A DNA stretch of 64,000 nt from Prochlorococcus sp. MIT 0604 (GTDB lineage: Bacteria; Cyanobacteriota; Cyanobacteriia; PCC-6307; Cyanobiaceae), in the NCBI RefSeq assembly GCF_000757845.1, contig NZ_CP007753.1:1054001-1118000 (forward strand), in the 5' to 3' direction. The notes beneath the pieces were generated by a model. It had not been told where the DNA came from. It worked only from the letters and a program-made list of their open reading frames with translations, and did not search any database. The translations under genes and the position numbers were made by a program. This document shows positions 1-64,000 of the stretch, piece by piece (the stretch's first letter is position 1; the number at the start of each line of letters is the position of its first letter).

Positions 1-862
1 AGTTTGCTCCAAATTTACCAAATATTTTCTCTATATTTTTATTGTTTAAATTCAATTTAGTATCAAAATTATCAAATTCCAACTCTCCTTCAAGACAATT
101 TATTCGATTCCATAAATCATCACCTGCAGATATTAAATATAAATTTACCCTAGTAAATTTTGAAAGTTCTGAATAAAAGTTTATATGTAGTTTAGATAAG
201 TTATTATCGGAAATAATATAAATTTGATTTGGTACTTTAATTTGAACGTTTTTAATTTTTTTTAAAATCTTTATTAGTTCAATCATGTATAAACATGAAG
301 GCTTTTCAGATATCTTTTTCTCTAATAATTTATATAAAATTGGTTGCCAAAACTGATCTGAATTTAAATTCTTAAATAGATTAGGTGAATTAATTTCAGA
401 TCTATTCCATTCATCAATCATTTCAGGTCTAAATATTAAATAATCAATAAAATTATTCGTAATCTTCTTTGTCAGGTTATATAGATCTCCATCAATTGTC
501 TTTTTATTATCCAAATATTTATTAATCCAATTTCTAAGCGGAAATGATTCTTTGAAGCTATTTAATTCTTCTAATGAATCAATAATGCCCCATTTAATTG
601 ACTCAAAATTCCATAAACCCATATCAATTCCTGGGAAAAAATTTGTCAATAATGATTCGGTGTAACTTGATATTGTCTTTAATTCGTAAAGAGCACTTAT
701 TTTATTTTTTATAGTTATTTGTTCACTTAACCACTTACCCAAAAAATAATTGGGAACAGCTATTTCTAAATTCTCAGTTATAAGAGGAGGAGATACTTTT
801 AATTCTTCTGCCAAAAGCTCACTAATTACTTCAATTTTGTTTGACTTGTATAGATTGAGCAA
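1..862 (-). CDS. recC: RecC subunit of exonuclease V (RecBCD), N-terminal part
   Basis: Partial gene: about 287 N-terminal codons are visible and the 3' end lies left of the window. RecC is the non-catalytic, Chi-recognising subunit of the RecBCD helicase-nuclease for double-strand-break repair. The translation starts LLNLYKSNKIEVISELLAEE, resembling the E. coli RecC start, and has DYLIFRPEMIDEW near residue 140, resembling the E. coli YLVYRPDWLAQWE segment. No in-frame ATG exists. A TAA lies five codons upstream of TTG 862-860, so a TTG start is forced. It follows pdxJ and ycf54 on the same strand with an 18-nt gap, so co-transcription is likely. Confidence 0.8.
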   Translation of the reverse strand, partial: MLNLYKSNKIEVISELLAEELKVSPPLITENLEIAVPNYFLGKWLSEQITIKNKISALYELKTISSYTESLLTNFFPGIDMGLWNFESIKWGIIDSLEELNSFKESFPLRNWINKYLDNKKTIDGDLYNLTKKITNNFIDYLIFRPEMIDEWNRSEINSPNLFKNLNSDQFWQPILYKLLEKKISEKPSCLYMIELIKILKKIKNVQIKVPNQIYIISDNNLSKLHINFYSELSKFTRVNLYLISAGDDLWNRINCLEGELEFDNFDTKLNLNNKNIEKIFGKFGAN

Positions 863-879
863 TTTACTGGTTGATTATA

Positions 880-1197
880 TTACTCAACTTTAAATGGATC
901 AGTTATTTCTGCATTAGGAAATTCGAATTCCCCAACAGCAACGAACTCTAAACGCAGCTTTAAGAAAGTTATAAATTTTTTATCCGTCGATAAAATAGCT
1001 GCTGGGGGTGATGGAATCTTTGCCTTTAAATCAGCAAATTGGGCAGTTTGCAAAAATGATGGATTTTTTAAAAGCCAAAAATCTATTTCTTTATTATTTT
1101 CTTTATAGTTCCTCATCCTCTCTTTCAAAATCTCCTCTATTGGTTCTTCAACTGTTAAAAACTTTTCACTTGCCGCGACGAAAAAATATGTTGTCAT
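880..1197 (-). CDS. ycf54: Ycf54 (DUF2488), Mg-protoporphyrin ester cyclase factor
   Basis: Ycf54 is a small soluble protein needed for normal activity or stability of the aerobic Mg-protoporphyrin IX monomethyl ester cyclase in chlorophyll synthesis. The 105-residue product has the family signature: a TTYFFVAASEKFLTVEEP start, KEIDFWLLKNPSFL in the middle and FITFLKLRLEFVAVGEFE near the end. Length fits the family. The ATG at 1197 follows pdxJ by 8 nt, so the two genes and recC probably form one transcript. Recognition rests on the protein sequence, and no truncation is seen. Confidence 0.88.
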   Translation of the reverse strand: MTTYFFVAASEKFLTVEEPIEEILKERMRNYKENNKEIDFWLLKNPSFLQTAQFADLKAKIPSPPAAILSTDKKFITFLKLRLEFVAVGEFEFPNAEITDPFKVE

Positions 1198-1205
1198 TTT
1201 GGAAT

Positions 1206-1922
1206 TTAATTTGATGTAATAAGGGACTTCATTTCACGTACAGACTTTTCTAATCCTATAGCTAAAGCCCTTGCAACAATACTATGACCTATGTTTAACT
1301 CGTTCATATTGTTAATTGATGCAATTTTTTTTACATTATTGTAGTTAAGGCCATGACCAGCATTAACAACTAATCCAAGGTCATTTGCTAAATGTGTAGA
1401 CTCTATAATCCTTTGGAGCTCTTTATACTCTTCAGATCCTGTTAGTTCAGCATATTTTCCAGTATGCAATTCTATTAAATTAAAACCTATTTCTTTGGAA
1501 TAATTTATCTGGTCACCAATAGGATCAATAAATGCACTTACTTGTATATTTGAATCTTTTAAATCTCCAACAAAATTCTTAAGGTATTGCAAATTACTTT
1601 TTAAATCCAACCCTCCTTCAGTAGTTACTTCTTCTCTTTTCTCGGGTACAAGCGTTACATAATCGGGAAGAATTTTTTTAGCAATTTCTAACATTTCTTC
1701 TGTAGCAGCCATTTCTAAATTAAGTTTCGTTTTTATGGTCTCTTTCAGGAGGAATACGTCTCTATCTTGTATATGCCTTCTATCTTCTCTTAGATGAACT
1801 GTTATGGAATCAGCACCTCCTAATTCAGCTAAAAAAGCAAATTGTACAGGATCAGGCTCCACAGTTTTCCTTGCTTGCCTTACATTTGCAATATGATCAA
1901 TGTTTACTCCTAAAGTAACCAT
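1206..1922 (-). CDS. pdxJ: pyridoxine 5'-phosphate synthase PdxJ
   Basis: PdxJ condenses 3-amino-2-oxopropyl phosphate with 1-deoxyxylulose 5-phosphate to give pyridoxine 5'-phosphate, the last ring-forming step of DXP-dependent vitamin B6 synthesis. The product begins MVTLGVNIDHIANVRQARK, followed by ADSITVHLREDRRHIQDRDV and later INLIELHTGKYA-like and VNAGHGLNYNN phosphate-binding segments. The frame stays open about 120 codons upstream, but that extension is unlike PdxJ and crosses the divergent acyltransferase gene. The ATG at 1922 gives 238 residues, the usual family size. It is first gene of pdxJ-ycf54-recC. Confidence 0.93.
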   Translation of the reverse strand: MVTLGVNIDHIANVRQARKTVEPDPVQFAFLAELGGADSITVHLREDRRHIQDRDVFLLKETIKTKLNLEMAATEEMLEIAKKILPDYVTLVPEKREEVTTEGGLDLKSNLQYLKNFVGDLKDSNIQVSAFIDPIGDQINYSKEIGFNLIELHTGKYAELTGSEEYKELQRIIESTHLANDLGLVVNAGHGLNYNNVKKIASINNMNELNIGHSIVARALAIGLEKSVREMKSLITSN

Positions 1923-2022
1923 AATTTTAATAATCCTACCTTCCAGACAATCTAGTAACCGCCCAATACTAGCTAATAAAAAAAGGCAAACACTTAAATT
2001 ATTAATATATAGTAAATAGAAC

Positions 2023-2697
2023 TTGAAGAAAAAATCCCTAGATAATTGGCATAAAATAAACCCTATTCTGGGATTTATTGCAATGTTCATTACCCAGGAC
2101 GTTGTTTTAAGGTTTTTTTTTAGAAGAAAGAAAATATTAAATAATGGTTTTTCGATTCCCAAAAATTCCTCTATAATTTTGGCTCCAACCCACAGATCAA
2201 GATGGGATGGCTTAATACTCACCATGGCAATGGGTAGAAGGATAAAACAAAAAGATTGTAGATTTATGGTTACTAAATCCGAAATGAGAGGCATACAAGG
2301 TTGGTTTTTAAAAAGACTTGGATGTTTTTCGATAAATCAATTATCGCCATCTCTTTCAGCGTTAAGATATGCTATTGATCTTATAGAAAAAGGAGAACAA
2401 CTAGTAGTTTTCCCAGAAGGAAGGATTAACAAATATGGGAAAAAATTAGTTCTCAGAGAAGGACTATATAGATTAGCTAGATTAGCTACAAAAAAAACAA
2501 AGTCTATAATCATTATTCCAATTGGAATTGCTTACAGCAAAGTACCTCCCAACTTTAGGGGCGAATTTTGTTTATCCTTTGGAAAACCAATCCCAATAAA
2601 TGATTACTTAAAATTTACTATTAAAGACTTTAATATTTTTTTAAATGAGAAAATGACTCAAGAGGAAGAAAAAGCATTAAAAAATGTAGGTAGATGA
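2023..2697 (+). CDS. 1-acyl-glycerol-3-phosphate acyltransferase-like (PlsC family)
   Basis: PlsC-family enzymes transfer an acyl chain to lysophosphatidate at the inner membrane during phospholipid and galactolipid precursor synthesis. The 224-residue product has the catalytic H-x4-D motif as HRSRWD near residue 57, VFPEGRINK near residue 125 (the conserved EG-R block) and a hydrophobic N-terminus. TTG at 2023 is the chosen start; an ATG at about 2083 would be a shorter alternative. The gene diverges from pdxJ, with about 100 nt between the two starts. Exact substrate cannot be told from sequence. Confidence 0.82.
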   Translation: MKKKSLDNWHKINPILGFIAMFITQDVVLRFFFRRKKILNNGFSIPKNSSIILAPTHRSRWDGLILTMAMGRRIKQKDCRFMVTKSEMRGIQGWFLKRLGCFSINQLSPSLSALRYAIDLIEKGEQLVVFPEGRINKYGKKLVLREGLYRLARLATKKTKSIIIIPIGIAYSKVPPNFRGEFCLSFGKPIPINDYLKFTIKDFNIFLNEKMTQEEEKALKNVGR

Positions 2698-2740
2698 ATC
2701 TGCAATAGGTTACTATATTTTTTAATAATTGAACAAGAAA

Positions 2741-3259
2741 ATGAAATTCTTAAAACTAATCCCAATTTTATTAATATTTTTTGGTAATGTTCCTTACAAA
2801 AATGAAGTTCATGCAGAAATAAAGAATCCAAAAGACTTCAGAGTTCTCTTATCTGAAGGTAAAAAGTTCTCCATTTCAACAGTAGGAAATTTCATAAAAA
2901 AGGGTGATAAGTTCTTAGAAAGTGGAGATTTTGATAAGGCTAAAGCCTCCTACCTTGATGCGAGGAAATTAGCCACAAATCTTGGTTCATACTATTCAGA
3001 CCTAAATAAAGTATTCAAAGGAGTGGATGCAAGGATACCAAATGAAATGAGAAAGAAGGGTAAAGCCTCATTACAAATTTTGGCAGAATCTAATGAAAGA
3101 CTAGTATCTGTTTACATTAAAACTGAACAGCCTGAGGTGGCTGTACCACTACTTATTGAAAATCTAAGAATATTGACTCCTAATAGCCCTGAAGGAAAAG
3201 AAGCTTATAAAAAATTAATTCAACTTGGATTTGTTGAGACAGAATACAAAGGTAAATAA
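2741..3259 (+). CDS. conserved secreted protein, helical TPR-like
   Basis: Product of about 172 residues. It opens with a typical signal peptide (MKFLKLIPILLIFFGNVP, cleavage probably near VHA-EIKNP). The mature part is predicted helical and includes GDKFLESGDFDKAKASYLDARKLA, which reads like one tetratricopeptide hairpin. I recognise it as a conserved picocyanobacterial type but not a named family. A TTG four codons upstream is possible, but the ATG at 2741 puts basic residues at the start of the signal peptide. bolA follows after 9 nt, so it may belong to the same transcript. Confidence 0.7.
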   Translation: MKFLKLIPILLIFFGNVPYKNEVHAEIKNPKDFRVLLSEGKKFSISTVGNFIKKGDKFLESGDFDKAKASYLDARKLATNLGSYYSDLNKVFKGVDARIPNEMRKKGKASLQILAESNERLVSVYIKTEQPEVAVPLLIENLRILTPNSPEGKEAYKKLIQLGFVETEYKGK

Positions 3260-3268
3260 AATTTAATC

Positions 3269-3499
3269 ATGATTACTAAAGCAGAAGTCATTAATTTAAT
3301 CAGTAAAAAATTACCAAATTCCCAAATTTTTGTTGAAAATCTTAAGGGAAATGATCATTTACAAGTAACTGTAATTGCATCTGAATTTAATGGATTATCA
3401 TTAGTTAAACAACACCAGCTAGTCTATTCTGCTTTAAAGGAAGAATTAGCTTCAGAAGCCATCCATGCACTGGCATTAAAAACAGAAACACCCAACTAA
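3269..3499 (+). CDS. bolA: BolA family protein
   Basis: BolA-like proteins bind monothiol CGFS glutaredoxins and share a [2Fe-2S] cluster, acting in iron-sulfur trafficking or redox signalling. The 76-residue product shows the compact BolA fold pattern with GNDHLQVTVIASEFNGLSLVKQHQLVY (given here by its parts: GNDHLQVTV, then LVKQHQLVY) and ends HALALKT, matching the invariant His region. It sits 3 nt upstream of a CGFS glutaredoxin, the classical partner arrangement, which strongly supports the call. Confidence 0.87.
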   Translation: MITKAEVINLISKKLPNSQIFVENLKGNDHLQVTVIASEFNGLSLVKQHQLVYSALKEELASEAIHALALKTETPN

Positions 3500-3502
3500 A
3501 TT

Positions 3503-3826
3503 ATGGACAACCTAACAAAAGATAAAATACAAAAACTGATTGACTCTAATCCAGTAATGGTTTTCATGAAAGGGACTAAATTAATGCCTCAATGCGGTTT
3601 TTCTAACAATGTAGTACAAATACTAAATTCCCTAGGGGTGGAATTTAGTACGTTTGATGTTTTAAGTGATTTTGCTATTCGAGAAGGTATCAAAGAATAT
3701 TCAGATTGGCCAACAATTCCACAAGTTTACTTAAAAGGAGAATTTCTTGGTGGATCAGACATTCTTATTGAAATGTACAATTCAGGATCTTTAAAAGAAA
3801 AAATAGAAATTGAATTAGCGTCTTAA
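3503..3826 (+). CDS. grxD: monothiol CGFS glutaredoxin (Grx4 type)
   Basis: Monothiol glutaredoxin that binds a glutathione-ligated [2Fe-2S] cluster and passes it to targets or to BolA. The 107-residue product carries [17 protein letters not shown] with the active CGFS at residues 31-34, then [19 protein letters not shown], the conserved cis-Pro and glutathione-binding part. Length fits the single-domain class. The stop of bolA and this ATG are separated by 3 nt, so the pair is probably co-translated. Confidence 0.92.
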
Positions 3827-3874
3827 GACAATTAGTAAGTATAAATACTGAATTGATTAATAAAAATTAATATT

Positions 3875-4144
3875 TTAAATCCTTTTTTTGTCAAAAAAAC
3901 CTTTATTTCCATCTCCATCTGAATCAATAAAACTTGAAGGATCTAAAATCCATCTTTCAATTAATCTTTCTAATTTCTCTTGATCCTTTGCCTCTAAACC
4001 ATTGCAATTTCTAAGGGCTTGGAGATAACCATCACTATATAATTTAAGATCAGATGGTGGATGAAAACGAGTAACTAAGTCTTGGCAAGTATCGCAAATT
4101 GATTGAAAATGACGAATTGCTTTGGGATTTTCAAATGATGTCAT
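3875..4144 (-). CDS. conserved small cyanobacterial protein (DUF6761-like)
   Basis: The 89-residue soluble product starts MTSFENPKAIRHFQSICDTC, continues with HPPSDLKLYSDGYLQALR and ERLIERWILDPSSFIDSDGD, and ends in a lysine-rich tail. The helix-rich pattern and WILDPSSFI segment match a conserved cyanobacterial family of unknown function that I recall as DUF6761; I am not certain of the number. The frame remains open upstream to about 4336, but that part overlaps the divergent regulator gene and lacks family resemblance, so ATG 4144 is chosen. Confidence 0.65.
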   Translation of the reverse strand: MTSFENPKAIRHFQSICDTCQDLVTRFHPPSDLKLYSDGYLQALRNCNGLEAKDQEKLERLIERWILDPSSFIDSDGDGNKGFFDKKRI

Positions 4145-4230
4145 AATTAGATAGATTCTGATTTTTTTTTTGCATTTGTTATACCTTATTAAGGATGATA
4201 AAAAATTGCCTGGCCCAACAGTAATTAAGA

Positions 4231-4968
4231 ATGCAATCAACTGAGCAAATCTTAGCTTCAACTCCTGGCAGTTCACAATTGCCTTCGAGCTCTCAAACCC
4301 CATCAAGAGTTCTTGTTGTTGAACCTCACCCCACACTTAGAACGGTCCTTGTTCAAAGGCTTCGCCAAGATGGCCATTTAGCTGCTGCAGTAGGTTCAGC
4401 AGTAGAAGCTGTTGACTTATGCAGAGATCAATCACCAGACCTTTTGGTTAGTGCAGAAATCCTCGAGCAAAACACAGCGATGAGACTAGCTCAACAATTA
4501 GGATGTTCTGTGATAGTTCTTACAGCAAGATCAGGTGTCGAAGCATTAGTCAATTTATTAGATGAAGGTGCAGATGATGTTCTTAGAAAACCTTTTGGAC
4601 TCGAGGAGCTTGCAGCAAGATGCAGAACTCTCTTAAAAAGGGGAAGGATAGGCTTACAAGAAAAAGTTGAAGTTGGGCCTTTAGAGGTTCATCTTCTCTT
4701 AAGACAAGTAACTCTTAGCGAAAAGCCCGTAGAATTAAGCCCTAGAGAGTTTGCACTCCTTTGTGCTCTTCTGATGCCGCCTGGCATGGTCAGAAGCCGA
4801 CAAGAGCTTCTAAGGATGGCTTGGCCGCCTTTTAGCGGAGGCCCGAGATCAGTAGATACTCAGGTGTTAACTTTACGCAGAAAATTAGAACAGGCAGGCT
4901 TGGGAGAAGGTGGTGGAATAACCACTGTTAGACAACAAGGTTATCGATTTAGTATTGATAATATTTAA
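4231..4968 (+). CDS. OmpR-family response regulator with degenerate receiver
   Basis: Transcription factor of 245 residues: a low-complexity Ser/Pro/Gln N-terminus (1-27), a receiver domain (about 28-140), and a winged-helix DNA-binding domain (about 145-243) with LSPREFALLCALL, RSRQELLRMAW and VDTQVLTLRRKLE, then TVRQQGYRF. In the receiver, the phosphoacceptor Asp position (PDLLVSAEIL) reads Ala, and the usual acidic pair is EP, while the Lys (LRKPFGLEEL) is kept. Phosphorylation by the normal route is therefore doubtful. It may act as a pseudo-receiver regulator of the NblR or RpaA/B general type. The gene is visibly richer in G and C than its neighbours. Confidence 0.85.
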   Translation: MQSTEQILASTPGSSQLPSSSQTPSRVLVVEPHPTLRTVLVQRLRQDGHLAAAVGSAVEAVDLCRDQSPDLLVSAEILEQNTAMRLAQQLGCSVIVLTARSGVEALVNLLDEGADDVLRKPFGLEELAARCRTLLKRGRIGLQEKVEVGPLEVHLLLRQVTLSEKPVELSPREFALLCALLMPPGMVRSRQELLRMAWPPFSGGPRSVDTQVLTLRRKLEQAGLGEGGGITTVRQQGYRFSIDNI

Positions 4969-5471
4969 TATACAAAAGCAAAAAATTCACCAATAATCAT
5001 CATTACTGATATTAAAGTCAATAACTTATATGTCCATAGTGGTGATAGGTAAGATATTTCATCAATAGAAATGCCAGTTTTTTTGGATATAATTAGTAAG
5101 AATTTTTCAAAGTTTTCCACTCGTTGTGGAACAAGAAAATTATCTCCTTGAAAAGTATTAAAGTAATAAACCTTACTACCCTGACTGGTTGGCAAAGATT
5201 TGATTGATTTAATATCATTCCAAGAAATCTCCCAATTTTTTTTCCCTAAGAATTTTGAAATAAAACTACTTTTGTATGAAATTTTTTTACTGCAAGTTTC
5301 AACATGATCACTTGTGATATTAATTATCAAATAAATTCCTAAGGCAAAAATTAATATAGAGGGTATTTTTAATTTTTCAATTGAGATAAATGGTAAAGGA
5401 ATTGTAAGCGCTAGATAAAGAGAAACCAACGAACTTTTTACAAAAAAAAGAGTTTTAAACTTTTCTATCAT
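4965..5471 (-). CDS. conserved hypothetical membrane protein
   Basis: Product of 168 residues with two hydrophobic segments near the N-terminus (residues about 12-55), a soluble middle with WEISWNDIKSIKSLPTSQG and YYFNTFQGDNFLVP, and a third helix at the C-terminus (LLTLISVMMIIGEFFAFVY). The middle resembles the small PH-like beta domains seen in membrane proteins, but this is only an impression. Its stop overlaps the stop of the convergent response regulator by 4 nt. It lies just upstream (5') of nothing obvious and 15 nt after the crtH 3' end region on the same strand order. Function unknown. Confidence 0.6.
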   Translation of the reverse strand: MIEKFKTLFFVKSSLVSLYLALTIPLPFISIEKLKIPSILIFALGIYLIINITSDHVETCSKKISYKSSFISKFLGKKNWEISWNDIKSIKSLPTSQGSKVYYFNTFQGDNFLVPQRVENFEKFLLIISKKTGISIDEISYLSPLWTYKLLTLISVMMIIGEFFAFVY

Positions 5472-5486
5472 TTCAGAAGACTTTAT

Positions 5487-7031
5487 TTAGTCGGGCAATT
5501 TGAAACTATTTATGTTTAATTTTGCCCCTACTTTATGAGCGCAGGCATATCCACTAAAAGCAACTGCATTTAGACCTTGACCAGGGAAGCATGAATCTCC
5601 TACACAATAAAGGTTTTTAATTTTTGTGGTATTAAAAGGCATTGGCAAAAGTCCAAGCAACTTTTTACTAGGAATTGGTCCATAACTACCCTCATATCTA
5701 CCAAGAAATTTTTTATGAGTTTTGGGAGTGCCAATTTCTTTGTGATCAATGTTTTGTTCAAGATTAGGGATAATAGTTGATATTTTTTCAACAAGAAATG
5801 AAAAGTATTTTTCTTTCTTTTGCAAATATTCTTTCCTTGACAAACCTTCCCATTCACTCATTGATGAAGGAGTAAAGGCATGTACGATGTGTTTACCTTC
5901 TGGAGCTAAAGACGAATCAAGCAAAGTAGGTATAGAAACAAAAATAACTCCTTTTTCACTTTCTAATTCATCCCAATTTTCAACAATTATATGATGACAA
6001 TTAAAATTATTGGTTATTAGATTTTTTTCTACCCCAAGGTGAATCGAAACAAAAGAAGGTGAAGGGTTATAAGTTTCTGACCACTTATATTCACTTTTTG
6101 GCACGTTTTGACTCGAAATTAATCCTTTCTTGTTATTTTTCAATCCAAATGTGTCCCATCTAGTTGAGTTAGATACAATAATGTTTGAATAAATCTCTTC
6201 CCCATTTGAAAGCTTAACTCCAAACGCTTTATCATCCTTTAAAAGGATTTCAGTCACGTTGGCTTTGTATCTAATTTTACCTCCAAATTTTTGGATCCCA
6301 ATAACTAACTTTTCTGCTATTGTTCCAACTCCCCCTTTTGGATAATTGATACCTCCTGCATGCCTATCAGTAAAAACCATTCCCGCATTAATCATAGGGG
6401 TTTTGAGAGCTGGCATTACAGACCAACAAAAACATTCAATATCAATAAATTTTAAAAGTTCAGGATCTTTTATAAATTTCCTAGCAACATCACCTGCATT
6501 TACTGGTAACCATCTAGCCAACCCTAAACAGGATAATGGAGATTTAAAGAATACTTTAAAAAGATAACTTGGATCCTCTATTGATAAAAGAGGCATTGAA
6601 TCTAAACATTTAAATACACTCGCACAGGTATCGTAAAATTTCTTGATACCTTTTTTTTCCTTGGGGAAAATCGCTGATAATTTATTTATAAATTGCTCAT
6701 AATTTTTATTTACAGCAATATTAAATTTTCTTGGTAAATGATATTCCAGTTGCACTGGATCAGGAATGGTTTCGCATTTTTCATTCACATCTCTTAGAGC
6801 ACGAGTTAATAAATTGGTGTAACCTTTATCTCCAAATCCAAATATCATTGAAGCTCCAACATCAAAGGTATAACCCTTTCTCTTAAAAGAGCCCCCACTT
6901 CCTCCAGGAATAATATATTTCTCAAGAACTAATACTCGAGCTCCCTTAACAGCTAATTGTGATGCTGTTACTAAACCTCCTATTCCTGAGCCAATAATAA
7001 TTGCATCAAAATTTTCCTTATTTAATTCCAT
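5487..7031 (-). CDS. crtH: carotenoid isomerase CrtH (CrtISO)
   Basis: CrtH isomerises poly-cis prolycopene to all-trans lycopene ahead of lycopene cyclisation, acting at the membrane with FAD. The 514-residue product has the N-terminal dinucleotide site (AIIIGSGIGGLVTASQLA), PGGSGGSFKRKGYTFDVGAS, the central FCWSVMPALKTPMINAGMV and GGINYPKGGVGTIAEKL, and a C-terminal YCVGDSCFPGQGLNAVAFSG FAD-closing motif. Size and motifs fit CrtISO better than CrtI or CrtQ. The start ATG at 7031 is well supported by the FAD motif immediately after. The next gene on the strand, a small membrane protein, starts 15 nt downstream. Confidence 0.92.
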   Translation of the reverse strand: MELNKENFDAIIIGSGIGGLVTASQLAVKGARVLVLEKYIIPGGSGGSFKRKGYTFDVGASMIFGFGDKGYTNLLTRALRDVNEKCETIPDPVQLEYHLPRKFNIAVNKNYEQFINKLSAIFPKEKKGIKKFYDTCASVFKCLDSMPLLSIEDPSYLFKVFFKSPLSCLGLARWLPVNAGDVARKFIKDPELLKFIDIECFCWSVMPALKTPMINAGMVFTDRHAGGINYPKGGVGTIAEKLVIGIQKFGGKIRYKANVTEILLKDDKAFGVKLSNGEEIYSNIIVSNSTRWDTFGLKNNKKGLISSQNVPKSEYKWSETYNPSPSFVSIHLGVEKNLITNNFNCHHIIVENWDELESEKGVIFVSIPTLLDSSLAPEGKHIVHAFTPSSMSEWEGLSRKEYLQKKEKYFSFLVEKISTIIPNLEQNIDHKEIGTPKTHKKFLGRYEGSYGPIPSKKLLGLLPMPFNTTKIKNLYCVGDSCFPGQGLNAVAFSGYACAHKVGAKLNINSFKLPD

Positions 7032-7054
7032 TTTTGAATCTTTAATAACTAATC

Positions 7055-8467
7055 TTAGTAAATTTTGCTAAATAAATGTTTTTTTTCAAAACAAGTATCT
7101 AGTTTATTTTTAAAGCTATTCAAGGCTTCTGTAGATCTTTCTTGATAAGCTTTGTACCTTAATCTTTTATCTTTTATCCTTTTAGTTAGTTCAGGTACTA
7201 AACCAAATGAAGCAGGCATTGGTTGGAATTTATTCTTTTTCTGATTAGATAATATTTGATTTTTATTACTGATGAAATTTATTAGAGAACCAATCATTGA
7301 TTCTGCAGGAAAACTTACTGTTTTTTTACCCTTAGCTAGTAAAGATGCATTTATTCCAGCAAGCAAACCCCCTGCTGCTGCTGCTGCATAACCTTCCGTC
7401 CCAGTTATTTGACCAGCTGCAAAAAGATTTTCTCTTTTCATAAATTGCAATGTCGGTAAGAGTAATTTTGGAGATTCTAAAAAAGTATTTCTGTGCATTA
7501 CTCCAAAACGTACGAACTCAGCCTTTTCTAAACCAGGGATCATTCTAAATATTCTTTTTTGCTCTGACCATTTGAGGTTAGTTTGAAAACCTACCATATT
7601 TAGTAATTTCCCTTCCAAATCTTCTTTCCTTAATTGGACAATTGCATGAGGTCGCTTTTTCAATCTATTTTCCCTATCAAATAAATCTCCCCATTTTGGA
7701 TTCCACAAACCGATAGATTTCAAGGGTCCGTATCTCATTGTATCAACTCCTCTTCTTGCAATTTCTTCAATTGGTAAGCAACCTTCAAAAAAATTAGCCG
7801 ATTCTTTTTCAAAGTCTTTTAAAACCGCTTGTTCTCCTTTTATTAGTTCTTTCCTGAAATTAATATATTCATTTTCACCCATTGGGCAATTAAGGTATGC
7901 CGGATCACCCTTATCGTATCTACTAGCTTTAAAGACAATCTCTTTATCAATAGTATCTCCATAAATAATAGGACTAGCTGCATCAAAAAAATGACATGAA
8001 TCGATACCTGTAAAAGCTTGTATTTTATAAAACAACTTATCTGCAGTTAATGGACCAGTTGCCAAGATCGTAATAGTTTCCTCGCTCGGGAGATCCAATT
8101 GCTCAAATCTCTTAATCTCAACTAAAGGATGATTAGACAAAGCTTCAGTCAAAGCCATACTAAATTTAGATCTATCAACAGCTAAAGCGCCTCCAGCTGG
8201 GACAGCAAATTTATCTGCTGTTTGAACTATTAATGATTTAAAAATCCTAAGTTCTTTTTGTAATAAACCAGCAGCCCTATCAGGACTTAAGGCACCAAAA
8301 CTATTGCTGCAGACCAATTCTCCGAACTCACATGTATGATGAGCTGGAGTTGATTTGATAGGTCTCATTTCAACTAATTTGACTGGTATACCAGAATTAG
8401 CTACTTGCCAAGCTGCCTCAGATCCTGAAAGACCAGCTCCAATAACTATTACTTCTTTATCTATCAA
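7055..8467 (-). CDS. trmFO: TrmFO, folate-dependent tRNA (uracil-54) methyltransferase
   Basis: TrmFO uses 5,10-methylenetetrahydrofolate and FADH2 to make ribothymidine at position 54 in the tRNA T-loop. The 470-residue product starts with [16 protein letters not shown] (FAD site), followed by [25 protein letters not shown]-type residues ([15 protein letters not shown] is the family block), the central [16 protein letters not shown], and [20 protein letters not shown] toward the C-terminus. All are diagnostic for TrmFO/Gid. Length is normal. psbY lies immediately upstream on the same strand with a 6-nt gap. Confidence 0.94.
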
Positions 8468-8473
8468 ATTGGA

Positions 8474-8590
8474 TTAATCCTTACCCAAAAAGTCTCTATT
8501 AAATTGTTCTCTTGCTGGTTTTTGTATATTAAATACTACCCAAGCTAAAGCAGCGATAATTGGAGCAAAAACTACGATTGTTCTGAGCAT
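8474..8590 (-). CDS. psbY: photosystem II protein Y (PsbY)
   Basis: A 38-residue single-helix thylakoid protein found at the edge of photosystem II near cytochrome b559. The peptide begins [20 protein letters not shown] and ends [12 protein letters not shown], which matches the short PsbY form known in Prochlorococcus. An earlier in-frame ATG at 8605 would add five residues; the 8590 start is preferred because the family starts MLRTI. It is separated from trmFO by 6 nt and is probably co-transcribed with it. Confidence 0.82.
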
Positions 8591-8767
8591 TTTAGAAATT
8601 AGCATATTTATCAAATTATTTTAACTTTTAACATTAAAATTAGAGAGAAATTTTAATTTTTTATTTCATAAGTTAAGAATTGTTTTTCTATTGCTCAACT
8701 TGAGATAAAAAGTTGTTTTTTTTACCTTAAAAAGGGATAATTTCATATGTACTCAATTTTACAAAAT

Positions 8768-8839
8768 GGGTCGCTAGCTCAGCGGTAGAGCATCCGGCTT
8801 TTAACCGGCTGGTCCTGAGTTCGAATCTCAGGCGACCCA
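8768..8839 (+). tRNA. tRNA-Lys (anticodon TTT)
   Basis: A 72-nt cloverleaf: acceptor arms GGGTCG/CGACCC, D-arm GCTCAGCGGTAGAGC, anticodon loop CTTTTAA giving TTT, and T-arm with GTTCGAATC. CCA is not encoded. All four arms pair cleanly. Confidence 0.97.
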
Positions 8840-9357
8840 CATTTTCTTAAATTGAGTTCAACATTTATCTCCTTCATAAAATTTTATTCTAAAAAATATT
8901 TGAAAAAATCATCATTTTTCATAACGCTATTCATCAAAATTATGTCTTTCAAGATTGTTAAAGTTAAAATTTTATCGAACATAATCTAAGACTATATTTT
9001 AGACGTAAAACAATAATTGAAGACTTTGAATTGAAATTAATAGCCCATACTCTGCAAGATTGATCTGTCATTATTATTTAGTAAATCTCAAAGTCAATGA
9101 TTCTTATAAACTTTCAAAGTTTTGAGAGAAAGCAGGAAATCGTTTTTAATATCAAAGCGTTGTTAAATGAGAAAGGAAATATTCAAACATCTTTAATCCA
9201 AAAATTATAAATAATGAAATCCCAAATAATATACATAAATTAAACATATCTTTCGCTAATATTTTTAATAAAAAACTTGTAAAAAAATTATCAAAAATTA
9301 CTTTACAAACCTTCATATATCCTGTTACAATAGTTTACATAAATACATTATTTTATT
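8840..9357 (+). other. AT-rich intergenic region, no gene seen
   Basis: About 520 nt between tRNA-Lys and the small hli gene. Reading frames on both strands break within 20 codons or lack a plausible start. No clear terminator or tRNA-like fold is visible. An hli promoter and possibly a small RNA could lie here, but nothing specific can be shown. Confidence 0.4.
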
Positions 9358-9465
9358 ATGACTCCTGAAGCAGAACGTTTTAATGGTTGGGCAGCAATGT
9401 TAGGTTTCGTTGCAGCCGTAGGTGCTTACGTAACTACTGGACAAATTATTCCTGGTTGGTTCTAG
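9358..9465 (+). CDS. hli: high-light-inducible protein, 35-residue form
   Basis: Very short chlorophyll-binding-type protein of the Hli (Scp) family, which protects photosystems under stress in the thylakoid membrane. The peptide MTPEAERFNGWAAMLGFVAA has the family helix: Glu and Asn ligand positions of the ExxNxRxAMxGF motif are present, although the Arg position is Trp. It ends TTGQIIPGWF. Encoded alone, with its own terminator 25 nt downstream, which suggests an independent transcript. Confidence 0.87.
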   Translation: MTPEAERFNGWAAMLGFVAAVGAYVTTGQIIPGWF

Positions 9466-9490
9466 GACTTAATTTCAAACATTAAAATTT

Positions 9491-9531
9491 AGGGCTTTTT
9501 GAATTTTTTGTTCAAATTGCCCTTTTTTTTT
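9491..9531 (+). terminator. rho-independent terminator of the hli gene
   Basis: Hairpin with arms AGGGC...TTTTTGAA and TTCAAATTGCCCT followed by a run of eight or nine T. It lies 25 nt after the hli stop codon on the same strand. Confidence 0.8.
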
Positions 9532-9587
9532 GAGAATTGTTTTTAAAATTTAGATTTACCAAACTGATATATTTTATAGAGTTCAGA

Positions 9588-9728
9588 TTATTGCAATCCT
9601 TTAGATGAATTTTTTTCAATATCGTCTAAACATGTAGAACATAATAAATGTCCTTTTTTAATCCAAAATGTTTTAGTCGATCTTTCTATATCTCTTCGAC
9701 AAATTAAACATTTAAATATTGGAGTCAT
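9588..9728 (-). CDS. small two-CxxC (zinc-ribbon-like) protein
   Basis: A 46-residue product with two Cys pairs, KCLICRR near residue 7 and LLCSTCLDD near residue 30, separated by a basic and aromatic stretch (TKTFWIKKGH). This spacing is typical of a small zinc ribbon. No named family recognised. It stands alone between the hli terminator and the porin terminator, read in the opposite direction to hli. The ORF is intact with an ATG start, and the four Cys are the main reason to believe it is coding. Confidence 0.6.
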   Translation of the reverse strand: MTPIFKCLICRRDIERSTKTFWIKKGHLLCSTCLDDIEKNSSKGLQ

Positions 9729-9934
9729 ATTTTTAATAAATTAAAAAAATAATGCTATAAAGCCAATCTAGAGAAATACTTTCAACATGCAAATTAATTA
9801 TTTTAAATGTTGCAGGAAAATGTTTATGTAAATAACTTTAAGTATTACAAGAATTAAATACTTAAAAAAAATTAATTTTATAAAGATTCAAAATAAATAT
9901 TTTTGAAATTTGCCTTAAAAACTATATTCAAAAA

Positions 9935-9976
9935 TAAAAGACCCACCTTGGCGGCAGGCCTTTTATTTTATTGTGT
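9935..9976 (-). terminator. strong terminator after the porin gene, possibly bidirectional
   Basis: Reading the minus strand, arms AAAAGGCCTGCC and GGTGGGTCTTTT pair along 12 positions with some G-T wobbles around a GCCAA loop, flanked by T-runs on both sides. Position right after the porin stop supports a role in ending that transcript. Confidence 0.75.
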
Positions 9977-10001
9977 AGGATTTCTAAACTTAACTAGTTA
10001 T

Positions 10002-11096
10002 CTAGAAGCTGAAAGATGTTTTCAACATTAAACCAGTTTCATCAGTACCAGATTTTTCCTTGATGAACACTATTGGAGTAATTGTCATTCCATCATTCAT
10101 TGGATAGCTATAGAAAGCTTCATACATATAGTACTCAGTAGCACCGTCAGCAATGTGGCCATATGTACCTAAAGCAGCACCAAGTGTACCTGCTCCAACT
10201 TCATCCCACTGAAGTCCAACAAACCACTGAGAAGAATCAGTAGCGCCATCTACGCTTGCTGCTTCATAACCAGCACTTATTGATGGAATTGAACCTGCAC
10301 TATCAGGAGTGTAGTAAGCGTTGAAGGCAGTGTAACTAGTGTCATTAGCTGATTCATAATCTGAATAAGTTAGTGAAACACCGTAAGAATCGCCAGTATA
10401 AGTCACCTGGCCACCGAAGACATCCATACCTTCTTTAGTGAACAGACCCTTTGTACCAGCTCCTTCACCTTCATAACCTATTGCCGCTGTGAAACCATTT
10501 CCGAAATCATAACTAGCACCTGCAGCTGTACCTTTACCTGCAGCAAAAGCAGCACCTGAGTTACCGCAATCATCTAGCTGAATAGTAGGTCCACCATAAA
10601 CGCAAGCAGTGTTATAAAGTGTGCTTCCATCCATGCTGTCTCCAACGAAGACAGTTGTCTTGTCACCTAATGGGAATGTGTATGAAACACCATCAACCTT
10701 TAGAGTAGCTCCAGCATCATTTAGATCTAACTCATCTAAGTTTCCAGCATCAGCATTACCAGCGTCGATAGAAACATCTAGTGAATCTTCACCAGTAAAA
10801 CTTGTGTTTAAATCGATTTGGAATCCATAACCAGCTGTTACAGCTTCGTTACCAGAAAGACCATCAACTGTACCGATTGCCATGTCAACTGAGAATGATG
10901 CAGTTGTTGTTTCTGAGAATGAACCAGCTTCAAGATTGTTAAATCTTGCTTCTAAGCCATCTACACGGCTGTTTGTGACTGCAATTTCTTCTGCAGCATT
11001 AAAATCGCTAATTGTTACTTCGTTAGCTGTCGCAGACATAGGCGCAAGTAGGCCAAGTGTCGCAGGAGCCACGAGTAAGCTTTTAAAAAGCTTCAT
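10002..11096 (-). CDS. cyanobacterial outer-membrane porin
   Basis: Outer-membrane channel for small solutes. The 364-residue product starts with a signal peptide (MKLFKSLLVAPATLGLLAP, cleaved near SATA-NEV), then a short coiled coil (residues about 25-55, AVTNSRVDGLEARFNNLEAG), then a long beta-barrel part rich in Gly, Asp and Thr with alternating patterns, and ends in Phe (LMLKTSFSF) as beta-barrel proteins do. It lacks a full SLH domain, as in short Prochlorococcus porins. The frame is open 17 codons upstream, but only the start at 11096 gives a proper signal peptide. It is monocistronic with its own terminator, and codon use is richer in G and C, as expected for a highly expressed gene. 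Confidence 0.85.
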   Translation of the reverse strand: MKLFKSLLVAPATLGLLAPMSATANEVTISDFNAAEEIAVTNSRVDGLEARFNNLEAGSFSETTTASFSVDMAIGTVDGLSGNEAVTAGYGFQIDLNTSFTGEDSLDVSIDAGNADAGNLDELDLNDAGATLKVDGVSYTFPLGDKTTVFVGDSMDGSTLYNTACVYGGPTIQLDDCGNSGAAFAAGKGTAAGASYDFGNGFTAAIGYEGEGAGTKGLFTKEGMDVFGGQVTYTGDSYGVSLTYSDYESANDTSYTAFNAYYTPDSAGSIPSISAGYEAASVDGATDSSQWFVGLQWDEVGAGTLGAALGTYGHIADGATEYYMYEAFYSYPMNDGMTITPIVFIKEKSGTDETGLMLKTSFSF

Positions 11097-11255
11097 AAAT
11101 TTCCTCACACGAAATTTAAAGGACACCTCAAAATACTGTATATTCACTAACTAAATCAAGTATCTCTGAATACAAATTCAGGATTTTGTACCACTTTTTT
11201 TTTTGGCTATATAGCTAGTTGTTTATTTTAATTAATTTAGGTGGTGGATTATTAA

Positions 11256-11429
11256 TTAGGTATTAGGATTGATTTTTGATAATTTAAATGGAACTTTAGA
11301 AGTTTTATAATTTTTCTTTTTTGGGTTGTGCAATGAATCTACATACCATCCTGAGGCAAGTCTAGTGTCAATTTCTTCGTAATCTCTATTTTGGTTGAGC
11401 TTTTTTAGAGACTTTTTTTTGTAATCCAT
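11256..11429 (-). CDS. small basic hypothetical protein
   Basis: A 57-residue ORF starting MDYKKKSLKKLNQNRDYEEI and containing DTRLASGWYVDSLHNPKKK. It is Lys-rich, without hydrophobic segments. No family recognised. The order (basic, then a conserved-looking GWYVDS, then basic) and intact ATG-to-stop frame suggest a real gene, but there is no contextual support beyond its position upstream of the porin promoter region. Confidence 0.4.
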   Translation of the reverse strand: MDYKKKSLKKLNQNRDYEEIDTRLASGWYVDSLHNPKKKNYKTSKVPFKLSKINPNT

Positions 11430-11679
11430 TATCGCGGGAGAACTAAAAGAACTTTAGCAAAAACTAAAACAATTAACTTAAAATGTCCTTTAAATAATTT
11501 AATCACATATTTTATAAGTTTATGTGATTACTTAAATAAGGTTCATAAAAATTGCATTCATTAATTAATTGACAATCAAATCTATAGAAAAAAGAAAAAT
11601 AAAGGACTTTTTAACTCATTATTTGAAATTTTTAGCTAATTTAATCAAAAATTAATACACCTGAGGAGCACAAGGTCAA

Positions 11680-11784
11680 ATGACTCAACTGAATTTTATT
11701 TTAAACTCTCTTCCAAGAGACCTTCTTGAATTTTCTTTTTTCTGCATAGTTGGCTTTACCGCTGGTTCTATTGGGTTATTATAG
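11680..11784 (+). CDS. 34-residue hydrophobic peptide
   Basis: Short ORF starting MTQLNFILNSLPRDLLEFSF and ending FTAGSIGLL, mostly one predicted membrane helix. A purine-rich GAGGAGCA lies about 10 nt before the ATG and could serve as ribosome binding site. Many picocyanobacterial islands contain such one-helix peptides. Function unknown and coding status uncertain. Confidence 0.4.
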   Translation: MTQLNFILNSLPRDLLEFSFFCIVGFTAGSIGLL

Positions 11785-11969
11785 TTTTACTATTAGAAAT
11801 ACTGAACCTCATAAATATATTGTTTCCAGGTTAATTCTCTCGAACTATAAATTGCTCAGATTTTTTCCTAATCAAGAAATTTCTTACATAATTCCTGCTT
11901 GTAAATCTACCTAATTGTTTAAAAACTTTTGAAGTATGGGATAATAAATTAGATATTCTTCGAAATTAA

Positions 11970-13217
11970 TTGAAATTTAAAAAAGAAAAAATTTTTTATT
12001 ACTTTTTAGGGATAACTTCTTTTTTTATTATTCCTAACTCAGCCAATTCAAATCCGAGTAGCTATTTTGAGCAAAGACAACAATGTATTGAAAACCCTGA
12101 CTTCATTACTCCAATAACAAAAAAATTTAAATATTGCATTAGGGACAACGGAATAATAAAAAAATATGATGAATTTGATAATTTAGTTGAAATTGACCTA
12201 AAGCTTGATGTTTTGGTCGAAGAGAAAATCAAAAAAGATATGAAAAAAGGAATGAAGAATAAAAAGGTATGGAATCGTTTTAGAGAATTAACCGAGTACA
12301 AAGTAGATAATGAAGAACTTTTTAAATATTCATGTGAAGCGAAGAAGGAGAGAGGAAAGGCAATTTGCAAAAACAAAGCCCAGAAAAAGTTAGTTGGGAT
12401 TAGACCATACGGATTTTATTTAAAAAAAGGCTTAAAAGAAATTGAAAATAAAAAATGGGATAAATCTATTAAACTTTTTGATAAAGAAATTGAATATAAT
12501 AATAATCAAGAAGCTTTTGCATACAGGGGGTATTCAAAATTCAAATTAGAAGATTATTTAGGTTCTATTAAGGATTTAGGGGATGCTTTAAAAATTAATA
12601 AGTCTGATATATATTCTCTAAGTTTGAGAAGTAGGGCAAATTTTGCACTTGAAAACTATGATGAAGTTATTTTAGATTTAAATAAACTTATTACTTTAAT
12701 AGAATTCAAATCCGAGAAAGAAACTAATGAACTATTTAATAAAGAAATTAATCCGGTAGACCGTAACTATTACTATCTAAGAGGATTATCTAAAAGTGAA
12801 TTAGGGAAAACAAAAGGTGCTATAAAAGATTTTGATTTAGAAATAATTAATAATCCACTAAATGGAAATGCATATTTTCAAAAAGGCTTAGAAACATATT
12901 GGGTTGATAGAGAGAAGTCTTGCGAAAATTTGATAAAAGGTGTTTCATTAGGAGCGAAAGACTCAAGTTCAGATTTTTTAAAAGAGGCTCAAGAGTCAAA
13001 TACATTTTTGGATGAACTTTTCACTAGTAGTGATAAGTCTTTGATTAACGCATGCAAAAGCGCAAGCACAAGAAAAGCAGAAAATATTAAGCAAAACTAT
13101 GAATCAGAAAAGTTAAATATAGATATTAAGAACTTAATTCAAAAATATTATTTTTTAGTTCCTATCCCTTTATTAGTTATTGGCTACACCTTACTTAAGT
13201 ACAGATCAAGAGATTAA
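11970..13217 (+). CDS. secreted, membrane-anchored TPR protein
   Basis: Product of 415 residues. N-terminal signal or anchor segment (FYYFLGITSFFIIPNSANS), a basic charged region (about 80-150), then tetratricopeptide repeats from about 155 (DKSIKLFDKEIEYNNNQEAFAYRG, split over two helices, then YLGSIKDLGDALKINKSD and AIKDFDLEIINNPLNGNAYF). The C-terminus holds a second membrane helix (YYFLVPIPLLVIGYTLL) followed by KYRSRD. TPRs usually mediate protein contacts. The start is a TTG at 11970; no ATG fits the signal peptide. First of three plus-strand genes with short gaps. Confidence 0.65.
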   Translation: MKFKKEKIFYYFLGITSFFIIPNSANSNPSSYFEQRQQCIENPDFITPITKKFKYCIRDNGIIKKYDEFDNLVEIDLKLDVLVEEKIKKDMKKGMKNKKVWNRFRELTEYKVDNEELFKYSCEAKKERGKAICKNKAQKKLVGIRPYGFYLKKGLKEIENKKWDKSIKLFDKEIEYNNNQEAFAYRGYSKFKLEDYLGSIKDLGDALKINKSDIYSLSLRSRANFALENYDEVILDLNKLITLIEFKSEKETNELFNKEINPVDRNYYYLRGLSKSELGKTKGAIKDFDLEIINNPLNGNAYFQKGLETYWVDREKSCENLIKGVSLGAKDSSSDFLKEAQESNTFLDELFTSSDKSLINACKSASTRKAENIKQNYESEKLNIDIKNLIQKYYFLVPIPLLVIGYTLLKYRSRD

Positions 13218-13294
13218 TAAATTAATTCTTATGCTGAACCACACCACTAATGGTATATTCTAGATAATTATTTTAAATCAAATCTAATTAGAAA

Positions 13295-14260
13295 TTGGCT
13301 ATTCCAACAATAGAAAGCAAAAATACAGACAACTATTTGATTTGGAAACACCCAAATAGGAATTTAAGTATCGGCTCCCAAATAATAGTTAATGAAAGCG
13401 AGGAAGCTTTATTATTTGAAAATGGTCAATTATTGCATGTACTTAAAGCAGGCAAGCATAAAATTGATTCTGGTAATATTCCTGGACTGGATGGAATAAT
13501 AAGGAGATCTGTAGGGAATACTCCAGTAATAAAGATTGACACATGGTTTGTTAATAAGATTGTTTCTACTGACTATAAATGGGGCATTCAATTACAAGTT
13601 AAAGATAATACTCATCAGCTTTTAGTTCCTGTTGGTTCTTATGGATCAATATTACTTAAAATTCAAGATCCTGCTTCATTTGTCCTGCAAGTAGTTGGAA
13701 AAAATGAAAGATTGAAAAAAGAGGAATTGAAAAACTTTATTTTGCCATGCATCGAAAGGGGGTTAAAAGAATATATTGCTGAAAAAATAAAAGAAGGTAG
13801 TCTTGATATTTTTAGCATAGAGACAATTTTAGGAAAGGCATCTAACAATGTTAAAAATTCATTAAAGGCTGTTTTTGAGAAATATGGTTTAACAGTAGTA
13901 GAGTTTTTTGTTCAAGGCATTCAAGTTCAGGGAGAAAGTCCCGAATATAAAAAAATCAAAGAAAGTTTGGCTGATGCTGCCAGTCTAAAAATAAGAGCAA
14001 AAGCTGCTTCTGAAGCTAAAAGTTTTTACAAAGATAAAAAAGAAGTGGAAGATCTAAATAAATCAGTAGAGGGGGTGCAAAATCAAACAAAAGTCTCAAA
14101 AGATAGTGATATTAAAACCAATAAAAATCAATCAAAAAATTATCAAGGAGGAGAAAACCTCAAAGATAAACTAGAGTACTTAAGAGAGCTTCTAGATTCT
14201 GGTTTAATTACAAAAGCCGAATATGACAAAAAACGATTTAAATTATTAGACCAAATTTGA
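13295..14260 (+). CDS. SPFH/virion-core-like protein with C-terminal SHOCT motif
   Basis: The 321-residue product begins with a beta-rich part (residues 1-130: GSQIIVNESEEALLFENGQ, then VLKAGKHKID), as seen in SPFH-domain proteins of the YdjI/virion-core type. A helical stretch with FEKYGLTVVEFFVQGIQVQG and alanine-rich KIRAKAASEAKSF follows, then a polar linker, then a SHOCT-type ending (LEYLRELLDSGLITKAEYDKK). SPFH proteins organise membrane microdomains; SHOCT is a short oligomerisation motif. TTG at 13295 is the likely start. It lies 77 nt after the TPR gene. Confidence 0.68.
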   Translation: MAIPTIESKNTDNYLIWKHPNRNLSIGSQIIVNESEEALLFENGQLLHVLKAGKHKIDSGNIPGLDGIIRRSVGNTPVIKIDTWFVNKIVSTDYKWGIQLQVKDNTHQLLVPVGSYGSILLKIQDPASFVLQVVGKNERLKKEELKNFILPCIERGLKEYIAEKIKEGSLDIFSIETILGKASNNVKNSLKAVFEKYGLTVVEFFVQGIQVQGESPEYKKIKESLADAASLKIRAKAASEAKSFYKDKKEVEDLNKSVEGVQNQTKVSKDSDIKTNKNQSKNYQGGENLKDKLEYLRELLDSGLITKAEYDKKRFKLLDQI

Positions 14261-14284
14261 GTATGAAATTATCTTTTTAATCTC

Positions 14285-14965
14285 ATGAAAACTATCCAAT
14301 CTATACCCTTTGTATGGCTACCATTATTGAGTCTATGGACCATAATTTTTGTTCTATACAGAAATTTATCTGTAGATAATATTGAATTTTATATTCCTTT
14401 ATTAATCTATATACCCGTTTCATTTATTTTTTCTGCCCAGTACGGCCTCTTATTAAAGGATAAAAAAGAATTTTTATTTACAAAGCTAAGTAGCTCTACT
14501 TCTATCATCATATGTTTTTTGATTTCTACAATCTCAATATTTTATTTTATTTACGGCAAATTAGACCTTCAAAGATCCCTATTTTTTATAGTCTTTCCAC
14601 TAGTGGGAAATTTAATAATTAACGAGTTTATTTCCTTATCAAACAAAAAATTAGTTACGAATAAAAAGCAATGGGAAAAAAGAAATATTGAGATAGAAGA
14701 TGAACAAATAAAGAGATCGAAAGAAAATGCAACCTCGAGGGAAATATATTTGTCTTATAAAGGAGAATGGAAGACTTTTTTAAAAAAAGAGTTAAAAAAT
14801 ACTGACGAAAAGGATGAAAAATATATTTTGGAAATAAAAAGAATAATGGATATCGTTGAATACAGTTCTTACTTTAGAAATAGTGATTCTATTGAAGACT
14901 TAGAGGAAATTAAAAAATCAAAAGATTTAAATTTTATAAAAAAGATTTTTAAACAAATTAAGTAA
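14285..14965 (+). CDS. hypothetical membrane protein with charged cytoplasmic tail
   Basis: The 226-residue product has four predicted membrane helices in the first half (residues about 8-125) and a highly charged, helical C-terminal half (KKQWEKRNIEIEDEQIKRSK and onward). Not recognised. It starts 24 nt after the SPFH/SHOCT gene, so the two likely form an operon, and the product may assemble with that protein in the membrane. This functional link is an inference from spacing only. Confidence 0.55.
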   Translation: MKTIQSIPFVWLPLLSLWTIIFVLYRNLSVDNIEFYIPLLIYIPVSFIFSAQYGLLLKDKKEFLFTKLSSSTSIIICFLISTISIFYFIYGKLDLQRSLFFIVFPLVGNLIINEFISLSNKKLVTNKKQWEKRNIEIEDEQIKRSKENATSREIYLSYKGEWKTFLKKELKNTDEKDEKYILEIKRIMDIVEYSSYFRNSDSIEDLEEIKKSKDLNFIKKIFKQIK

Positions 14966-14988
14966 CTCTTTAAAACCTATTTAAATAG

Positions 14989-15600
14989 TTATTTATCTGT
15001 GTCTCCTACACAGAAAATTTTGTAATATGCATCCTTATGTGTGCCTTCTGATCTTCCAAAGTGAAACCCTGATCTAAGAGCCAGCATTCGATTTTCTCCT
15101 GAACCATGATGATCTTCGTGATCATATTCGTAATCGCCATATTTTTCATAAACGTTTGCCAACATTTCATTAGCATCTTCAATGGTAAAAGGGTATTTAG
15201 GATTAGTCGCCAACATAATACCTGCATAACAATCGGCTTGAAGTTCAACTTTAGTAATATTTTTTCTGCTCCTATCGGCTAAACTATCGACAGAATGTTG
15301 TATGTGATGAGCGTATTCATGTGCAGCTGTAAAAGCCAAAGATAAACCTTTATCTTTGTTATTTAAACAAATAAAATTTCTTGTTGGATAATAGGAGGGA
15401 GGTTCATCGCACCACTCCCATCTTACTTTTTTTGCTCCTACTCGTTTGCCAAATGTTTTAGATGCTTCTTGAATGATAATTTCAACAAGATTCTCAGAAT
15501 CATTAATATCAACAATCTCAGAGTAAGAAGGATTTCCAAGAAAAAAAGGTAATGAAAGGAAAGGTAATATTTTTTTTGCAATTGATAAATACATCACCAT
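14989..15600 (-). CDS. zinc-dependent neutral metallopeptidase-like protein
   Basis: The 203-residue product has a signal peptide (IAKKILPFLSLPFFLGNPSYS) and then the zinc protease motif HEYAHH at about residue 91, followed by ELQADCYAGIML, the third-ligand Glu motif found in YpfJ-type putative neutral zinc metallopeptidases. The C-terminal EDHHGSGENRMLALRSGFHFG is also typical of that family. It is probably exported. The ATG overlaps the stop of the upstream zinc-ribbon TPR gene (TAATG), so translation is coupled. Substrate unknown. Confidence 0.72.
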   Translation of the reverse strand: MVMYLSIAKKILPFLSLPFFLGNPSYSEIVDINDSENLVEIIIQEASKTFGKRVGAKKVRWEWCDEPPSYYPTRNFICLNNKDKGLSLAFTAAHEYAHHIQHSVDSLADRSRKNITKVELQADCYAGIMLATNPKYPFTIEDANEMLANVYEKYGDYEYDHEDHHGSGENRMLALRSGFHFGRSEGTHKDAYYKIFCVGDTDK

Positions 15601-16658
15601 TAATTGCAGGACTTCAGCATTGTTGCGTTGTAATCTGAAGCTTTCATTCTCCTTGCTTCTCTTACGTATCTACAACCAACTGGAAGTTTACCACTTTTGA
15701 TTGTAAAAATGCCTCTCCACCAAACAATATTTCCATTTTCTGGTTCAATCCTCTGAGCTACATCTAATAGTTTAAAAGCTTCAAACGGGTAAAGCATTCT
15801 TGAATATACAGTAGCTAAATCTAATAAATTTTGAACATTATTAGGTTCCAATCTGTTTAACATTTGCAAATCAGCCGCAGCTCCAGGTAAATCTCTAATT
15901 TCAGTCTTAGCTCTTAGCCACCCCCTAAAGTAATAATAATCAGAATCGTTTGGATTAATTGAAATTGCCCTAGAGTAATCAGCTAAAGCTCCATTAAAAT
16001 CTCCCATTAGTTTCTTTTCATAACCCCGAGAAAAGTAAAAATTCGACTTGTCTAATGATTTTATTTGTTTAACAGAATTTCTTCTAGAGATAAAGTTTAC
16101 TGTTTTAATACTTGGCCTGAAACCAATAGTCCCAGCAATTTTCATTCTAAAGGGCAAAGAATTTACTTCACTTCTCTTGACCGTTATTAATCCCTTTGAT
16201 GATGTATTGTCTTTCTTTGGTGCAATGGTAACTGATCTCTTAGGAACAACTGAGATTGGTTTTTGGATTTCCCGAATATCAATTTTCTCTCTTTTTGAAA
16301 TTTCTTGATTCAATAATTGAGGGATTATTTTAATAGTTTCTTTTATGCTTTCTTTTATAACGTCTTCTTCATAACTAGTTTCTGTTTTTGTAGGTGTGGG
16401 GATATTTTCAACTCTATTTCTCTGAAAAGAGGGATATCTAAAAATCAATAATACAAGTAATATGCTTCCTAAACCTGCTGGAATGATTATTGAAGAATTA
16501 AATCCTTTAGTTTGACTTACACTCTTGATATAGTGAACAGCCCTTGAAAAAATACCACCTGCAAAATATGATGCTCCACAAAATTCACAGTTATAATAAC
16601 CAGATCTTGGGGGATTCATGGGCGCCCCACATCTTAAACAGTTAGTAGTTCTATTCAT
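15600..16658 (-). CDS. zinc-ribbon, membrane-anchored TPR protein
   Basis: The 352-residue product starts with a zinc ribbon (CLRCGAPMNPP and YNCEFCGASYF, residues 8-33), then a membrane helix at about 50-70 (SSIIIPAGLGSILLVLLIF), a low-complexity linker rich in Thr, Lys and Ile, and TPR units from about 205 (FYFSRGYEKKLMGDFNGALA, DYSRAISINPNDSDYYYFRG, then further helices). Domain order suggests a cytoplasmic zinc ribbon with TPRs outside, or the reverse. It shares a 1-nt-offset stop/start overlap with the downstream metallopeptidase gene, suggesting a functional pair. Confidence 0.68.
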   Translation of the reverse strand: MNRTTNCLRCGAPMNPPRSGYYNCEFCGASYFAGGIFSRAVHYIKSVSQTKGFNSSIIIPAGLGSILLVLLIFRYPSFQRNRVENIPTPTKTETSYEEDVIKESIKETIKIIPQLLNQEISKREKIDIREIQKPISVVPKRSVTIAPKKDNTSSKGLITVKRSEVNSLPFRMKIAGTIGFRPSIKTVNFISRRNSVKQIKSLDKSNFYFSRGYEKKLMGDFNGALADYSRAISINPNDSDYYYFRGWLRAKTEIRDLPGAAADLQMLNRLEPNNVQNLLDLATVYSRMLYPFEAFKLLDVAQRIEPENGNIVWWRGIFTIKSGKLPVGCRYVREARRMKASDYNATMLKSCN

Positions 16659-16762
16659 TAGACAATCTTATAGTATTAAATCTTCAGTTATTGATTACAT
16701 TACAAGAGTATTAACCAATGTAGGCAAATTGGGTATTTTATTAGTAAGTCAAAAAATAATTT

Positions 16763-17284
16763 TCAAAAAGTTATAGATGATTCAACAGGAAAATTGAATT
16801 TTAATTTTCCTTCCAATTTCAATAACTCAATAACAACTACAATCCCCACAACTTCTTTATTATTACTTTCAAGAATATTCGAAACACAATTAACAGTTCC
16901 GCCAGTAGCTAATAAATCATCAACAATGGCATAAGAACTATATTTCTGTAGGGCTTTTTTTTGAATTGAAAGTGTATTTTCTCCATACTCTAAACTGTAG
17001 TTTTTTTCTACAAGTTCTCCTGGGAGCTTCCCAGGCTTTCTTGCTACAATCATTGGCTTTGAAGCTTGCAAAGAGATGGCAGAACCAAAAATAAAGCCTC
17101 TAGCATCTATGGAAATTATTGCATCAGCATTTTTTATAATTTGACTGGAAGACATATTTAAAATAAGTTCCTTGAATATTCTTGGTTCCTGAATAATTCC
17201 AAGAACATCTTTGAATTCAATACCTTTTTTTGGATAATCTTTATAAGTATCAATAAATTCTTTAAGACTATTCATTCTCCTCAT
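16763..17284 (-). CDS. apt: adenine phosphoribosyltransferase
   Basis: Apt converts adenine and PRPP to AMP in purine salvage. The product of about 170 residues carries DYPKKGIEFKDVLGII at the N-terminus, IDARGFIFGSAISLQ, MIVARKPGKLPGE and the PRPP-binding motif YAIVDDLLATGGTVNCVSNI. Length fits. The ATG at 17284 gives MRRMNSLKEF; the second ATG at 17275 is equally possible. It stands alone, flanked by a non-coding stretch on the upstream side. Confidence 0.92.
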   Translation of the reverse strand: MRRMNSLKEFIDTYKDYPKKGIEFKDVLGIIQEPRIFKELILNMSSSQIIKNADAIISIDARGFIFGSAISLQASKPMIVARKPGKLPGELVEKNYSLEYGENTLSIQKKALQKYSSYAIVDDLLATGGTVNCVSNILESNNKEVVGIVVVIELLKLEGKLKFNFPVESSITF

Positions 17285-17775
17285 TTATATAGTTAGTTTA
17301 ATGATCTATCGCTTAGCTCCTCAATTTTAGCTAAAAGTTATATTTTTTTCTAACTCCCCCAAAAGATTTCAATTAGAACTAAATCAAATAACTAAATAAA
17401 AAAATTGAGGTTGTAATTTAGATATTATGAACATCAAAAAAAATGCTTGCTAAAGCAATTACTAGAAAAGGGGGAAACTAAACCGAAAAACTAATAAAAT
17501 AAAAAAATTACTCATAAATTTTTCATTAATATAGCAATCCAACTTAGAGTTAAATATATCGGCAAGGATTAATAACAATAAAATCTTAAGACTTAGATTA
17601 TGTTGATCTTAAAGAGAAAGTTCCAAAAAGAGAGGGATTTTTTTTTGAAAAAAATTATTTAAATTTTTCAAGAAATTTAAATAATCAATATCCCTATAGA
17701 ATTAATTTCCCAATATTAACTTTTAATGCATAATAATGCTTAAGCCTGTACAAGCAAAATTAGAATATTGAGATA
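17285..17775. other. 490-nt gene-free region with a long imperfect palindrome
   Basis: No convincing ORF. Between about 17632 and 17697 an inverted repeat is centred on TTCAAG: ATTATTTAAATTT pairs with AAATTTAAATAAT, with outer parts AGGGAT/ATCCCT. It may act as a terminator or an RNA fold ahead of the glycosyltransferase operon. Confidence 0.45.
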
Positions 17776-19329
17776 ATGATTAGTATATTCTTTAAATTCA
17801 AACCTCTTTTAAAACTATTAATTTTTATCCCTATAATTTTTTATTTTGGCAAGAGAAGTTTAATTGCTTTTGATGAGGGATTTTATGCCCTTCAAGCCAG
17901 ATGGATATTAGATAAGGGAAATTGGACAATTCCTTTGTGGTTTGACGAATATGTTTTGGATAGAACTATAGGATTACAATTTTTAATTGCAAAATCTCAA
18001 CAAATCTTTGGGAGGAACATATTTTGGACATATTTACCAACAACAATTGCTGCAATAATAATGTTGTTTATAACTTTTAAATTACATGAAGAATTAATTG
18101 ATAAAAAATTTGCATTTGTATCACCACTAATACTCTCAACTACTTATGTGTGGTTTGATTATTCTCACTTAGCTACTCAAGATATCATTTTTTCAAGTTT
18201 GGTTACGACTGGGTTATTTTCACTAGCAAAAATAAAAAGCAGAAATAATAGAATTTATATTTTCCTTTTTGGTCTTTGGATTGGTTTAGCTTTTATGATA
18301 AAGACTTTTCTGGTAGCGGTTCCACTTTTATCACTATTGCCATATTTATTTATAAAAAAGAACTTATTTTTAACAAAATTTTTCTGGGTGGGATTAATAA
18401 TTGGCTTTATTCCTTTTTTTATTTGGATGATATCTATAAACCAATATTTAGATCAAAATATTATTTTTTATTTATTTGAAAAATTTAATAGTCTTTCAAA
18501 TAAAAATACTTTTACTAACCCTTTCTATTATTATTTTTGGAATATCCCAATAACATTCTTACCTTGGAGTATTTTCTCAATTATTGGAATTATATTTAAT
18601 AAACCAGAAAATAAAGATCAAAAATTTATTTTAATATTTTTTCCTTTAACTTTTATAATTTTAATCAGCCTTTTTTCTACAAAAACACCCTACTACCCCT
18701 TACAAATATCTTCGATATTGACTCTAAATAGTTTTTTAGGAATCAAATACTTATTTAAATCTAAAAATTATAAGTCAATTTTTATTTTTTTAACTTCAAA
18801 AATAATTCCAATGTTTCTAATTACCGTAGCTTTCTTGTATTATTTTTTCTTCAAAAGCATTACTAGTTTTAACTTTAAGGAAAATACATATATTTTTGTA
18901 GGATTAATTTTGTTTGGATTAAGTTGGTCTTTACTAAATAATAAAACTAATTTCAAGAATGTTTTAGTAATTCTGATAATTGGTCCCTATTTGCTCACTT
19001 CATTGCTTTTGGGATCAGGATTATTCACTGACAGATCTAAAGAATTAAGAAAAACTATGGAATACGTTGCATCTCTTGATCTTGTCAAGAATCAAACTAT
19101 TAAAGTTGATAAAAGTGGAATTAATAATAGTGATTCACAATCAAAAATCATCCGAATTGCTTTACAAACTCCTATTCTTGGAGATGGGTTGAAAACTATT
19201 AACAATTTAAATACTGGAGAATTATCTTGGTTTAACGAATCTTCAAATAAAAGAATCAACAAAAATTCATACGAAATTTTATTTAAAAATGATACTTTAA
19301 AACCATGGATATTAATCTTAAAAAGATGA
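17776..19329 (+). CDS. PMT/ArnT-like membrane glycosyltransferase
   Basis: The 517-residue polytopic membrane protein has about eleven hydrophobic segments. The first periplasmic loop has SLIAFDEGFYALQARWILD followed by WTIPLWFDEYVLDRTIG, the DE-containing loop characteristic of ArnT/PMT (GT83/GT39) lipid-linked sugar transferases; HLATQDIIFSSLV resembles their second Asp motif. Such enzymes move a sugar from a polyprenyl phosphate donor onto lipids or proteins outside the membrane. The following gene is a GT2 glycosyltransferase and a GtrA-like protein lies nearby, together forming a cell-surface decoration group. The acceptor is unknown. Confidence 0.75.
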   Translation: MISIFFKFKPLLKLLIFIPIIFYFGKRSLIAFDEGFYALQARWILDKGNWTIPLWFDEYVLDRTIGLQFLIAKSQQIFGRNIFWTYLPTTIAAIIMLFITFKLHEELIDKKFAFVSPLILSTTYVWFDYSHLATQDIIFSSLVTTGLFSLAKIKSRNNRIYIFLFGLWIGLAFMIKTFLVAVPLLSLLPYLFIKKNLFLTKFFWVGLIIGFIPFFIWMISINQYLDQNIIFYLFEKFNSLSNKNTFTNPFYYYFWNIPITFLPWSIFSIIGIIFNKPENKDQKFILIFFPLTFIILISLFSTKTPYYPLQISSILTLNSFLGIKYLFKSKNYKSIFIFLTSKIIPMFLITVAFLYYFFFKSITSFNFKENTYIFVGLILFGLSWSLLNNKTNFKNVLVILIIGPYLLTSLLLGSGLFTDRSKELRKTMEYVASLDLVKNQTIKVDKSGINNSDSQSKIIRIALQTPILGDGLKTINNLNTGELSWFNESSNKRINKNSYEILFKNDTLKPWILILKR

Positions 19330-19368
19330 TTTAGCTATAATGATCTTTCTATAAAGAAATAAAAAAGA

Positions 19369-20463
19369 TTGATGAAGTCATTCAATACTTGGAATTTAAC
19401 AAATAATCAACTACATGAATTATTCAAGGATAAAAATAAATTTATCTCGATAAGAGTTAGAGGTAACACTTGGGAACCAATAACAAGATGGCTAAGATTA
19501 GATTCTAGAATTTTCAAAGAGACCACAAATAGACCAAGAATTACATTATGTGATATCGAGTCTTTAGCAGAGATTTATAACTATAGATCCATCAGATGGA
19601 AAGCAAAAAAATTAACTCCTTTACCAACTAAATTAATCCCCAAAAAATTAAAAAATATTTTCCGTAAATTACCTTTAATAAAACATTTGGCTTATGAGCT
19701 AGAAATAACCTTTTATAAATATATAGAAAATAATTCTGAGCAATTAATTTCTATAATTATTCCGGCAAGAAATGAAGAGGGGAATAGGGAACTTTTCATA
19801 CAAGCCCTTAATAAATTCAAACAAATATCCAATAAAATTGAAATTATTTTTGTAGAGGGTAATAGCCTTGATAATACCTACTCTTTACTAGAAGACTTAA
19901 AAGCAAATTTCTCTGATTCTTTCAAAATTTTTCTTTTAAAACAAAGTGGTAAAGGAAAGAAGAATGCTGTTGTTGAGGGTTGCAATATTTCTTCAGGAGA
20001 AACACTGGCAATAGTGGATAGTGATTTTACCGTTGATATTGATGACAGTATTGCTGCAATAATGGAGTCGAAGAAAAATGAAAATATACTAATTAATTGT
20101 TCTCGTACAACTTTTCCCATGGAAAAAAATGCAATGCGATGGGCAAATTATATTGGTAATAGGTGTTTTGCAATTTTCATATCAATCCTTATTAATAAAC
20201 CAATATCTGATTCACTTTGTGGAACAAAAGTATTTTCGAGGAAATTTTTTAATCTTATGAAGAAAAATGGAAGTTGGGATTCCAAATCTGATCCATTTGG
20301 CGATTTCACAATTATCTTCGAAGCAGCCAAAAACGACATAAAAATTCTTAATTATCCAGTGAGGTACTATGCCAGAAAGTCAGGGGCTCCAAATATATCA
20401 AGATGGGTTGATGGATTGAAGCTGCTTAAAGTATGTCTAATTTACTTAGTTTCAGATATTTAA
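19369..20463 (+). CDS. family 2 glycosyltransferase
   Basis: The 364-residue product has an unusual N-terminal section of about 120 residues (WNLTNNQLHELFKDKN onward), then a GT2 nucleotide-sugar transferase domain: LISIIIPARNEEGNRELFIQ, IEIIFVEGNSLDNTYSLLED, GKGKKNAVVEGCNISSGETL and the DxD motif at AIVDSDFTVD, followed by SDSLCGTKVFSRKF and a DPFGDFTIIFEAAK stretch. This pattern is close to dolichyl-phosphate-mannose-synthase-like enzymes that load a polyprenyl phosphate. It starts 39 nt after the ArnT-like gene and could supply its lipid-linked donor. ATG at 19372 is an alternative start. Confidence 0.78.
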   Translation: MMKSFNTWNLTNNQLHELFKDKNKFISIRVRGNTWEPITRWLRLDSRIFKETTNRPRITLCDIESLAEIYNYRSIRWKAKKLTPLPTKLIPKKLKNIFRKLPLIKHLAYELEITFYKYIENNSEQLISIIIPARNEEGNRELFIQALNKFKQISNKIEIIFVEGNSLDNTYSLLEDLKANFSDSFKIFLLKQSGKGKKNAVVEGCNISSGETLAIVDSDFTVDIDDSIAAIMESKKNENILINCSRTTFPMEKNAMRWANYIGNRCFAIFISILINKPISDSLCGTKVFSRKFFNLMKKNGSWDSKSDPFGDFTIIFEAAKNDIKILNYPVRYYARKSGAPNISRWVDGLKLLKVCLIYLVSDI

Positions 20464-20541
20464 ATTTAATTACTTATTATTTATTTTTAAGAAAATTCTA
20501 ATTTCTTTTTCTTAAACAAAAAAAATAACTTCTCAAAGTAA

Positions 20542-20934
20542 TTATTTCTTGAATGAAAAGTATTTAGATCCCAAGAAGTTATTCAAAGATCCAATGCAAG
20601 CTCCAAACACCCAAGCAATTTTATAGTTTTCTATTATCCTTTCAATAAATACTATTACTAAAGACATTTCTATTCCTCCCAAAAAATAAATTAAAATAAA
20701 TAGAGAAAAAGATTTTAATAAAGGTTGTCTAGAACTATTTTTGAAAACCCAACATTTTGCAAAAACAAATGATACTAGTATTCCTACGCAATATCCAAAT
20801 ATAGAGGCAAATAATATATTTTTAAAAATCAGATAAAAAGCTCTATAAGAGATAAAATTAAAACTTGATGCAATTGCTCCAGATACTAAAAATCTAAATA
20901 TTTGTTTGTTGTTTCTTTTAAAAAATTTATACAA
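20542..20934 (-). CDS. GtrA-like membrane protein
   Basis: The 130-residue protein has four predicted helices. The start FLVSGAIASSFNFISYRAFY, the middle FVFAKCWVFKNSS and the end SLNNFLGSKYFSFKK match the GtrA family, whose members are proposed to flip polyprenyl-phosphate-linked sugars or otherwise support glycosyl transfer to the cell surface. Convergent to the adjacent GT2 gene, with an 80-nt gap. Together with the two upstream genes it fits a donor synthase, flippase and transferase set. Confidence 0.78.
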   Translation of the reverse strand: MYKFFKRNNKQIFRFLVSGAIASSFNFISYRAFYLIFKNILFASIFGYCVGILVSFVFAKCWVFKNSSRQPLLKSFSLFILIYFLGGIEMSLVIVFIERIIENYKIAWVFGACIGSLNNFLGSKYFSFKK

Positions 20935-21200
20935 TTTCGAAATTTTTATTTTTTAATTAAATTAAATACAAGGTGCTAATTTTGTATCTATCTAACTTAT
21001 AAATCAAGTTAATCATTTTAAGCAAGAAAATATTACAGAAATCTTTCAAGATAATTTTTAAAAACCTTATTAAAACAAGTCTATATATTTGAATCTGATA
21101 CAGAAATATATTTAAAAATAAATATCAAAATTTCGAATTATTTTTTTAGGAATTCAAATTCATAATTAAGAATTTATTCATATCAATAGAGTTTAAATTG

Positions 21201-21446
21201 ATGCTAATTAACCCAAACATTTCTATCGCTACAGAATCTCCTATCGATTTACAAGAAGTTATTATTGTTTTTGAGACTATGGATTGGGATGCTCTTATAT
21301 ATCTAAAAGGAAAAGTCATAATAAGATTGCAAAGAGAAGAGTTAGGTGGTGGTGGAATAGTCTCAATCCACTCTCATCCAATTCGATTATTAGGCAATAT
21401 TGAGCAAGATAAGATTGTTGTCAAAACAAGTAATGGGAGACCTTAG
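21201..21446 (+). CDS. hypothetical small protein
   Basis: An 81-residue soluble product starting MLINPNISIATESPIDLQEV, with WDALIYLKGKVIIRLQREEL, a Gly run and IHSHPIRLLGN. No family recognised. ATG 21201 is preferred over a TTG just upstream. It is the last gene before tRNA-Pro, and the 300 nt that follow hold only a short open stretch without a start (about 21541-21618, ending in TIDQVQR), which may be a relic. Confidence 0.45.
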   Translation: MLINPNISIATESPIDLQEVIIVFETMDWDALIYLKGKVIIRLQREELGGGGIVSIHSHPIRLLGNIEQDKIVVKTSNGRP

Positions 21447-21747
21447 TTTTATAAAAGTAGATTCTTTTAAAGTTGGTAAAAAAAAAATAAAAATATACAA
21501 TGCATAATGCACTAACTGATTAGGTAATTGTTTAATCTGCAGCAATAAGTAGAAAAGATATTCCAATATTAATTCTTGCCGAAGGAAAACTTTTCACTAT
21601 AGATCAAGTTCAAAGGTAATTCCTGTCGCCAAAAAAAGAATTATTTTAGCGACAAATATTATTTTCTAAACTCAAAAGTGATTTTTTATAAAATATTTTG
21701 CAATTTGGTCTTTTATAGATGACAGTTATGGACTAAAATCTTTTGAG

Positions 21748-21821
21748 CGGGGCGTGGCGCAGCTTGGTAGCGCGGGTGCTTTGGGAGCACTAGGTCGCAG
21801 GTTCGAATCCTGTCGCCCCGA
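21748..21821 (+). tRNA. tRNA-Pro (anticodon TGG), integration target
   Basis: A complete cloverleaf: acceptor CGGGGCG/CGCCCCG, D-arm GCGCAGCTTGGTAGCGC, anticodon loop TTTGGGA with TGG, T-arm GGTTCGAATCC, discriminator A. CCA is not encoded. Its 3' half from the anticodon stem onward is repeated eight more times over the next 32 kb, marking it as the attachment site of mobile elements. The gene itself is intact because the incoming element restores its 3' end. Confidence 0.97.
21776..21821 (+). repeat. att copy 1 (3' half of the intact tRNA-Pro)
   Basis: 46-bp sequence from GTGCTTTGGGAGC to CGCCCCGA. Reference copy of the attachment repeat; it is part of the functional tRNA. Confidence 0.9.
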
Positions 21822-21870
21822 TAGTTATAGCAATAGATCTCAGCAATTCCAAAAAGTGAGTCTCAAAAAT

Positions 21871-21920
21871 CCGTAGAAAATTCCGTAGATATTTATGGAA
21901 ATTAACAAAAACTTCTACGG
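21871..21920 (+). repeat. left arm-site-like repeats of segment A (CCGTAGA)
   Basis: CCGTAGA at 21871-21877 and 21883-21889 (12 bp apart) and inverted TCTACGG at 21914-21920, starting 50 bp inside the left att copy. Matching motifs occur at the right end. This arrangement resembles arm-type binding sites of tyrosine recombinases; binding is inferred. Confidence 0.55.
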
Positions 21921-22049
21921 AAGTTGGAGGATATGTGTGCAATTAAATGTTGAATACAGGCAATATTGGACTATATTATGATCAATCGGATTGCAGCGAG
22001 TGACTTTTCGTTCCCTTATATATAAGGGCGTGATCAACCTTAATCGGCA

Positions 22050-22160
22050 ATGTTTACGAAGAAACCTCCGCCAACCCCCTTCCACTACCGCCACGAAGTA
22101 AGCATGGTTGCCCTTCTTGAAAAGCGGAATTATAGATGGAGCTCTAAGAGTGAGACGTAG
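22050..22160 (+). CDS. possible 36-residue peptide
   Basis: ORF MFTKKPPPTPFHYRHEVSMV continuing to ALLEKRNYRWSSKSET. Base use is richer in G and C than surrounding DNA. It lies between a perfect palindrome CCCTTATATATAAGGG (22013-22028) and the HTH gene. Coding status is uncertain; the same stretch could be a structured leader. Confidence 0.3.
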   Translation: MFTKKPPPTPFHYRHEVSMVALLEKRNYRWSSKSET

Positions 22161-22214
22161 TTTCTGGGGAGGGTCTGCAGATTAAACAAAAAATTAAATG
22201 TTTTTTCTCAGATC

Positions 22215-22490
22215 ATGGCGTTATCAACTTGGCTTCCTTTAGAGGATTTGGCAGAACAACTATATTGTTCAGAACGTACTATTTATAAACTTAAAGCTTC
22301 CAATGTATTTGAAGCCGGAACTTGTTTTTATCGGATAGGTAATGGACAAGAAAAAGGGAAATGTATTTACAACTTAGAAAAATGTAGAGAGGCATTACTC
22401 CTTCATACCAAGGAAGGACAAGAAAAGAAGAAAGGAACTCGATATAGCAAAAAAATGCTTAAAGACCTTGTTTCAAGGGAGGTTAAGTAA
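22215..22490 (+). CDS. HTH DNA-binding protein, excisionase/regulator-like
   Basis: The 91-residue product opens with WLPLEDLAEQLYCSERTIYK, a classical helix-turn-helix of the MerR/excisionase class, followed by FYRIGNGQEKGKCIYNLEKC and a basic C-terminal tail (KKKGTRYSKKMLKDL). Such proteins in integrative elements bend DNA for excision or regulate the adjacent replication gene. Its stop overlaps the ATG of the AAA ATPase gene (TAATG), so the pair is translationally coupled. Whether it is the excisionase or a repressor cannot be told. Confidence 0.65.
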   Translation: MALSTWLPLEDLAEQLYCSERTIYKLKASNVFEAGTCFYRIGNGQEKGKCIYNLEKCREALLLHTKEGQEKKKGTRYSKKMLKDLVSREVK

Positions 22491-23887
22491 TGAGTAACAA
22501 CAAAAAAGATCCAGAAACACAAAAAATAATAGCTAAAGAAAAAACTAAAAAAGTTAGCTCAGACGAATACGCCATTAGTCCTTTTGGCACTTTGTATAAA
22601 ACTTATAAAAGAACAAGTATTCAAAAGCCAGCTAATAAACAAATTAAAGATAAGAAAAGGGAAGCAAAAACAATCACTGAAAGGTTAAATTCATTTGACG
22701 ACGAAGTAGATACCTTTTTTAAAGGTAATTGTGAAATTCAACCAAAGGACAGAATAGTTTACTTAAGGGATAAAGCGAAAAATCTTGGATTAAATCTAAG
22801 AGATAACGAAATCAGAGCAAAGATTTGGGAAGGTCGTAAACGATCTAAAGGACTTGTGACAATGCTTGCTCCAGATATGGAAATAAATGCACCACAAGAG
22901 GTTTGGTTAGTTGAGGATTTAATAATGAAATCCGATACAAACCTTCTTATTGCTTCTCCTAAAGTTGGAAAAACTACTTTAGTTGTTGACTTGATTGGCA
23001 AATGGAGTCGAGGCGTTGAAGATTCCTATTTGGGTAAAAAGTTTATTGGTAAGTGTCCTTCGATTTTTATTGTTGGGACTGACATGCCCAGGTCAAGGTG
23101 GTTACCACTTCTGAATAGATTTGGTCTCGCAGAACAAACAGGCAAAGATAAATGGAAATTATTAAACCCGATAATTGGCTTATTTACACAAAATGAATCA
23201 TTGCATCTTGATGATTCTGGATTATCTCGTATTGGAGAATTAGTCAGCAAAAATGAGGGATGTTTATTGTTGATAGATAGTTACTCAAAAGTTGTTGCAC
23301 CTCTCGGACTTAAAGAATCTGACGCCAGTTTTGCTGGCCCAATTGGAGATCTTCAAGAGGTTGTGGCGCCTTTTGGAGTAACTACAATTGTCATTCACCA
23401 CAGTGGCAAACAAAGTTTAGGATCTGGTGCTGTGATAGCTTCAAGGGGTTCAACTGCTCTTCCGGCTGCAGTATCTCAAGTTATAAATTTAAAATGGTTT
23501 AATAGAGACGAAAATCGTCAGGATAAAAGAATACTTCTTGAAACTGAAGGTAGAGGAATGTCTTTAGAGGCAATAATTTTGCAGACTCAATATGGTTTTG
23601 AATCTGATGGAGATGCAACTGATGTCATTGAAAGGCACAAAGAAAAAGAAAAAATAGCACGATTACAAGACACTCAAGCTGAGGTATTTGAAGAGGTGAA
23701 AGATAGGAGACCTCTAGAAACAACTTCTGGTGACATTAAAAAGGCTTTAAAGATTGGTGATAGGTCTGCTCTCAGGTCATTAAGAGCATTAGAAAGAAAG
23801 GGTTTATTAATAAGCGAAACCAGAAGAACTGATAAAGGTAGATGCGTAGTTTTTAAAATATCACCAACAATTGTCTTAACTGACTAG
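22490..23887 (+). CDS. RepA-like AAA ATPase (replicative helicase type) with C-terminal winged helix
   Basis: The 465-residue product has a charged N-terminus (1-120), then an AAA_25/RepA-type RecA-fold core: Walker A as ASPKVGKTTLV near residue 160, Walker B as CLLLIDSYSKVV near residue 260, then VTTIVIHHSGKQ with sensor-like His-His, and SRGSTALPAAVSQVINL. The C-terminus (about 400-460) has a winged helix (TTSGDIKKALKIGDRSALRS, LRALERKGLLI). Such ATPases act as hexameric helicases for plasmid or satellite-element replication. It is the expected replication protein of the element; the adjacent repeat-rich stretch could be its origin. Confidence 0.75.
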   Translation: MSNNKKDPETQKIIAKEKTKKVSSDEYAISPFGTLYKTYKRTSIQKPANKQIKDKKREAKTITERLNSFDDEVDTFFKGNCEIQPKDRIVYLRDKAKNLGLNLRDNEIRAKIWEGRKRSKGLVTMLAPDMEINAPQEVWLVEDLIMKSDTNLLIASPKVGKTTLVVDLIGKWSRGVEDSYLGKKFIGKCPSIFIVGTDMPRSRWLPLLNRFGLAEQTGKDKWKLLNPIIGLFTQNESLHLDDSGLSRIGELVSKNEGCLLLIDSYSKVVAPLGLKESDASFAGPIGDLQEVVAPFGVTTIVIHHSGKQSLGSGAVIASRGSTALPAAVSQVINLKWFNRDENRQDKRILLETEGRGMSLEAIILQTQYGFESDGDATDVIERHKEKEKIARLQDTQAEVFEEVKDRRPLETTSGDIKKALKIGDRSALRSLRALERKGLLISETRRTDKGRCVVFKISPTIVLTD

Positions 23888-24181
23888 ATGTCTTAGGTGA
23901 CTAAACCGTCTGATCTTTTTAGACATTGGACACTTCAGATACTTAGGATGCATAGACACATTAGGCACCTTTAGTAAAAAACTTTCGAAATTATTTATGA
24001 AAAAAGAAACCGATATTATCTTTTGGGTCCTTTCTAGAGTAAGTGGGTGGGTGATTTCGAGGCGCTCAATATTTCTAGGTAAAAGATTGCATAATTAGAC
24101 ACACTTTTACAAATTCCCGATTATACAAATAGCTAAAATTAAGTTGTAGCAATTTATCTCATCAAATGTAAATAATTAAAG
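23888..24181 (+). other. non-coding stretch with iteron-like repeats after the helicase gene
   Basis: No ORF. From about 23885 to 23975 there are imperfect repeats: TTAGACATTGGACACTT, ATAGACACATTAGGCACC, and on the other strand GTCACCTAAGACATC. The position beside a RepA-like gene suggests a replication origin or an autoregulatory operator. The repeats are imperfect, so this is tentative. Confidence 0.35.
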
Positions 24182-24454
24182 ATGAAACCAAAATCATTGC
24201 ATTTGGAAGCTTATACGATTTCCGAAACAGCTAAAAGACTAGGCTATAAAAGCACTAAAACAATCTATCGACTTCTCAAAAGAGATTTATTAGAAGACTA
24301 TGTTTATCTAGAAAGATCAGGAAGAGTTTATTTAGTATTAGAGCCGCAAAATCTTCCATCTTTAGGGGAAAAAATTAGAACAAATATTCAGTTTAAAAAA
24401 TCTAATGTCATTAAAAAAGGGGCTAAGCCCCTTTTTTTTAATAATTCGGTTTAA
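24182..24454 (+). CDS. HTH protein, excisionase-like
   Basis: The 90-residue product has AYTISETAKRLGYKSTKTIY, an N-terminal helix-turn-helix like HTH_17/excisionase proteins, then RLLKRDLLEDYVYLERSGRV. The basic C-terminus (QFKKSNVIKKGAKPL) is encoded partly by the terminator hairpin. Second DNA-binding protein of the element, after the gene for the helicase; either could be the directionality factor. Confidence 0.6.
   Translation: MKPKSLHLEAYTISETAKRLGYKSTKTIYRLLKRDLLEDYVYLERSGRVYLVLEPQNLPSLGEKIRTNIQFKKSNVIKKGAKPLFFNNSV
24414..24441. terminator. bidirectional terminator between mobility and cargo genes
   Basis: AAAAAGGGGC-TA-AGCCCCTTTTTTTT: an 8-bp-plus GC-rich stem with A-run before and T-run after. 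It overlaps the 3' end of the HTH gene and faces the convergent hypothetical gene, separating the replication module from the nitrate cargo. Confidence 0.85.
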
Positions 24455-24460
24455 TTAAAA

Positions 24461-24766
24461 TTAATTTCCTCCCAGAGGTGACCAAAGAGTTGCTTCTGAT
24501 CCTATAACTGGGGCAACACCATGACTTTTGATTTTAGTAGAAACTTTATTTTTAACAATAGGAGTATCTATTTCTCCTAAAGCTGACCATAAAGTTGATT
24601 GATGAGCGATAACAGCTGGAACTTTTAACGTTTGAGATTGTAAAGAAGGCTTATGGGTTCTTACAAGTTGTACTCCAAGAGAACCAACAACAAATGCCCC
24701 AAGAAAACCTGCAAATATAGCAGTAGTATTGTTACTCCTTACTGAGGTAGATACGTTATTAGACAT
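24461..24766 (-). CDS. hypothetical protein with one N-terminal membrane segment
   Basis: The 101-residue product starts MSNNVSTSVRSNNTTAIFAG, has a hydrophobic segment (FLGAFVVGSLGVQLV) and a C-terminal part with two similar short blocks, HQSTLWSALGEI and SEATLWSPLGGN, an internal duplication. ATG 24766 is preferred; the frame is open to 24790. No family recognised. It lies at the 3' edge of the nitrate cluster, about 90 nt from an NtcA-type site. Confidence 0.5.
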   Translation of the reverse strand: MSNNVSTSVRSNNTTAIFAGFLGAFVVGSLGVQLVRTHKPSLQSQTLKVPAVIAHQSTLWSALGEIDTPIVKNKVSTKIKSHGVAPVIGSEATLWSPLGGN

Positions 24767-24858
24767 AATAGTTATGTGACTAAATTTCATTTTTGACCGA
24801 AGTCCCCGTTCCTTGGCTTCAATCTTAATGCGGCTCGCAAAACGAGATGAACGTTTTT

Positions 24859-24872
24859 GTAGTCTACGCTAC
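24859..24872 (+). promoter_or_regulatory. NtcA-type site (GTA-N8-TAC), 24.86 kb
   Basis: GTAGTCTACGCTAC is a perfect GTA-N8-TAC palindrome flanked by T and A. In the plus direction a TAATTT box follows 21 nt later (24894-24899), the canonical spacing of NtcA-activated promoters. Minus-strand use toward 24766 has no clear -10 box. NtcA is the global nitrogen regulator of cyanobacteria. Confidence 0.5.
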
Positions 24873-24951
24873 ATATTAACTATAAGTACAATTTAATTTA
24901 TAAGTTGTTCATTACTATACAAAAACTTATTAAAAAATAAGAAACTTAATT

Positions 24952-25092
24952 TTAAAGTGAAGAAAATATATTTGAATTTTTTTGAGTAAAAAATGATTGA
25001 TTATTTTCATAATTGTTAGCAGAATAACTTCCGGAAACAACAGTTCCGTGAGTTACCCCAAAAATAAAACCAAGTAAGATCGCTAAACGCAT
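24952..25092 (-). CDS. 46-residue peptide with N-terminal hydrophobic segment
   Basis: ORF starting MRLAILLGFIFGVTHGTVVS then polar, Asn/Ser-rich (SANNYENNQSFFTQKN). It reads like a small exported or membrane-inserted peptide. The RLAILLGF start is slightly Hli-like but lacks the Asn and Glu ligands. It lies 75 nt from moaA's 3' end on the same strand. Coding likely but not proven. Confidence 0.4.
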   Translation of the reverse strand: MRLAILLGFIFGVTHGTVVSGSYSANNYENNQSFFTQKNSNIFSSL

Positions 25093-25167
25093 CCAAGAGT
25101 ATAAATTTGAAACTAATTTCCCTCGAATTTAGAATATATGATGTTGTTATTTATACTAAATAATTTT

Positions 25168-26229
25168 TTATCCCCCAAGATATGACATTGATGGATGAAT
25201 TTTTTGATTTTTGTCAGTTGTTTTTTCTAATTTTTTAAATCTATCTTCACTATAGTTATCTTCTCTCGCTTCCCAAATGCTCTTGATTTTATTTTCCAGT
25301 TCATGGAGATTAATTGGTAGAGATAACCATGGGTTTAGATTTATACCTTCACTAGAAAAAAGACACGTGTAAGCATAACCATCGCTAGTTATCCTCAACC
25401 TATTACAATCTGAACAAAAAGGATTACTTACTGAAGAGATTGTACTTATAAAACTTTTTGAATCACTGATGTACCATCTATTGGCTGTTTGCCCTTCCTT
25501 TCTTCCGTAGTCTTTTAATCGATATTTCTTCTTTAATAAACTAATAATTTTTTCAGAGAAAAAAACATCTGATGGCTTCCAATTATTAGATGTGCCTACG
25601 TCCATATATTCAATAAAGCGAATTTCTATAGACCTTTTTTTTGCAAAATCAACTAATTCAAAAATTTGATTATCATTTATCTCTTTTTTAATGACTGCAT
25701 TTATTTTTAATTTCCCCTCCTTTGGATTAAATCCAGCATTAATTGCATGATCTATTCCTTCAAGGACAGTAAATAATTTTTCTTTACCAATAATTTTATT
25801 TTCCTCTCCAATCATGTTTGAAAAAATATCAGGATCAATTGCGTCTAAACTTACTGTTATACGGTCTAACCCATTTTTAAAAAGCTCAATAGCTTTTTTC
25901 TCAGAGAGCAAATATCCATTTGTAGTTAAAGAAATATCCTGTAAATTTGCTATTGGATTTGATTCTTCTAACCTTTGCAATTTAATTTCATGAAGAAGTT
26001 CATCTAATTGAGAACTTAATAAAGGTTCACCTCCAGTAATTCTTAAAGAATTTACCCCTAATCGACAACTGACCAAAATTAATTTTTTAAATTGTTCAAT
26101 ATTTAATACATCTAAACTATAATTTTCTGGCTTACAGTAAATGCATGAAAAATTGCAATTTTGTTTAAGAGATAACCTTAAAACTTTTAACTTTCTTTTT
26201 CTATTATCCTCCAATTGCTTAAGTCCCAT
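25168..26229 (-). CDS. moaA: GTP 3',8-cyclase MoaA
   Basis: Radical SAM enzyme that starts molybdenum cofactor synthesis by converting GTP to 3',8-cyclo-GTP. The 353-residue product has the SAM-cluster motif C25-x3-C29-x2-C32 (CNFSCIYC), ITGGEPLL, the second cluster motif near residue 270 (PFCSDCNRLRITSDGYAYTC) and the C-terminal Gly-Gly that is required for activity. Its first 11 nt overlap the 3' end of mobA, so the two are translationally coupled. The cofactor serves NarB in this cluster. Confidence 0.95.
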   Translation of the reverse strand: MGLKQLEDNRKRKLKVLRLSLKQNCNFSCIYCKPENYSLDVLNIEQFKKLILVSCRLGVNSLRITGGEPLLSSQLDELLHEIKLQRLEESNPIANLQDISLTTNGYLLSEKKAIELFKNGLDRITVSLDAIDPDIFSNMIGEENKIIGKEKLFTVLEGIDHAINAGFNPKEGKLKINAVIKKEINDNQIFELVDFAKKRSIEIRFIEYMDVGTSNNWKPSDVFFSEKIISLLKKKYRLKDYGRKEGQTANRWYISDSKSFISTISSVSNPFCSDCNRLRITSDGYAYTCLFSSEGINLNPWLSLPINLHELENKIKSIWEAREDNYSEDRFKKLEKTTDKNQKIHPSMSYLGG

Positions 26230-26824
26230 TATTCATATTTAAAAATTCTCTCTTCGAATTTATATTAATTAAATCTCCATTGTTTGCATAGAAATATTTA
26301 TGGGGAATTTGATCAACCCATCCAAGAAAGTTTTTCTTTCCAGAGGATAACTTTTTTTTTAATTTAAAATGATTTTCTTCATTGAGGGGATAAATACCGA
26401 ATAATGGTTGTACAAAAATTCCATCATGGGATACTACCGCAGAATTTTGATTTTTTTCCCATGATTTAATAAGTGAATAAATTAATTTTGTATTCAAATT
26501 AGGCATATCGATTGGGATAATCAGGATATTTTTAGTGTTTTTTTTAAAAGATGAAAAAATTTGTTCTATACAAGTTAAAGGGCCATCAAAGGGTTTGGCA
26601 TCTGAAATAAACCCAACATTATTTCTTTTATCAACTTCTTTTGAATGAGAAGTATGATTTGTTATTACAAAAGTTTCCAAATTAAGAGTATTTAATATTT
26701 TTATTTTATGAGTAAGCCAATTTCCGCCTTCATGATGTTTAATTAGTGCTTTATCAAACCCCATTCTTGAACTCTTGCCACCAGCCAAGATGAATGCCTT
26801 AAATTTTTTATGTTTTATTTCCAT
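26219..26824 (-). CDS. mobA: molybdenum cofactor guanylyltransferase MobA
   Basis: MobA attaches GMP to molybdopterin to form the guanine dinucleotide cofactor used by NarB. The 201-residue product has the nucleotide-binding signature AFILAGGKSSRMGFDKALIK near the N-terminus, then FISDAKPFDGPLTCIE and IIPIDMPNLN, all typical. The C-terminal third is degenerate compared with E. coli MobA but of normal length. First gene of mobA-moaA; an NtcA-type site lies 34 nt upstream of the ATG. Confidence 0.9.
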   Translation of the reverse strand: MEIKHKKFKAFILAGGKSSRMGFDKALIKHHEGGNWLTHKIKILNTLNLETFVITNHTSHSKEVDKRNNVGFISDAKPFDGPLTCIEQIFSSFKKNTKNILIIPIDMPNLNTKLIYSLIKSWEKNQNSAVVSHDGIFVQPLFGIYPLNEENHFKLKKKLSSGKKNFLGWVDQIPHKYFYANNGDLININSKREFLNMNNGT

Positions 26825-26857
26825 AACTTAGGTAATATTTTCCCACGAGTATTTTAT

Positions 26858-26871
26858 GTATCGAATAATAC
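26858..26871 (-). promoter_or_regulatory. NtcA-type site upstream of mobA-moaA
   Basis: Plus-strand GTATCGAATAATAC, a perfect GTA-N8-TAC. Reading the minus strand toward mobA, an AT-rich AATATT/TATTAC box follows at about 20 nt. It lies 34-47 nt before the mobA start. Activation by NtcA is inferred from motif, spacing and gene function. Confidence 0.65.
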
Positions 26872-26974
26872 CAATAATAAGATTGCTAATTATTCCCAAT
26901 TTTGAATTTTTCTTAGTACTGACAATATAATTTTAGCCTTTTAAAAAATTTGAATTTATTTCCCCTCAAATTTC

Positions 26975-26988
26975 GTATTAAATAATAC
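26975..26988 (+). promoter_or_regulatory. NtcA-type site upstream of napA/nrtP-narB
   Basis: GTATTAAATAATAC, a perfect GTA-N8-TAC, followed 21 nt later by TATAAAT (27010-27016) as -10 box and then, about 30 nt on, the transporter ATG at 27046. This is the standard class II NtcA-activated promoter layout and the best of the four sites. Confidence 0.75.
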
Positions 26989-27045
26989 AAATGAATGCAT
27001 TGATCGAAATATAAATTGCTTAAAAATTAATCTTTAAAAATTTTC

Positions 27046-28599
27046 ATGTTAAGTGATGTTTGGTCTTTGAATGGCAGATATAGAACTCTTCACCTCACCT
27101 GGTTTGCCTTTTTCCTTACTTTTGTTGTTTGGTTTAACCTCGCACCTCTTGCAACTACTGTTAAAGCCGATTTAGGTTTATCTGTCGCTCAAATTAGGAC
27201 AGTAGCAATATGTAATGTTGCTTTAACTATTCCTGGCAGAGTTTTGATTGGAATGTTATTGGATAAATTTGGTCCAAGAAAAACTTACTCAACAATCTTG
27301 ATATTTTCTGTAGTCCCATGTTTATTATTTGCTAGTGCGCAAGACTTCAATCAACTTGTAATTGCGAGATTGCTTTTATCAATAGTAGGAGCAGGTTTTG
27401 TTATCGGAATAAGAATGGTATCTGAATGGTTCCCTCCCAAAGAAATTGGATTAGCTGAGGGAATATATGGAGGATGGGGAAATTTTGGATCTGCTTTTTC
27501 TGCGCTTTCTCTTGTTGCCGTAGCTGGATTCTTGTCTTTTTCAGGAGGTTTTGAGTTTCCAACTGGAGCCGTACTGAATTGGAGAGGAGCTATTGTTCTT
27601 ACAGGAATTATTTCTTTTGTTTATGGAATTATTTATTTCTTTAGTGTGACTGACACACCTCCAGGAAAACCCTACCAAAGGCCTGCAAAAACAGCTGGTT
27701 TAGAAGTAACGAGTATAAGAGATTTCTGGGGTTTAATTGGAATGAATGTTCCATTCGCAGCAATTCTTTCAGTACTATGTTGGAGACTTCAGAAGGTAGG
27801 TTTTCTAACTTCTTCTACTTATCCAATAGCTTTGCTTGCAGTATTGGCTTGGTTTGTTTTTCAGACTTGGGGAATTGTAAGGACAAATATTGAATTGTTG
27901 AAAGGAACTAAAATTTACCCTAAAGAAGATAGATATGAATTCAAACAAGTAGCTATTTTGGAATTAACTTACATAGTAAATTTTGGTTCTGAATTGGCAG
28001 TAGTTTCTATGCTTCCTAGTTTCTTTGAATTTACTTTTGATTTACCTAAAGCTGTAGCTGGAATTTTGGCATCATGTTATGCATTTGTGAATTTAATAGC
28101 TAGACCTGCAGGAGGATTAATATCTGACAGAACAGGTAATAGAAAAAATACAATGGGATTCCTGACAATGGGATTAGGTTTTGGATATCTATTGATGTCT
28201 TTAATAAAACCTGGAACTTTTACAGGATCAGCAGGAATTCTTATGGCTGTATTTTTAACTATGCTCTGTTCATTTTTCGTTCAATCAGGAGAAGGTTCAA
28301 CTTTTGCTTTAGTTCCCTTAGTTAAAAAAAGAGTAACAGGACAAATAGCTGGATTGGTTGGGGCTTATGGAAATGTTGGTGCGGTAACTTATCTAAATAT
28401 TTATAGCCTTTTACCTTTATGGATGGGTGGAGGTAAAGATCCTTCTCCAGAAATAATTGCGGCTTCAAATAGTGCCTTCTTCCAAGTCTTAGGTATAGCA
28501 GGATTAATAGTTGGATTCTTCTGTTATTTCTTTTTAAAGGAACCTCAAGGATCATTCGCGGATGCTTATGAAGGCGAAAAAGCTGAAAATTACGTTTAA
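27046..28599 (+). CDS. napA: nitrate permease of the major facilitator family
   Basis: NapA/NrtP imports nitrate (and nitrite) across the cytoplasmic membrane in marine picocyanobacteria in place of the ABC NrtABCD system. The 517-residue product has twelve predicted helices. Typical NNP-family segments include TFVVWFNLAPLATTVKADLG, GFVIGIRMVSEWFPPKEIGL with AEGIYGGWGNFGSA, and the second nitrate signature GLVGAYGNVGAVTYLNIYSL. It precedes narB by 35 nt and shares its promoter. The symbol nrtP is also used for this gene. Confidence 0.93.
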   Translation: MLSDVWSLNGRYRTLHLTWFAFFLTFVVWFNLAPLATTVKADLGLSVAQIRTVAICNVALTIPGRVLIGMLLDKFGPRKTYSTILIFSVVPCLLFASAQDFNQLVIARLLLSIVGAGFVIGIRMVSEWFPPKEIGLAEGIYGGWGNFGSAFSALSLVAVAGFLSFSGGFEFPTGAVLNWRGAIVLTGIISFVYGIIYFFSVTDTPPGKPYQRPAKTAGLEVTSIRDFWGLIGMNVPFAAILSVLCWRLQKVGFLTSSTYPIALLAVLAWFVFQTWGIVRTNIELLKGTKIYPKEDRYEFKQVAILELTYIVNFGSELAVVSMLPSFFEFTFDLPKAVAGILASCYAFVNLIARPAGGLISDRTGNRKNTMGFLTMGLGFGYLLMSLIKPGTFTGSAGILMAVFLTMLCSFFVQSGEGSTFALVPLVKKRVTGQIAGLVGAYGNVGAVTYLNIYSLLPLWMGGGKDPSPEIIAASNSAFFQVLGIAGLIVGFFCYFFLKEPQGSFADAYEGEKAENYV

Positions 28600-28634
28600 C
28601 CAATAACTATTGAGATATTTATAAAAGAAATTTT

Positions 28635-30746
28635 ATGAATTTTACTAAAAGTCAATGCCCATATTGCGGTGTTGGCTGTGGTTTAAAAATGAAGCCTAAA
28701 AGTTCTGTTTCTGATGATAAATGGTTAGTAAGTGGAGATAGGGATAGTCCTTCAACTCAAGGTAAATTGTGCGTAAAAGGAGCAACAGTTTGTGAGACCC
28801 TAAAAGATGGGAGATTAAAAGTACCACTTTACAGGGAAAATTTAAATAAAGAATTTAAAGAAATTTCCTGGGACGAATCATACGAAATTCTGAAAGAGAA
28901 TATTTTGAGTTCTATAAAGAATTATGGACCTGATTCAATAGCTATGTATGGCTCAGGTCAATTTCATACTGAAGATTATTACGTAGCCCAAAAGCTTCTC
29001 AAGGGAGCAATAGGCACAAATAATTTTGATGCTAATTCAAGACTATGCATGAGCTCAGCAGTAGCTGGATATAACAGAAGTTTTGGCTCTGATGGCCCTC
29101 CTTGTTGTTATGAAGATATTGATCATTGCTCTTTAATTTTATTAATAGGGACAAATACTGCAGAATGTCATCCCGTTCTTTTTGATCGAATTAAAAAACG
29201 TAAAAGAAACGTAAATGATAATTTAAAAGTAATAGTAATCGATCCAAGAGAAACAGAAACTTCATCCATAGCAGATTTTTACTTACAAATTTCTTCTGGA
29301 ACAGATCTTTTTTTATTAATTGGGATTGCGAATTATCTTTATAAGAATCAATTAACTGATCAAAATTTCATTGATAAGTCGACCGAAAGCTATTTTGATT
29401 TTGTAAAACATATACAAAAATGGGATTTAATAAAAATAAGTGAAATTTGCAATATATCCGAGAAAACAATTATTGATATTGCAAAATTATGGGGAGAAAG
29501 TAAAAATGTTTTAAGTCTCTGGTCGATGGGTTTGAATCAAAGGCAAGAGGGTACAGCAGCAGTAAATGGGCTAATAAATCTTCATCTAATGACAGGCCAA
29601 ATAGGCAAAGAAGGTTCTGGTCCTTTTTCCTTGACTGGCCAACCAAACGCTATGGGGGGGAGAGAAGCTGGTGGACTATCGCACCTTCTTCCAGGATATA
29701 GGTTTGTAAAAAATAAAATAGATAGGAATGAAATTGAAAAAATATGGGGGTTCCCTGAGGGAAAGATATCTGCAAAACAGGGTCTATCTGCATTTGAACA
29801 AATAGAAGCTATAAAAAAAGGATCTGTGAAAATTTGGTGGATTGCAGCTACAAACCCTTTGGTTAGCATGCCTAATTTAAACTTTGTAAAAAAAGCACTT
29901 TCAAAATGTCCTTTAATTATCCTCAACGAATCTTATGAACAAAGTGAATCAATTAAATATGCTCATCTAGTATTGCCCGCGGCTCAATGGAGCGAAAAAG
30001 ATGGTGTTATGACAAATTCAGAAAGAAGAGTAACCCTTTGCCCATCTTTCAGAGAATCGAATAAAAATTCAAAACCAGATTGGCAAATATTTGCTGAATT
30101 AGGACAGAAGATAGGCTATTTCAAACAATTTGAATATGAATCTTCATCTGAAGTTTATGATGAATTTTTAAAAACGACTACAAAAAGATTATGCGATATG
30201 AGCGGATTATCATATCAATTATTAAAAAATCATGGTCCTCAACAATGGCCTTATCCTAAAGGCAGCGTACCTAGTAAATCTTCAAAAAGATTATATGAAG
30301 ATGGTCATTTCCCAACTGAGACTGGCAAAGCAAATTTTTGTATTGATGATCCTATAGGGTTGGCTGAACCCCCTTCAGATGAGTACCCACTAATTTTGAC
30401 AATTGGAAGATATCTAAGTCAATGGCATACAATGACAAGAACTTCTAAAGTTCAAAAACTTACAAAAAAGAATCCAGAACCGTTATTGGAAATTAATTCT
30501 AAAGATGCTTTATCTTTAAAAATCAAAAATGATGAAATAGTAAAAATTAAATCCAAAAGAGGGGAAGTTCAAGCAAAAGTTCAGATTACTGACAAAATTA
30601 AAGCAGGTACAGTTTTTTTACCAATGCATTGGGGTTTTAGTCAAAAAAATATGTGTGAAGTAAACTCTTTGATGCATGAGAAGTCATGCCCGATATCAAA
30701 ACAACCAGAATTAAAAGCATGTGCAGTAATAATTGTTCCAAACTAG
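28635..30746 (+). CDS. narB: ferredoxin-dependent assimilatory nitrate reductase NarB
   Basis: NarB reduces nitrate to nitrite with electrons from ferredoxin. The 703-residue product binds a [4Fe-4S] cluster via C8-x2-C11-x3-C15 and a fourth Cys near residue 48 (GKLCVKG), and the bis-MGD cofactor through segments such as GSGQFHTEDYYVAQKL, ANSRLCMSSAVAGYNRSFG, and the C-terminal TIGRYLSQWHTMTRT. Length is normal for cyanobacterial NarB. The cofactor is made by the moa/mob/moe genes around it. Convergent with narM, whose stop is 9 nt away. Confidence 0.95.
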   Translation: MNFTKSQCPYCGVGCGLKMKPKSSVSDDKWLVSGDRDSPSTQGKLCVKGATVCETLKDGRLKVPLYRENLNKEFKEISWDESYEILKENILSSIKNYGPDSIAMYGSGQFHTEDYYVAQKLLKGAIGTNNFDANSRLCMSSAVAGYNRSFGSDGPPCCYEDIDHCSLILLIGTNTAECHPVLFDRIKKRKRNVNDNLKVIVIDPRETETSSIADFYLQISSGTDLFLLIGIANYLYKNQLTDQNFIDKSTESYFDFVKHIQKWDLIKISEICNISEKTIIDIAKLWGESKNVLSLWSMGLNQRQEGTAAVNGLINLHLMTGQIGKEGSGPFSLTGQPNAMGGREAGGLSHLLPGYRFVKNKIDRNEIEKIWGFPEGKISAKQGLSAFEQIEAIKKGSVKIWWIAATNPLVSMPNLNFVKKALSKCPLIILNESYEQSESIKYAHLVLPAAQWSEKDGVMTNSERRVTLCPSFRESNKNSKPDWQIFAELGQKIGYFKQFEYESSSEVYDEFLKTTTKRLCDMSGLSYQLLKNHGPQQWPYPKGSVPSKSSKRLYEDGHFPTETGKANFCIDDPIGLAEPPSDEYPLILTIGRYLSQWHTMTRTSKVQKLTKKNPEPLLEINSKDALSLKIKNDEIVKIKSKRGEVQAKVQITDKIKAGTVFLPMHWGFSQKNMCEVNSLMHEKSCPISKQPELKACAVIIVPN

Positions 30747-30755
30747 GCAAGAATC

Positions 30756-31217
30756 TTATTTTAGAATCTCATCAAATGCTCTATCCAAATTGTTGTGTTC
30801 ATGACTGGGTCTAACTAATTTGCAAAAAGCAAATCTATCTAGTTCGTTTAAATTGCTCCATTTTTCAACAGAAATATTAATTCCCCTTGCTAGTGCCGAT
30901 TTTAGAACTTGGTCAGGAACTTTATTTTTATTTTGCCAAGGTTGATTAATTGAAATTTCTATTTCTTTTGCTTCTCCATATTTTGAATTGGATGTAATTT
31001 CTTTCAAAAAAATTTTTAAATCAAAAAGATCGTTTTTTGAATCTGGCCAATCAACTATCTTATTTTTTTCAATTAAATTAAAATCTTGCCAATGAGTAAG
31101 TTTTAATTTAATTCCAATTAAATCAAGTTTCCTTCTTACACATAAAGGAATGCATCTTAAATCTTTAATAAAATCATCCTCGAAATTAAAATAATGATTT
31201 GATTGACTGTTAACCAA
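30756..31217 (-). CDS. narM: NarM, nitrate reductase biogenesis factor
   Basis: NarM is a cyanobacterial protein needed to obtain active NarB. The 153-residue product starts FNFEDDFIKDLRCIPLCVRRKLDLIGIKL-like (FIKDLRCIPLCVRRKLDL is the family hallmark), has LTHWQDFNLIEKNKIV and FCKLVRPSHEHNNLDRAFDE near the end. These match the nitrate-reductase-associated protein family. It sits between narB and moaC, on the minus strand, divergent from moaC. Confidence 0.88.
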   Translation of the reverse strand: MVNSQSNHYFNFEDDFIKDLRCIPLCVRRKLDLIGIKLKLTHWQDFNLIEKNKIVDWPDSKNDLFDLKIFLKEITSNSKYGEAKEIEISINQPWQNKNKVPDQVLKSALARGINISVEKWSNLNELDRFAFCKLVRPSHEHNNLDRAFDEILK

Positions 31218-31318
31218 AATTAAATTGATATTTTATTAATAAATTAATGCTAAGTATAAAAAATTGATATTAGCTTTATTAAAAATTTTATTTTTTGTAT
31301 TATTGAATAAATTGCTTA

Positions 31319-31804
31319 ATGGAAATGGATAAATCTTTAACTCATATTAATGAAAGGGGAGAAATGAACATAGTTGATATTTCAGATAAAGTAGAAACTA
31401 AAAGAGAGGCTTTAGCAGAAGGATATATTAATTTAAACAAAGAAATATTAGAAAAAATAAAAAATGAAAAAATTAAAAAAGGTGATATTTTTGCAGCGGC
31501 TAGATTTTCTGCAATAAATGGTGCAAAAAAAACCTCAGAACTTATTCCTCTCTGTCATAATTTATCATTGAATAAAATCACAATTGATTTTGAAATTTGT
31601 GAATCAATGAAAGCAATTAAAATTATTGCTTTTTGCAAATCTCATTCGAAAACAGGTGTTGAGATGGAGGCTCTTACATCAGTTTCAATTGGTCTTCTCA
31701 CTCTATATGACATGCTTAAAGCTTTAGATCCTTTTATGACTATTGATAATATTCGCCTTTTAGAAAAAAAAGGTGGTAAGAATGGAATATTAAAAAGAAG
31801 TTAA
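31319..31804 (+). CDS. moaC: cyclic pyranopterin monophosphate synthase MoaC
   Basis: MoaC converts 3',8-cyclo-GTP to cyclic pyranopterin monophosphate, the second step of molybdenum cofactor synthesis. The 161-residue product shows LTHINERGEMNIVDISDK, AARFSAINGAKKTSELIPLC (with the HNLSLNKI that follows), CKSHSKTGVEMEALTSVS and MDN-like MTIDNIRLLEKKGGK, all diagnostic. A second ATG two codons in is possible. moeA follows after 12 nt. Confidence 0.94.
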   Translation: MEMDKSLTHINERGEMNIVDISDKVETKREALAEGYINLNKEILEKIKNEKIKKGDIFAAARFSAINGAKKTSELIPLCHNLSLNKITIDFEICESMKAIKIIAFCKSHSKTGVEMEALTSVSIGLLTLYDMLKALDPFMTIDNIRLLEKKGGKNGILKRS

Positions 31805-31816
31805 GTACTCACAATA

Positions 31817-33079
31817 ATGGGAATTGATATAAATAATCAGGGTCTTTATTTAAATGACGCTATTAAAAAAATCTTGGAAGAGATAGATACTTTAATAGTG
31901 AATAATGAAATTTTACATAAGGAAGAGATCAATTTAGACGAAGCACTTGGAAAAGTTTCTATGGAGGAAATCTTATCTGAGGAAGATATACCAGGTTATA
32001 GATCATCAGTTATGGATGGATATGCGCTAGGAGAATCAACTAAAGGGAATAAATGGAAAATTGTCGGAGAGTCTTTTCCCGGGAAGCCATTTAATGAACT
32101 TCTTAAAAAAGGTGAAGCTGTAACGATTAGTACAGGTTCATTTGTGCCAGATAATTGTTTTTATGTGATACCTCAAGAACAAGTTTCTTTAGAACTTTTA
32201 AACGGAAATGAGTATATTCTTAAAAAAGAAAAATCATTTAATAACTCTTGGATTAGAGAAAAAAATGATCAAGTATTTAAAGGTGAAATATTAATCAAGA
32301 AAGGGGTAAAGATTACACCTGGGATTTTAAGCAAATTAGCAAGTTGTGGGATAAAAACTATAAAAGTGAGCAAAATTTCTAAATTAGGTTTACTAATTAC
32401 TGGAGATGAACTTATCAAATCAGGGACTGCAAGAAAGAAAGGAGAAATATGGGAAAGTAATAGCATTTTGATAAAATCAATCTCAAAAAATCTTGGATTT
32501 GAAATTAATGAAATTCATATAGAAAAAGATAATTATCAAAATATTAAAAATTCTCTTAGAAATATTTCTGAATTTAACGATGTGGTTATTTCAGTTGGTG
32601 GGATATCAGTTGGTAAAAAAGATTTTTTAAAAGATATTATTAACGAGATAGGAGAAATTAAATTTTGGAAACTATTTTTAAAGCCAGGAAAACCCTTTGC
32701 TTTTGGATTGATAAATAAAAAAATTCCTTATTTTGGATTACCGGGGAATCCCGTTTCGGCAGCTATTACGTTTATCCAACTTGTGTGGCCCGCGCTTCAG
32801 AAACTTGAAGGCATTACTAATATTGAATTCCCTCTTAGGATTAAGGTTAAGCTGAATTCTGATTTGAAAAGAAGAAAAGGGAGACCAGAATTACTTAGAG
32901 GAAAACTTATTGTTAATGAAGAAGGTGAATTGATTGCAGATATTTCTGAAGAACAATCCTCATCAAAGATTAGTTCAATATCTAATTCGGATTTATTAAT
33001 AGAAATACCTTCTGAAATTGATTTTTGTCAAAAAGGAAATTTATTATGGGCACAACTTTTAAAAAATAATTTTTTATAA
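31817..33079 (+). CDS. moeA: molybdopterin molybdenumtransferase MoeA
   Basis: MoeA inserts molybdenum into adenylated molybdopterin. The 420-residue product has the typical IPGYRSSVMDGYAL, TISTGSFVPDN, KLGLLITGDEL, VISVGGISVGKKDFLKDII and FGLPGNPVSAAITF motifs over domains I-IV. Co-transcribed with moaC. Its 3' end overlaps the convergent moaE by 6 nt. The 5' start ATG 31817 gives a modest N-terminal extension (MGIDINNQGLYLND) before the family start. Confidence 0.94.
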   Translation: MGIDINNQGLYLNDAIKKILEEIDTLIVNNEILHKEEINLDEALGKVSMEEILSEEDIPGYRSSVMDGYALGESTKGNKWKIVGESFPGKPFNELLKKGEAVTISTGSFVPDNCFYVIPQEQVSLELLNGNEYILKKEKSFNNSWIREKNDQVFKGEILIKKGVKITPGILSKLASCGIKTIKVSKISKLGLLITGDELIKSGTARKKGEIWESNSILIKSISKNLGFEINEIHIEKDNYQNIKNSLRNISEFNDVVISVGGISVGKKDFLKDIINEIGEIKFWKLFLKPGKPFAFGLINKKIPYFGLPGNPVSAAITFIQLVWPALQKLEGITNIEFPLRIKVKLNSDLKRRKGRPELLRGKLIVNEEGELIADISEEQSSSKISSISNSDLLIEIPSEIDFCQKGNLLWAQLLKNNFL

Positions 33080-33526
33080 TTTAAATCCTAATTCAGTATT
33101 CTTTTTTACCCATGAGGATCCTTTTAAAGTCCATTCTTTTTTCCAAAAAGGAACTTTGTATTTTGTAAATTCAAGTATTTCTTGGAGATATTTATTTGCA
33201 ATGCCTCTATGATTTGCACTTACTGCTATTAAAATAATAGGTTCGTTAGGGTAAATGAAACCTATTCTGTGTAAGAGAAAAATACATAAATCGTCCTGTT
33301 TTTCTGAAATTTTCATTAAATATCTTTTAATATAATTTTCGGTCATTCCTTTATAATGAACAATTTCTAGTTTCTTTAAATCATTTCCAAATTGATCAAA
33401 AGGCCTTACTCTTCCAATAAAAAGTGAGTTTGCTGAATTTTTATTGACCTTCTCCCAAAGTTCGAATTCTTTATAAGGATTAAAAGTTTCTTCTAGGATT
33501 CTAAATTTTATTCTTAAATTATCCAC
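33074..33526 (-). CDS. moaE: molybdopterin synthase catalytic subunit MoaE
   Basis: MoaE with MoaD transfers two sulfurs to cyclic pyranopterin monophosphate. The 150-residue product has FIGRVRPFDQFGNDLKKLEI, HYKGMTENYIKR, LHRIGFIYPNEPIILIAVSA and NHRGIA, then VPFWKKEWTLKGSSWV with the catalytic Lys region. The GTG at 33526 is chosen because it overlaps the moaD stop by 8 nt in the usual coupled manner and gives the normal size; an upstream in-frame ATG would overlap moaD further and add an unrelated sequence. Confidence 0.9.
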   Translation of the reverse strand: MDNLRIKFRILEETFNPYKEFELWEKVNKNSANSLFIGRVRPFDQFGNDLKKLEIVHYKGMTENYIKRYLMKISEKQDDLCIFLLHRIGFIYPNEPIILIAVSANHRGIANKYLQEILEFTKYKVPFWKKEWTLKGSSWVKKNTELGFKL

Positions 33527-33770
33527 CGGTAAACATTGGCATAAATGCCACCTCATCATTTGGATTAATCTTCGCATCCATATCTGTAATTTCTTGATTA
33601 ATAGAAACGATAATATTATCTTGAGGTAATTTAGAATTAATTAACTTCCATACAGAAAAAACCTTCATTTGAGAGCCTTCAATTGTAAGAAATTTTTCAT
33701 TCCAACCTAGATCTTCAGCGATACTAGATAATAAAACCACCTTAATTTTGTTAGATTTTTCACTTTCCAT
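33519..33770 (-). CDS. moaD: molybdopterin synthase sulfur carrier MoaD
   Basis: Ubiquitin-like sulfur carrier of 83 residues that ends in the required Gly-Gly (MPMFTGG), which is thiocarboxylated in action. N-terminal SNKIKVVLLSSIAEDLGWNE and central VSINQEITDMDAKINPNDEV fit the fold. It precedes moaE with overlapping stop and start, and diverges from moaB with only 35 nt between starts. Confidence 0.92.
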   Translation of the reverse strand: MESEKSNKIKVVLLSSIAEDLGWNEKFLTIEGSQMKVFSVWKLINSKLPQDNIIVSINQEITDMDAKINPNDEVAFMPMFTGG

Positions 33771-33805
33771 CTATAGTGATCTAGTAACTAATGGTTTAAT
33801 TTTAA

Positions 33806-34300
33806 GTGGTTTCTATAGCTTTGCTTACTGTTTCTGATACTCGTAACACAAAAAATGATGAGAGTGGAAATTATCTACTTCAAGAGGCTGAGAAATCAGG
33901 ACACAATATCGTTGATAAGAAAATTTGCAAAGATGATATTTATTTAATTAGAAAATATATAAGCGATTGGATCTCAGATCCAAATATTGATGTAATTATC
34001 ACAACAGGTGGTACAGGAATTACAGCTAGGGACGTTACTCCTGAAGCTATTAGACCTTTATTAGATAAAGAGATTGATGGTTTTGGGGAAACTTTTAGAT
34101 TTTTATCATTTAAAAAGATAGGAACTAGTACTTTACAAAGTAGGTGTATTGCAGGATCTGCAAATGATAAGTTTTTATTCGTTTTACCTGGATCTAAGGA
34201 TGCTGTGATGACAGGTTGGCAAGATATAATTTCTTATCAACTTAATGAAAATACAAAACCTTGTAATTTAATAAATCTCATTGATAAGTTAAAAAAATAA
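33806..34300 (+). CDS. moaB: molybdopterin adenylyltransferase-type protein MoaB
   Basis: MoaB/MogA proteins bind and adenylate molybdopterin before molybdenum insertion. The 164-residue product has IALLTVSDTRNTKNDESGNY, VIITTGGTGITARDVTPEAI, and FVLPGSKDAVMTGWQ, all family motifs. The start is GTG at 33806, directly encoding MVSIALLTVSD. Convergent with the nirX-like gene (9-nt gap). Confidence 0.9.
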   Translation: MVSIALLTVSDTRNTKNDESGNYLLQEAEKSGHNIVDKKICKDDIYLIRKYISDWISDPNIDVIITTGGTGITARDVTPEAIRPLLDKEIDGFGETFRFLSFKKIGTSTLQSRCIAGSANDKFLFVLPGSKDAVMTGWQDIISYQLNENTKPCNLINLIDKLKK

Positions 34301-34309
34301 TTCTCTAGT

Positions 34310-35038
34310 TTATTTATTTATTAGAAATTGATTTGAGATCAATTTTTGATTTTTTATGCATTTAAGTAGAGAAGGATCTTTTATTTCATTTTCTAATTTT
34401 GATAATTTTTCAAAACTATTATCATTCCAAATACTCCCTAAAGAAAAAATTGCATATTTAGCGATTTCTAATTCTTTATTTAGAGAATATTTATAGAGCA
34501 ATTTACAAACTATTTCGCTTTCTCTTCTTTTTAAGATTGAGATTATCTTGTAGTTGATTTTGAAATTATCGTAAATTTTTATTTGATCAATAAAAGATAA
34601 TAATTTTTCATCAGTTAATTGATGAGCTTTGAAATGAAGAATATTAAGACCTGCAATCCAAAAATCTGTTTCGCAAATATCGAATATTTCTCTAATTAAT
34701 TGAAGTTCAATTTCTCCTCCCCAGGGCTCTAAAGCATTAATTATATGAATATTTAACTTATTATTTTGATAAAGATTTTTTAGTAAAAGATCTTTTGCAT
34801 TTTTTTTATTTGTTAATTTAAGGGCCTCAATTAATTCAACTTTAAGGCCAAATTTTTTTATCATCTTTTCAAGTAAAAAATATCCTTTCTTTTCTTGCAT
34901 ACCTATCTTTTCCGCAATAACTTTACGAATCTCAAAAGATAATTCCAATGAATAGTAGGAAAATAGAATATCAAGATCTAATTTTTTTGAACCTAATCCA
35001 TTTAAAACTTCTAATATTTCAGATTCACTTTTGCTCAT
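34310..35038 (-). CDS. nirX: HEAT-repeat-like protein downstream of nirA (NirX-like)
   Basis: The 242-residue all-helical product has repeated helix pairs (FEIRKVIAEKIGMQEKKGYF, ELEIAKYAIFSLGSIWNDNS), as in HEAT or PBS-lyase-like repeats. Marine picocyanobacteria have a conserved gene of unknown role next to nirA called nirX; I assign that name mainly from position, 10 nt after nirA on the same strand. It may help nitrite reductase maturation or regulation, which is not shown by the sequence. Confidence 0.6.
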   Translation of the reverse strand: MSKSESEILEVLNGLGSKKLDLDILFSYYSLELSFEIRKVIAEKIGMQEKKGYFLLEKMIKKFGLKVELIEALKLTNKKNAKDLLLKNLYQNNKLNIHIINALEPWGGEIELQLIREIFDICETDFWIAGLNILHFKAHQLTDEKLLSFIDQIKIYDNFKINYKIISILKRRESEIVCKLLYKYSLNKELEIAKYAIFSLGSIWNDNSFEKLSKLENEIKDPSLLKCIKNQKLISNQFLINK

Positions 35039-35048
35039 TAATATATTT

Positions 35049-36572
35049 TTAGGTTTTTAACTTTGCATTAAATTTGTTGATTAAAATTTCTTTGATTAAA
35101 TTATAAATTTCATGTTTACTAACTTTTTTAAATTCGGTTTCACCTAAAGTTTGCAGGTGATCTTGTCTTCCTCCAATACTGACATTATATCCATCCTCAG
35201 TTCCACCTCCCTCTTTTTTTACCTTTGTGCCGGTCATGCCAATACCACCCATATGAGCTTGTCCACAATTATTTGGACATCCTGTCCAATGGATTTTAAC
35301 CTCCTCTGATAATTCAAGTTCTCGATCTAATTTTTCAGAAATATTTCTTGCTATATCTTTGGTATTTGCAAGAGCAAAACTACAATAACTACTCCCTGTG
35401 CATGAAACAGTACTCGCTGAAAAATGGGATGGATTTAATTTGAATTTTTTAATAATTTCTTCATTAGCAAATTCTTCTAAAATGTTATCTTTCAGGCCAA
35501 CAATAATTAGATTTTGATCTTCGGTTAGTCTTACTTCACTTTGTCCATATTTTTCACTTAATCTTGCAATTTCTTGTATATCTTCTACACATAATCTTCC
35601 TACAGGAATATGTAATCCAGCAAAGTAAAGATTGTTTTGTTTTTGTTTATTAATCCCAAATAAACTTCTTTGTTTTTCGTTGAAAATTGAGCCTGGATCG
35701 TTCGACAAAGTTCCAAATTTTTCTTCTACAAGTTTTCTAAATTTTTCAATACCTATAGAGTTTAAATAATATCTGAATCTTCCTTTATTTCTGAGAAATC
35801 TATCTCCATTATCTCGCCAAAGGGAAGTAATAATTCCAGTTATTTTACATATATCTTTTTCTTCTACCCAGACATCTAGAGGTATAGCATAAGCATTTAA
35901 AGTTGCTGATAAAATTCCTCCTACCCAGACACCAAAGCCTAATATTCCATTTTTAAAAACAGGATGAAAGATAAGATCATTATGTAGAAGAAAATTATCT
36001 TTTGCTCCGGCAACTGCAGTATTCCACTTCCTGGGTAAATTGGAGAATTCGGGGTTGCCATTACCAGAATTTGTTAAGTAATCTTCTAATTCAGAAGTAT
36101 ATTTTCTTGTATCAATAATTTCTTCAGGATCAATTCCCGCTAGTGGATTGCCAGTTACATTTCTTGGATTATCCATTCCAGACTGAACGGATGTAATATC
36201 AACCTCTCTAAGTCTTTTAATAATATCTGGTAGATCATTTATCAAAACTCCCCTTAATTGAATATTTTGCCTAGTTGTTATATCTGCAGAACCGTCTTCT
36301 CCGTATCTAGCAACTATTGAAGCGATTACTCTCAACTGATTAGAGTTTAAAATTCCATTGGGAACTCTAAGCCTCATCATAAATCTTCCAGGAGTTTTTG
36401 GTCTCCAAAAAAGGCCATACCACTTTAAGCGCATTTGCAAATCTACTTCATCCATCTCTTCCCACCCTTTAAGAGCATAATCATCTAATTCTTCAAAAAT
36501 TTTCAGACCATCTTTTTCCGCCTTTTGCTTTTCAATCTTATTTAATTTTTTATCATTTAAATAATATTGCAT
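35049..36572 (-). CDS. nirA: ferredoxin-nitrite reductase NirA
   Basis: NirA reduces nitrite to ammonium with six electrons from ferredoxin, using siroheme and a [4Fe-4S] cluster. The 507-residue product has the cluster ligands in STVSCTGSSYCSFALANT (C-x5-C) and HWTGCPNNCGQAHMG (C-x3-C), plus N-terminal MRLRVPNGILNSNQLRVIAS and TTRQNIQLRG for siroheme contact. Length is normal, with no C-terminal ferredoxin extension. First gene of nirA-nirX. An NtcA-type site lies about 50 nt upstream. Confidence 0.95.
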   Translation of the reverse strand: MQYYLNDKKLNKIEKQKAEKDGLKIFEELDDYALKGWEEMDEVDLQMRLKWYGLFWRPKTPGRFMMRLRVPNGILNSNQLRVIASIVARYGEDGSADITTRQNIQLRGVLINDLPDIIKRLREVDITSVQSGMDNPRNVTGNPLAGIDPEEIIDTRKYTSELEDYLTNSGNGNPEFSNLPRKWNTAVAGAKDNFLLHNDLIFHPVFKNGILGFGVWVGGILSATLNAYAIPLDVWVEEKDICKITGIITSLWRDNGDRFLRNKGRFRYYLNSIGIEKFRKLVEEKFGTLSNDPGSIFNEKQRSLFGINKQKQNNLYFAGLHIPVGRLCVEDIQEIARLSEKYGQSEVRLTEDQNLIIVGLKDNILEEFANEEIIKKFKLNPSHFSASTVSCTGSSYCSFALANTKDIARNISEKLDRELELSEEVKIHWTGCPNNCGQAHMGGIGMTGTKVKKEGGGTEDGYNVSIGGRQDHLQTLGETEFKKVSKHEIYNLIKEILINKFNAKLKT

Positions 36573-36620
36573 ATTTATTTTTTAATCAGATTATTTTCCC
36601 TAGATTTGGGGGGATAAAAT

Positions 36621-36634
36621 GTATCCTATTATAC
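36621..36634 (-). promoter_or_regulatory. NtcA-type site upstream of nirA
   Basis: Plus-strand GTATCCTATTATAC, a perfect GTA-N8-TAC, 49-62 nt before the nirA ATG. Toward nirA, TAGGGA and TAATCT are candidate -10 boxes, 18 and 27 nt after the site. Nitrogen control of nirA fits its role. Confidence 0.65.
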
Positions 36635-36724
36635 GAATTTCTATAAATATTTTTTATTTTTAAAAATCTATTTCTTTCATAAACAATTTAGTTCATTTAC
36701 TCTAATAATTGTAATGTTCTAGAA

Positions 36725-37999
36725 TTAATTTTTAACTTTTCCCACCTTGTTTTCTGATTTCCTGATAACAGAATCAAAAGCGTTCTCTAAATCTTTTGTA
36801 TTAAATCTTGAATAACTTTTTAAATGAGTTTCAAGATCATGTCCCATTGCATCTGCTATTTGTTTTGGTGATCTATAAGTGCCATTTTTATTGATCCTAT
36901 TATGAGCAACATAGGCGTATCTATGCCGGAAAGAATAAGGTGTGCATTCTTGCCCCTCAACTTCAGCTTCCTTGCAAATTGACAACCAAACATTCTTAGG
37001 ACTTCTATCTCTTAACTGTTTGCCTAACCTATCTGCGCCTTGTCCTTTGGATATTTGAGGAAGAAGTTCTCCAGCAGCAAACCTTTGCTGCAAAGTAAGG
37101 CACCATTCAAAAGGATTTCCATCTATATCCAAAACAAATAAAGGAAATAATCTTCTTCCATTTATCTTTGAATTCGATTTCTTATAAGTAGTCCAAAGTT
37201 CTGTTTTATTATTTTTTAGAACTAAATATCTAAGTTCCTCAGGCCTCAATCCATATACGGCACAAAGCTGAGTTGCAAATTGCCATTTTGCTGCATGCTC
37301 ATTATCTGCAAACGCATCAACCAATCTTCCAATTTGGGAATCTGTTAATGGATAACCTACTCTCTTTTCTGTAGTTACTTCTTCTTCAGCTTTATTAAAA
37401 ACTGGTGGTCTCCAATATGATGGAAAATCTTCTCTTTCTACGCACCAATTTAAGAATCTATTAAAAGCTAATCTCATATGTCTTCGCATGGTTGTGCCTT
37501 TAGCCCAACCTCTTTTTTCTAAATTTTTACCATGTTGATATTCATTACTGACTTTATCCCATAATCTTTTCCCATTTTGAGGTCTTGCTTTTGATCTCTT
37601 TACGTAAAAGAGAATTGCTGTAATTACAGGAAGGTGCTTCCTTTTCCATGTATTTTCTTGGATGGTATGTTTATTAGAGTTTCTGTAATTTTCGAGAGCC
37701 GTATCCCAGTTCAGCTCGAATTTAGATGATGATTTCTGTGAAATATCAAAAGCAGCTTTTAAAGAAATATTGGATTTATAGTTTTCATAAGTATCAGCAG
37801 CATTTTGTATGAGCTTAAGAGCCTCAACCCATTGATCTTCTTGCCATTTGTATGGAAGGTTTATTGATAAAAATCCTGATGCTTTTTTCCCATATAAAAC
37901 ACGAATATTTCCTCTATCAGGTTGAACAGTCCATCCAGTTCCAACAGAGACTTTAATTGCTCTTCTAAATACTTTTATCCAAGAGTTAGTTTCTACCAC
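36725..37999 (-). CDS. tyrosine recombinase (integrase) of segment A
   Basis: Site-specific recombinase of 424 residues that would integrate and excise the element at tRNA-Pro. N-terminal part (about 1-120) is probably the arm-binding and core-binding region with WKRKHLPVITAILFYVKRSK and MRRHMRLAFNRFLNWCVERE. The catalytic domain has Arg in AVYGLRPEELRYL, Arg in TPYSFRHRYAY, the GH of DAMGHDLETHLKSYSRF, and the Tyr nucleophile near residue 396. The usual box II His (HxxR) reads Tyr. GTG at 37999 is the start. It faces inward from the right end, 150 bp from the right att copy. Confidence 0.85.
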   Translation of the reverse strand: MVETNSWIKVFRRAIKVSVGTGWTVQPDRGNIRVLYGKKASGFLSINLPYKWQEDQWVEALKLIQNAADTYENYKSNISLKAAFDISQKSSSKFELNWDTALENYRNSNKHTIQENTWKRKHLPVITAILFYVKRSKARPQNGKRLWDKVSNEYQHGKNLEKRGWAKGTTMRRHMRLAFNRFLNWCVEREDFPSYWRPPVFNKAEEEVTTEKRVGYPLTDSQIGRLVDAFADNEHAAKWQFATQLCAVYGLRPEELRYLVLKNNKTELWTTYKKSNSKINGRRLFPLFVLDIDGNPFEWCLTLQQRFAAGELLPQISKGQGADRLGKQLRDRSPKNVWLSICKEAEVEGQECTPYSFRHRYAYVAHNRINKNGTYRSPKQIADAMGHDLETHLKSYSRFNTKDLENAFDSVIRKSENKVGKVKN

Positions 38000-38025
38000 A
38001 AAGCGTCCGAGTGCTCCTCTTTTAT

Positions 38026-38095
38026 TCTACGCAAATCCGTAGAAATATAACCTTACTTAGGCAAAAGTGTGCAGTCTCGTGCAGTCTTATGCAGT
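38026..38095 (+). repeat. right arm-site-like repeats of segment A
   Basis: Inverted TCTACG (38026-38031) and CCGTAGA (38037-38043) mirror the left-end motif. A second set, TGCAGT at 38070, 38080 and 38090, is repeated exactly every 10 bp, one DNA turn. Likely binding sites for recombinase or directionality factor. Confidence 0.55.
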
Positions 38096-38146
38096 ACATG
38101 ATTGAAGTTATAGCTGAGATAACAGAGTCTCACTAATTGCGTGTTA

Positions 38147-38192
38147 GTGCTTTGGGAGCACTAGGTCGCAGGTTCGAATCCTGTCGCCCCGA
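38147..38192 (+). repeat. att copy 2 (right end of segment A)
   Basis: Identical over 46 bp to the 3' end of tRNA-Pro, without the 5' half, so not a tRNA gene. Followed by a terminator. Confidence 0.9.
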
Positions 38193-38216
38193 CCATTTAA
38201 AAACCAAGTCATACTA

Positions 38217-38240
38217 GCGAGTCTCCCAACTCGCTTTTTT
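38217..38240 (+). terminator. terminator after att copy 2
   Basis: GCGAGT-CTCCCA-ACTCGC followed by six T. A similar sequence follows att copy 6 (46990), suggesting it is the original terminator downstream of tRNA-Pro that was carried along. Confidence 0.8.
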
Positions 38241-38267
38241 ATTTCTCATTTGTCTTAAAAACACAAA

Positions 38268-38326
38268 TAGCGATTAAATAGCGATTATTTGTATAGCCTT
38301 GTATAACTTTGTCCAGTTAATCGCTA
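38268..38326 (+). repeat. left phased repeats of segment B (TAGCGATTA)
   Basis: TAGCGATTA at 38268-38276 and 38279-38287 (11 bp apart), TTGTATAACTTTG at 38299-38311, and inverted TAATCGCTA at 38318-38326. The same set is found at 42371-42424. Confidence 0.6.
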
Positions 38327-38476
38327 ACCATCACTAGGTTTATTAAACCTTTAAATAAATAAAATAATCAATAAAGTACCAATACTGAAAATTAAACTCC
38401 AACCCTGAGAATTAATTTTCAATTTAAAAATTATTTATATGTAATGAGTAAAAAACCTAAATAGGTTAAAAACCAT

Positions 38477-38800
38477 TTATTCACAAGACCTTTTACTTGA
38501 TGATGACTGAATTAAATTACCCATCCAATTTTTAATATCTGATAATACTTCCAAATCTAATTTATAGTAAACCCATCTACCTTCTTGTCTATCAGAGATA
38601 AGACCTGAATCCTTAAGGATTTTTATATGATAGGAAATTTTAGATTGAGATAATCCAGTTACTTTAACTATGTCGCAAACACATATCTCTCCACCCATCA
38701 TTAATTCAAGAATATTTATTCTAATCGGATCTGAGAGGGACTCCATTATCCCAATAAATTGATCACTATCAATCTTTTTAAGTTGTTCTAACAAAATCAA
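38477..38800 (-). CDS. arsR: ArsR-family metal(loid)-responsive repressor
   Basis: The 107-residue winged-helix repressor has LSDPIRINILELM, EICVCDIVKVTG (C40 and C42, the ELCVCDL-type As(III) site of classical ArsR), the recognition helix GLSQSKISYHIKIL, and the wing DRQEGRWVYYKLDL. A further Cys lies in the C-terminal KRSCE. It diverges from gap, and two tandem operators lie between. Binding of arsenite would release repression. The neighbours (gap, arsJ) fix its role as arsenic-responsive. Confidence 0.88.
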   Translation of the reverse strand: MILLEQLKKIDSDQFIGIMESLSDPIRINILELMMGGEICVCDIVKVTGLSQSKISYHIKILKDSGLISDRQEGRWVYYKLDLEVLSDIKNWMGNLIQSSSSKRSCE

Positions 38801-38846
38801 AAGATCATTAACTTTTTAAATACTAACCTAAAAAATTTAATTACAC

Positions 38847-38884
38847 ATATCAAGAATTATTGATATATCAATTATTTTTGATAT
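38847..38884. promoter_or_regulatory. two overlapping ArsR-like operators between arsR and gap
   Basis: ATATCAA-N6-TTGATAT at 38847-38866 and again at 38865-38884. The inverted-repeat form and the position between divergent arsR and gap fit ArsR operators. The same ATCAA-N6-TTGAT core occurs twice upstream of pstS. Confidence 0.7.
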
Positions 38885-38908
38885 ATTATATTAGGTTTTG
38901 AAATATCT

Positions 38909-39937
38909 ATGAAAATTGGAATTAACGGATTTGGAAGAATTGGTAGGTTAGTTTTAAGAATTTTATGGGAAAGAAAAGATATTGAAATAACTCATATAAA
39001 TGAAATTAATGGGGATTCTTTAACTGCATCTCATTTACTAGAGTTTGATTCTGTTCATGGTAAATGGAATAAAAAAATAGCTTCGAATGACAACGAAATA
39101 ATAATTGAAGATAAAAAAATTTCCTTTACATCAATAAAGAACTATCTTGATGTTCCATGGAATAAATCTTCGGTTGATCTTGTTTTGGAATGTACGGGTA
39201 AAAACAAAGCTCCTAAAGAATTAAATCCATACTTTGATTCTCTTGGAATAAAAAAAGTAATAGTTGCTTGTCCTGTGAAAGGAATTGTGGGAGGGGAACA
39301 AGCACTTAATATTGTTTATGGAATTAATCAAGCCCTTTATAAACCTGAAAAACATAAATTAATTACAGCAGCATCCTGTACTACAAATTGCTTGGCTCCC
39401 ATCGTAAAAGTTGTTAATGAAAATTTCTCAATTAAACATGGGGTTATAACAACTATTCATGACGTTACAAATACACAATCTCCAGTAGATTTTTACAAAA
39501 GTGACTTAAGAAGAGCAAGAGGATGCATGCAAAGCTTAATACCTACTACAACTGGATCAGCTAATGCGATTGCTGAAATTTTCCCTGAATTAGAAGGAAA
39601 ACTAAATGGTCATGCAGTAAGGGTTCCACTTCTAAACGCCTCATTAACCGATATAGTTTTTGAATTAAATAAGGAAGTAACTGAAGAGCAAGTAAATAAT
39701 GAATTTAAAAAAGCATCTGAAACATACTTAAAAGGTATTCTTGGATACGAGGAGAGACCCTTAGTATCCGCTGATTACTTAAATGACTGTAGAAGTTCAA
39801 TAATTGATGGACTTTCAACCATGGTTGTAAATTCTAATTTATTAAAGATTTATGCCTGGTATGACAATGAGTGGGGTTATAGTTGCAGGCTTGCAGATCT
39901 TACTTCTTATGTAATTGAGAAAGAAAATAAATTTTAG
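38909..39937 (+). CDS. gap: glyceraldehyde-3-phosphate dehydrogenase, ArsJ partner
   Basis: A 342-residue GAPDH: NAD-binding [18 protein letters not shown] at the start, catalytic Cys in [50 protein letters not shown], and [14 protein letters not shown] at the end. In ArsJ clusters this enzyme uses arsenate in place of phosphate to form 1-arseno-3-phosphoglycerate, which ArsJ exports. It lies 5 nt before arsJ and behind ArsR operators, so it is a dedicated copy rather than the Calvin-cycle enzyme. Confidence 0.87.
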
Positions 39938-39942
39938 TTTTT

Positions 39943-41199
39943 ATGAAGTTATCTAGCCTTCAACAATATAGTGTCGTTACCGCAAACTATTGGGCATTTA
40001 CGCTTACTGACGGTGCATTGAGAATACTAGTTGTTGGTCATTTTCATGAACTTGGTTATTCAACTCTGCAAATAGCTTTACTTTTTCTTTTCTATGAATT
40101 TTTTGGAATAATTACAAATCTTTTTGGAGGATGGATAGGGGCAAGATATGGCTTGAGACTTACTTTATGGATAGGAACGATTCTGCAAATTCTTGCTCTT
40201 TTCATGCTGATTCCAGTCAAAGAGAATTGGTCAATAATCTTTAGCGTCTCATACGTTATGTTAGCCCAAGCACTTAGTGGGGTAGCAAAAGATTTAAATA
40301 AAATGAGTGCAAAAAGTGCAGTTAAATCAATAGTTCCAGATTCAGAAGAGAATAATCAAAATAGTCAAAAACAATTATTTAAGTGGGTTTCAATTTTAAC
40401 AGGATCTAAAAATGCACTTAAGGGTGTTGGTTTCTTCCTAGGGGGTCTCTTATACAAGCTATTGGGCTTTAATAATGCAGTTGGAATAATGGGTTTAGGT
40501 CTATGCTTCGCATTCTTTTTAACTTTATGTCTTCCTAAAGATTCAGGGAAAATGAAAAGAAAGCCAATTTTTAAAGACCTTTATTCAAAGTCTAAAGGTA
40601 TTAATATTCTTTCAAGTGCAAGGTTTTTTTTATTTGGAGCAAGAGATGTCTGGTTTGTAGTAGCTCTTCCAGTATTTTTAGACATTTCTTTTGGATGGGA
40701 TTATTTAAAAATAGGGCTGTTCTTGGGTGGATGGATAATAATCTATGGTTTCTTTCAAGTATTAGCTCCATTACTTAGAAAAGTATGGGGGAAAAATAAT
40801 AGCCCAACAAAAACTACCGTTCAATTTTGGGGACTTATCTTGACGGTTATACCTTTATTTATTGCAGGAGCATTAAACGGTGATAAATCATTAGGTCCTG
40901 TAATTGTTATTGGATTAATAATATTCGGCTTTATTTTTGCAATGAATTCATCTACTCATTCCTACTTGATTTTGGCTTATTCAGATAATGAGAAAGTAAG
41001 TTTAAATGTTGGTTATTACTATATGGCTAATGCAGCAGGAAGATTATTTGGAACCCTACTATCGGGCTTATTATTTATGCTCGGTAAAAATGCCACTATT
41101 GGTATGCAGTATTGTTTATATACTTCATCAATTTTGATTTTTATTGCTTGGCTTACTAGTTCTAAATTACCTTCCTATTCTTCCAACAGCTTCAATTGA
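39943..41199 (+). CDS. arsJ: ArsJ, 1-arseno-3-phosphoglycerate efflux transporter
   Basis: Major facilitator protein of 418 residues with about twelve helices. It starts SLQQYSVVTANYWAFTLTDG, then ALRILVVGHFHELGYSTLQI and FGGWIGARYGLRLTLWIGT, later SSARFFLFGARDVWFVVALP and SYLILAYSDNEKVSLNVGYY. These match ArsJ proteins. With GAPDH it forms a two-step arsenate resistance route that needs no arsenate reductase. It starts 5 nt after gap. Its last 33 nt overlap the convergent pstS. Confidence 0.87.
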   Translation: MKLSSLQQYSVVTANYWAFTLTDGALRILVVGHFHELGYSTLQIALLFLFYEFFGIITNLFGGWIGARYGLRLTLWIGTILQILALFMLIPVKENWSIIFSVSYVMLAQALSGVAKDLNKMSAKSAVKSIVPDSEENNQNSQKQLFKWVSILTGSKNALKGVGFFLGGLLYKLLGFNNAVGIMGLGLCFAFFLTLCLPKDSGKMKRKPIFKDLYSKSKGINILSSARFFLFGARDVWFVVALPVFLDISFGWDYLKIGLFLGGWIIIYGFFQVLAPLLRKVWGKNNSPTKTTVQFWGLILTVIPLFIAGALNGDKSLGPVIVIGLIIFGFIFAMNSSTHSYLILAYSDNEKVSLNVGYYYMANAAGRLFGTLLSGLLFMLGKNATIGMQYCLYTSSILIFIAWLTSSKLPSYSSNSFN

Positions 41200-42138
41200 T
41201 TTTTTTAAAATTTCACCTTTTAAGGGAACGAAACCCAAGGCAGGAGCTTTATCTTGGTATTCATCGCTGAGCAATTTATAGAATGTATCTTGAATTGCCT
41301 TAGTATTCCTTCCATTACCTGTTTCATAAGCAAGTATCCAAGTTAAGGTTGCTATTGGATAAGCTCCTTTAGCAGTGGGGTTTGGATTTTTACCAGCCAA
41401 GTTCTTATCAAGAGTTATTCCATTTAAAGCTATCGCGCCTGATTCAGTATTTGGAGTAACAAATTCACCAGAAAGATTTTGAAGTGCAGCAGCCTTAACC
41501 TTACCTTTAATGTATGACTGGTTTACATAACCAATTGCACCTGGAGTATTTTGAATAACACCTGCAACACCAGAATTTCCTTTTGCGCCAACTCCCGAAG
41601 GCCATTTAACAGATTTACCAGTACCTAAATTCCAGGTCTTAGAGAAAGCCTCCATAGAATTTGTAAAAGCTTTAGTCGTGCCTGAGCCATCAGAACGATG
41701 GGCCCAAGTTAATTTACCTGACTTACATCCTAATTCCTTCCAATTTTTAATCATTCCCATTGCTACTTGAACAGCTTGTTCTTGTGTTAGTTTCAAGTCG
41801 CAATCATAGTTATATCCAAACGCAATTGTTCCACCCACCATCGGTATTTGAACAAGTCCTCTTTTAACTTTCTCTATATCAGAAACTTTCATTGGATCGT
41901 CAGAGGCTCCAAAATTAACAGTTTCGTCTATGAAAGCTTTTCTTCCAGATCCAGAACCTACTGCTTGATAATTAACTCTAGGGCCTCCAGATTTAGCTAA
42001 GTCAAAAAACCACCTGGTATAAATTTTCGAAGGAAATGATGCACCAGCTCCACTCAATCTTTTTGAAGCCATCGCAGATGGAGAAAGTATTAATGAAATT
42101 GCAGAAGATAAAATGAGAGTTTTTTTGAAAATACTCAT
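41167..42138 (-). CDS. pstS: phosphate ABC transporter substrate-binding protein PstS
   Basis: Periplasmic phosphate-binding protein of 323 residues with a signal peptide (KTLILSSAISLILSPSAMAS), then LSGAGASFPSKIYTRWFFD, VNYQAVGSGSGRKAFIDETV and FGASDDPM, AHRSDGSGTTKAFTNSM and GAKGNSGVAGVIQNTPGAIG, all typical. No pstCAB genes are nearby. Its upstream region carries two ArsR-type inverted repeats, so expression may respond to arsenic. A more arsenate-discriminating PstS copy would make sense in such a module; that is inference. Confidence 0.92.
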   Translation of the reverse strand: MSIFKKTLILSSAISLILSPSAMASKRLSGAGASFPSKIYTRWFFDLAKSGGPRVNYQAVGSGSGRKAFIDETVNFGASDDPMKVSDIEKVKRGLVQIPMVGGTIAFGYNYDCDLKLTQEQAVQVAMGMIKNWKELGCKSGKLTWAHRSDGSGTTKAFTNSMEAFSKTWNLGTGKSVKWPSGVGAKGNSGVAGVIQNTPGAIGYVNQSYIKGKVKAAALQNLSGEFVTPNTESGAIALNGITLDKNLAGKNPNPTAKGAYPIATLTWILAYETGNGRNTKAIQDTFYKLLSDEYQDKAPALGFVPLKGEILKKSIEAVGRIGR

Positions 42139-42209
42139 TAGCCAATTAGATTGAAAACAATTTATTTATAGCATCAAACAAAAAGCGAAATACAAACATT
42201 AAGAAATAC

Positions 42210-42244
42210 ATCAAAATATTTTGATATAATCAATAATTATTGAT
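42210..42244 (-). promoter_or_regulatory. two ArsR-type operators upstream of pstS
   Basis: ATCAA-N6-TTGAT at 42210-42225 and 42229-42244, 19 bp centre to centre, 72-106 nt before the pstS ATG. Same core and N6 spacing as the arsR-gap operators. Confidence 0.6.
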
Positions 42245-42285
42245 ATATACGACCTGTTCGCTCTTTTTAAACGCTTATTACTTGC

Positions 42286-42329
42286 ATAAAAAAGAGGGTT
42301 TTATCCCTCTATATTGGATCGACTGTCAA
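42286..42329 (-). promoter_or_regulatory. orphan promoter-hairpin leader (TTGACAGT-type)
   Basis: Minus strand: TTGACAGTCGATCCAA, then AGAGGG-ATAAAA-CCCTCT hairpin, T-run and ATG. The ATG opens a frame of only six codons, so the leader has lost its gene. Same layout as at 52.4 and 53.35 kb. Confidence 0.5.
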
Positions 42330-42370
42330 TCAATGATATTTTACAGCTCCTAAAGCACTAGGTCTTTGGT

Positions 42371-42424
42371 TAGCGATTATTTAGCGATTAATTGTATACC
42401 TAAGGATAATTTTGTATAACTTTG
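42371..42424 (+). repeat. right phased repeats of segment B
   Basis: TAGCGATTA at 42371-42379 and 42382-42390 (11 bp apart) and TTGTATAACTTTG at 42412-42424, as at the left end. Confidence 0.6.
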
Positions 42425-42515
42425 GCCTATTTTTAAGACTCGTAATTTTGTAGATATAGCAACTAACAAGCTATAGCCTGACTTGTTTATTTAACCCACT
42501 GTCTCAAATTGGAGG

Positions 42516-42565
42516 GCGGGTGCTTTGGGAGCACTAGGTCGCAGGTTCGAATCCTGTCGCCCCGA
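42516..42565 (+). repeat. att copy 3
   Basis: GCGGGTGC to CCCCGA, identical to tRNA-Pro from the 5' side of the anticodon stem to the 3' end (50 bp). Right end of segment B and left end of segment C. Confidence 0.88.
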
Positions 42566-42616
42566 TCAGTTATAGCAGTAGTTCTTGGATATTTGTTAGT
42601 AATCTCAAATGAGAAA

Positions 42617-42651
42617 GGAGCGCTAGAAGGAGCGCTAGTATCTTCGAAGAT
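42617..42651 (+). repeat. left phased repeats of segment C
   Basis: GGAGCGCTAG at 42617-42626 and 42629-42638, then ATCTTCGAAGAT at 42640-42651. Confidence 0.6.
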
Positions 42652-42672
42652 TTTGAAAAGGTGCTTAATTTC

Positions 42673-42786
42673 TTACTTATAAGTATTGAGTAATGCAATA
42701 TAAATTCCCAACAATACTAATATTGCTACACCTAAACCAATAACTGTATTTGGTTGATTATTCCAAAGCCCCTGAAAATATTCCAT
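42673..42786 (-). CDS. 37-residue membrane peptide (MxxFQxLW family)
   Basis: Peptide starting MEYFQGLWNNQPNTVIGLGV and ending in a helix plus LLNTYK. A close relative is encoded at 52940-53059 (MVFLQELWQNHHDPS), with shared LWxN, VI-G and LLN-Y positions. The paralogy supports coding. One membrane helix, function unknown. Confidence 0.55.
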   Translation of the reverse strand: MEYFQGLWNNQPNTVIGLGVAILVLLGIYIALLNTYK

Positions 42787-42857
42787 GAAAAATTTACTCT
42801 TTACCTAAGAAGACTATAGAAAATAATTGTGGAGAAATTGAAAAGGATGACGAAGCA

Positions 42858-43124
42858 ATGGGAAAGTCAATAAAAGATTTAACTTTGTCTTATATGGACA
42901 AACTAGGTGTGCTTTGGGATGATAAAAAAAAGGAAAAAAATTTGATTACTAAATTGGATGATACCTCTTGGCAGAAAGAGTTCTTGGAGATGAAGTCACA
43001 TTCAACTTCAGATGTAAGACTTCTAATGCAAGGTGCAAAAGGATTCAGAGATGCTTGGCATTTAGGTTCTCTGCATGAGGAATACAAAATCATGAAACGT
43101 CGAGAGCACCAACAACAGCAGTAA
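42858..43124 (+). CDS. hypothetical protein
   Basis: An 88-residue soluble, helical product beginning MGKSIKDLTLSYMDKLGVLW, with SWQKEFLEMKSHSTSDVRLL and a Gln-rich end (REHQQQQ). AAAAGGATGACG before the ATG may provide a ribosome site. No family recognised. Cargo of segment C. Confidence 0.5.
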   Translation: MGKSIKDLTLSYMDKLGVLWDDKKKEKNLITKLDDTSWQKEFLEMKSHSTSDVRLLMQGAKGFRDAWHLGSLHEEYKIMKRREHQQQQ

Positions 43125-43202
43125 CTAAATAACGAAGACCAAAACACAAAAAATCAAATTAAGAATAAAGCTTAAGGTTTTAGAAGTAAATTTTATAAAC
43201 AA

Positions 43203-43393
43203 AAAAAGGGCGTTAGATTCGCCCTCAATAAAAAAGCGTGATAATCCCCATCACCCAACCTTTTAAAGATACTAGAACTACATATAGTGTTTGTAAGTAA
43301 CAAAAATTACCTATCGATGGGGTTGTTTGTTCCTTTTTAATTTGTCATGATAGAAATCCCCATCATCCAGGCTCGCAAGGGTCTTTTTTTTTT
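43203..43393 (-). repeat. 190-bp structured element, copy 1 (inverted relative to copy 2)
   Basis: About 190 bp, roughly 80 percent identical by eye to the reverse complement of 58398-58587. It contains three short blocks: ATCCCCATCACCCA, the complementary GATGGGG, and ATCCCCATCATCCA. Each end has a hairpin with an outward T-run (GGGCG/CGCCC at the left, GGCTC/GGGTC at the right). Possible non-coding RNA or regulatory leader. Confidence 0.6.
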
Positions 43394-43511
43394 GCCTGTC
43401 ATAACAAATATGTGAAGGATTCAAAAAGTAACATAATAACAGTCTCAGTAGATACACAAAAATTCCATCACAAAGTATTAGGATAGCTTTACTTAAGTTA
43501 CGGTATTCAAT

Positions 43512-43760
43512 ATGTCACTAAAAAATCAAACTAATGGTATTTATCCTTGGGATTATCAAATAGGAGATGATAATTTCCAATTAGAGCCTTGGATTCTAGA
43601 GAAAGGAAAAGAATATGTGTCTATTGAGAAAAATATAGATAACAAAGGGTTTTTTTATTTACAAAAGAATGCTGAGAAACGTCTTTCTCTCAACGCCATA
43701 CAAATAAAATCGACGTATAACCATTTGATGAATTTTGGATATAAGTTGCGAATTAGCTAG
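43512..43760 (+). CDS. hypothetical protein
   Basis: An 82-residue product with IYPWDYQIGDDNFQLEPWIL and a basic C-terminus (MNFGYKLRIS). The aromatic and acidic pattern and spacing (KTTYNHLM-type end) are reminiscent of the DUF1651-like small proteins of Prochlorococcus, but the resemblance is weak. Cargo of segment C. Confidence 0.45.
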   Translation: MSLKNQTNGIYPWDYQIGDDNFQLEPWILEKGKEYVSIEKNIDNKGFFYLQKNAEKRLSLNAIQIKSTYNHLMNFGYKLRIS

Positions 43761-43911
43761 TTCTGATTTTTAAAACTAAATTTTAGCGGTATTTAACTTT
43801 GGTTTTACAAAATCAAATAAGAATAAGAAATGATTTATAGGTGTTGAATCAAAAACTAATAATTTGTTTTAAATAATAAAAATCTATTATTAAGTTATTA
43901 ATTTACAAAAA

Positions 43912-44052
43912 ATGGAAATAACTTTTAAAGAAGATACCTCATTAGGCTTAGAGTCCTACGATGATTTAGGTTTTAATTCTGAAGAAGAGCTTCAATTAGA
44001 AATTTCAAAACTTATTAAAATTAGACCTGAATTTGAAAATAATCTAAATTAA
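43912..44052 (+). CDS. 46-residue acidic hypothetical protein
   Basis: ORF MEITFKEDTSLGLESYDDLG followed by FNSEEELQLEISKLIKIRPE. Acidic and amphipathic, with no membrane segment. Intact ATG-to-TAA frame. Family not recognised. Confidence 0.4.
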   Translation: MEITFKEDTSLGLESYDDLGFNSEEELQLEISKLIKIRPEFENNLN

Positions 44053-44125
44053 ATTTCATAATCGAGTGTAATTCAATAAAAAGTTAAAAGGAAAATTAAT
44101 AGCTATTAATAAATAAAGGATATTA

Positions 44126-44275
44126 ATGCACCTAAAAATAAATATAAATTTTTTAGAAAAATATTTAGCAAATTTTGTAAATGATATTGAATATAAGAGG
44201 ATTACAAAAAAATTAAAAGAATATGATTTAATGGCGGACGTTGATGATCAAAGATTTCATCATTTTTGTTCTTAA
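44126..44275 (+). CDS. 49-residue hypothetical protein
   Basis: ORF MHLKININ then FLEKYLANFVNDIEYKRI and DVDDQRFHHFCS. Helical, soluble, function unknown. Last ORF of segment C before its right-hand repeats. Confidence 0.35.
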   Translation: MHLKININFLEKYLANFVNDIEYKRITKKLKEYDLMADVDDQRFHHFCS

Positions 44276-44349
44276 ATTTTAGTGTATGGTCGAGATTGAA
44301 AAATATCATTTTTACTACCTAGTTAATATTAGGAACTAGGTCGTTGAGG

Positions 44350-44404
44350 GGAGCGCTAGGGGGAGCGCTAAGTTCTATAAACATCTTGTATGATCTTCGA
44401 AGAT
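44350..44404 (+). repeat. right phased repeats of segment C
   Basis: GGAGCGCTAG at 44350-44359, GGAGCGCTAA at 44362-44371 (12 bp apart) and ATCTTCGAAGAT at 44393-44404, mirroring the left-end set in the same orientation. Confidence 0.6.
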
Positions 44405-44495
44405 TTAGCAATAAGCTGTCTCAAACTCGTTCCACTCTCTACAATTAGTTAAGACTATAACTAAAGTCTCAAGGTTTTCTTAAAAATAACGCCCA

Positions 44496-44541
44496 GTGCT
44501 TTGGGAGCACTAGGTCGCAGGTTCGAATCCTATCGCCCCGA
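44496..44541 (+). repeat. att copy 4
   Basis: 46 bp, one mismatch to the tRNA-Pro 3' end (TATCG for TGTCG in the 3' T-stem/acceptor region). Left end of segment D. Confidence 0.88.
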
Positions 44542-44577
44542 TTCAGTTATAGCAGTAAGTCTCAGCTAATAATAATT

Positions 44578-44652
44578 TTCCCTCAAAAAAGCGTTCCCTC
44601 ATATTTCCCTCAAATGGGTTATTGGTATCACTAGCTTTGTAAGGTTCCCTCA
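44578..44652 (+). repeat. left repeats of segment D (TTCCCTCA)
   Basis: TTCCCTCA at 44578, 44594, 44605 and 44645; the second and third are 11 bp apart. The motif recurs at 46279 and 46838 in segment E. Confidence 0.55.
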
Positions 44653-44926
44653 AATAATACAGTTGTTTTCTAAATATATATATGTAGTATTAAGTCAGTT
44701 AAGTCTGTCATGGACTTAATCTTCCCCTAGAAGAATCTCTATCCAGTTCGGCCTGTGGTCAGAAAAAGAGCAGTGATGGTTGAGAGCCTGAAACTAATCG
44801 AGTACTGGAAACGTGGTTGTGAGTCTCTACTCAGAAGAGACAATAAGGATAAGTTAACGTAGCTTGTCAGACCACATTCTGAGAATCAAATTATTGATTC
44901 AAAAACAGAGATTGGAAGCGTACTAA
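44653..44926 (+). other. gene-free, relatively GC-rich stretch of segment D
   Basis: Higher G+C than surroundings. It holds only a 28-codon frame (44776-44862, MVESLKLIEYWKRGCESLLR), which is not convincing. Could contain a structured RNA. Confidence 0.3.
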
Positions 44927-45082
44927 ATGACCTGTTCACGCTCTTACGGAGTTGGTCATACGAGTTGTCGGGCTAGGGGAATTGGTGAACCACAATCTGC
45001 AAACTGTGTTCATCAAAGAAATGACAGAACTTTTTTCGGAGTGGGCTACAACTCGACAATTAGAGCCAATTATAGGAATTAG
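44927..45082 (+). CDS. 51-residue Cys/Gly/Arg-rich peptide
   Basis: ORF MTCSRSYGVGHTSCRARGIG then EPQSANCVHQRNDRTFFGVG and YNSTIRANYRN. Three Cys, many Gly and Arg, and repeated FGVGY/YGVGH words; codons here are richer in G and C than in neighbours, as if under coding selection. No family recognised. It could be a small secreted or nucleic-acid-binding peptide. Confidence 0.45.
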   Translation: MTCSRSYGVGHTSCRARGIGEPQSANCVHQRNDRTFFGVGYNSTIRANYRN

Positions 45083-45161
45083 GGAAAAAACTTTATATCG
45101 TTCGAGACAATTAGGTGTATAGGAGTTAGATAGACATTACCGCATACAAAATCCTCTGATT

Positions 45162-46022
45162 TTAAAGTTTATTGATTGTATACTGACACTGCAATATTAC
45201 CCTATACTTTTTAGGTAGAGTTCCTTTATGGTATCCATAAGTATCCTCAAAAAATCCTGTACCTTTTTTGCCAGTTAATACTTCTTCCTTATTAGGATAC
45301 CTTTTGTGAACATTTTTATAGCTTAACCTACGTCTTATAGATTTATATATGCTTTTGTCATTAAGACTTTTTTTTATATAGCTATGGGGACCAGAATTTT
45401 CATCTACATCATTCAAGTATACAAATAGTTTTAAAAATTTATAGTCATCTATATCATAATGATAACCATAGAGATTTTCTCCAGAAGTATCCTTATCCGT
45501 AGGCAATGAAATCCAAATCACACAATTTTCAATTTTTGGCTCAACCCCCAAATATGCTTTTGCTATTTCTAGAATCTGTTCGTCAAAGATAATTTCTTCA
45601 ACCTCTTTAATAAACTTATTTGGCGAAAATAATCGATATTGTAAAACATCTTTTAAATAATTCCCAGACATTATTTCATTATAGGTAAATTCCTGATTTC
45701 CTATATTTGGTTTAAATTTTAAAGTTGATAACTTTTCTAATATTTTGTTTATATGATCTTCACTAATTAAGAATTTATTAGATAAACCATCATTAATAAG
45801 GTTGTTTAGAATTTCTTTTTTTGAAATAGAATTATCATTTAATTTACAATAAGAAAAATTTCTAATATTAGAAGTCAAACATCTTTTTGCATATTTTTTG
45901 GCTAAATAGTTTTTAACTGGCAAAATTCTTCCTAGGAAACGTAACTTAAGATTTTTAGAATATCTTATTTCATCAAAAAAAATTTCTTTTAGACCTCTTA
46001 TTAAATCAGATTTTATTTCCAT
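45162..46022 (-). CDS. PhyH-like Fe(II)/2-oxoglutarate dioxygenase
   Basis: The 286-residue product has the metal triad layout of phytanoyl-CoA dioxygenase-like enzymes: YGYHYDIDDYKFLKLFVYLN (H-x-D) followed by VDENSGPHSYIKKS, and a distal His in FFEDTYGYHKGTLP with RVILQCQY after it as the 2-oxoglutarate Arg. The N-terminal third is lysine-rich and poorly conserved. Such enzymes hydroxylate lipids, halogenated compounds or sugar-linked metabolites. Substrate unknown. Only clear gene of segment D. Confidence 0.7.
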   Translation of the reverse strand: MEIKSDLIRGLKEIFFDEIRYSKNLKLRFLGRILPVKNYLAKKYAKRCLTSNIRNFSYCKLNDNSISKKEILNNLINDGLSNKFLISEDHINKILEKLSTLKFKPNIGNQEFTYNEIMSGNYLKDVLQYRLFSPNKFIKEVEEIIFDEQILEIAKAYLGVEPKIENCVIWISLPTDKDTSGENLYGYHYDIDDYKFLKLFVYLNDVDENSGPHSYIKKSLNDKSIYKSIRRRLSYKNVHKRYPNKEEVLTGKKGTGFFEDTYGYHKGTLPKKYRVILQCQYTINKL

Positions 46023-46192
46023 ATAAAAAAAACTAAAATTAAATTCAATAATTAATTAAAAATAGAAATCAATAAATTCTGAGGTAAATAAATTAATTAC
46101 TTCTAATTCAAATCATATCACACATAAATTAGGCCACTTTTTCCCTTAAAAGTCCTGATATAGCAATAAGTCTCAATTATAGCCTTGTTATT

Positions 46193-46242
46193 GCGGGTTC
46201 TTTGGGAGCACTAGGTCGCAGGTTCGAATCCTGCCGCCCGGA
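46193..46242 (+). repeat. att copy 5 (degenerate)
   Basis: GCGGGTTC to GCCCGGA, with three mismatches to tRNA-Pro. Followed by the same TTATAGCAGTAAGTCTCAG word seen after copy 4. Confidence 0.85.
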
Positions 46243-46283
46243 TTTAGTTATAGCAGTAAGTCTCAGCTAATAATAATTTTCCC

Positions 46284-46748
46284 TCAAAAAGCAAATTCAT
46301 TGAATTTAGTTGCTTTAAATTGCTTATCTTTCCAAAACTGTCTTGATTTACTTTTTAGTGTCATTTCACTGAGAATATTACCTTCTATCTTGTAAGCATC
46401 TTCACGTCTGCCATATATTTTATCCTTATGAATAAATTTTGTTTTTAGAAAATTACCTTCATCATCTATTGATCCTGATATTGAGGCATTTTGCCAATTA
46501 TTACATTGTTCATGAGTATTTTCTATTGATCCTGATAGTTGATTACCAACTATCCTAAGTATTATTTTTATTGGAACTTCTCTTGGACACACATAATTTC
46601 CTTGATATACAACCATATTCATCCTCATCATAAATTCTGATTTATAACTTCCATCTAATGTACTTTCCGCAGAAGCAGGGTTGCCGGAGTAGAAGTATAA
46701 AACCAAAACTAATTTGTAAAAAATACTTTTTAACGCTAAAAAAGACAT
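46284..46748 (-). CDS. secreted hypothetical protein
   Basis: The 154-residue product has a signal peptide (FYKLVLVLYFYSGNPASA, cut before ESTLDG), then a beta-rich body with NMVVYQGNYVCPREVPIKII, IVGNQLSGSIENTHEQCNNW and ASISGSIDDEGNFLKTKF. Two Cys could form a disulfide. Similar short beta-barrel-like secreted proteins occur in bacteria, but no family is recognised. Its 3' end lies directly at the left repeats of segment E. Confidence 0.55.
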   Translation of the reverse strand: MSFLALKSIFYKLVLVLYFYSGNPASAESTLDGSYKSEFMMRMNMVVYQGNYVCPREVPIKIILRIVGNQLSGSIENTHEQCNNWQNASISGSIDDEGNFLKTKFIHKDKIYGRREDAYKIEGNILSEMTLKSKSRQFWKDKQFKATKFNEFAF

Positions 46749-46837
46749 TTCTTGATAAACCTATATAAATTATTTTACTTTTAACGGGAAAACAATCAAT
46801 TAAATATTGATGTTTAGGAATTCTAAGTAAATATCCT

Positions 46838-46855
46838 TTCCCTCAAATTTCCCTA
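46838..46855 (+). repeat. right repeats of segment E
   Basis: TTCCCTCA at 46838-46845 and TTCCCTA at 46849-46855, 11 bp apart. Confidence 0.5.
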
Positions 46856-46943
46856 AAATTTTTAATAGTCCTAATTAGTCGATACTATTTTATCTAAATT
46901 AATTGCTATATCAATAAGTCTCAGTAATTATCCTATTTAAGCT

Positions 46944-46990
46944 GCTTCTTTGGGAGCACTAGGTCGCAGGTTCGAATCCTGTCGCCCCGA
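46944..46990 (+). repeat. att copy 6
   Basis: GCTTCTTTGGGAGC to GCCCCGA; the part from CTTTGGG on is identical to tRNA-Pro. Followed by a terminator (47017-47039, GAGT-TACCCAG-ACTC plus T-run) like that after copy 2. Confidence 0.87.
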
Positions 46991-47051
46991 CTCAATCAAA
47001 ACCAATTCATACTAACGAGTTACCCAGACTCACTTTTTTATTGCAAAAATA

Positions 47052-47085
47052 TGACCACTCGAAATGTGTTCAAATAGTGGTCAAA
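47052..47085 (+). repeat. left phased repeats of segment F
   Basis: Inverted TGACCACT at 47052-47059, TGTGTTCAAA at 47065-47074 and AGTGGTCAAA at 47076-47085, the last two 11 bp apart. Confidence 0.55.
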
Positions 47086-47090
47086 TTTGA

Positions 47091-47106
47091 TTGACAGTAG
47101 ATCTAA
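47091..47106 (+). promoter_or_regulatory. TTGACAGT-type element before a one-helix peptide
   Basis: TTGACAGTAGATCTAA, about 90 nt upstream of the ORF at 47195, followed by a T-run. Same element as at 47322, 52394, 53358 and 55738. Confidence 0.45.
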
Positions 47107-47194
47107 CCTCGACTCTACTTTTTTTAGATAAAGTACCTATATTTTGTTATTCATTTAAAGGTTATTATTTTGAGCAAATAACAGGATCAAAAAA

Positions 47195-47317
47195 ATGATG
47201 AAACTTGCAATCATTTTCTTACCAATTGTCTTTGCACTTATATGGGCTCTATTTATTGGGTTAAGAATAAATAGAGTAGAAAATAGAGATGGAAAAAGAA
47301 AATTAATTAATTATTAA
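47195..47317 (+). CDS. 40-residue membrane peptide
   Basis: ORF MMKLAIIFLPIVFALIWALF then GLRINRVENRDGKRKLINY: one membrane helix and a basic tail. The second ATG (47198) is equally likely. Function unknown. Confidence 0.5.
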   Translation: MMKLAIIFLPIVFALIWALFIGLRINRVENRDGKRKLINY

Positions 47318-47321
47318 TTGA

Positions 47322-47337
47322 TTGACAGTCGATCTAA
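47322..47337 (+). promoter_or_regulatory. TTGACAGT-type element without a gene
   Basis: TTGACAGTCGATCTAA followed by AAGGGGCAATAAGCTC, as in the 53.35-kb leader, but reading into the 3' end of a convergent gene. Probably an orphan copy. Confidence 0.4.
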
Positions 47338-47361
47338 GATAAGGGGCAATAAGCTCATTTC

Positions 47362-47739
47362 TTAATAGCAAAGTACGCTATCCGCTTTAATTGATTCTTC
47401 AACTAGAACATCTGGCATAACAAACTCTGCAGTGTATCCATCTAGAAGCTTCTCATCGTAACCCCTAGATTTAGCTGACATTCCTGAGACATATATGGTA
47501 ATTTTTGAATTCTTTAATTTTTGAAGATGTTCGTATAAATCTCCAGTACCTTGGCCAACTATTTCACCAGCTTTTTTGCAATTTAATATTTTTACTCCGT
47601 CTCCTGCAAGAAAAAGTGTTACTTTATGATCGTTTTTTTCTGCAGTAAGGGCAACCAATAAACCTAAAGTTATTTTATTTTTGGATTCTAAACCGCTGTA
47701 AATATGTACTAACACTGTATTGTCCGTAATGATAGACAT
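47362..47739 (-). CDS. DsrE-family protein
   Basis: The 125-residue product has VLVHIYSGLESKNKITLGLL, HKVTLFLAGDGVKILNCKKA and ITIYVSGMSAKSRGYDEKLL, typical of the DsrE/DsrF-like fold used in sulfur relay or small-molecule redox proteins. The Cys at KILNCKKA and the last Cys (SVLCY) could be redox-active. Exact role unknown. Cargo of segment F. Confidence 0.68.
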   Translation of the reverse strand: MSIITDNTVLVHIYSGLESKNKITLGLLVALTAEKNDHKVTLFLAGDGVKILNCKKAGEIVGQGTGDLYEHLQKLKNSKITIYVSGMSAKSRGYDEKLLDGYTAEFVMPDVLVEESIKADSVLCY

Positions 47740-47889
47740 TTAATCCTCTCCAATTTTTTATATCCTAAATAAAATCTATTTTCATTAGCTGTTTTTTTAT
47801 GAAACGCTTACTACTTGCACTGCTGATAGTTAAAAATGACAGCCAACTTAGAGATAAACGTATACCATTTATAAAAATCAAAATCTTTA

Positions 47890-48255
47890 ATGAAAAAAAC
47901 TATTTTAACTGGTTTAATTGCTTGCATTGCTGGGCTTGCAATTGGTTATAAAGTCCCAAAAGACAAGAATGCTGGTTATGTAATGATTTCTGGCAGGATT
48001 ACAAATCCAGAACAAGCAGGTAAATACTTTGAAGCAGTAAATGATGTTGTTGTTAAAGGTTGCGGAGCAAAAACACTATCAGTTGACTTCGAGACTGATA
48101 TTAGAGAGGGATATGATGGTCCGTTTTCTGTGCTTTCAAAATTTCCAAGTAAACAAGCAGTTATTGATTGTTATGAAGGACCATATCAAGAATTAATTCC
48201 TTTAAGAAAAGGAGCTATAGATATGAATTTTAGAATAGTTGAAAGAAATAGATAA
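47890..48255 (+). CDS. DUF1330 protein with N-terminal anchor
   Basis: The 121-residue product has a hydrophobic N-terminus (ILTGLIACIAGLAIGYKV), then GYVMISGRITNPEQAGKYFE, TLSVDFETDIREGYDGPFSV, and FPSKQAVIDCYEGPYQELIP, which match the DUF1330 ferredoxin-like fold. Family function is unknown. ATG 47890 is the natural start. Cargo of segment F. Confidence 0.75.
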   Translation: MKKTILTGLIACIAGLAIGYKVPKDKNAGYVMISGRITNPEQAGKYFEAVNDVVVKGCGAKTLSVDFETDIREGYDGPFSVLSKFPSKQAVIDCYEGPYQELIPLRKGAIDMNFRIVERNR

Positions 48256-48285
48256 AAAAGAGCTAGGGATCCTTATCCTAAAAAA

Positions 48286-48317
48286 AGTGGTCAAAGAGTG
48301 GTCAAAAAGTGGTCAAA
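48286..48317 (+). repeat. right phased repeats of segment F
   Basis: AGTGGTCAAA at 48286, 48297 and 48308: three perfect copies spaced exactly 11 bp. Confidence 0.7.
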
Positions 48318-48405
48318 TGTTGCTTAAATAGCCAGGACAAACAACGCAACACCACGCAAGAATCCAGATAATGCTTAAAACCTAGTGCTGGACTAGAGCT
48401 TTTAA

Positions 48406-48449
48406 GTGCTTTGGGAGCACTAGGTAGCAGGTTCGATTCCTTTCGCCCA
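48406..48449 (+). repeat. att copy 7 (degenerate)
   Basis: GTGCTTTGGGAGCACTAGGT then diverging copy (GTAGCAGGTTCGATTCC, TTTCGCCC). Several mismatches, so an old scar. Confidence 0.8.
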
Positions 48450-48650
48450 ACTTGCTTTTCAGCGATTAACTATTTTGAATTAGGGGAAAATTAAGGGCAA
48501 TGACTTCCTTTTTAGTGGGTTTTCTTATGGTTTTTCCCTAGACTTTATAGAATTTCTTGAATTCTTTAAGATATAAAAACTGCCTTATGTAGATAATATA
48601 GAGATGGTTGCTATCCTTATTGGCAGATGGCTATTAAATATTGATATTTA

Positions 48651-48968
48651 ATGTTGCGACTTCTTCCGTTACCGATTTTTATTTGCATTTTTCTATTCTC
48701 TTGGTGGAGATGTAAAAAAAATATTATCGCTAGTGATAAGCAACTAAAGCCTTGCATTGATTGGGCATATATAAAAAATTTAAATCTCCCACCAAAACCT
48801 TCATTTGTCGAATTTTATATTGTTTATGTTTCTTCTTTTTTTAAATTTCCCTTTGAGATAATTATTCAAAAACTACCTTTTGCAAAGAAAGTAAGATACT
48901 ACGAAAGAGAAATGAAATTAATTTTTGATAAATGGAATTTAGAAAAAATTAAAAAAATAATTAACTAA
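48651..48968 (+). CDS. hypothetical membrane-anchored protein
   Basis: A 105-residue product with an N-terminal helix (LPLPIFICIFLFSWW), PCIDWAYIKNLNLPPKPSFV, and a second hydrophobic stretch (VEFYIVYVSSFFKFPFEIII), ending basic. Unknown. A 17-codon frame follows at 48972-49025 and may be coupled. Confidence 0.45.
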   Translation: MLRLLPLPIFICIFLFSWWRCKKNIIASDKQLKPCIDWAYIKNLNLPPKPSFVEFYIVYVSSFFKFPFEIIIQKLPFAKKVRYYEREMKLIFDKWNLEKIKKIIN

Positions 48969-49049
48969 ATTATGGATAAAAAGAAAAATTATATGGAAGA
49001 AAAACTAGACGAAGCTCTAGATTAAGATTTTGATATTGATTGGGAAGTT

Positions 49050-49175
49050 TAAAACAAGAAACCCTTCCAGAAATTCCAACTACTGAAAGGGTTATTAAAT
49101 CGACTCGCAACTATATAGAATCAATTTATGTCTTGCAGCAAACGTAGAGTGTGCTGACGAGGTTTGGCCTCAATT
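49050..49175 (+). repeat. 125-bp repeat, copy 1 (PEIPTTE peptide)
   Basis: Similar over about 125 bp to 52436-52555. It contains an open frame KQETLPEIPTTERVIKSTRN ending VLQQT, started only by a TTG; the partner has PEIPTTKEEIKLTHI. Both end in GAGGTTTGGCCTCA or AAGGTTTGGCCTCA. May encode a small peptide. Confidence 0.45.
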
Positions 49176-49193
49176 AATTTATAGCAAAAATTT

Positions 49194-49409
49194 TTAAACT
49201 CCCGCTACTTTTCCTTTCGCTTGTCTTTTTTTTAGAATTGCATAAGTTTGTGAAGCCCACTTTCGAGAAATATCAAATTCAGTATCTAAGTTTTCTTTAA
49301 GTAATTTGCCAAATTTAAATGCTTCTACGAAGCCTAGATAAATTATTACCAGCACCCCAGTTATTTTTACTGCAACAGCTGCTATCTTTTCAATTCTTTG
49401 ATCTTGCAT
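49194..49409 (-). CDS. small membrane protein
   Basis: A 71-residue product with one helix (IAAVAVKITGVLVIIYLGFV), then an amphipathic basic tail ending KKRQAKGKVAGV. Unknown function, intact frame. Confidence 0.5.
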   Translation of the reverse strand: MQDQRIEKIAAVAVKITGVLVIIYLGFVEAFKFGKLLKENLDTEFDISRKWASQTYAILKKRQAKGKVAGV

Positions 49410-49554
49410 TTGAACTTATCCAAGTCCACTAAAAATACCAGTTGTAAGAAATTATGCAAATGTTTTTTTAAATTAAAAATAACTTCTAAAAATACTGGTT
49501 TTCTCACTAGCTAAGACCCACATCATATAGACCAAATTTTAAAACCTTATGGAT

Positions 49555-49588
49555 AACTAGGTCGCAGGTTCGAATCCTGTCGCCCTGG
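49555..49588 (+). repeat. att copy 8 (short)
   Basis: Retains CTAGGTCGCAGGTTCGAATC to TGTCGCCC (32 bp), lacking the anticodon part. Followed by a terminator-like AAAGG/CCTTT hairpin with T-run (49608-49634). Confidence 0.82.
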
Positions 49589-49658
49589 CTCTTATCACCC
49601 AAGTAATAAAAAGGTATCCAAGCCTTTCTTTTTTATTATTTAAATTCTGCCGTCAATG

Positions 49659-49680
49659 ATTGCGAACAAATTGCGGACAA
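49659..49680 (+). repeat. left phased repeats of segment H
   Basis: ATTGCGAACAA at 49659-49669 and ATTGCGGACAA at 49670-49680, directly adjacent with 11-bp period. Confidence 0.5.
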
Positions 49681-49687
49681 AAGATGT

Positions 49688-50101
49688 CTAATTGAAAGGT
49701 GAGGTGTTATTAGCAGGTGCTATTAGCAGGATTTCAAAAACTATCCCAGTTAGGGCAATTGGGAGAACCCAAATACCAATAAATCTATGATCAAAGAATC
49801 TTAAATGATCTTCCCCCCTGAAAACACTTCGTAAAGAAGTAAATAGGGTTTCAGGTTGCTTATAAGATGGCACATTTTTAGAAGGAGAATATGGCCTAAC
49901 AAAGGCGGAAGAAGCAGAAAACTTTGCAATTTTTCTTAGAAAATAAATAGGTAAAACCCATATAGCAACGAATCTTCCACCAAGCCACTGACGAGCATTA
50001 GGCAGAGCATACTCTTTTATAGATTTATTCTCTGGCATTCCAGATTCCAAATTCTTATAAATTTTTTCTAATGTAGATTCATTACTTGATTTATTGATCA
50101 T
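49688..50101 (-). CDS. hypothetical protein with internal membrane-helix duplication
   Basis: The 137-residue product has two similar blocks: GGRFVAIWVLPIYFLRKIA (about 41-60) and DHRFIGIWVLPIALTGIVFE (about 104-123), each an Arg-Phe followed by a Trp-containing membrane helix. The rest is polar. The repeat suggests a duplicated one-helix unit, perhaps a pigment- or lipid-associated protein, but the Hli ligand motif is absent. Family not recognised. Confidence 0.5.
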   Translation of the reverse strand: MINKSSNESTLEKIYKNLESGMPENKSIKEYALPNARQWLGGRFVAIWVLPIYFLRKIAKFSASSAFVRPYSPSKNVPSYKQPETLFTSLRSVFRGEDHLRFFDHRFIGIWVLPIALTGIVFEILLIAPANNTSPFN

Positions 50102-50142
50102 TTGATTTTCAGAAAATTTTTTTACAAGAGGTGTAATAAATA

Positions 50143-50470
50143 AAAATATTCCTAACTACTAAAATAACTAAAACGTAGTTAGGAATATTTTCTTTGGCTA
50201 GGTTCATAAAGACGGAATCTATACCGTTGCAGATTCGCCAAATATCTACATATTATTTATAAATAAAAAACTCTTTTTTAAAAAGTAAATAATATACATA
50301 AGAAGGAATAATATTTAATAATTTAGAGTTTTAATTAAGAATTTAATTTACTATTCATGAATATTAAAAAAAATATTTAAACCTCATTTTCTAAGATTGC
50401 GAAAAAGAAAATGAGGTCAAAGGGAGGTTCTCATTACGAACCGCTTTATCAAAGCTAGCGGTTAGTAGAT
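50143..50470. other. cluster of four inverted repeats, non-coding
   Basis: A 17-bp perfect hairpin (50143-50159/50175-50191), GAATCT/AGATTC (50215/50231), a 12-bp perfect hairpin (50382-50393/50407-50418) and AACCGCT/AGCGGTT (50440/50458). No ORF crosses it. Could hold terminators and one or more structured RNAs. Confidence 0.5.
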
Positions 50471-50568
50471 TGCCCTAATATCTACTTATATATTTATATA
50501 ATGAGTTTTAAAATACAGGAAGATTAATTTTATACAAATAAGTGTTTAATATTTTATGTGATTATTGC

Positions 50569-50667
50569 TTAGGAAAAATTTATTAATGCACTGACTATAG
50601 TTATTGAAAGATAAAAAAATGCATAAAGAGAAAGTGCAAAAAATAAATATTGTTCTATTGGAATCAT
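50569..50667 (-). CDS. 32-residue membrane peptide
   Basis: ORF MIPIEQYLFFALSLYAFFYL then SITIVSALINFS: essentially one membrane helix. It lies just downstream of the two related small membrane genes on the same strand. Coding is plausible from that clustering. Confidence 0.4.
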   Translation of the reverse strand: MIPIEQYLFFALSLYAFFYLSITIVSALINFS

Positions 50668-50702
50668 GAGAAGGTATTAATTTAATGGTAAGAAAAATTT
50701 GA

Positions 50703-50891
50703 TTAATTTTTTGTTAAAAAGATATTCTCTAAAAAATAACTTTGTTCTATCGATTCATTTTTAAGAGAAATATTTTTTGGCAAATTATTATTCATAGAAT
50801 TAAAAGCACCCCATTTTTTTAGCCAGAATAAAGCATAAAAAAATGCGATTAAAAATGGTGCTCCAACAATTAAAAATCTAATATCCATCAA
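50703..50891 (-). CDS. small membrane protein, paralogue of the next gene's N-terminus
   Basis: A 62-residue product starting MMDIRFLIVGAPFLIAFFYA with LFWLKKWGAFN, similar in layout to [20 protein letters not shown] with [10 protein letters not shown] encoded at 51197. The C-terminal half is polar and lacks the second helix of that protein. Probably a shortened duplicate. Gap to the paralogue is 9 nt. Confidence 0.5.
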   Translation of the reverse strand: MMDIRFLIVGAPFLIAFFYALFWLKKWGAFNSMNNNLPKNISLKNESIEQSYFLENIFLTKN

Positions 50892-50900
50892 AATTTCCTA

Positions 50901-51197
50901 TTAATAAGATTTAAACTGCATTGCTAATATTGCTCCAAGGAAGAAAACGGTTGGAATCCCTAGGGCATTAACTGCTGCGGTTCTTACAGTAAATACTGGA
51001 TAACCTTCTGCTGGTCTGCCAGTATCAGGAATTAATGCTGAATCTTCCCATACTTGATAATTTTTAAAAGGAACTACTCCCTTCTTTGGTAAACCTAGTG
51101 GCGTTAACCTAAATACATCCCACCTGCCTAACCAAAAGACTGTAAATATCCATGAAAATATTATTGGTGTAATAACAAGTAAAATCCTATAATCCAT
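50901..51197 (-). CDS. two-helix membrane protein with PsbF-like C-terminus
   Basis: The 98-residue product has an N-terminal helix, a loop ([18 protein letters not shown]) and a C-terminal part [20 protein letters not shown] followed by [11 protein letters not shown]. This closely resembles PsbF, the beta subunit of cytochrome b559 ([20 protein letters not shown]), but the heme-ligating His is Asn. It may be a photosystem-associated paralogue that cannot bind heme. Encoded on the accessory array, not with psbE/F/L/J. Confidence 0.6.
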
Positions 51198-51417
51198 TTC
51201 AAAAAGTAAAAATAAACTTGATTATTATTTTGTCTTTTTTAATTAAATAAAAGAGTTGATCATTAACTAATATTTAGAAAAAAGCTCTTAATAACATTGT
51301 TTCTAATCATTAGTAACATCATGAAATGATTAATTGATTTAATTAAAGTATATTTTTTTGGATTGCGATATTTAGATATTTTTTTTGATGTAGATTTTAA
51401 TTAATTAAAAAACAAAT

Positions 51418-51786
51418 ATGGAAACCTTTAGATTCTTACTTTTTGGTTTTGCAGGAGTTAGTGTAGTTTTTTGGGTTGCAATAATAGCTTTATGGCATGC
51501 ATACATGTTCCCAAGATTCTTCAATGAAGATAAAGGTTTAAATTCTGTTATGAATCAAGAAATAAAAGTTTCAACAGACACAATTTTAGGCGGTTTGATT
51601 AACAGCAATAATTTCAGAAATAGAGATAAATATTCAATGAAAAGCTTGGTTATTGCAGACTTTTCATCTGCAAGTAATAATTTCAAACTAAATAAACTCT
51701 ACACAACGGTGATGATTGGGGTTACTTTTGCAAGTTTCATTTTTCTCACTTATGGATTAAGCAGTTCAATAACAACGGTCAGTTAA
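51418..51786 (+). CDS. hypothetical two-helix membrane protein
   Basis: The 122-residue product has an N-terminal helix (FLLFGFAGVSVVFWVAIIAL) with WHAYMFPRFF, a polar middle, and a C-terminal helix (YTTVMIGVTFASFIFLTYGL). Divergent from the PsbF-like gene, sharing an AT-rich 220-nt promoter region. A 27-codon ORF starts at its stop (51787). Confidence 0.5.
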   Translation: METFRFLLFGFAGVSVVFWVAIIALWHAYMFPRFFNEDKGLNSVMNQEIKVSTDTILGGLINSNNFRNRDKYSMKSLVIADFSSASNNFKLNKLYTTVMIGVTFASFIFLTYGLSSSITTVS

Positions 51787-51870
51787 ATGGAATCTATATA
51801 TGTAATTATTTTTATTACTTGTTTTGTTTATTTAATTTTTGACTCATTCAAAAATATAAATACAGAATAG
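51787..51870 (+). CDS. 27-residue membrane peptide
   Basis: ORF MESIYVIIFITCFVYLIFDS then FKNINTE, starting one nucleotide after the previous stop codon (TTAAATGG). One hydrophobic helix. Coupling to the gene before is the main support. Confidence 0.35.
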   Translation: MESIYVIIFITCFVYLIFDSFKNINTE

Positions 51871-51890
51871 ATTGCTAATGTTTTTTGCCA

Positions 51891-52035
51891 GCTAATAAAA
51901 TTTTTCTTCTTATATAAAAGAATACTAATGTAGTTATTATCATTATTGGTGGATGAAATGATATTGAATTTAGATATTCAAAGTAATCAAATGATTCCAA
52001 AATTTTTAATGGTAATTTACTAAAACTATATTTCA
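51891..52035 (-). CDS. small membrane protein
   Basis: ORF of about 50 residues read from ATG near 52035: MKYSFSKLPLKILESFDYFE, then HPPIMIITTLVFFYI and a basic RRKILLAGKK tail. One helix, unknown function. End coordinate approximate within a few nt. Confidence 0.4.
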
Positions 52036-52199
52036 TCTCTCAAATTCTTATTGATTTAAATAGATCAATATCTTGTATAAAATGCTAGTTAAATTTTTCT
52101 TAACTGATATTTTTCGGACAAACTTTATAACAAGTAATATGCGTTTAATTTATTATTCTCCTAATTCTGCATCAAAATCAATAGTAGTAATTGTTTCAT

Positions 52200-52367
52200 T
52201 TAAAAGATAATATTTTCTTCTTCAAGTTTTTTCTTAAGTTCCATAGGCATATAAGCAATATCTTTCCTAATTGCATCAATGGCATCTTTATACTTTTTAG
52301 GTTCAGCTAAAAGCATTTTGATCAAATTGTATTGACTTTCGATTTCTTGTGAAGAAAATTTTCCCAT
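52200..52367 (-). CDS. 55-residue helical protein (MGKFSSQ family)
   Basis: ORF MGKFSSQEIESQYNLIKMLL followed by AEPKKYKDAIDAIRKDIAYM and a Lys/Glu-rich tail. A broken copy lies at 57.76-57.93 kb, supporting a real gene family. The ATG directly follows the T-run of a hairpin in the TTGACAGT leader, so there is no usual ribosome binding site. Function unknown. Confidence 0.6.
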   Translation of the reverse strand: MGKFSSQEIESQYNLIKMLLAEPKKYKDAIDAIRKDIAYMPMELKKKLEEENIIF

Positions 52368-52409
52368 AAAAAAAGAGGGTTAATTCCTCTATGTTAGATC
52401 GACTGTCAA
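52368..52409 (-). promoter_or_regulatory. promoter-hairpin leader of the MGKFSSQ gene
   Basis: Minus strand: TTGACAGTCGATCTAA, CATAGAGG-AATTAA-CCCTC hairpin, T-run and immediately ATG. Looks like a promoter with attenuator or structured 5' end. Confidence 0.55.
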
Positions 52410-52435
52410 TCGTTAATAAATATAGACTGACAAAA

Positions 52436-52555
52436 AAACAAGAACCACCTCCAGAAATTCCAACTACCAAAGAGGAAATTAAATTGACACATATATAAAG
52501 TCAATCTATAACTTCAAGTAAACGAGGGGTTTACTCATTAAGGTTTGGCCTCATT
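52436..52555 (+). repeat. 125-bp repeat, copy 2
   Basis: Counterpart of 49050-49175; the frame here reads PPPEIPTTKEEIKLTHI and stops earlier, and the 3' part keeps the GTTTGGCCTCA end. Confidence 0.45.
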
Positions 52556-52597
52556 TAATTTAAGCAAAAGAATATTAAATAAACTTATTTAAACTTT

Positions 52598-52774
52598 CTA
52601 ATCAATGTCATAATCGTCATCAATATCTTTTTCATAAACCCTCGCAAGTTCTCTAAGTAAAATTTTTACTTCCATATCTGTAGCTCCAGATTCGTCTTGG
52701 AACTTGGTGCAAATTACCTTAAGTTCTTCATAAGCTTGCTCAATCAATATTGTTTTTTGATTTGGAATAGTCAT
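52598..52774 (-). CDS. 58-residue acidic helical protein
   Basis: ORF MTIPNQKTILIEQAYEELKV then CTKFQDESGATDMEVKILLR and an acidic DIDDDYDID tail. It begins directly after the stop of the next upstream ORF (TAAATG), so the two are coupled. Unknown family. Confidence 0.5.
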   Translation of the reverse strand: MTIPNQKTILIEQAYEELKVICTKFQDESGATDMEVKILLRELARVYEKDIDDDYDID

Positions 52775-52924
52775 TTAGTTTTTATTTACTACTTCTCCTC
52801 CATATTCTCTTGCTATTACATCTAAACATCTAAGAATATCTTTGTTATTCAATAGATCTGTTTGCTCTAAATAATTAAGAAGAGTTCTGATTTGTTCAAT
52901 AGTATTTTCTTCTAATTCCTTCAT
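52775..52924 (-). CDS. 49-residue helical protein
   Basis: ORF MKELEENTIEQIRTLLNYLE then QTDLLNNKDILRCLDVIARE and YGGEVVNKN. Preceded by GAGGAAAAT as ribosome site. Pairs with the following ORF; both are short amphipathic proteins of similar length and may be partners. Unknown. Confidence 0.5.
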   Translation of the reverse strand: MKELEENTIEQIRTLLNYLEQTDLLNNKDILRCLDVIAREYGGEVVNKN

Positions 52925-52939
52925 TTATTTTCCTCCTCA

Positions 52940-53059
52940 TTACTGATATTTATTTAGTAATTGATTATAAATTATAAACAATACTATTACTCCACTAATA
53001 CCATAAATTACATGGGATGGGTCATGATGATTCTGCCAAAGCTCCTGTAAAAATACCAT
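52940..53059 (-). CDS. 39-residue membrane peptide (MxxFQxLW family)
   Basis: ORF MVFLQELWQNHHDPSHVIYG followed by a helix and NQLLNKYQ, paralogous to the peptide at 42673-42786. Lies first in a row of four minus-strand small ORFs. Confidence 0.55.
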   Translation of the reverse strand: MVFLQELWQNHHDPSHVIYGISGVIVLFIIYNQLLNKYQ

Positions 53060-53065
53060 TAATAG

Positions 53066-53329
53066 TTAACTAACAAGCTCAATAGAATATACGGTATCCT
53101 TACAATTATTTTTTTTATCCCATTCCTTTGCAAAAGGAGATTCCATCTCTACTCCTAATTTTTCTAAGTCAGTACAATTCATTAACAAATGAGATTTGTG
53201 TTCATTGACTTTTACAAACTCATAATCAGTTACAAACTCCTTGCACATTTCTTCAAGAAATAATGTCGTTACATCATTTTTAAATTCTTCATATGTACAG
53301 CTAAAGGTTGAAATAATAAGAGTGTTCAT
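53066..53329 (-). CDS. hypothetical protein
   Basis: An 87-residue product with NTLIISTFSCTYEEFKNDVT, EEMCKEFVTDYEFVKVNEHK and HLLMNCTDLEKLGVEMES, ending acidic/neutral. The beta-alpha pattern resembles the ferredoxin-like fold of monooxygenase-type small proteins such as DUF3303, but this is weak. Its ATG lies 3 nt after the T-run of a leader hairpin. Confidence 0.5.
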   Translation of the reverse strand: MNTLIISTFSCTYEEFKNDVTTLFLEEMCKEFVTDYEFVKVNEHKSHLLMNCTDLEKLGVEMESPFAKEWDKKNNCKDTVYSIELVS

Positions 53330-53373
53330 AGAAAAAGGAGCTGATTGCCCCTTTATTTTAGATAGACTGTCAA
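53330..53373 (-). promoter_or_regulatory. promoter-hairpin leader of the 53.07-kb gene
   Basis: Minus strand: TTGACAGTCTATCTAA, then AAGGGGC-AATCA-GCTCCTT hairpin, T-run, CT and ATG. Same module as at 52.4 kb with a different hairpin sequence. Confidence 0.55.
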
Positions 53374-53380
53374 TCTCTTT

Positions 53381-53653
53381 CTATGAGTAGACTTTGGCAA
53401 CTATTGGACCAGCTTCTTCATCAGTAAATACAGGTGTGGTTTCCCAATTGAGAAATTCACCCCATTCAGCGGCATGTTGATATATCGCTTTTGGATCATC
53501 AGTCTTTAAAACTATCCAACCCTCTAAAGAACCGGGTGCGTGATATCTTCCAATCATCTCAACTCCAGGATAATCTCCCCCACCACCAAGAAATTTTTCT
53601 GCACCTTTTTGATGATATCCGGCCTTAAATGACCAATGCTGAACATAAAGCAT
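53381..53653 (-). CDS. DUF3303-like protein
   Basis: The 90-residue product has MLYVQHWSFKAGYHQKGAEK, MIGRYHAPGSLEGWIVLKTD and HAAEWGEFLNWETTPVFTDE, fitting the DUF3303 ferredoxin-like fold. A second member lies at 57980-58294. Role unknown; family members often appear in stress-linked islands of marine cyanobacteria (recall, unverified). A weak TTGACAGT-type element (53737-53752) lies about 90 nt upstream. Confidence 0.65.
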   Translation of the reverse strand: MLYVQHWSFKAGYHQKGAEKFLGGGGDYPGVEMIGRYHAPGSLEGWIVLKTDDPKAIYQHAAEWGEFLNWETTPVFTDEEAGPIVAKVYS

Positions 53654-53934
53654 TTTATTTTTTAATTTTTATTGGCTTTCTATTACTAGCAAAAAAAATA
53701 ATTACTGAAAATAAATAGTTATAGTTGCCCATTATTTTAAATCTACTTTCCAAAAACTATCCATGTCCGACCTAGTTAAAGGAGAGCACCATGCCGTATG
53801 GGGGGGGGTAGCTAAGATTATGTATAACTATATAGAAGTACGTACTTTATGCAATATGCAGTCTCAAACTTGTTCTACTAACGTCAATAAACTCTTGTTT
53901 TAGAAGTATTGGTTAATCTCAAATCAACAAAGGA

Positions 53935-53980
53935 GTGCTTTGGAAGCACTAGCTGGCAGGTTCGAATCCTTCTGCCCCGA
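53935..53980 (+). repeat. att copy 9 (degenerate)
   Basis: GTGCTTTGGAAGCACTAGCT to TCTGCCCCGA, with several mismatches to tRNA-Pro. Last copy recognised in the window. Confidence 0.82.
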
Positions 53981-54092
53981 TTGACTTCTCAGTATTCTCA
54001 ATGTTCCATTCAGCGATTAAAGAAAAAAATGCTTATTTAACCTATTTAGCCTTTTTATTTTTTAATATAGGTAAATTAAATTACTAATAATA

Positions 54093-54347
54093 ATGAGTAA
54101 GTTTCAAGATAACTTTTCAAGCGAAAGTTTTTACCCAGATAGCAATTATTATCTTGACCAAGATAATACTCCTAAAAAGGACTCAATTTTAGAAGATCAA
54201 AAATCCAATATGGGTGGCAATTTTGAATGGCCAAATACCTATTGGTTTATTGCAGAAAGAACAAATGGAAGGCTTGCAATGATAGGTTTCATGGCTGTCA
54301 TTATTAACTACACCTTATTTGGATGGATAGCTTATCCAATCCTTTAA
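54093..54347 (+). CDS. hli: high-light-inducible protein, 84-residue form
   Basis: The product has a polar N-terminus (about 1-45) and the chlorophyll-binding helix WFIAERTNGRLAMIGFMAVI, with all of the ExxNxRxAMxGF ligands, then LFGWIAYPIL. Hli proteins bind pigment in the thylakoid membrane during light or nutrient stress. The next ORF begins directly after the stop, so they form a pair. Multi-copy hli genes on islands are a known feature of high-light Prochlorococcus. Confidence 0.9.
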   Translation: MSKFQDNFSSESFYPDSNYYLDQDNTPKKDSILEDQKSNMGGNFEWPNTYWFIAERTNGRLAMIGFMAVIINYTLFGWIAYPIL

Positions 54348-54575
54348 ATGAGTAATTTTAATTTTAACAATAATGGTGTAGATAAGTCTGGAACACATTG
54401 GCTTCAATATGCTGCGTTTGTTGTAACTGCATTTGCTATTTATTTTTTCTGGGCATTTTTCAATGATGCCAATTTCCATCAATTCTCTGTAAAAATATTC
54501 AAGTTCTGGAATTGTAATGGATATAACCCTTTGAGTTATTGCGTGATGCGTTGGAAAGTAGACTTTATTCCTTAA
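54348..54575 (+). CDS. small membrane protein coupled to hli, possibly frameshifted
   Basis: ORF of 75 residues starting at the nucleotide after the hli stop: SNFNFNNNGVDKSGTHWLQY, one helix (AAFVVTAFAIYFFWAFFND), then FHQFSVKIFKFWNCNGYNPL. The C-terminal 30 residues look unlike a natural tail and may result from a frameshift. Probably co-translated with hli; unknown function. Confidence 0.5.
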   Translation: MSNFNFNNNGVDKSGTHWLQYAAFVVTAFAIYFFWAFFNDANFHQFSVKIFKFWNCNGYNPLSYCVMRWKVDFIP

Positions 54576-54677
54576 AAAAGTAATAGCTACTGGGTCTTAC
54601 TAGTTGGTTAATTCAAATAAACCAAGAGTAAAAAGGTTTATTGAAAATACAAAAAACAAAGATCAATTTTTCAATTT

Positions 54678-54896
54678 ATGTTTGTTGATTCTGTAAAAGT
54701 TACTTATATTTGTAGCAAAAAACCGCCTGTAATAACAACCAGAAAAGAAACGAGGAAGATTGGACAACAAAAAAGAGAGCTAGGGCTTCTAATCCTTAAT
54801 AGGTTGTCAAATAATAGTCAATTACTAATTAATGGCGGTGCAAGTATAAAGCGTTTTATACTATTTAAGTTTTTTCTACCAAAGTTCAAAGTATAA
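54678..54896 (+). CDS. uncertain basic ORF
   Basis: A 72-codon frame starting MFVDSVKVTYICSKKPPVIT with TRKETRKIGQQKRELG. Lys/Arg-rich, no family. Could be a remnant. Listed because no other gene explains this stretch. Confidence 0.25.
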   Translation: MFVDSVKVTYICSKKPPVITTRKETRKIGQQKRELGLLILNRLSNNSQLLINGGASIKRFILFKFFLPKFKV

Positions 54897-54956
54897 ATCT
54901 TACGTTTTTACTAGCAAATTTCTTTTAACTTCCCAGTTAATTTTATTAGTTTTTGA

Positions 54957-55679
54957 TTAGTCATATGTTTTTGAGGAGTTTTCGAGTAATCCATTTAATT
55001 CTAGGATTTCTTCTTTACTAAGTTCTCTATATTCTCCTGTTGGCACGTCTAACTTAATATTCATAATTCTTACACGCTTTAATGATCGTACTTTATATCC
55101 TAAGGCCTCACACATTCTTCTAATCTGACGGTTAAGTCCCTGAGTCAGTATTATTTTGAAATTTCTTGGACCCAATTGTTTTACAAAACAACTTTTAGTT
55201 ATTGTGTCTAATATTTCAACTCCATTACTCATGCTTGTAATAAAGTCGCTATTAATCGGACGATTAACTTTTACAATATATTCTTTTTCATGATTATTTC
55301 TTGCCCTGAGTATTTTATTTACGATATCTCCATCATTAGTTAAAAAAATCAATCCTTCACTTAGCTTATCTAATCTTCCGATGGGGAAAATTCTTTTAGG
55401 GTATTTAATGAAATCTATGACATTATTGGGTTCTACTTTTCTATCTGTTGTGCAAACAATTCCTAGAGGTTTATTAAAGGCTAAATATATGTTTTTTTGT
55501 CCCTTAAATTTTTCTATTTTTTGACCTTTAACTTCTACTCGATCACTAACTTGTACTTTAGTTCCAATTTCTGAAATTTTGCCATTAATGGTTACCTTTC
55601 CTTCTAGGATTAATCTATCAGCTTGTCTTCTAGAACAATAACCAACTTCACTTAAATATTTATTTATTCTGGTAGCCAT
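54957..55679 (-). CDS. rluF: 23S rRNA pseudouridine synthase, RluF/RsuA family
   Basis: The 240-residue enzyme has an N-terminal S4 domain (MATRINKYLSEVGYCSRRQA, then LILEGKVTINGKISE) and a pseudouridine synthase domain with the catalytic Asp in FPIGRLDKLSEGLIFLTNDG, plus EKEYIVKVNRPI and TQGLNRQIRRMCEALGYKVR. RluF modifies U2604 of 23S rRNA; RsuA-type specificity cannot be excluded. A TTGACAGC element lies 60 nt upstream. Confidence 0.85.
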   Translation of the reverse strand: MATRINKYLSEVGYCSRRQADRLILEGKVTINGKISEIGTKVQVSDRVEVKGQKIEKFKGQKNIYLAFNKPLGIVCTTDRKVEPNNVIDFIKYPKRIFPIGRLDKLSEGLIFLTNDGDIVNKILRARNNHEKEYIVKVNRPINSDFITSMSNGVEILDTITKSCFVKQLGPRNFKIILTQGLNRQIRRMCEALGYKVRSLKRVRIMNIKLDVPTGEYRELSKEEILELNGLLENSSKTYD

Positions 55680-55737
55680 TTTGGATGTTTCATTTTTATC
55701 TGCACTAAATAAAATAATTTACTAATCTCCTCATATT

Positions 55738-55753
55738 CTAGATCGGCTGTCAA
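55738..55753 (-). promoter_or_regulatory. TTGACAGT-type element upstream of rluF
   Basis: Minus strand TTGACAGCCGATCTAG followed by AATATGAGGAG. Best evidence that the repeated element is linked to promoters of intact genes. Confidence 0.5.
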
Positions 55754-55818
55754 TTTTAGTTAGTATTCTCATCATTGAATTTCAGATTATTTTCATCAGT
55801 AATTTATACCGCGCAGAT

Positions 55819-56076
55819 CTAACTCTTTTTTAAATTCCAATTTTTTTCAATTTTCCTCCATCCCTTAGAAAGTAATCTTTCATAAATTTCTCTAGCTAAA
55901 TCTATTTCAACAGAAACTGTACTTGTCATTACTGGTTGTTTGTTTTCTAATCCCCCCACTATTTTTCCAGTATCTATAAACATATACTCAAAAACTCCAT
56001 CAATACTCTTATCGTTTTTAATAAATCTTTTAACTTCTGACCTATTTGAATTAATCAACCAAAAAGATTTAGCCAT
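55819..56076 (-). CDS. DUF1651-like small protein
   Basis: The 85-residue product starts MAKSFWLINSNRSEVKRFIK, has TGKIVGGLENKQPVMTSTVS and ends EIYERLLSKGWRKIEKNW. The FWL start and the A/E-x-Y-x-LL-x-x-GW ending match the DUF1651 proteins frequent in Prochlorococcus islands (from memory). ATG 56076 is preferred over an upstream start that would overlap the yedK 3' end. Confidence 0.55.
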   Translation of the reverse strand: MAKSFWLINSNRSEVKRFIKNDKSIDGVFEYMFIDTGKIVGGLENKQPVMTSTVSVEIDLAREIYERLLSKGWRKIEKNWNLKKS

Positions 56077-56108
56077 TAATCTAACCTTGGAATTAGTAAG
56101 AGTTCCAT

Positions 56109-56747
56109 TTAAAACAAACTCATTTGATCTGTTTCTTTTTTCTTTACATCCTCTACTAGCCAACCATCATGGGGCCAACTCATCGTAATTGCAAATAATC
56201 CTTTTAATTCATCTGCATTTTTAACTTGCTCTGTCCATTGTTCCTCATATCCATCAGGAACGATCACAGGCATGCGGTGATGTAAAGGCTTAATTAAATC
56301 ATTTGGAATAGTAGTTAAAATGCAGCAACTCTCAAGTTCTGCTCCATCTGGGGAGATCCATTTACTCCAAATTCCTCCCAGCCAAAAAGTCTCATAATTC
56401 GCTTTTCGAACACGATATTTTTTTTCAAAAAAACCGCTCGCAGGTATTAGGCACCTTTTATGTTTCCAACTTCCTCTAAATAATTTTTTTTCTTCTACAG
56501 TTTCTGATCTTGCATTAAATGGTCTTGGTCTCTCTTTATCAAATGGGTCTCTCGCCCAAGGAGAAATAAAGCCCCATGTCATAAAAGTAGTTTTAATTCT
56601 TCCTTCGTTTTTAATTACAAGAACAGGATCATTAGGTCTTATTAGTTTTTGAGTCTCATATTTAGAATCAAGTCCACTTGGATAGTCTTGTTTCAAAACC
56701 GTTGGCAATTTTTCAAATTTAGTTTTCAGCTCAAATCTTCCGCACAT
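56109..56747 (-). CDS. yedK: SRAP (YedK/HMCES) abasic-site DNA-protein crosslink protein
   Basis: SRAP proteins protect abasic sites in single-stranded DNA by covalent crosslink through Cys2. The 212-residue product begins MCGRFELK (Cys2 present), has FMTWGFISPWARDPFDKERP, RPFNARSETV, CLIPASGFFEKK (active Glu) and LIKPLHHRMPVIVP (active His). All catalytic residues are kept and the size is normal. A TTGACAGT-like element (56805-56820) lies about 60 nt upstream. Confidence 0.9.
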   Translation of the reverse strand: MCGRFELKTKFEKLPTVLKQDYPSGLDSKYETQKLIRPNDPVLVIKNEGRIKTTFMTWGFISPWARDPFDKERPRPFNARSETVEEKKLFRGSWKHKRCLIPASGFFEKKYRVRKANYETFWLGGIWSKWISPDGAELESCCILTTIPNDLIKPLHHRMPVIVPDGYEEQWTEQVKNADELKGLFAITMSWPHDGWLVEDVKKKETDQMSLF

Positions 56748-56804
56748 TGGTTTTTAAAAAATTTTTTAAAACTCACTTACAAAAAAGAGCAAATTTACCT
56801 TATT

Positions 56805-56820
56805 TTAGATCTACTTTCAG
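56805..56820 (-). promoter_or_regulatory. TTGACAGT-like element upstream of yedK
   Basis: Minus strand CTGAAAGTAGATCTAA then AATAAGG. Diverged first half, conserved GATCTAA half. Confidence 0.35.
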
Positions 56821-56938
56821 TTTCTTCAAATAAAAATCAATTTTTTGATCTTAGAAATTTTTTATCTAAATAATTAAAAGAAAATATAGATATTGAAAAG
56901 CTTCCTCAAAATTAATTTGAATGTTTCAAAATTAAGTT

Positions 56939-57082
56939 ATGACAGATCCTATTCTATATCTATCAATGTTATTGGGATTTGGAGGAGTTTATGTATTAAT
57001 CTCTTCCTTCCATGATGATGACGATGATGATGATGGAGAAAAATATTTTTATAATCTCGAACACACCAATTTAGCAAGATAA
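56939..57082 (+). CDS. 47-residue membrane peptide with Asp run
   Basis: ORF MTDPILYLSMLLGFGGVYVL, then a run of seven Asp (SFHDDDDDDDGEK) and YFYNLEHTNLAR. One helix followed by a strongly acidic segment, resembling the peptide at 59139 (helix, then GEDEDG). Coding supported by that parallel. Confidence 0.5.
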   Translation: MTDPILYLSMLLGFGGVYVLISSFHDDDDDDDGEKYFYNLEHTNLAR

Positions 57083-57334
57083 TTGATGTTTTTATTAAGC
57101 ATTAGTTCTTAAGATAAAATTATTAACAAAATCAGTTTTCAATCAAAGATTATTTTACAGGAAGTAACTGAAATATTATGCCTCTTACAAGAAATACACT
57201 TGGTCATTATATTCATTTTTAAATTTAGTTGTAGGTCCTTTATCCGTATATATTTGTGCCTTAAACCGTACATTTTTATTAGTCGGTTGATGAGCATGCT
57301 TAGTTAGAACTAAGTGGTAACAGAAATAAATTAA

Positions 57335-57520
57335 ATGCCTTCAACACCGATTAAATCTTGTAATAAATATGTGTTGAGTTACAAAGATTCATCAAATAAT
57401 ACACAACAGATTGGCTTTTATGCGCGAGATGCATATGATTGCCTGATGCTTGCGAGAGAATTCAACTCTTACGTACATGACAATCCAGGATCTGTAATGA
57501 GAATCCAACAAAAATTTTGA
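57335..57520 (+). CDS. hypothetical small protein
   Basis: A 61-residue product: PIKSCNKYVLSYKDSSNNTQ, then FYARDAYDCLMLAREFNSYV. Aromatic-rich alpha/beta pattern, two Cys. Followed by a 54-residue ORF 11 nt later, likely one transcript. Unknown. Confidence 0.5.
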   Translation: MPSTPIKSCNKYVLSYKDSSNNTQQIGFYARDAYDCLMLAREFNSYVHDNPGSVMRIQQKF

Positions 57521-57531
57521 GGTAATTAATT

Positions 57532-57696
57532 ATGAATTTAAAAAGAACACCATTTGCAGTTCAAGATAAAAATATAAGAGATCTTGATAATGCAAAAGAT
57601 TTTCCAACAATCGCAGATTTAATGAGAGACCAAAAGGTTCCACAAGATAACGGAAATACGGTGCACCATAGAAGAGATTTAGACTCTCTAGGTTAG
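57532..57696 (+). CDS. 54-residue hypothetical protein
   Basis: ORF MNLKRTPFAVQDKNIRDLDN then FPTIADLMRDQKVPQDNGNT and RRDLDSLG. GAGGTAATT precedes the ATG as ribosome site. Soluble, unknown; paired with the gene before. Confidence 0.5.
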   Translation: MNLKRTPFAVQDKNIRDLDNAKDFPTIADLMRDQKVPQDNGNTVHHRRDLDSLG

Positions 57697-57759
57697 TTTA
57701 AGATAATAGCTAGTTGCTGATTTTCAAAAATTAACGATCATGACGAATATCATTTGCGT

Positions 57760-57930
57760 TTCATTCATAAGATTATATTTTTCTAAAGTTTTTTGAAGTT
57801 CTATAGGCATGTATGCAATATCTTTCTTTATTGCAATAAATACTCTATATACTTTTAAGGTTCAGCTAAAAGCATTTTATTGAATTATATTGGCTTTCAA
57901 TTTCTTCAAAAGAATTTTTCCCAAAGAGCA
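57760..57930 (-). pseudogene. broken copy of the MGKFSSQ-family gene
   Basis: Reverse strand matches 52200-52367 over most of its length (FEEIESQYNSIK-, AEP- and AYMPIEL-type segments) but frames shift after KMLLAEP and the ATG has become TTTGGG. The weakened leader (57948-57963) precedes it. Confidence 0.65.
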
Positions 57931-57947
57931 GGTATTACCCTTTTATT

Positions 57948-57963
57948 TTAGACCAACAGTCAT
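57948..57963 (-). promoter_or_regulatory. decayed TTGACAGT-type leader of the pseudogene
   Basis: Minus strand ATGACTGTTGGTCTAA then AATAAAAGGGTAATACCTGC, a degraded form of the leader at 52.4 kb. Confidence 0.4.
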
Positions 57964-57979
57964 GCACTTAAAATATTAG

Positions 57980-58294
57980 CTATTTGTTATGGGCTGCTGC
58001 AATTTCTTTATGTACAGAAAGAAATTCTTTATCTGTTAGAACTGGAGTAACTTCAATTTCAACGCCAAAATTATCAACCCAGATACTACTCCATTTCCAA
58101 ATGTTCTGATGGTTTGAAGATTCAACTATTGCCCAACCATTAGCTCCCTCAGGATTTACTACTCGATTAAGAACTTTAAACCCATCAAATTCATCACCTT
58201 CGCATCCTCCTTCTACAAAAACCGCAAAAGCTTCGGCTCCTTGTATATGACTTTCTTGATCTGGAAATTGCCAGTGAACGATGTAAGTTTGCAT
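57980..58294 (-). CDS. DUF3303-like protein, second copy
   Basis: The 104-residue product has TYIVHWQFPDQESHIQGAEA, FKVLNRVVNPEGANGWAIVE and NIWKWSSIWVDNFGVEIEVT then PVLTDKE. It aligns in pattern with the protein at 53381-53653. The pair, each near an MGKFSSQ copy, suggests a segmental duplication. Unknown role. Confidence 0.62.
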   Translation of the reverse strand: MQTYIVHWQFPDQESHIQGAEAFAVFVEGGCEGDEFDGFKVLNRVVNPEGANGWAIVESSNHQNIWKWSSIWVDNFGVEIEVTPVLTDKEFLSVHKEIAAAHNK

Positions 58295-58397
58295 GAATAA
58301 AACTATTTTTTTAATTATTAATTATCGATTTTAAAAATTAAATAAAAAGTCTTTAAACACTAATTTAAAAAGGCCTAAGCCTAGAAGGAAAAAAAGC

Positions 58398-58587
58398 AAA
58401 AAAAAAGACTCTTACGAGCCTAGGTGATGGGGACTCCTATAATGACAAATTAAACAGAATCAAACAACCCCATCAATAGGTAATTTTAAATACTTACAAA
58501 CACCATATGTAGTGCTAAGATTTTAAAAAGGCTGGGTGATGGGGATTATCCCGCTTTTTGATTGGGGCGAAGCTAACGCCCTTTTTT
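58398..58587 (+). repeat. 190-bp structured element, copy 2
   Basis: Reverse complement relationship with 43203-43393. The right end is a terminator-like hairpin (GGGCG-AAGCTAA-CGCCC, T7) that ends one nucleotide before the ATG of the next gene. The left end has GGCTC/GAGTC facing outward. Confidence 0.6.
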
Positions 58588-58588
58588 T

Positions 58589-58864
58589 ATGGAAAAATTT
58601 ACTTTAATCAATAAAGCCAAATCTAGGATAAAAGTATTTGAACCTTTTGAAGATAGTTCTAAGAACTCTTCTTCTAAGAACTCTTCTATGATTAATGCAA
58701 TTTTAATCTCTTATGGGTGTGTTTTCAAACGATCTAGTAAGCCAGTCATGAAAGGCTCTAGAGTTGAATCTCTTGAAGAAGCAAGAAACGAATATAAAAA
58801 ACTATTAGAGGAAGGGTGGTTAAAAACTTATAGATTCAATAGTTTTTTTAAAAAAAAATGGTGA
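58589..58864 (+). CDS. DUF1651-like protein behind a structured leader
   Basis: The 91-residue product: EKFTLINKAKSRIKVFEPFE, a Ser-rich SSKNSSSKNSS part, then FKRSSKPVMKGSRVESLEEA and ARNEYKKLLEEGWLKTYRF, with the GW ending of DUF1651-like proteins. The ATG directly abuts the T-run of the 190-bp element, so translation must start without an upstream Shine-Dalgarno sequence, or the element acts as an attenuator. Confidence 0.55.
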   Translation: MEKFTLINKAKSRIKVFEPFEDSSKNSSSKNSSMINAILISYGCVFKRSSKPVMKGSRVESLEEARNEYKKLLEEGWLKTYRFNSFFKKKW

Positions 58865-58937
58865 ATAGGTACTTTACCTAGAGTTTGACATTATTACAAT
58901 TTAATTGCTAGATAAGCTTCAGAATGGAAGATTGAAC

Positions 58938-59105
58938 ATGAAAAAAAACATTTATTCAAATATCAAAGATTCAGATGCTTTGGAAAGTTTTTTTGAATGC
59001 ATAACTTCTTGTAGCCTCAATAGTGAGGGAGTAGATTGCACAACAGCATGTTATGTAAAACATTTAGAACCAAACAATGTCGATTATCCTTTAAATTTTG
59101 CATAA
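58938..59105 (+). CDS. 55-residue Cys-rich protein
   Basis: ORF MKKNIYSNIKDSDALESFFE then CITSCSLNSEGVDCTTACYV and KHLEPNNVDYP. Four Cys in a C-x3-C...C-x3-C pattern, as in twin CX3C helical hairpins. ATG 58938 is preferred over a TTG 11 codons upstream. The Cys pattern supports coding; role unknown. Confidence 0.55.
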   Translation: MKKNIYSNIKDSDALESFFECITSCSLNSEGVDCTTACYVKHLEPNNVDYPLNFA

Positions 59106-59138
59106 GCAAAGCTTATTAATAATTGTTATATTTCATAA

Positions 59139-59252
59139 ATGTTATTTCCTCCTCCTCAAGTTATTTTTGGTCTATTGTTTTTATCTATAGCAGTAGTTCT
59201 CATCTGGGATATAAGATATAATCCTTTTGGAGAAGACGAAGACGGTATTTAA
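59139..59252 (+). CDS. 37-residue membrane peptide with acidic tail
   Basis: ORF MLFPPPQVIFGLLFLSIAVV then LIWDIRYNPFGEDEDGI. One helix and a short acidic end, as at 56939. A convergent 38-residue ORF follows. Confidence 0.5.
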   Translation: MLFPPPQVIFGLLFLSIAVVLIWDIRYNPFGEDEDGI

Positions 59253-59255
59253 TCT

Positions 59256-59372
59256 TCAACTAGGAAGCTGATTTGTAGGTGGTGCTTGAAATCGCCGTTT
59301 CTTTCTTTTGAGTATTTTATAAGCAACTAAAGAGCCTAATAATAACAATGTAATGGCTATTGAATTAATCAT
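59256..59372 (-). CDS. 38-residue membrane peptide
   Basis: ORF MINSIAITLLLLGSLVAYKI then LKRKKRRFQAPPTNQLPS. One helix with a basic tail. Unknown. Confidence 0.45.
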   Translation of the reverse strand: MINSIAITLLLLGSLVAYKILKRKKRRFQAPPTNQLPS

Positions 59373-59551
59373 ATCAAGTAGTTTTATATATATAAAAACA
59401 AATATGTCCTAAAAATCAATGATAAATTTATTTTTCAAAAGTTAATAAATATGGACTAATTTTTAATATTTAGCTTTGACATTAGGGGGCCAAAACAACC
59501 AAGAAAAAATGCTTATTTGACCAAAAGTAATTTCTATGGAATAAGAATAAG

Positions 59552-59656
59552 TCACTTTTTCTTATTTCTCATTTGATATTGCAGAACAGCTTTTAGGTGT
59601 TGTACTTCTTTTTCTAAAGTCTCAATTCTTTTTTCTAGTTCTTCATTAGTTGCCAT
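59552..59656 (-). CDS. 34-residue coiled-coil peptide
   Basis: ORF MATNEELEKRIETLEKEVQH then LKAVLQYQMRNKKK, with heptad-like leucine spacing typical of a short coiled coil. Unknown. Confidence 0.5.
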   Translation of the reverse strand: MATNEELEKRIETLEKEVQHLKAVLQYQMRNKKK

Positions 59657-59799
59657 ATTTTATAAAGATAATTAATTCATATTTATACTATTAAAAAAAG
59701 ACTTTTTATTCATAGTAAATGTCTAATAAGTAATAGAACCTATTGATGTGAATAATCTCTCTAGATAAATTATGCAGAGTATAAATTTAGGGGTAATTT

Positions 59800-59943
59800 A
59801 TGAGTGGAGATTATGAGACACTAGAAATAAATCAACCTAAAATTACATATCTTAAGAAAAGATCCGAAAATAATACAGAATGGTTAGATGAATTAATCAA
59901 CCAAATTGAAGATATGAAAAACAATATATCCAAATCTGCTTAA
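59800..59943 (+). CDS. 47-residue hypothetical protein, first of a five-gene chain
   Basis: ORF MSGDYETLEINQPKITYLKK then SENNTEWLDELINQIEDMKN. GGGG precedes the ATG at a distance of about 9 nt as ribosome site. The stop overlaps the next ATG (TAATG). Confidence 0.5.
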   Translation: MSGDYETLEINQPKITYLKKRSENNTEWLDELINQIEDMKNNISKSA

Positions 59944-60059
59944 TGACAGAAAAAGAGTTGAAGGAATTAGAGAAATTTGCAAAAGAAAATGGATACAATG
60001 ACGAGCTAAAAGATATATATTTAAGGGAAGTTATTGACAGAGATAAAGAATACGAATGA
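59943..60059 (+). CDS. 38-residue charged peptide
   Basis: ORF MTEKELKELEKFAKENGYND then ELKDIYLREVIDRDKEYE. Start and stop overlap both neighbours (TAATG, ATGA), which is strong support for translation. Confidence 0.5.
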   Translation: MTEKELKELEKFAKENGYNDELKDIYLREVIDRDKEYE

Positions 60060-60286
60060 AATCTAATTTTCGACCAAACATTCGACTTGCTACAAACATT
60101 CTTTTAGTTATTGGTACTTTTGCAATTGCTTTAAAGATTACTCCAATAGCAAAGGTATATAAGGAAAAAAATTTATGTATTAAATATTTAAAACATCAAA
60201 TAGATCGAGACAAACTTATCAAAAGACTAAAAATAGTTAAACAAGCAAACCCATCTAGTATTTGTGAATCTATCCTCAAAAGTTAA
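60056..60286 (+). CDS. small membrane-anchored protein
   Basis: A 76-residue product with one N-terminal helix (IRLATNILLVIGTFAIALKI) and a basic soluble tail containing two Cys. The ATG overlaps the previous stop. Unknown; may act with the following exported protein. Confidence 0.55.
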   Translation: MKSNFRPNIRLATNILLVIGTFAIALKITPIAKVYKEKNLCIKYLKHQIDRDKLIKRLKIVKQANPSSICESILKS

Positions 60287-60288
60287 AA

Positions 60289-60510
60289 ATGCGTATTATT
60301 CTTAAAAATTTTAAATTTTTTATTTTTTTATTTTTCTTATCTCTAAATTTAAATAATTATTCTCTTGCACATATGAGGGGTACATTTCTTTCTGAGGAGG
60401 AAGCTGAAAAAAGGGCTTTAGAAATTGGTTGCGAAGGAATACATAAGAATCAAGATAAATGGATGCCATGCAAAAACGAAAAAGAATTACATATCTATTT
60501 GAGGAAATAG
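60289..60510 (+). CDS. secreted DUF3721-like protein
   Basis: The 73-residue product has a signal peptide (FKFFIFLFFLSLNLNNYSLA, cleaved before HMRGTF) and the small-domain pattern EEEAEKRALEIGCEGIHKNQ followed by DKWMPCKNEKE, which I recall as DUF3721 (EAEKxAxxxGCxGxHxMxxxWMPC). Two Cys are conserved. Function unknown; in related bacteria it is found near metal-related genes. Confidence 0.62.
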   Translation: MRIILKNFKFFIFLFFLSLNLNNYSLAHMRGTFLSEEEAEKRALEIGCEGIHKNQDKWMPCKNEKELHIYLRK

Positions 60511-60771
60511 ATGGAAAAATTAAAAACAAATCAAAGAAAAATTCACAGAAAAATAACCGCAATTTCAGCAATCCCCTTACTAATTACTATTGTATCTGGG
60601 ACTATTTATAGTATTCTTCAACCATTAGGAGTAGATGCTTTTTGGTTAATAAAATGGCATACCGGTAATTTTGGCATTATTAATTTGCAACCTTTTTACT
60701 CGATATTTCTTGGTATAGCTTCAATAATCTCAATAATATCTGGCGTTAAACTATTACAAAAAAAATCTTAG
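60511..60771 (+). CDS. two-helix membrane protein (PepSY-TM-like)
   Basis: The 86-residue product begins NQRKIHRKITAISAIPLLIT, has LIKWHTGNFGIINLQPFYSI with a His in a helix, and SIISIISGVKLLQKKS. HRK-then-helix plus WHTG is typical of small PepSY-associated membrane domains. Starts directly at the previous stop codon. Last gene of the chain. Confidence 0.55.
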   Translation: MEKLKTNQRKIHRKITAISAIPLLITIVSGTIYSILQPLGVDAFWLIKWHTGNFGIINLQPFYSIFLGIASIISIISGVKLLQKKS

Positions 60772-60799
60772 ATATATTCAAAGCCAAGCCAAAATCTAA

Positions 60800-60997
60800 C
60801 TAATTAATACTATTTGCGACCCCACTTACTAAGAAAATTATCGCTCCTAGCGCCATTGTTGCTACACCCATATAAGGGTATTTCTTAATTCTTGATTTAG
60901 TAATTGGAAGCCATGAAAGGTATCTATCAGATTTATTTAATTCATTTTTTTGACTAGGAGGTAATCCTAATTCTTCTCTTCTTTTAGCTTCGCCCAT
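60800..60997 (-). CDS. DUF2839-like membrane protein
   Basis: The 65-residue product starts MGEAKRREELGLPPSQKNEL and ends with a helix (YMGVATMALGAIIFLVSGVA). MGEAKRR is the hallmark of a small cyanobacterial family I recall as DUF2839. A paralogue lies at 63211-63426. Unknown function. Confidence 0.65.
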   Translation of the reverse strand: MGEAKRREELGLPPSQKNELNKSDRYLSWLPITKSRIKKYPYMGVATMALGAIIFLVSGVANSIN

Positions 60998-61103
60998 AAT
61001 CTTAAATTTGTTTATGTTTCAATATTAAAAATTATGTTCTACACCTGCGAGTTAACTTTATTAAAAACAGAGGTCCTTTGTAGATAAACAAATTATTTTA
61101 AAT

Positions 61104-61250
61104 TTATTTAACCTTCTTTAAATATAGATTCTTTGTATTTGCCTGATCTGATGTAAATAACAAAATTAATATAGTTCCAACTAGAAATGAAAAAATCATT
61201 GTCAAACCAACAACTTCAACCATTTCACTAGGAAGATAATTTAGAAACAT
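61104..61250 (-). CDS. 48-residue membrane peptide
   Basis: ORF MFLNYLPSEMVEVVGLTMIF, helix, then TSDQANTKNLYLKKVK. One membrane helix and a polar tail. Unknown. Confidence 0.45.
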   Translation of the reverse strand: MFLNYLPSEMVEVVGLTMIFSFLVGTILILLFTSDQANTKNLYLKKVK

Positions 61251-61405
61251 TAATGAATAGATCTCTTATCTTAAACTTAGCAATTGTATTTTTTATGTAA
61301 AGTAAATATTACTCCTTAAATTTCGAAAAGAACTTTCAGAGACTTTTTAATCTTTATTTGTTTTTATTTGCAGGATAAATCTAGTTCTAACCGATCACAA
61401 TTTTC

Positions 61406-61696
61406 TTACTTAGCTATTCCTATTTTCTTAAGCAATTTCAGGTAAGGCAACGCCCAATCACCAAAGGTAAAAGAGATTGTCGTATTTTTCGTAGTTGGAA
61501 ATAATGTTTTAGAACGTGTAGAGACTAATTTAGAAAATATCTTAATAGTCTCTACTTCTAGATTATCCATATACAATTTTTTTTGAACAAATCGATCTTT
61601 CTTTTGGGGCAAAAAATTTTCTATAAACCATAAAACTTGATCTAAATTTGATTTATTGGGTACGGTTTTAATTTGTTTATTTTCCTTTTTAAACAT
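61406..61696 (-). CDS. hypothetical protein
   Basis: A 96-residue basic product with NLDQVLWFIENFLPQKKDRF and NTTISFTFGDWALPYLKLLK. Mixed alpha/beta. Not recognised. Stands alone. Confidence 0.45.
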   Translation of the reverse strand: MFKKENKQIKTVPNKSNLDQVLWFIENFLPQKKDRFVQKKLYMDNLEVETIKIFSKLVSTRSKTLFPTTKNTTISFTFGDWALPYLKLLKKIGIAK

Positions 61697-61832
61697 ATTT
61701 ATTAACCTCTTAATTGCTGAATTAAATTTGCCATTTATATAATTTAAATCAATAGTAAAAGCATTAAAATTATGTTCTTTTTAATAATCGGTAAACGAAA
61801 AATAAATTAATAATTACGTTATTTTTATAAAA

Positions 61833-61866
61833 AAAAAAAAAAGAGAGGGATAAAACCCACTCTTAA
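61833..61866 (-). terminator. terminator-like hairpin after the 61.9-kb gene
   Basis: Minus strand: AGAGTGGG-TTTTAT-CCCTCT followed by a long T-run. It lies 24 nt after the stop at 61890. Confidence 0.7.
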
Positions 61867-61889
61867 TTGATCAGTTTAAAAAAAAGAAT

Positions 61890-62060
61890 TTAATTTTTTG
61901 ATTCTTTCAATTGCATTTCTTTTTGTGTTTTCCTGATTCTTTCTTCAAAGACGGATCTTCTGTATGGAGTAACTTCACCACTTTTAGTAGCCAAAAGTTG
62001 GGCTTCATATAGCCTATTGGCTCTTATGATTTTTTCTCTTATTTGTAAGAGGTTATTCAT
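61890..62060 (-). CDS. 56-residue basic helical protein
   Basis: ORF MNNLLQIREKIIRANRLYEA, then LLATKSGEVTPYRRSVFEER and a Lys-rich end. Helical and basic; has a terminator directly after it. Unknown. Confidence 0.55.
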   Translation of the reverse strand: MNNLLQIREKIIRANRLYEAQLLATKSGEVTPYRRSVFEERIRKTQKEMQLKESKN

Positions 62061-62249
62061 GGTCTTTTGCAGTTAATGAGAATCCCGTTCCCTACTCCCA
62101 TTTCATGCGTCCAGAGATATAAACTTGGATGAACGTAAATGAACAATAACATCTTTAAAAAAATTCTGCGAGAGTAATTTTTACTAAATTTTTCTCAAAA
62201 AAATAAATATTGCATAGATAGTATAAATAAGGTTTTAATATTTCCTAAA

Positions 62250-62525
62250 TTAGGATAAGAAAATTGTTTGCGACCCATCATTATTATCCTGAATCACTAT
62301 TTTTTTATTAGGGAAAATATCTGATAATATTCTCTTCAAATTTGAACTATCTGAATGAATTATATTACTCATATTTTTTGAATTAATTTTCCAATTTTCA
62401 TCTACAAATAGTTCTTTATCATCGCCTTTTTCATTCTGAAGTGATGTTTTATTTAGAATCTTAAGTAACAGTTCTGAATCATAATTTTTAAATTCTTCAG
62501 GGCCCTCTTTAAAATTTTTAATCAT
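62250..62525 (-). CDS. hypothetical protein
   Basis: A 91-residue acidic product: KNFKEGPEEFKNYDSELLLK, DDKELFVDENWKINSKNMSN and PNKKIVIQDNNDGSQTIFLS. No membrane segment. Not recognised. Confidence 0.45.
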   Translation of the reverse strand: MIKNFKEGPEEFKNYDSELLLKILNKTSLQNEKGDDKELFVDENWKINSKNMSNIIHSDSSNLKRILSDIFPNKKIVIQDNNDGSQTIFLS

Positions 62526-62751
62526 TATTTAGAAATCTAATTTTCCTAAATCTTGCATAAGAAATTTGAAGAATACAAGGTATTAATTACCTAAAAATCT
62601 CTCTTAAGATAAAAAAATCTAGATGCAATTAAAATAATTTTCTTTAGAAAATTTAATTCCAAAATAGCTAAAGAATGATATTTAAAAAGATTAATTAATC
62701 ATTTACACCATTTATTTACTTGTTAGGTTGCAATTAAGGGAATCAGAAAAG

Positions 62752-62883
62752 ATGCCAAGAGTAATTAACAAAAAAATTAGACTTTTAAGATGGTTAAACT
62801 CAGGCATGATACTACCATTTATCATTATGGCTGCATCTTCATCAATCATTCTTTATGGTGTTTTATTTATCCTAATAAAATAG
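62752..62883 (+). CDS. 43-residue membrane peptide
   Basis: ORF MPRVINKKIRLLRWLNSGMI then LPFIIMAAS and a helix ending LFILIK. Basic N-terminus, one hydrophobic helix. AAGGGAA lies before the start. Unknown. Confidence 0.5.
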   Translation: MPRVINKKIRLLRWLNSGMILPFIIMAASSSIILYGVLFILIK

Positions 62884-62892
62884 TTTTTTAAT

Positions 62893-63027
62893 TTAAGCAG
62901 CTAATTTTTCCTCAGATTTAGACATAATTATTGCAGCTTTTTTTAATAAACTAACTACTTCTTTTCTTCCAACTGCATTATCAGCTTGACGCATTATTTC
63001 ATAATAATTTTTATTTATTTTCTTCAT
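62893..63027 (-). CDS. 44-residue basic peptide
   Basis: ORF MKKINKNYYEIMRQADNAVG, then RKEVVSLLKKAAIIMSKSEE. Helical, soluble. Convergent with the peptide at 62752. Unknown; the ADNAxGRKEVxxLxxKA pattern looks conserved rather than random. Confidence 0.5.
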   Translation of the reverse strand: MKKINKNYYEIMRQADNAVGRKEVVSLLKKAAIIMSKSEEKLAA

Positions 63028-63210
63028 AAATAGTTTTAATTTAATCTAAAATTACAACACCATATCATTGTGTCAACTGTAAATAATTCTCATATATTAT
63101 TTCTTTGATTATTTTTTGCACAATAAAAAATTTCTCATTTATTATCCTTCAAGTTTTTTTAATTGATGATGCCAAAAAATCATAAATATCAAAATTAATA
63201 ATCCTTTTAA

Positions 63211-63426
63211 TTAAGCTATATTGAAGGATTTGAAAACATAAAATAAACCTCCGATTAGGATCAGTATCGCAGCTCCATAAAAAAGAAAAGGGATAATTGG
63301 ATACTTATACAATGTAGTCCTTACTTTTTGTTGTATGGCTTTTTTATCAAGTTGAGGTAACTTTATATCTTCTGTTTTTTCTCTAGGCGGAATACCTAAA
63401 TTTGTTCTTCTCTTTGCCTCTCCCAT
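63211..63426 (-). CDS. DUF2839-like membrane protein, second copy
   Basis: A 71-residue product starting MGEAKRRTNLGIPPREKTED, with a C-terminal helix (IIPFLFYGAAILILIGGLFY). Paralogue of 60800-60997. The ATG at 63426 starts the family motif; nine further codons upstream are open but unrelated and overlap the next gene. Confidence 0.65.
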   Translation of the reverse strand: MGEAKRRTNLGIPPREKTEDIKLPQLDKKAIQQKVRTTLYKYPIIPFLFYGAAILILIGGLFYVFKSFNIA

Positions 63427-63428
63427 AA

Positions 63429-63659
63429 TTAATACTGAGGAATTCCCATACATTTTAAATAATTTTTATCCGCTAAATCTAAAATTTGATTCCATTCTTC
63501 ATGAGATGTTTCCAAATTATTTTTAAAATCTTTTTCGAATTTAAGAATACATCTTTTTTCTATATTTTCTGGAGAATTATAGTTTCTCAAAAAAGTAAAA
63601 CTCAAATACGATAATGATGAAAAAACTATAAGTACTTTAGCGATTCTAAAATTATTCAT
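63429..63659 (-). CDS. small exported or membrane-anchored protein
   Basis: A 76-residue product with an N-terminal helix (IAKVLIVFSSLSYLSFTFL), then NIEKRCILKFEKDFKNNLET and NYLKCMGIPQY, with two Cys. Layout resembles the protein at 60056. It ends 2 nt before the DUF2839-like start, so the two are coupled. Confidence 0.5.
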   Translation of the reverse strand: MNNFRIAKVLIVFSSLSYLSFTFLRNYNSPENIEKRCILKFEKDFKNNLETSHEEWNQILDLADKNYLKCMGIPQY

Positions 63660-63737
63660 ATCTTAGATCCTATTTCCTTATAAATAAATTACTTTTTGGT
63701 TTTATAATTAATTGAATCTATTAAAAAAAATTATCAA

Positions 63738-63935
63738 ATGATAAATTCGGTAAATTTTAACCTTTTGCCTATTCAGGATTTGGTTGTTTCAGGGTTAATA
63801 ATCTTTATAATGTCCACGATTATTGCCAATATTTATGACCCATTATTGGGAATAACTTATGCATTTGGGAATATACTTACTCTTACTTTTTTGAGTTGGT
63901 TATACAAAGAGACTTGGAGTGATCCAAAGAAATAA
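63738..63935 (+). CDS. small two-helix membrane protein
   Basis: A 65-residue product: PIQDLVVSGLIIFIMSTIIA, NIYDPLLGITYAFGNILTLT, ending KETWSDPKK. Unknown. The remaining 65 nt to the end of the window show no gene. Confidence 0.5.
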   Translation: MINSVNFNLLPIQDLVVSGLIIFIMSTIIANIYDPLLGITYAFGNILTLTFLSWLYKETWSDPKK

Positions 63936-64000
63936 ATCAAATTCAAAAAAGATAAATAAAAAAACTACTTCTGTATTTTTAACTTTGAAGAATACTTTAA

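What the first reader, a model, noticed from the sequence alone, without database searches (positions are those of the whole stretch)
11970..16658. Membrane-associated SPFH/SHOCT, TPR and metallopeptidase cluster in a backbone region
Five genes in two facing groups combine two TPR proteins with membrane anchors, an SPFH/SHOCT protein, a helical membrane protein and an exported zinc protease. SPFH, SHOCT and zinc-ribbon modules are common in membrane stress and defence systems. The combination is unfamiliar to me and may be a stress or phage-response system.
Basis: inference. Interest (0 to 1): 0.5.

Follow-up and report, generated by a model that had tools for sequence, protein, structure and literature searches.

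The report
Island-borne SPFH membrane module, swappable parts
A five-gene block in a marine cyanobacterium (Prochlorococcus) comes and goes as one unit and looks like a membrane-bound scaffold that carries interchangeable enzyme or binding parts outside the inner membrane; what it does for the cell is untested.

Summary
The five genes are real and form one unit: TPR1 > SPFH/SHOCT > 4-TM protein, convergent with an exported YpfJ-like metallopeptidase and a zinc-ribbon-TM-TPR protein. It is not backbone: at this site the unit is missing in 13 of 13 same-genus genomes that could be read across (one has a copy elsewhere); homology stops at 11,741-11,792 and resumes at 16,757-16,779 in 9 of 10 aligned. 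Among 400 family genomes SPFH orthologues occur in 15, the TM gene in those 15 plus one (contig ends before SPFH), and the peptidase in 12 (one a remnant), all within these 16. Linked in 16 of 18 loci is a family with a shared N-terminal zinc ribbon, usually one TM helix, and exchangeable tails (TPR, M48 peptidase, trypsin-like, solute-binding). Recombinase-like genes lie within 20 kb in 5 of 18 loci. It works like the B. subtilis YdjI SPFH module but is not a PSP system: no PspA was found in this genome. Best reading: an SPFH-organised inner-membrane platform for swappable periplasmic effectors. Phage defence, envelope stress and vesicle export remain unresolved.

The parts
11793..16757 (.). 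unit present here and missing at this site in same-genus relatives (approximate borders of the indel)
   Evidence: blastn of both flanks to 10 empty sites: left homology ends 11741-11792; right resumes 16757-16779 in 9 of 10 and 16881 in one
11970..13217 (+). TPR1: signal peptide, beta domain (54-144), TPR domain (about 149-341), C-terminal TM helix
   Evidence: TTG start fits the orthologues (A4); signal peptide read by eye
13295..14260 (+). SPFH (Band_7_1, PF13421) protein with C-terminal SHOCT-like helices and no TM helix; presumed cytoplasmic scaffold
   Evidence: TTG start fits the conserved MAIxTIES start
14285..14965 (+). TM: 4 TM helices, then a long helix and a small helical bundle; no known family
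   Evidence: pLDDT 86; no PDB match at E <= 0.001
14989..15600 (-). MP: exported metallopeptidase, YpfJ-like, HEYAHH and ELQADC motifs
   Evidence: H94 E95 H98 H99 and E119-C124 invariant in 9 rows; signal peptide read by eye
15600..16658 (-). TPR2: N-terminal zinc ribbon (C7 C10 C24 C27), TM helix 55-73, TPR tail; local member of the zinc-ribbon family
10002..11147 (-). porin, left flank, shared with empty sites
16763..17284 (-). apt (adenine phosphoribosyltransferase), right flank, shared with 11 of 13 empty sites
8768..8840 (+). tRNA-Lys(ttt), left border of the variable interval
21748..21821 (+). tRNA-Pro(tgg), right border of the interval; a nitrate-assimilation island follows on its 3' side

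Best explanation
Shown: the five genes are one presence/absence unit at this site, and TPR1, SPFH, TM and the exported metallopeptidase co-occur. Near them in most loci are proteins with a shared zinc-ribbon head, usually one TM helix, and an exchangeable tail. Inferred mechanism: the SPFH/SHOCT protein assembles a scaffold on the inner face of the inner membrane, held there by the 4-TM protein and perhaps by the anchor of TPR1. The zinc-ribbon heads dock onto this cytoplasmic scaffold, which gathers their periplasmic tails (here TPR; elsewhere an M48 peptidase, a solute-binding domain and others) into one patch, next to the TPR domain of TPR1 and the secreted metallopeptidase. In effect it is a modular periplasmic display platform whose parts are swapped behind the zinc-ribbon/TM head and which is often carried on islands. 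The likeliest use is protection of the envelope, or control of what crosses it, under attack or stress; proteases, binding domains and, in some loci, a linked secreted nuclease would fit action on incoming phage proteins and DNA, but this last step is a guess.
For: Unit: absent from this site in 13 of 13, borders in 10. Co-occurrence; p 6e-20 for peptidase within the TM set. Gene order. Zinc-ribbon genes in the fetched locus in 16 of 18; genome-wide at E <= 1e-8 in 8 of 9 SPFH/TM-positive against 3 of 192 other genomes (Fisher p 2.6e-11), and two of those three are frames of 44 and 32 aa. Alike heads, swapped tails: window TPR2 and L004:2517-4211 share 72% over 90 N-terminal residues, then TPR against M48 with no tail match; L002 against L004 78% and none. 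Tails of 34 proteins form 18 groups at E <= 1e-4. N-in topology by charge in 26 of 31 with a clear TM. An SPFH protein without a TM that needs membrane partners is what was shown for YdjI with YdjG/YdjH (PMC8581546, abstract and passages). Secreted SNase beside zinc-ribbon genes in 4 of 18 loci and at a second site of this genome.
Against: No interaction, expression or phenotype data. Docking of the ribbon to SPFH is inferred from linkage and from YdjG. The four invariant cysteines are partly by construction, since members were picked by a Cys pattern. Some head-alike pairs keep alike tails (window and L002, 78% in both), so exchange is not universal. G058 shows no zinc-ribbon protein; G345 neither, but its contig ends there and its peptidase is a remnant with stops. 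The peptidase is missing in 4 of 18 (G058, G060, G224, G346; two of these genomes are under 80% complete). This genome has a zinc-ribbon gene away from the cluster. SHOCT is below its cut-off. The SPFH tree largely follows host groups, which argues against fast-moving cargo.
Confidence: 0.45

Rival explanations
1. Envelope-stress module: a YdjI-like SPFH complex that stabilises the inner membrane or clears damaged periplasmic proteins, kept only in some lineages; tails vary with habitat and there is no role in phage conflict.
For: Closest functional analogue is the stress-induced YdjI complex (PMC8581546). The SPFH tree largely follows host lineage, and the window copy and G336 are sisters at the same site with identities like the flanking genes, the peptidase excepted.
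Against: Patchy (15 of 400) and missing at this site in 13 of 13 same-genus genomes read; island context in several loci; no PspA found in this genome; diverse tails (18 groups among 34).
Confidence: 0.3
2. Island-mobility or vesicle device: the module serves the mobile elements that carry it, by bending or budding the envelope or by helping particles in or out.
For: Recombinase-like genes within 20 kb in 5 of 18 loci (D21, M03, G026, G052, G210), DnaB-like ATPases in 6 of 18. SPFH proteins and ESCRT-III-type remodelling are linked in bacteria and archaea (PMC10936438, passages). That tycheposon DNA is found in vesicles is recalled, not seen in a call.
Against: The window unit has no recombinase of its own; the nearest, about 20 kb away, belongs to another element beyond tRNA-Pro. 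In G003 and G058 they are far from the unit. No SPFH relative in IMG/VR or phage records.
Confidence: 0.12
3. Nutrient-scavenging surface module: exported peptidases, nuclease and solute-binding tails digest and capture polymers.
For: Tails include solute-binding and peptidase domains; secreted SNase in some loci; C-type lectin domain in two TPR1 orthologues; a porin lies next door.
Against: No transport domain was found in the five proteins; most tails are TPR or match no known family.
Confidence: 0.13

Closest known systems
Bacillus subtilis PspA-YdjG-YdjH-YdjI module (SPFH family PF13421)
   Same: PF13421 also rings in B. subtilis (control; that this hit is YdjI is from the papers and recall). 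SPFH protein without a TM helix; linked membrane partners, one with zinc ribbons and a TM (PMC8581546; PMC11237479).
   Different: No PspA in the cluster, and none found in the genome; SHOCT-like end in place of a C-terminal zinc finger; no TPM-type hit in the membrane partner; TPR1, an exported peptidase and zinc-ribbon proteins with exchangeable tails are added.
SPFH-SHOCT proteins in general
   Same: Band_7_1 (PF13421) is the domain most often found with SHOCT (PMC3581485, passage), so this protein's own architecture is common.
   Different: No described operon with TPR1, this TM protein and zinc-ribbon plugs was seen in the papers listed.
YpfJ-type neutral zinc metallopeptidases (NF050010, PF04228)
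   Same: HExxHH and ELQADC-type motifs; best NCBIfam hit, E 1.3e-09.
   Different: Short exported form; 38 bits against a cut-off of 250, so not an equivalog.
Tycheposons (tRNA-linked cargo elements of Prochlorococcus)
   Same: Some relatives lie near tRNAs with recombinase-like and DnaB-like genes; tycheposons as described in PMC10872708 (passages).
   Different: The window unit has no recombinase and lies between two protein genes, not at a tRNA end.

Membership tests
PSP / PspA-YdjGHI stress system | SPFH protein of PF13421 lacking a TM helix | tested here: met
   84.3 bits against 24; no TM segment
PSP / PspA-YdjGHI stress system | PspA/IM30 partner | tested here: not met
   not among the five proteins; no PF04012 hit in the genome at E <= 0.001; present but far from the unit in the other 4 positive genomes tested
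PSP / PspA-YdjGHI stress system | C-terminal zinc finger in the SPFH protein | tested here: not met
   alignment A1: SHOCT-like helices, no Cys pairs at the C-terminus
PSP / PspA-YdjGHI stress system | zinc-ribbon plus TM partner (YdjG-like) | tested here: inconclusive
   TPR2 has one ribbon and one TM; YdjG has two ribbons and a YpeB-like domain (PMC11237479, passage)
PSP / PspA-YdjGHI stress system | TPM-domain membrane partner (YdjH-like) | tested here: not met
   no TPM hit for the TM protein up to E 1
YpfJ neutral zinc metallopeptidase | score over the equivalog cut-off | tested here: not met
   38 of 250 bits
YpfJ neutral zinc metallopeptidase | HExxH and downstream ELQAD-type motif | tested here: met
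   invariant in 9 of 9 aligned orthologues
Tycheposon | own tyrosine recombinase and insertion at a tRNA 3' end | tested here: not met
   indel lies between porin and apt with no recombinase inside; met in part for some relatives
Known anti-phage defence system | match to a catalogued defence family over most of a protein | tested here: not met
   PADLOC on the five proteins: only partial hits, best E 1.1e-4
SPFH-organised complex | oligomeric SPFH assembly at the membrane | not testable with these tools
   needs biochemistry or microscopy

The most novel reading that the evidence does not exclude
A system not described in the papers seen here: in picocyanobacteria a conserved SPFH/SHOCT-4TM-TPR core acts as a socket for a family of zinc-ribbon 'plugs' whose periplasmic effector tails are swapped by recombination, much as polymorphic effector systems swap their active ends, giving island-borne, quickly changing periplasmic immunity (or vesicle loading).
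Probability: 0.25. Interest if true: 0.8.

Novelty: new variant of a known kind. Interest (0 to 1): 0.52.

Why it matters
If right, one of the most streamlined free-living cells keeps a multi-gene, exchangeable membrane platform. That would give a testable role for SPFH proteins that work without an ESCRT-III partner, and would name a non-metabolic cargo class of Prochlorococcus islands. The alike-head, swapped-tail family is a concrete handle for finding further effectors.

Tried and rejected
Backbone gene cluster: rejected (empty sites). PSP system: rejected as membership. CapP/RmrA-like defence peptidase, from weak PADLOC hits: rejected, because the protein reads as exported and has YpfJ-type motifs. 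Location inside the neighbouring nitrate island: rejected, because the unit lies on the other side of tRNA-Pro. PDB sequence search with the SPFH profile: nothing up to E 1. TM model against PDB: nothing at E <= 0.001. Promoter and terminator scan: no more than shuffles give. Attachment repeats: one 36-nt direct repeat brackets the M03 island but occurs in no other fetched locus. IMG/VR scan with the peptidase alignment: three distant HExxH relatives, 28-33% identity. Paper searches: in the listings I saw (15 of 101, 5 of 6 and 3 of 3 papers) no title or abstract describes this combination; only open-licence PMC papers are held. Phylum-wide search with the TM profile: 1 of 244, this genome.

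A first count of tail groups (19) was wrong in method: four proteins without a called TM were left out of the comparison and counted as singletons. It was redone for 34 of 35 proteins: 18 groups at E <= 1e-4, 20 at 1e-10.

Rows dropped before counts: the SPFH paralogues G010 and G179 (218-235 bits) and 13 genomes with weak Band-7 hits (53-70 bits); the 31 genomes with peptidase hits of 53 bits or less; the 6 genomes with zinc-ribbon hits weaker than E 1e-8. One search found trmFO in 80 of 121 genus genomes; I took stretches from 20 of them, chosen for long contigs; seven were under 2.1 kb and could not be read across, leaving 13; 10 of the 13 were aligned. That searches drew the same 400 genomes, and the same 201, is taken from the handles, not stated by the tool.

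Full report
What is there. The window is part of a 1.78 Mb single-contig genome (G000). Two identical copies of an integrase-like gene, one beside a nitrate-assimilation cluster in the window, fit strain MIT0604, which a paper names as the only documented HLII genome with duplicate nitrate clusters in separate islands (PMC6370341, passages); that identification is an inference. The five ORFs stand as described. The first three are 77 and 24 bases apart; the last two overlap by one base and converge on the first group.

Anatomy. TPR1 has a signal peptide (by eye), a beta domain (54-144), a TPR domain and a C-terminal TM helix (mean pLDDT 77). The SPFH protein matches PF13421 well above its cut-off and has no TM helix. 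The TM protein folds as four TM helices followed by a long helix and a small bundle (pLDDT 86), with no PDB match at E <= 0.001. The peptidase has a signal peptide (by eye) and HEY(A/S)HH and ELQADC motifs conserved over nine orthologues. TPR2 has a zinc ribbon, a TM helix and a TPR tail. Two diverged TPR1 orthologues (G060, G058) carry an inserted C-type lectin domain (25.7 and 39.9 bits against 22.6).

A unit, not backbone. In 13 of 13 same-genus stretches that hold both tRNA-Lys(ttt) and tRNA-Pro(tgg), the unit is missing at this site, while porin is present in 13 and apt in 11. One of the 13, G396, has the unit elsewhere (contig 9). In the ten stretches aligned, homology to the window ends at 11,741-11,792 and resumes at 16,757-16,779 (16,881 in one); in between they have 98-257 bases in nine and about 1.25 kb in one. 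A gain or loss of about 5 kb holding exactly these genes is the simplest reading. G336 has the unit at the same site, with identities like those of the flanks (SPFH 83%, TPR1 75%, TM 82%, TPR2 75%; trmFO 83%, porin 79%, apt 78%), but its peptidase is only 55% identical, while that of G396, at another site, is 73%; so parts of the unit may have different histories. The window and G336 SPFH are sisters (97/95). In G003, G052, G058 and G345 the unit lies about 5-26 kb from prfC (release factor 3 confirmed by Pfam for G345; positions), and in G210 between the same tRNA-Lys and tRNA-Pro pair, so some neighbourhoods recur.

The genes travel together. Among 400 family genomes, SPFH orthologues occur in 15. 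The TM gene occurs in 16: the same 15 plus G073, whose contig ends 78 bases upstream of that gene, so SPFH could not be seen. The peptidase occurs in 11 plus one remnant (G345), all within those 16. With two further single-cell genomes (D21, M03) there are 18 loci. TPR1 lies directly upstream of SPFH in 14 of the 16 where this can be read; the peptidase is intact in 13 of 18; a zinc-ribbon protein is in the fetched locus in 16 of 18.

Alike heads, swapped tails. Thirty-seven heads share four cysteines; members were first picked by a Cys pattern, so that invariance is partly by construction. The wider head (Gly and Ala after the second Cys, Gly after the fourth, in 90% or more) and the TM are less so. 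Of 35 full proteins, 10 match TPR families and single ones match M48 peptidase, trypsin-like peptidase, solute-binding, DUF4234 and DUF3721 families (the member with the trypsin-like domain was not identified). Tails of 34 of them form 18 groups at E <= 1e-4, the largest being 11 TPR-type tails. Window TPR2 and the L004 protein are 72% identical over 90 head residues and then unrelated, TPR against M48; L026 has two genes 74% alike in the head and 22% in the tail. Other pairs stay alike throughout (window and L002, 78% in both parts), so exchange is not universal. In 201 genomes the heads are found at E <= 1e-8 in 8 of 9 SPFH/TM-positive and 3 of 192 other genomes; of the three, two are short frames (44 and 32 aa) and the third is at a contig end of a 53%-complete genome.

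Island context. Recombinase-like genes lie within 20 kb of the core in D21, M03, G026, G052 and G210 (5 of 18), and DnaB-like ATPases in 6 of 18 (Pfam confirms three of them). The recombinases are called from mutual similarity and conserved R, H and Y positions; Pfam's Phage_integrase model stays just under its cut-off for the window and G003 copies (25.4 and 26.1 of 27.1 bits) and is not hit by three others. The profile was built partly from these loci, so the count is not independent. In G003 a small element elsewhere has a recombinase, a zinc-ribbon gene, small exported proteins and an HTH-like gene. The window unit has no recombinase of its own; the one at 36,725-37,999 belongs to the nitrate island beyond tRNA-Pro.

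Mechanism and its limits. The nearest studied system is YdjI of B. subtilis, an SPFH protein without an anchor that needs the membrane proteins YdjG and YdjH to reach the membrane (PMC8581546, abstract and passages); YdjG carries two zinc ribbons and a TM (PMC11237479, passage). By analogy the zinc-ribbon heads here should sit on the cytoplasmic side with the SPFH scaffold while the tails project into the periplasm; charge bias agrees in 26 of 31. PspA, the partner in B. subtilis, was not found in this genome, so the known output is not available. SHOCT has been proposed as a membrane-anchoring or binding element and did not act as an oligomerisation domain in one test (PMC11237479 and PMC3581485, passages). 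That the platform serves defence is a guess from its patchiness, diversity and hydrolytic tails; no call shows it.

Verdict. A real, co-occurring module with no name in the papers seen; a new variant of the YdjI-type SPFH arrangement with exchangeable zinc-ribbon-anchored parts; function unproven.

Noticed in passing
window 21748-37999: Nitrate-assimilation island directly 3' of tRNA-Pro(tgg): MFS transporter, molybdopterin oxidoreductase (narB-like), moeA, and a recombinase-like gene present twice, identical, in the genome.
   Followed up: partly
whole genome G000: No PspA/Vipp1 (PF04012) hit at E <= 0.001, although the four other SPFH-positive picocyanobacteria tested each have one.
   Followed up: no
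L145 8914-10574 (G000:C1:1449914-1451574): A second zinc-ribbon gene next to a secreted SNase gene (Pfam 62 bits), away from the cluster, in the same genome.
   Followed up: partly
L146 7675-13517 (G003): Mini-element: recombinase-like gene, zinc-ribbon gene, several small exported proteins with repeated signal peptides, HTH-like gene.
   Followed up: partly
L030 10008-11642 and L031 9855-11555: TPR1 orthologues with an inserted C-type lectin domain (Lectin_C 25.7 and 39.9 bits, cut-off 22.6).
   Followed up: yes
L032 6085-8983 and L033 6930-9801: Diverged SPFH paralogues (about 30% identity) in a different set with two proteins read as membrane proteins and a short zinc-ribbon protein.
   Followed up: no
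L006 196-231 and 17284-17319: 36-nt direct repeat, 92% alike, bracketing the recombinase-like gene and cargo of the M03 island; possible attachment repeat, in no other fetched locus.
   Followed up: partly
window 24797-24856, 62076-62138, 49074-49171, 52458-52552: Two glutamine-II riboswitches and two Yfr13 sRNAs.
   Followed up: no
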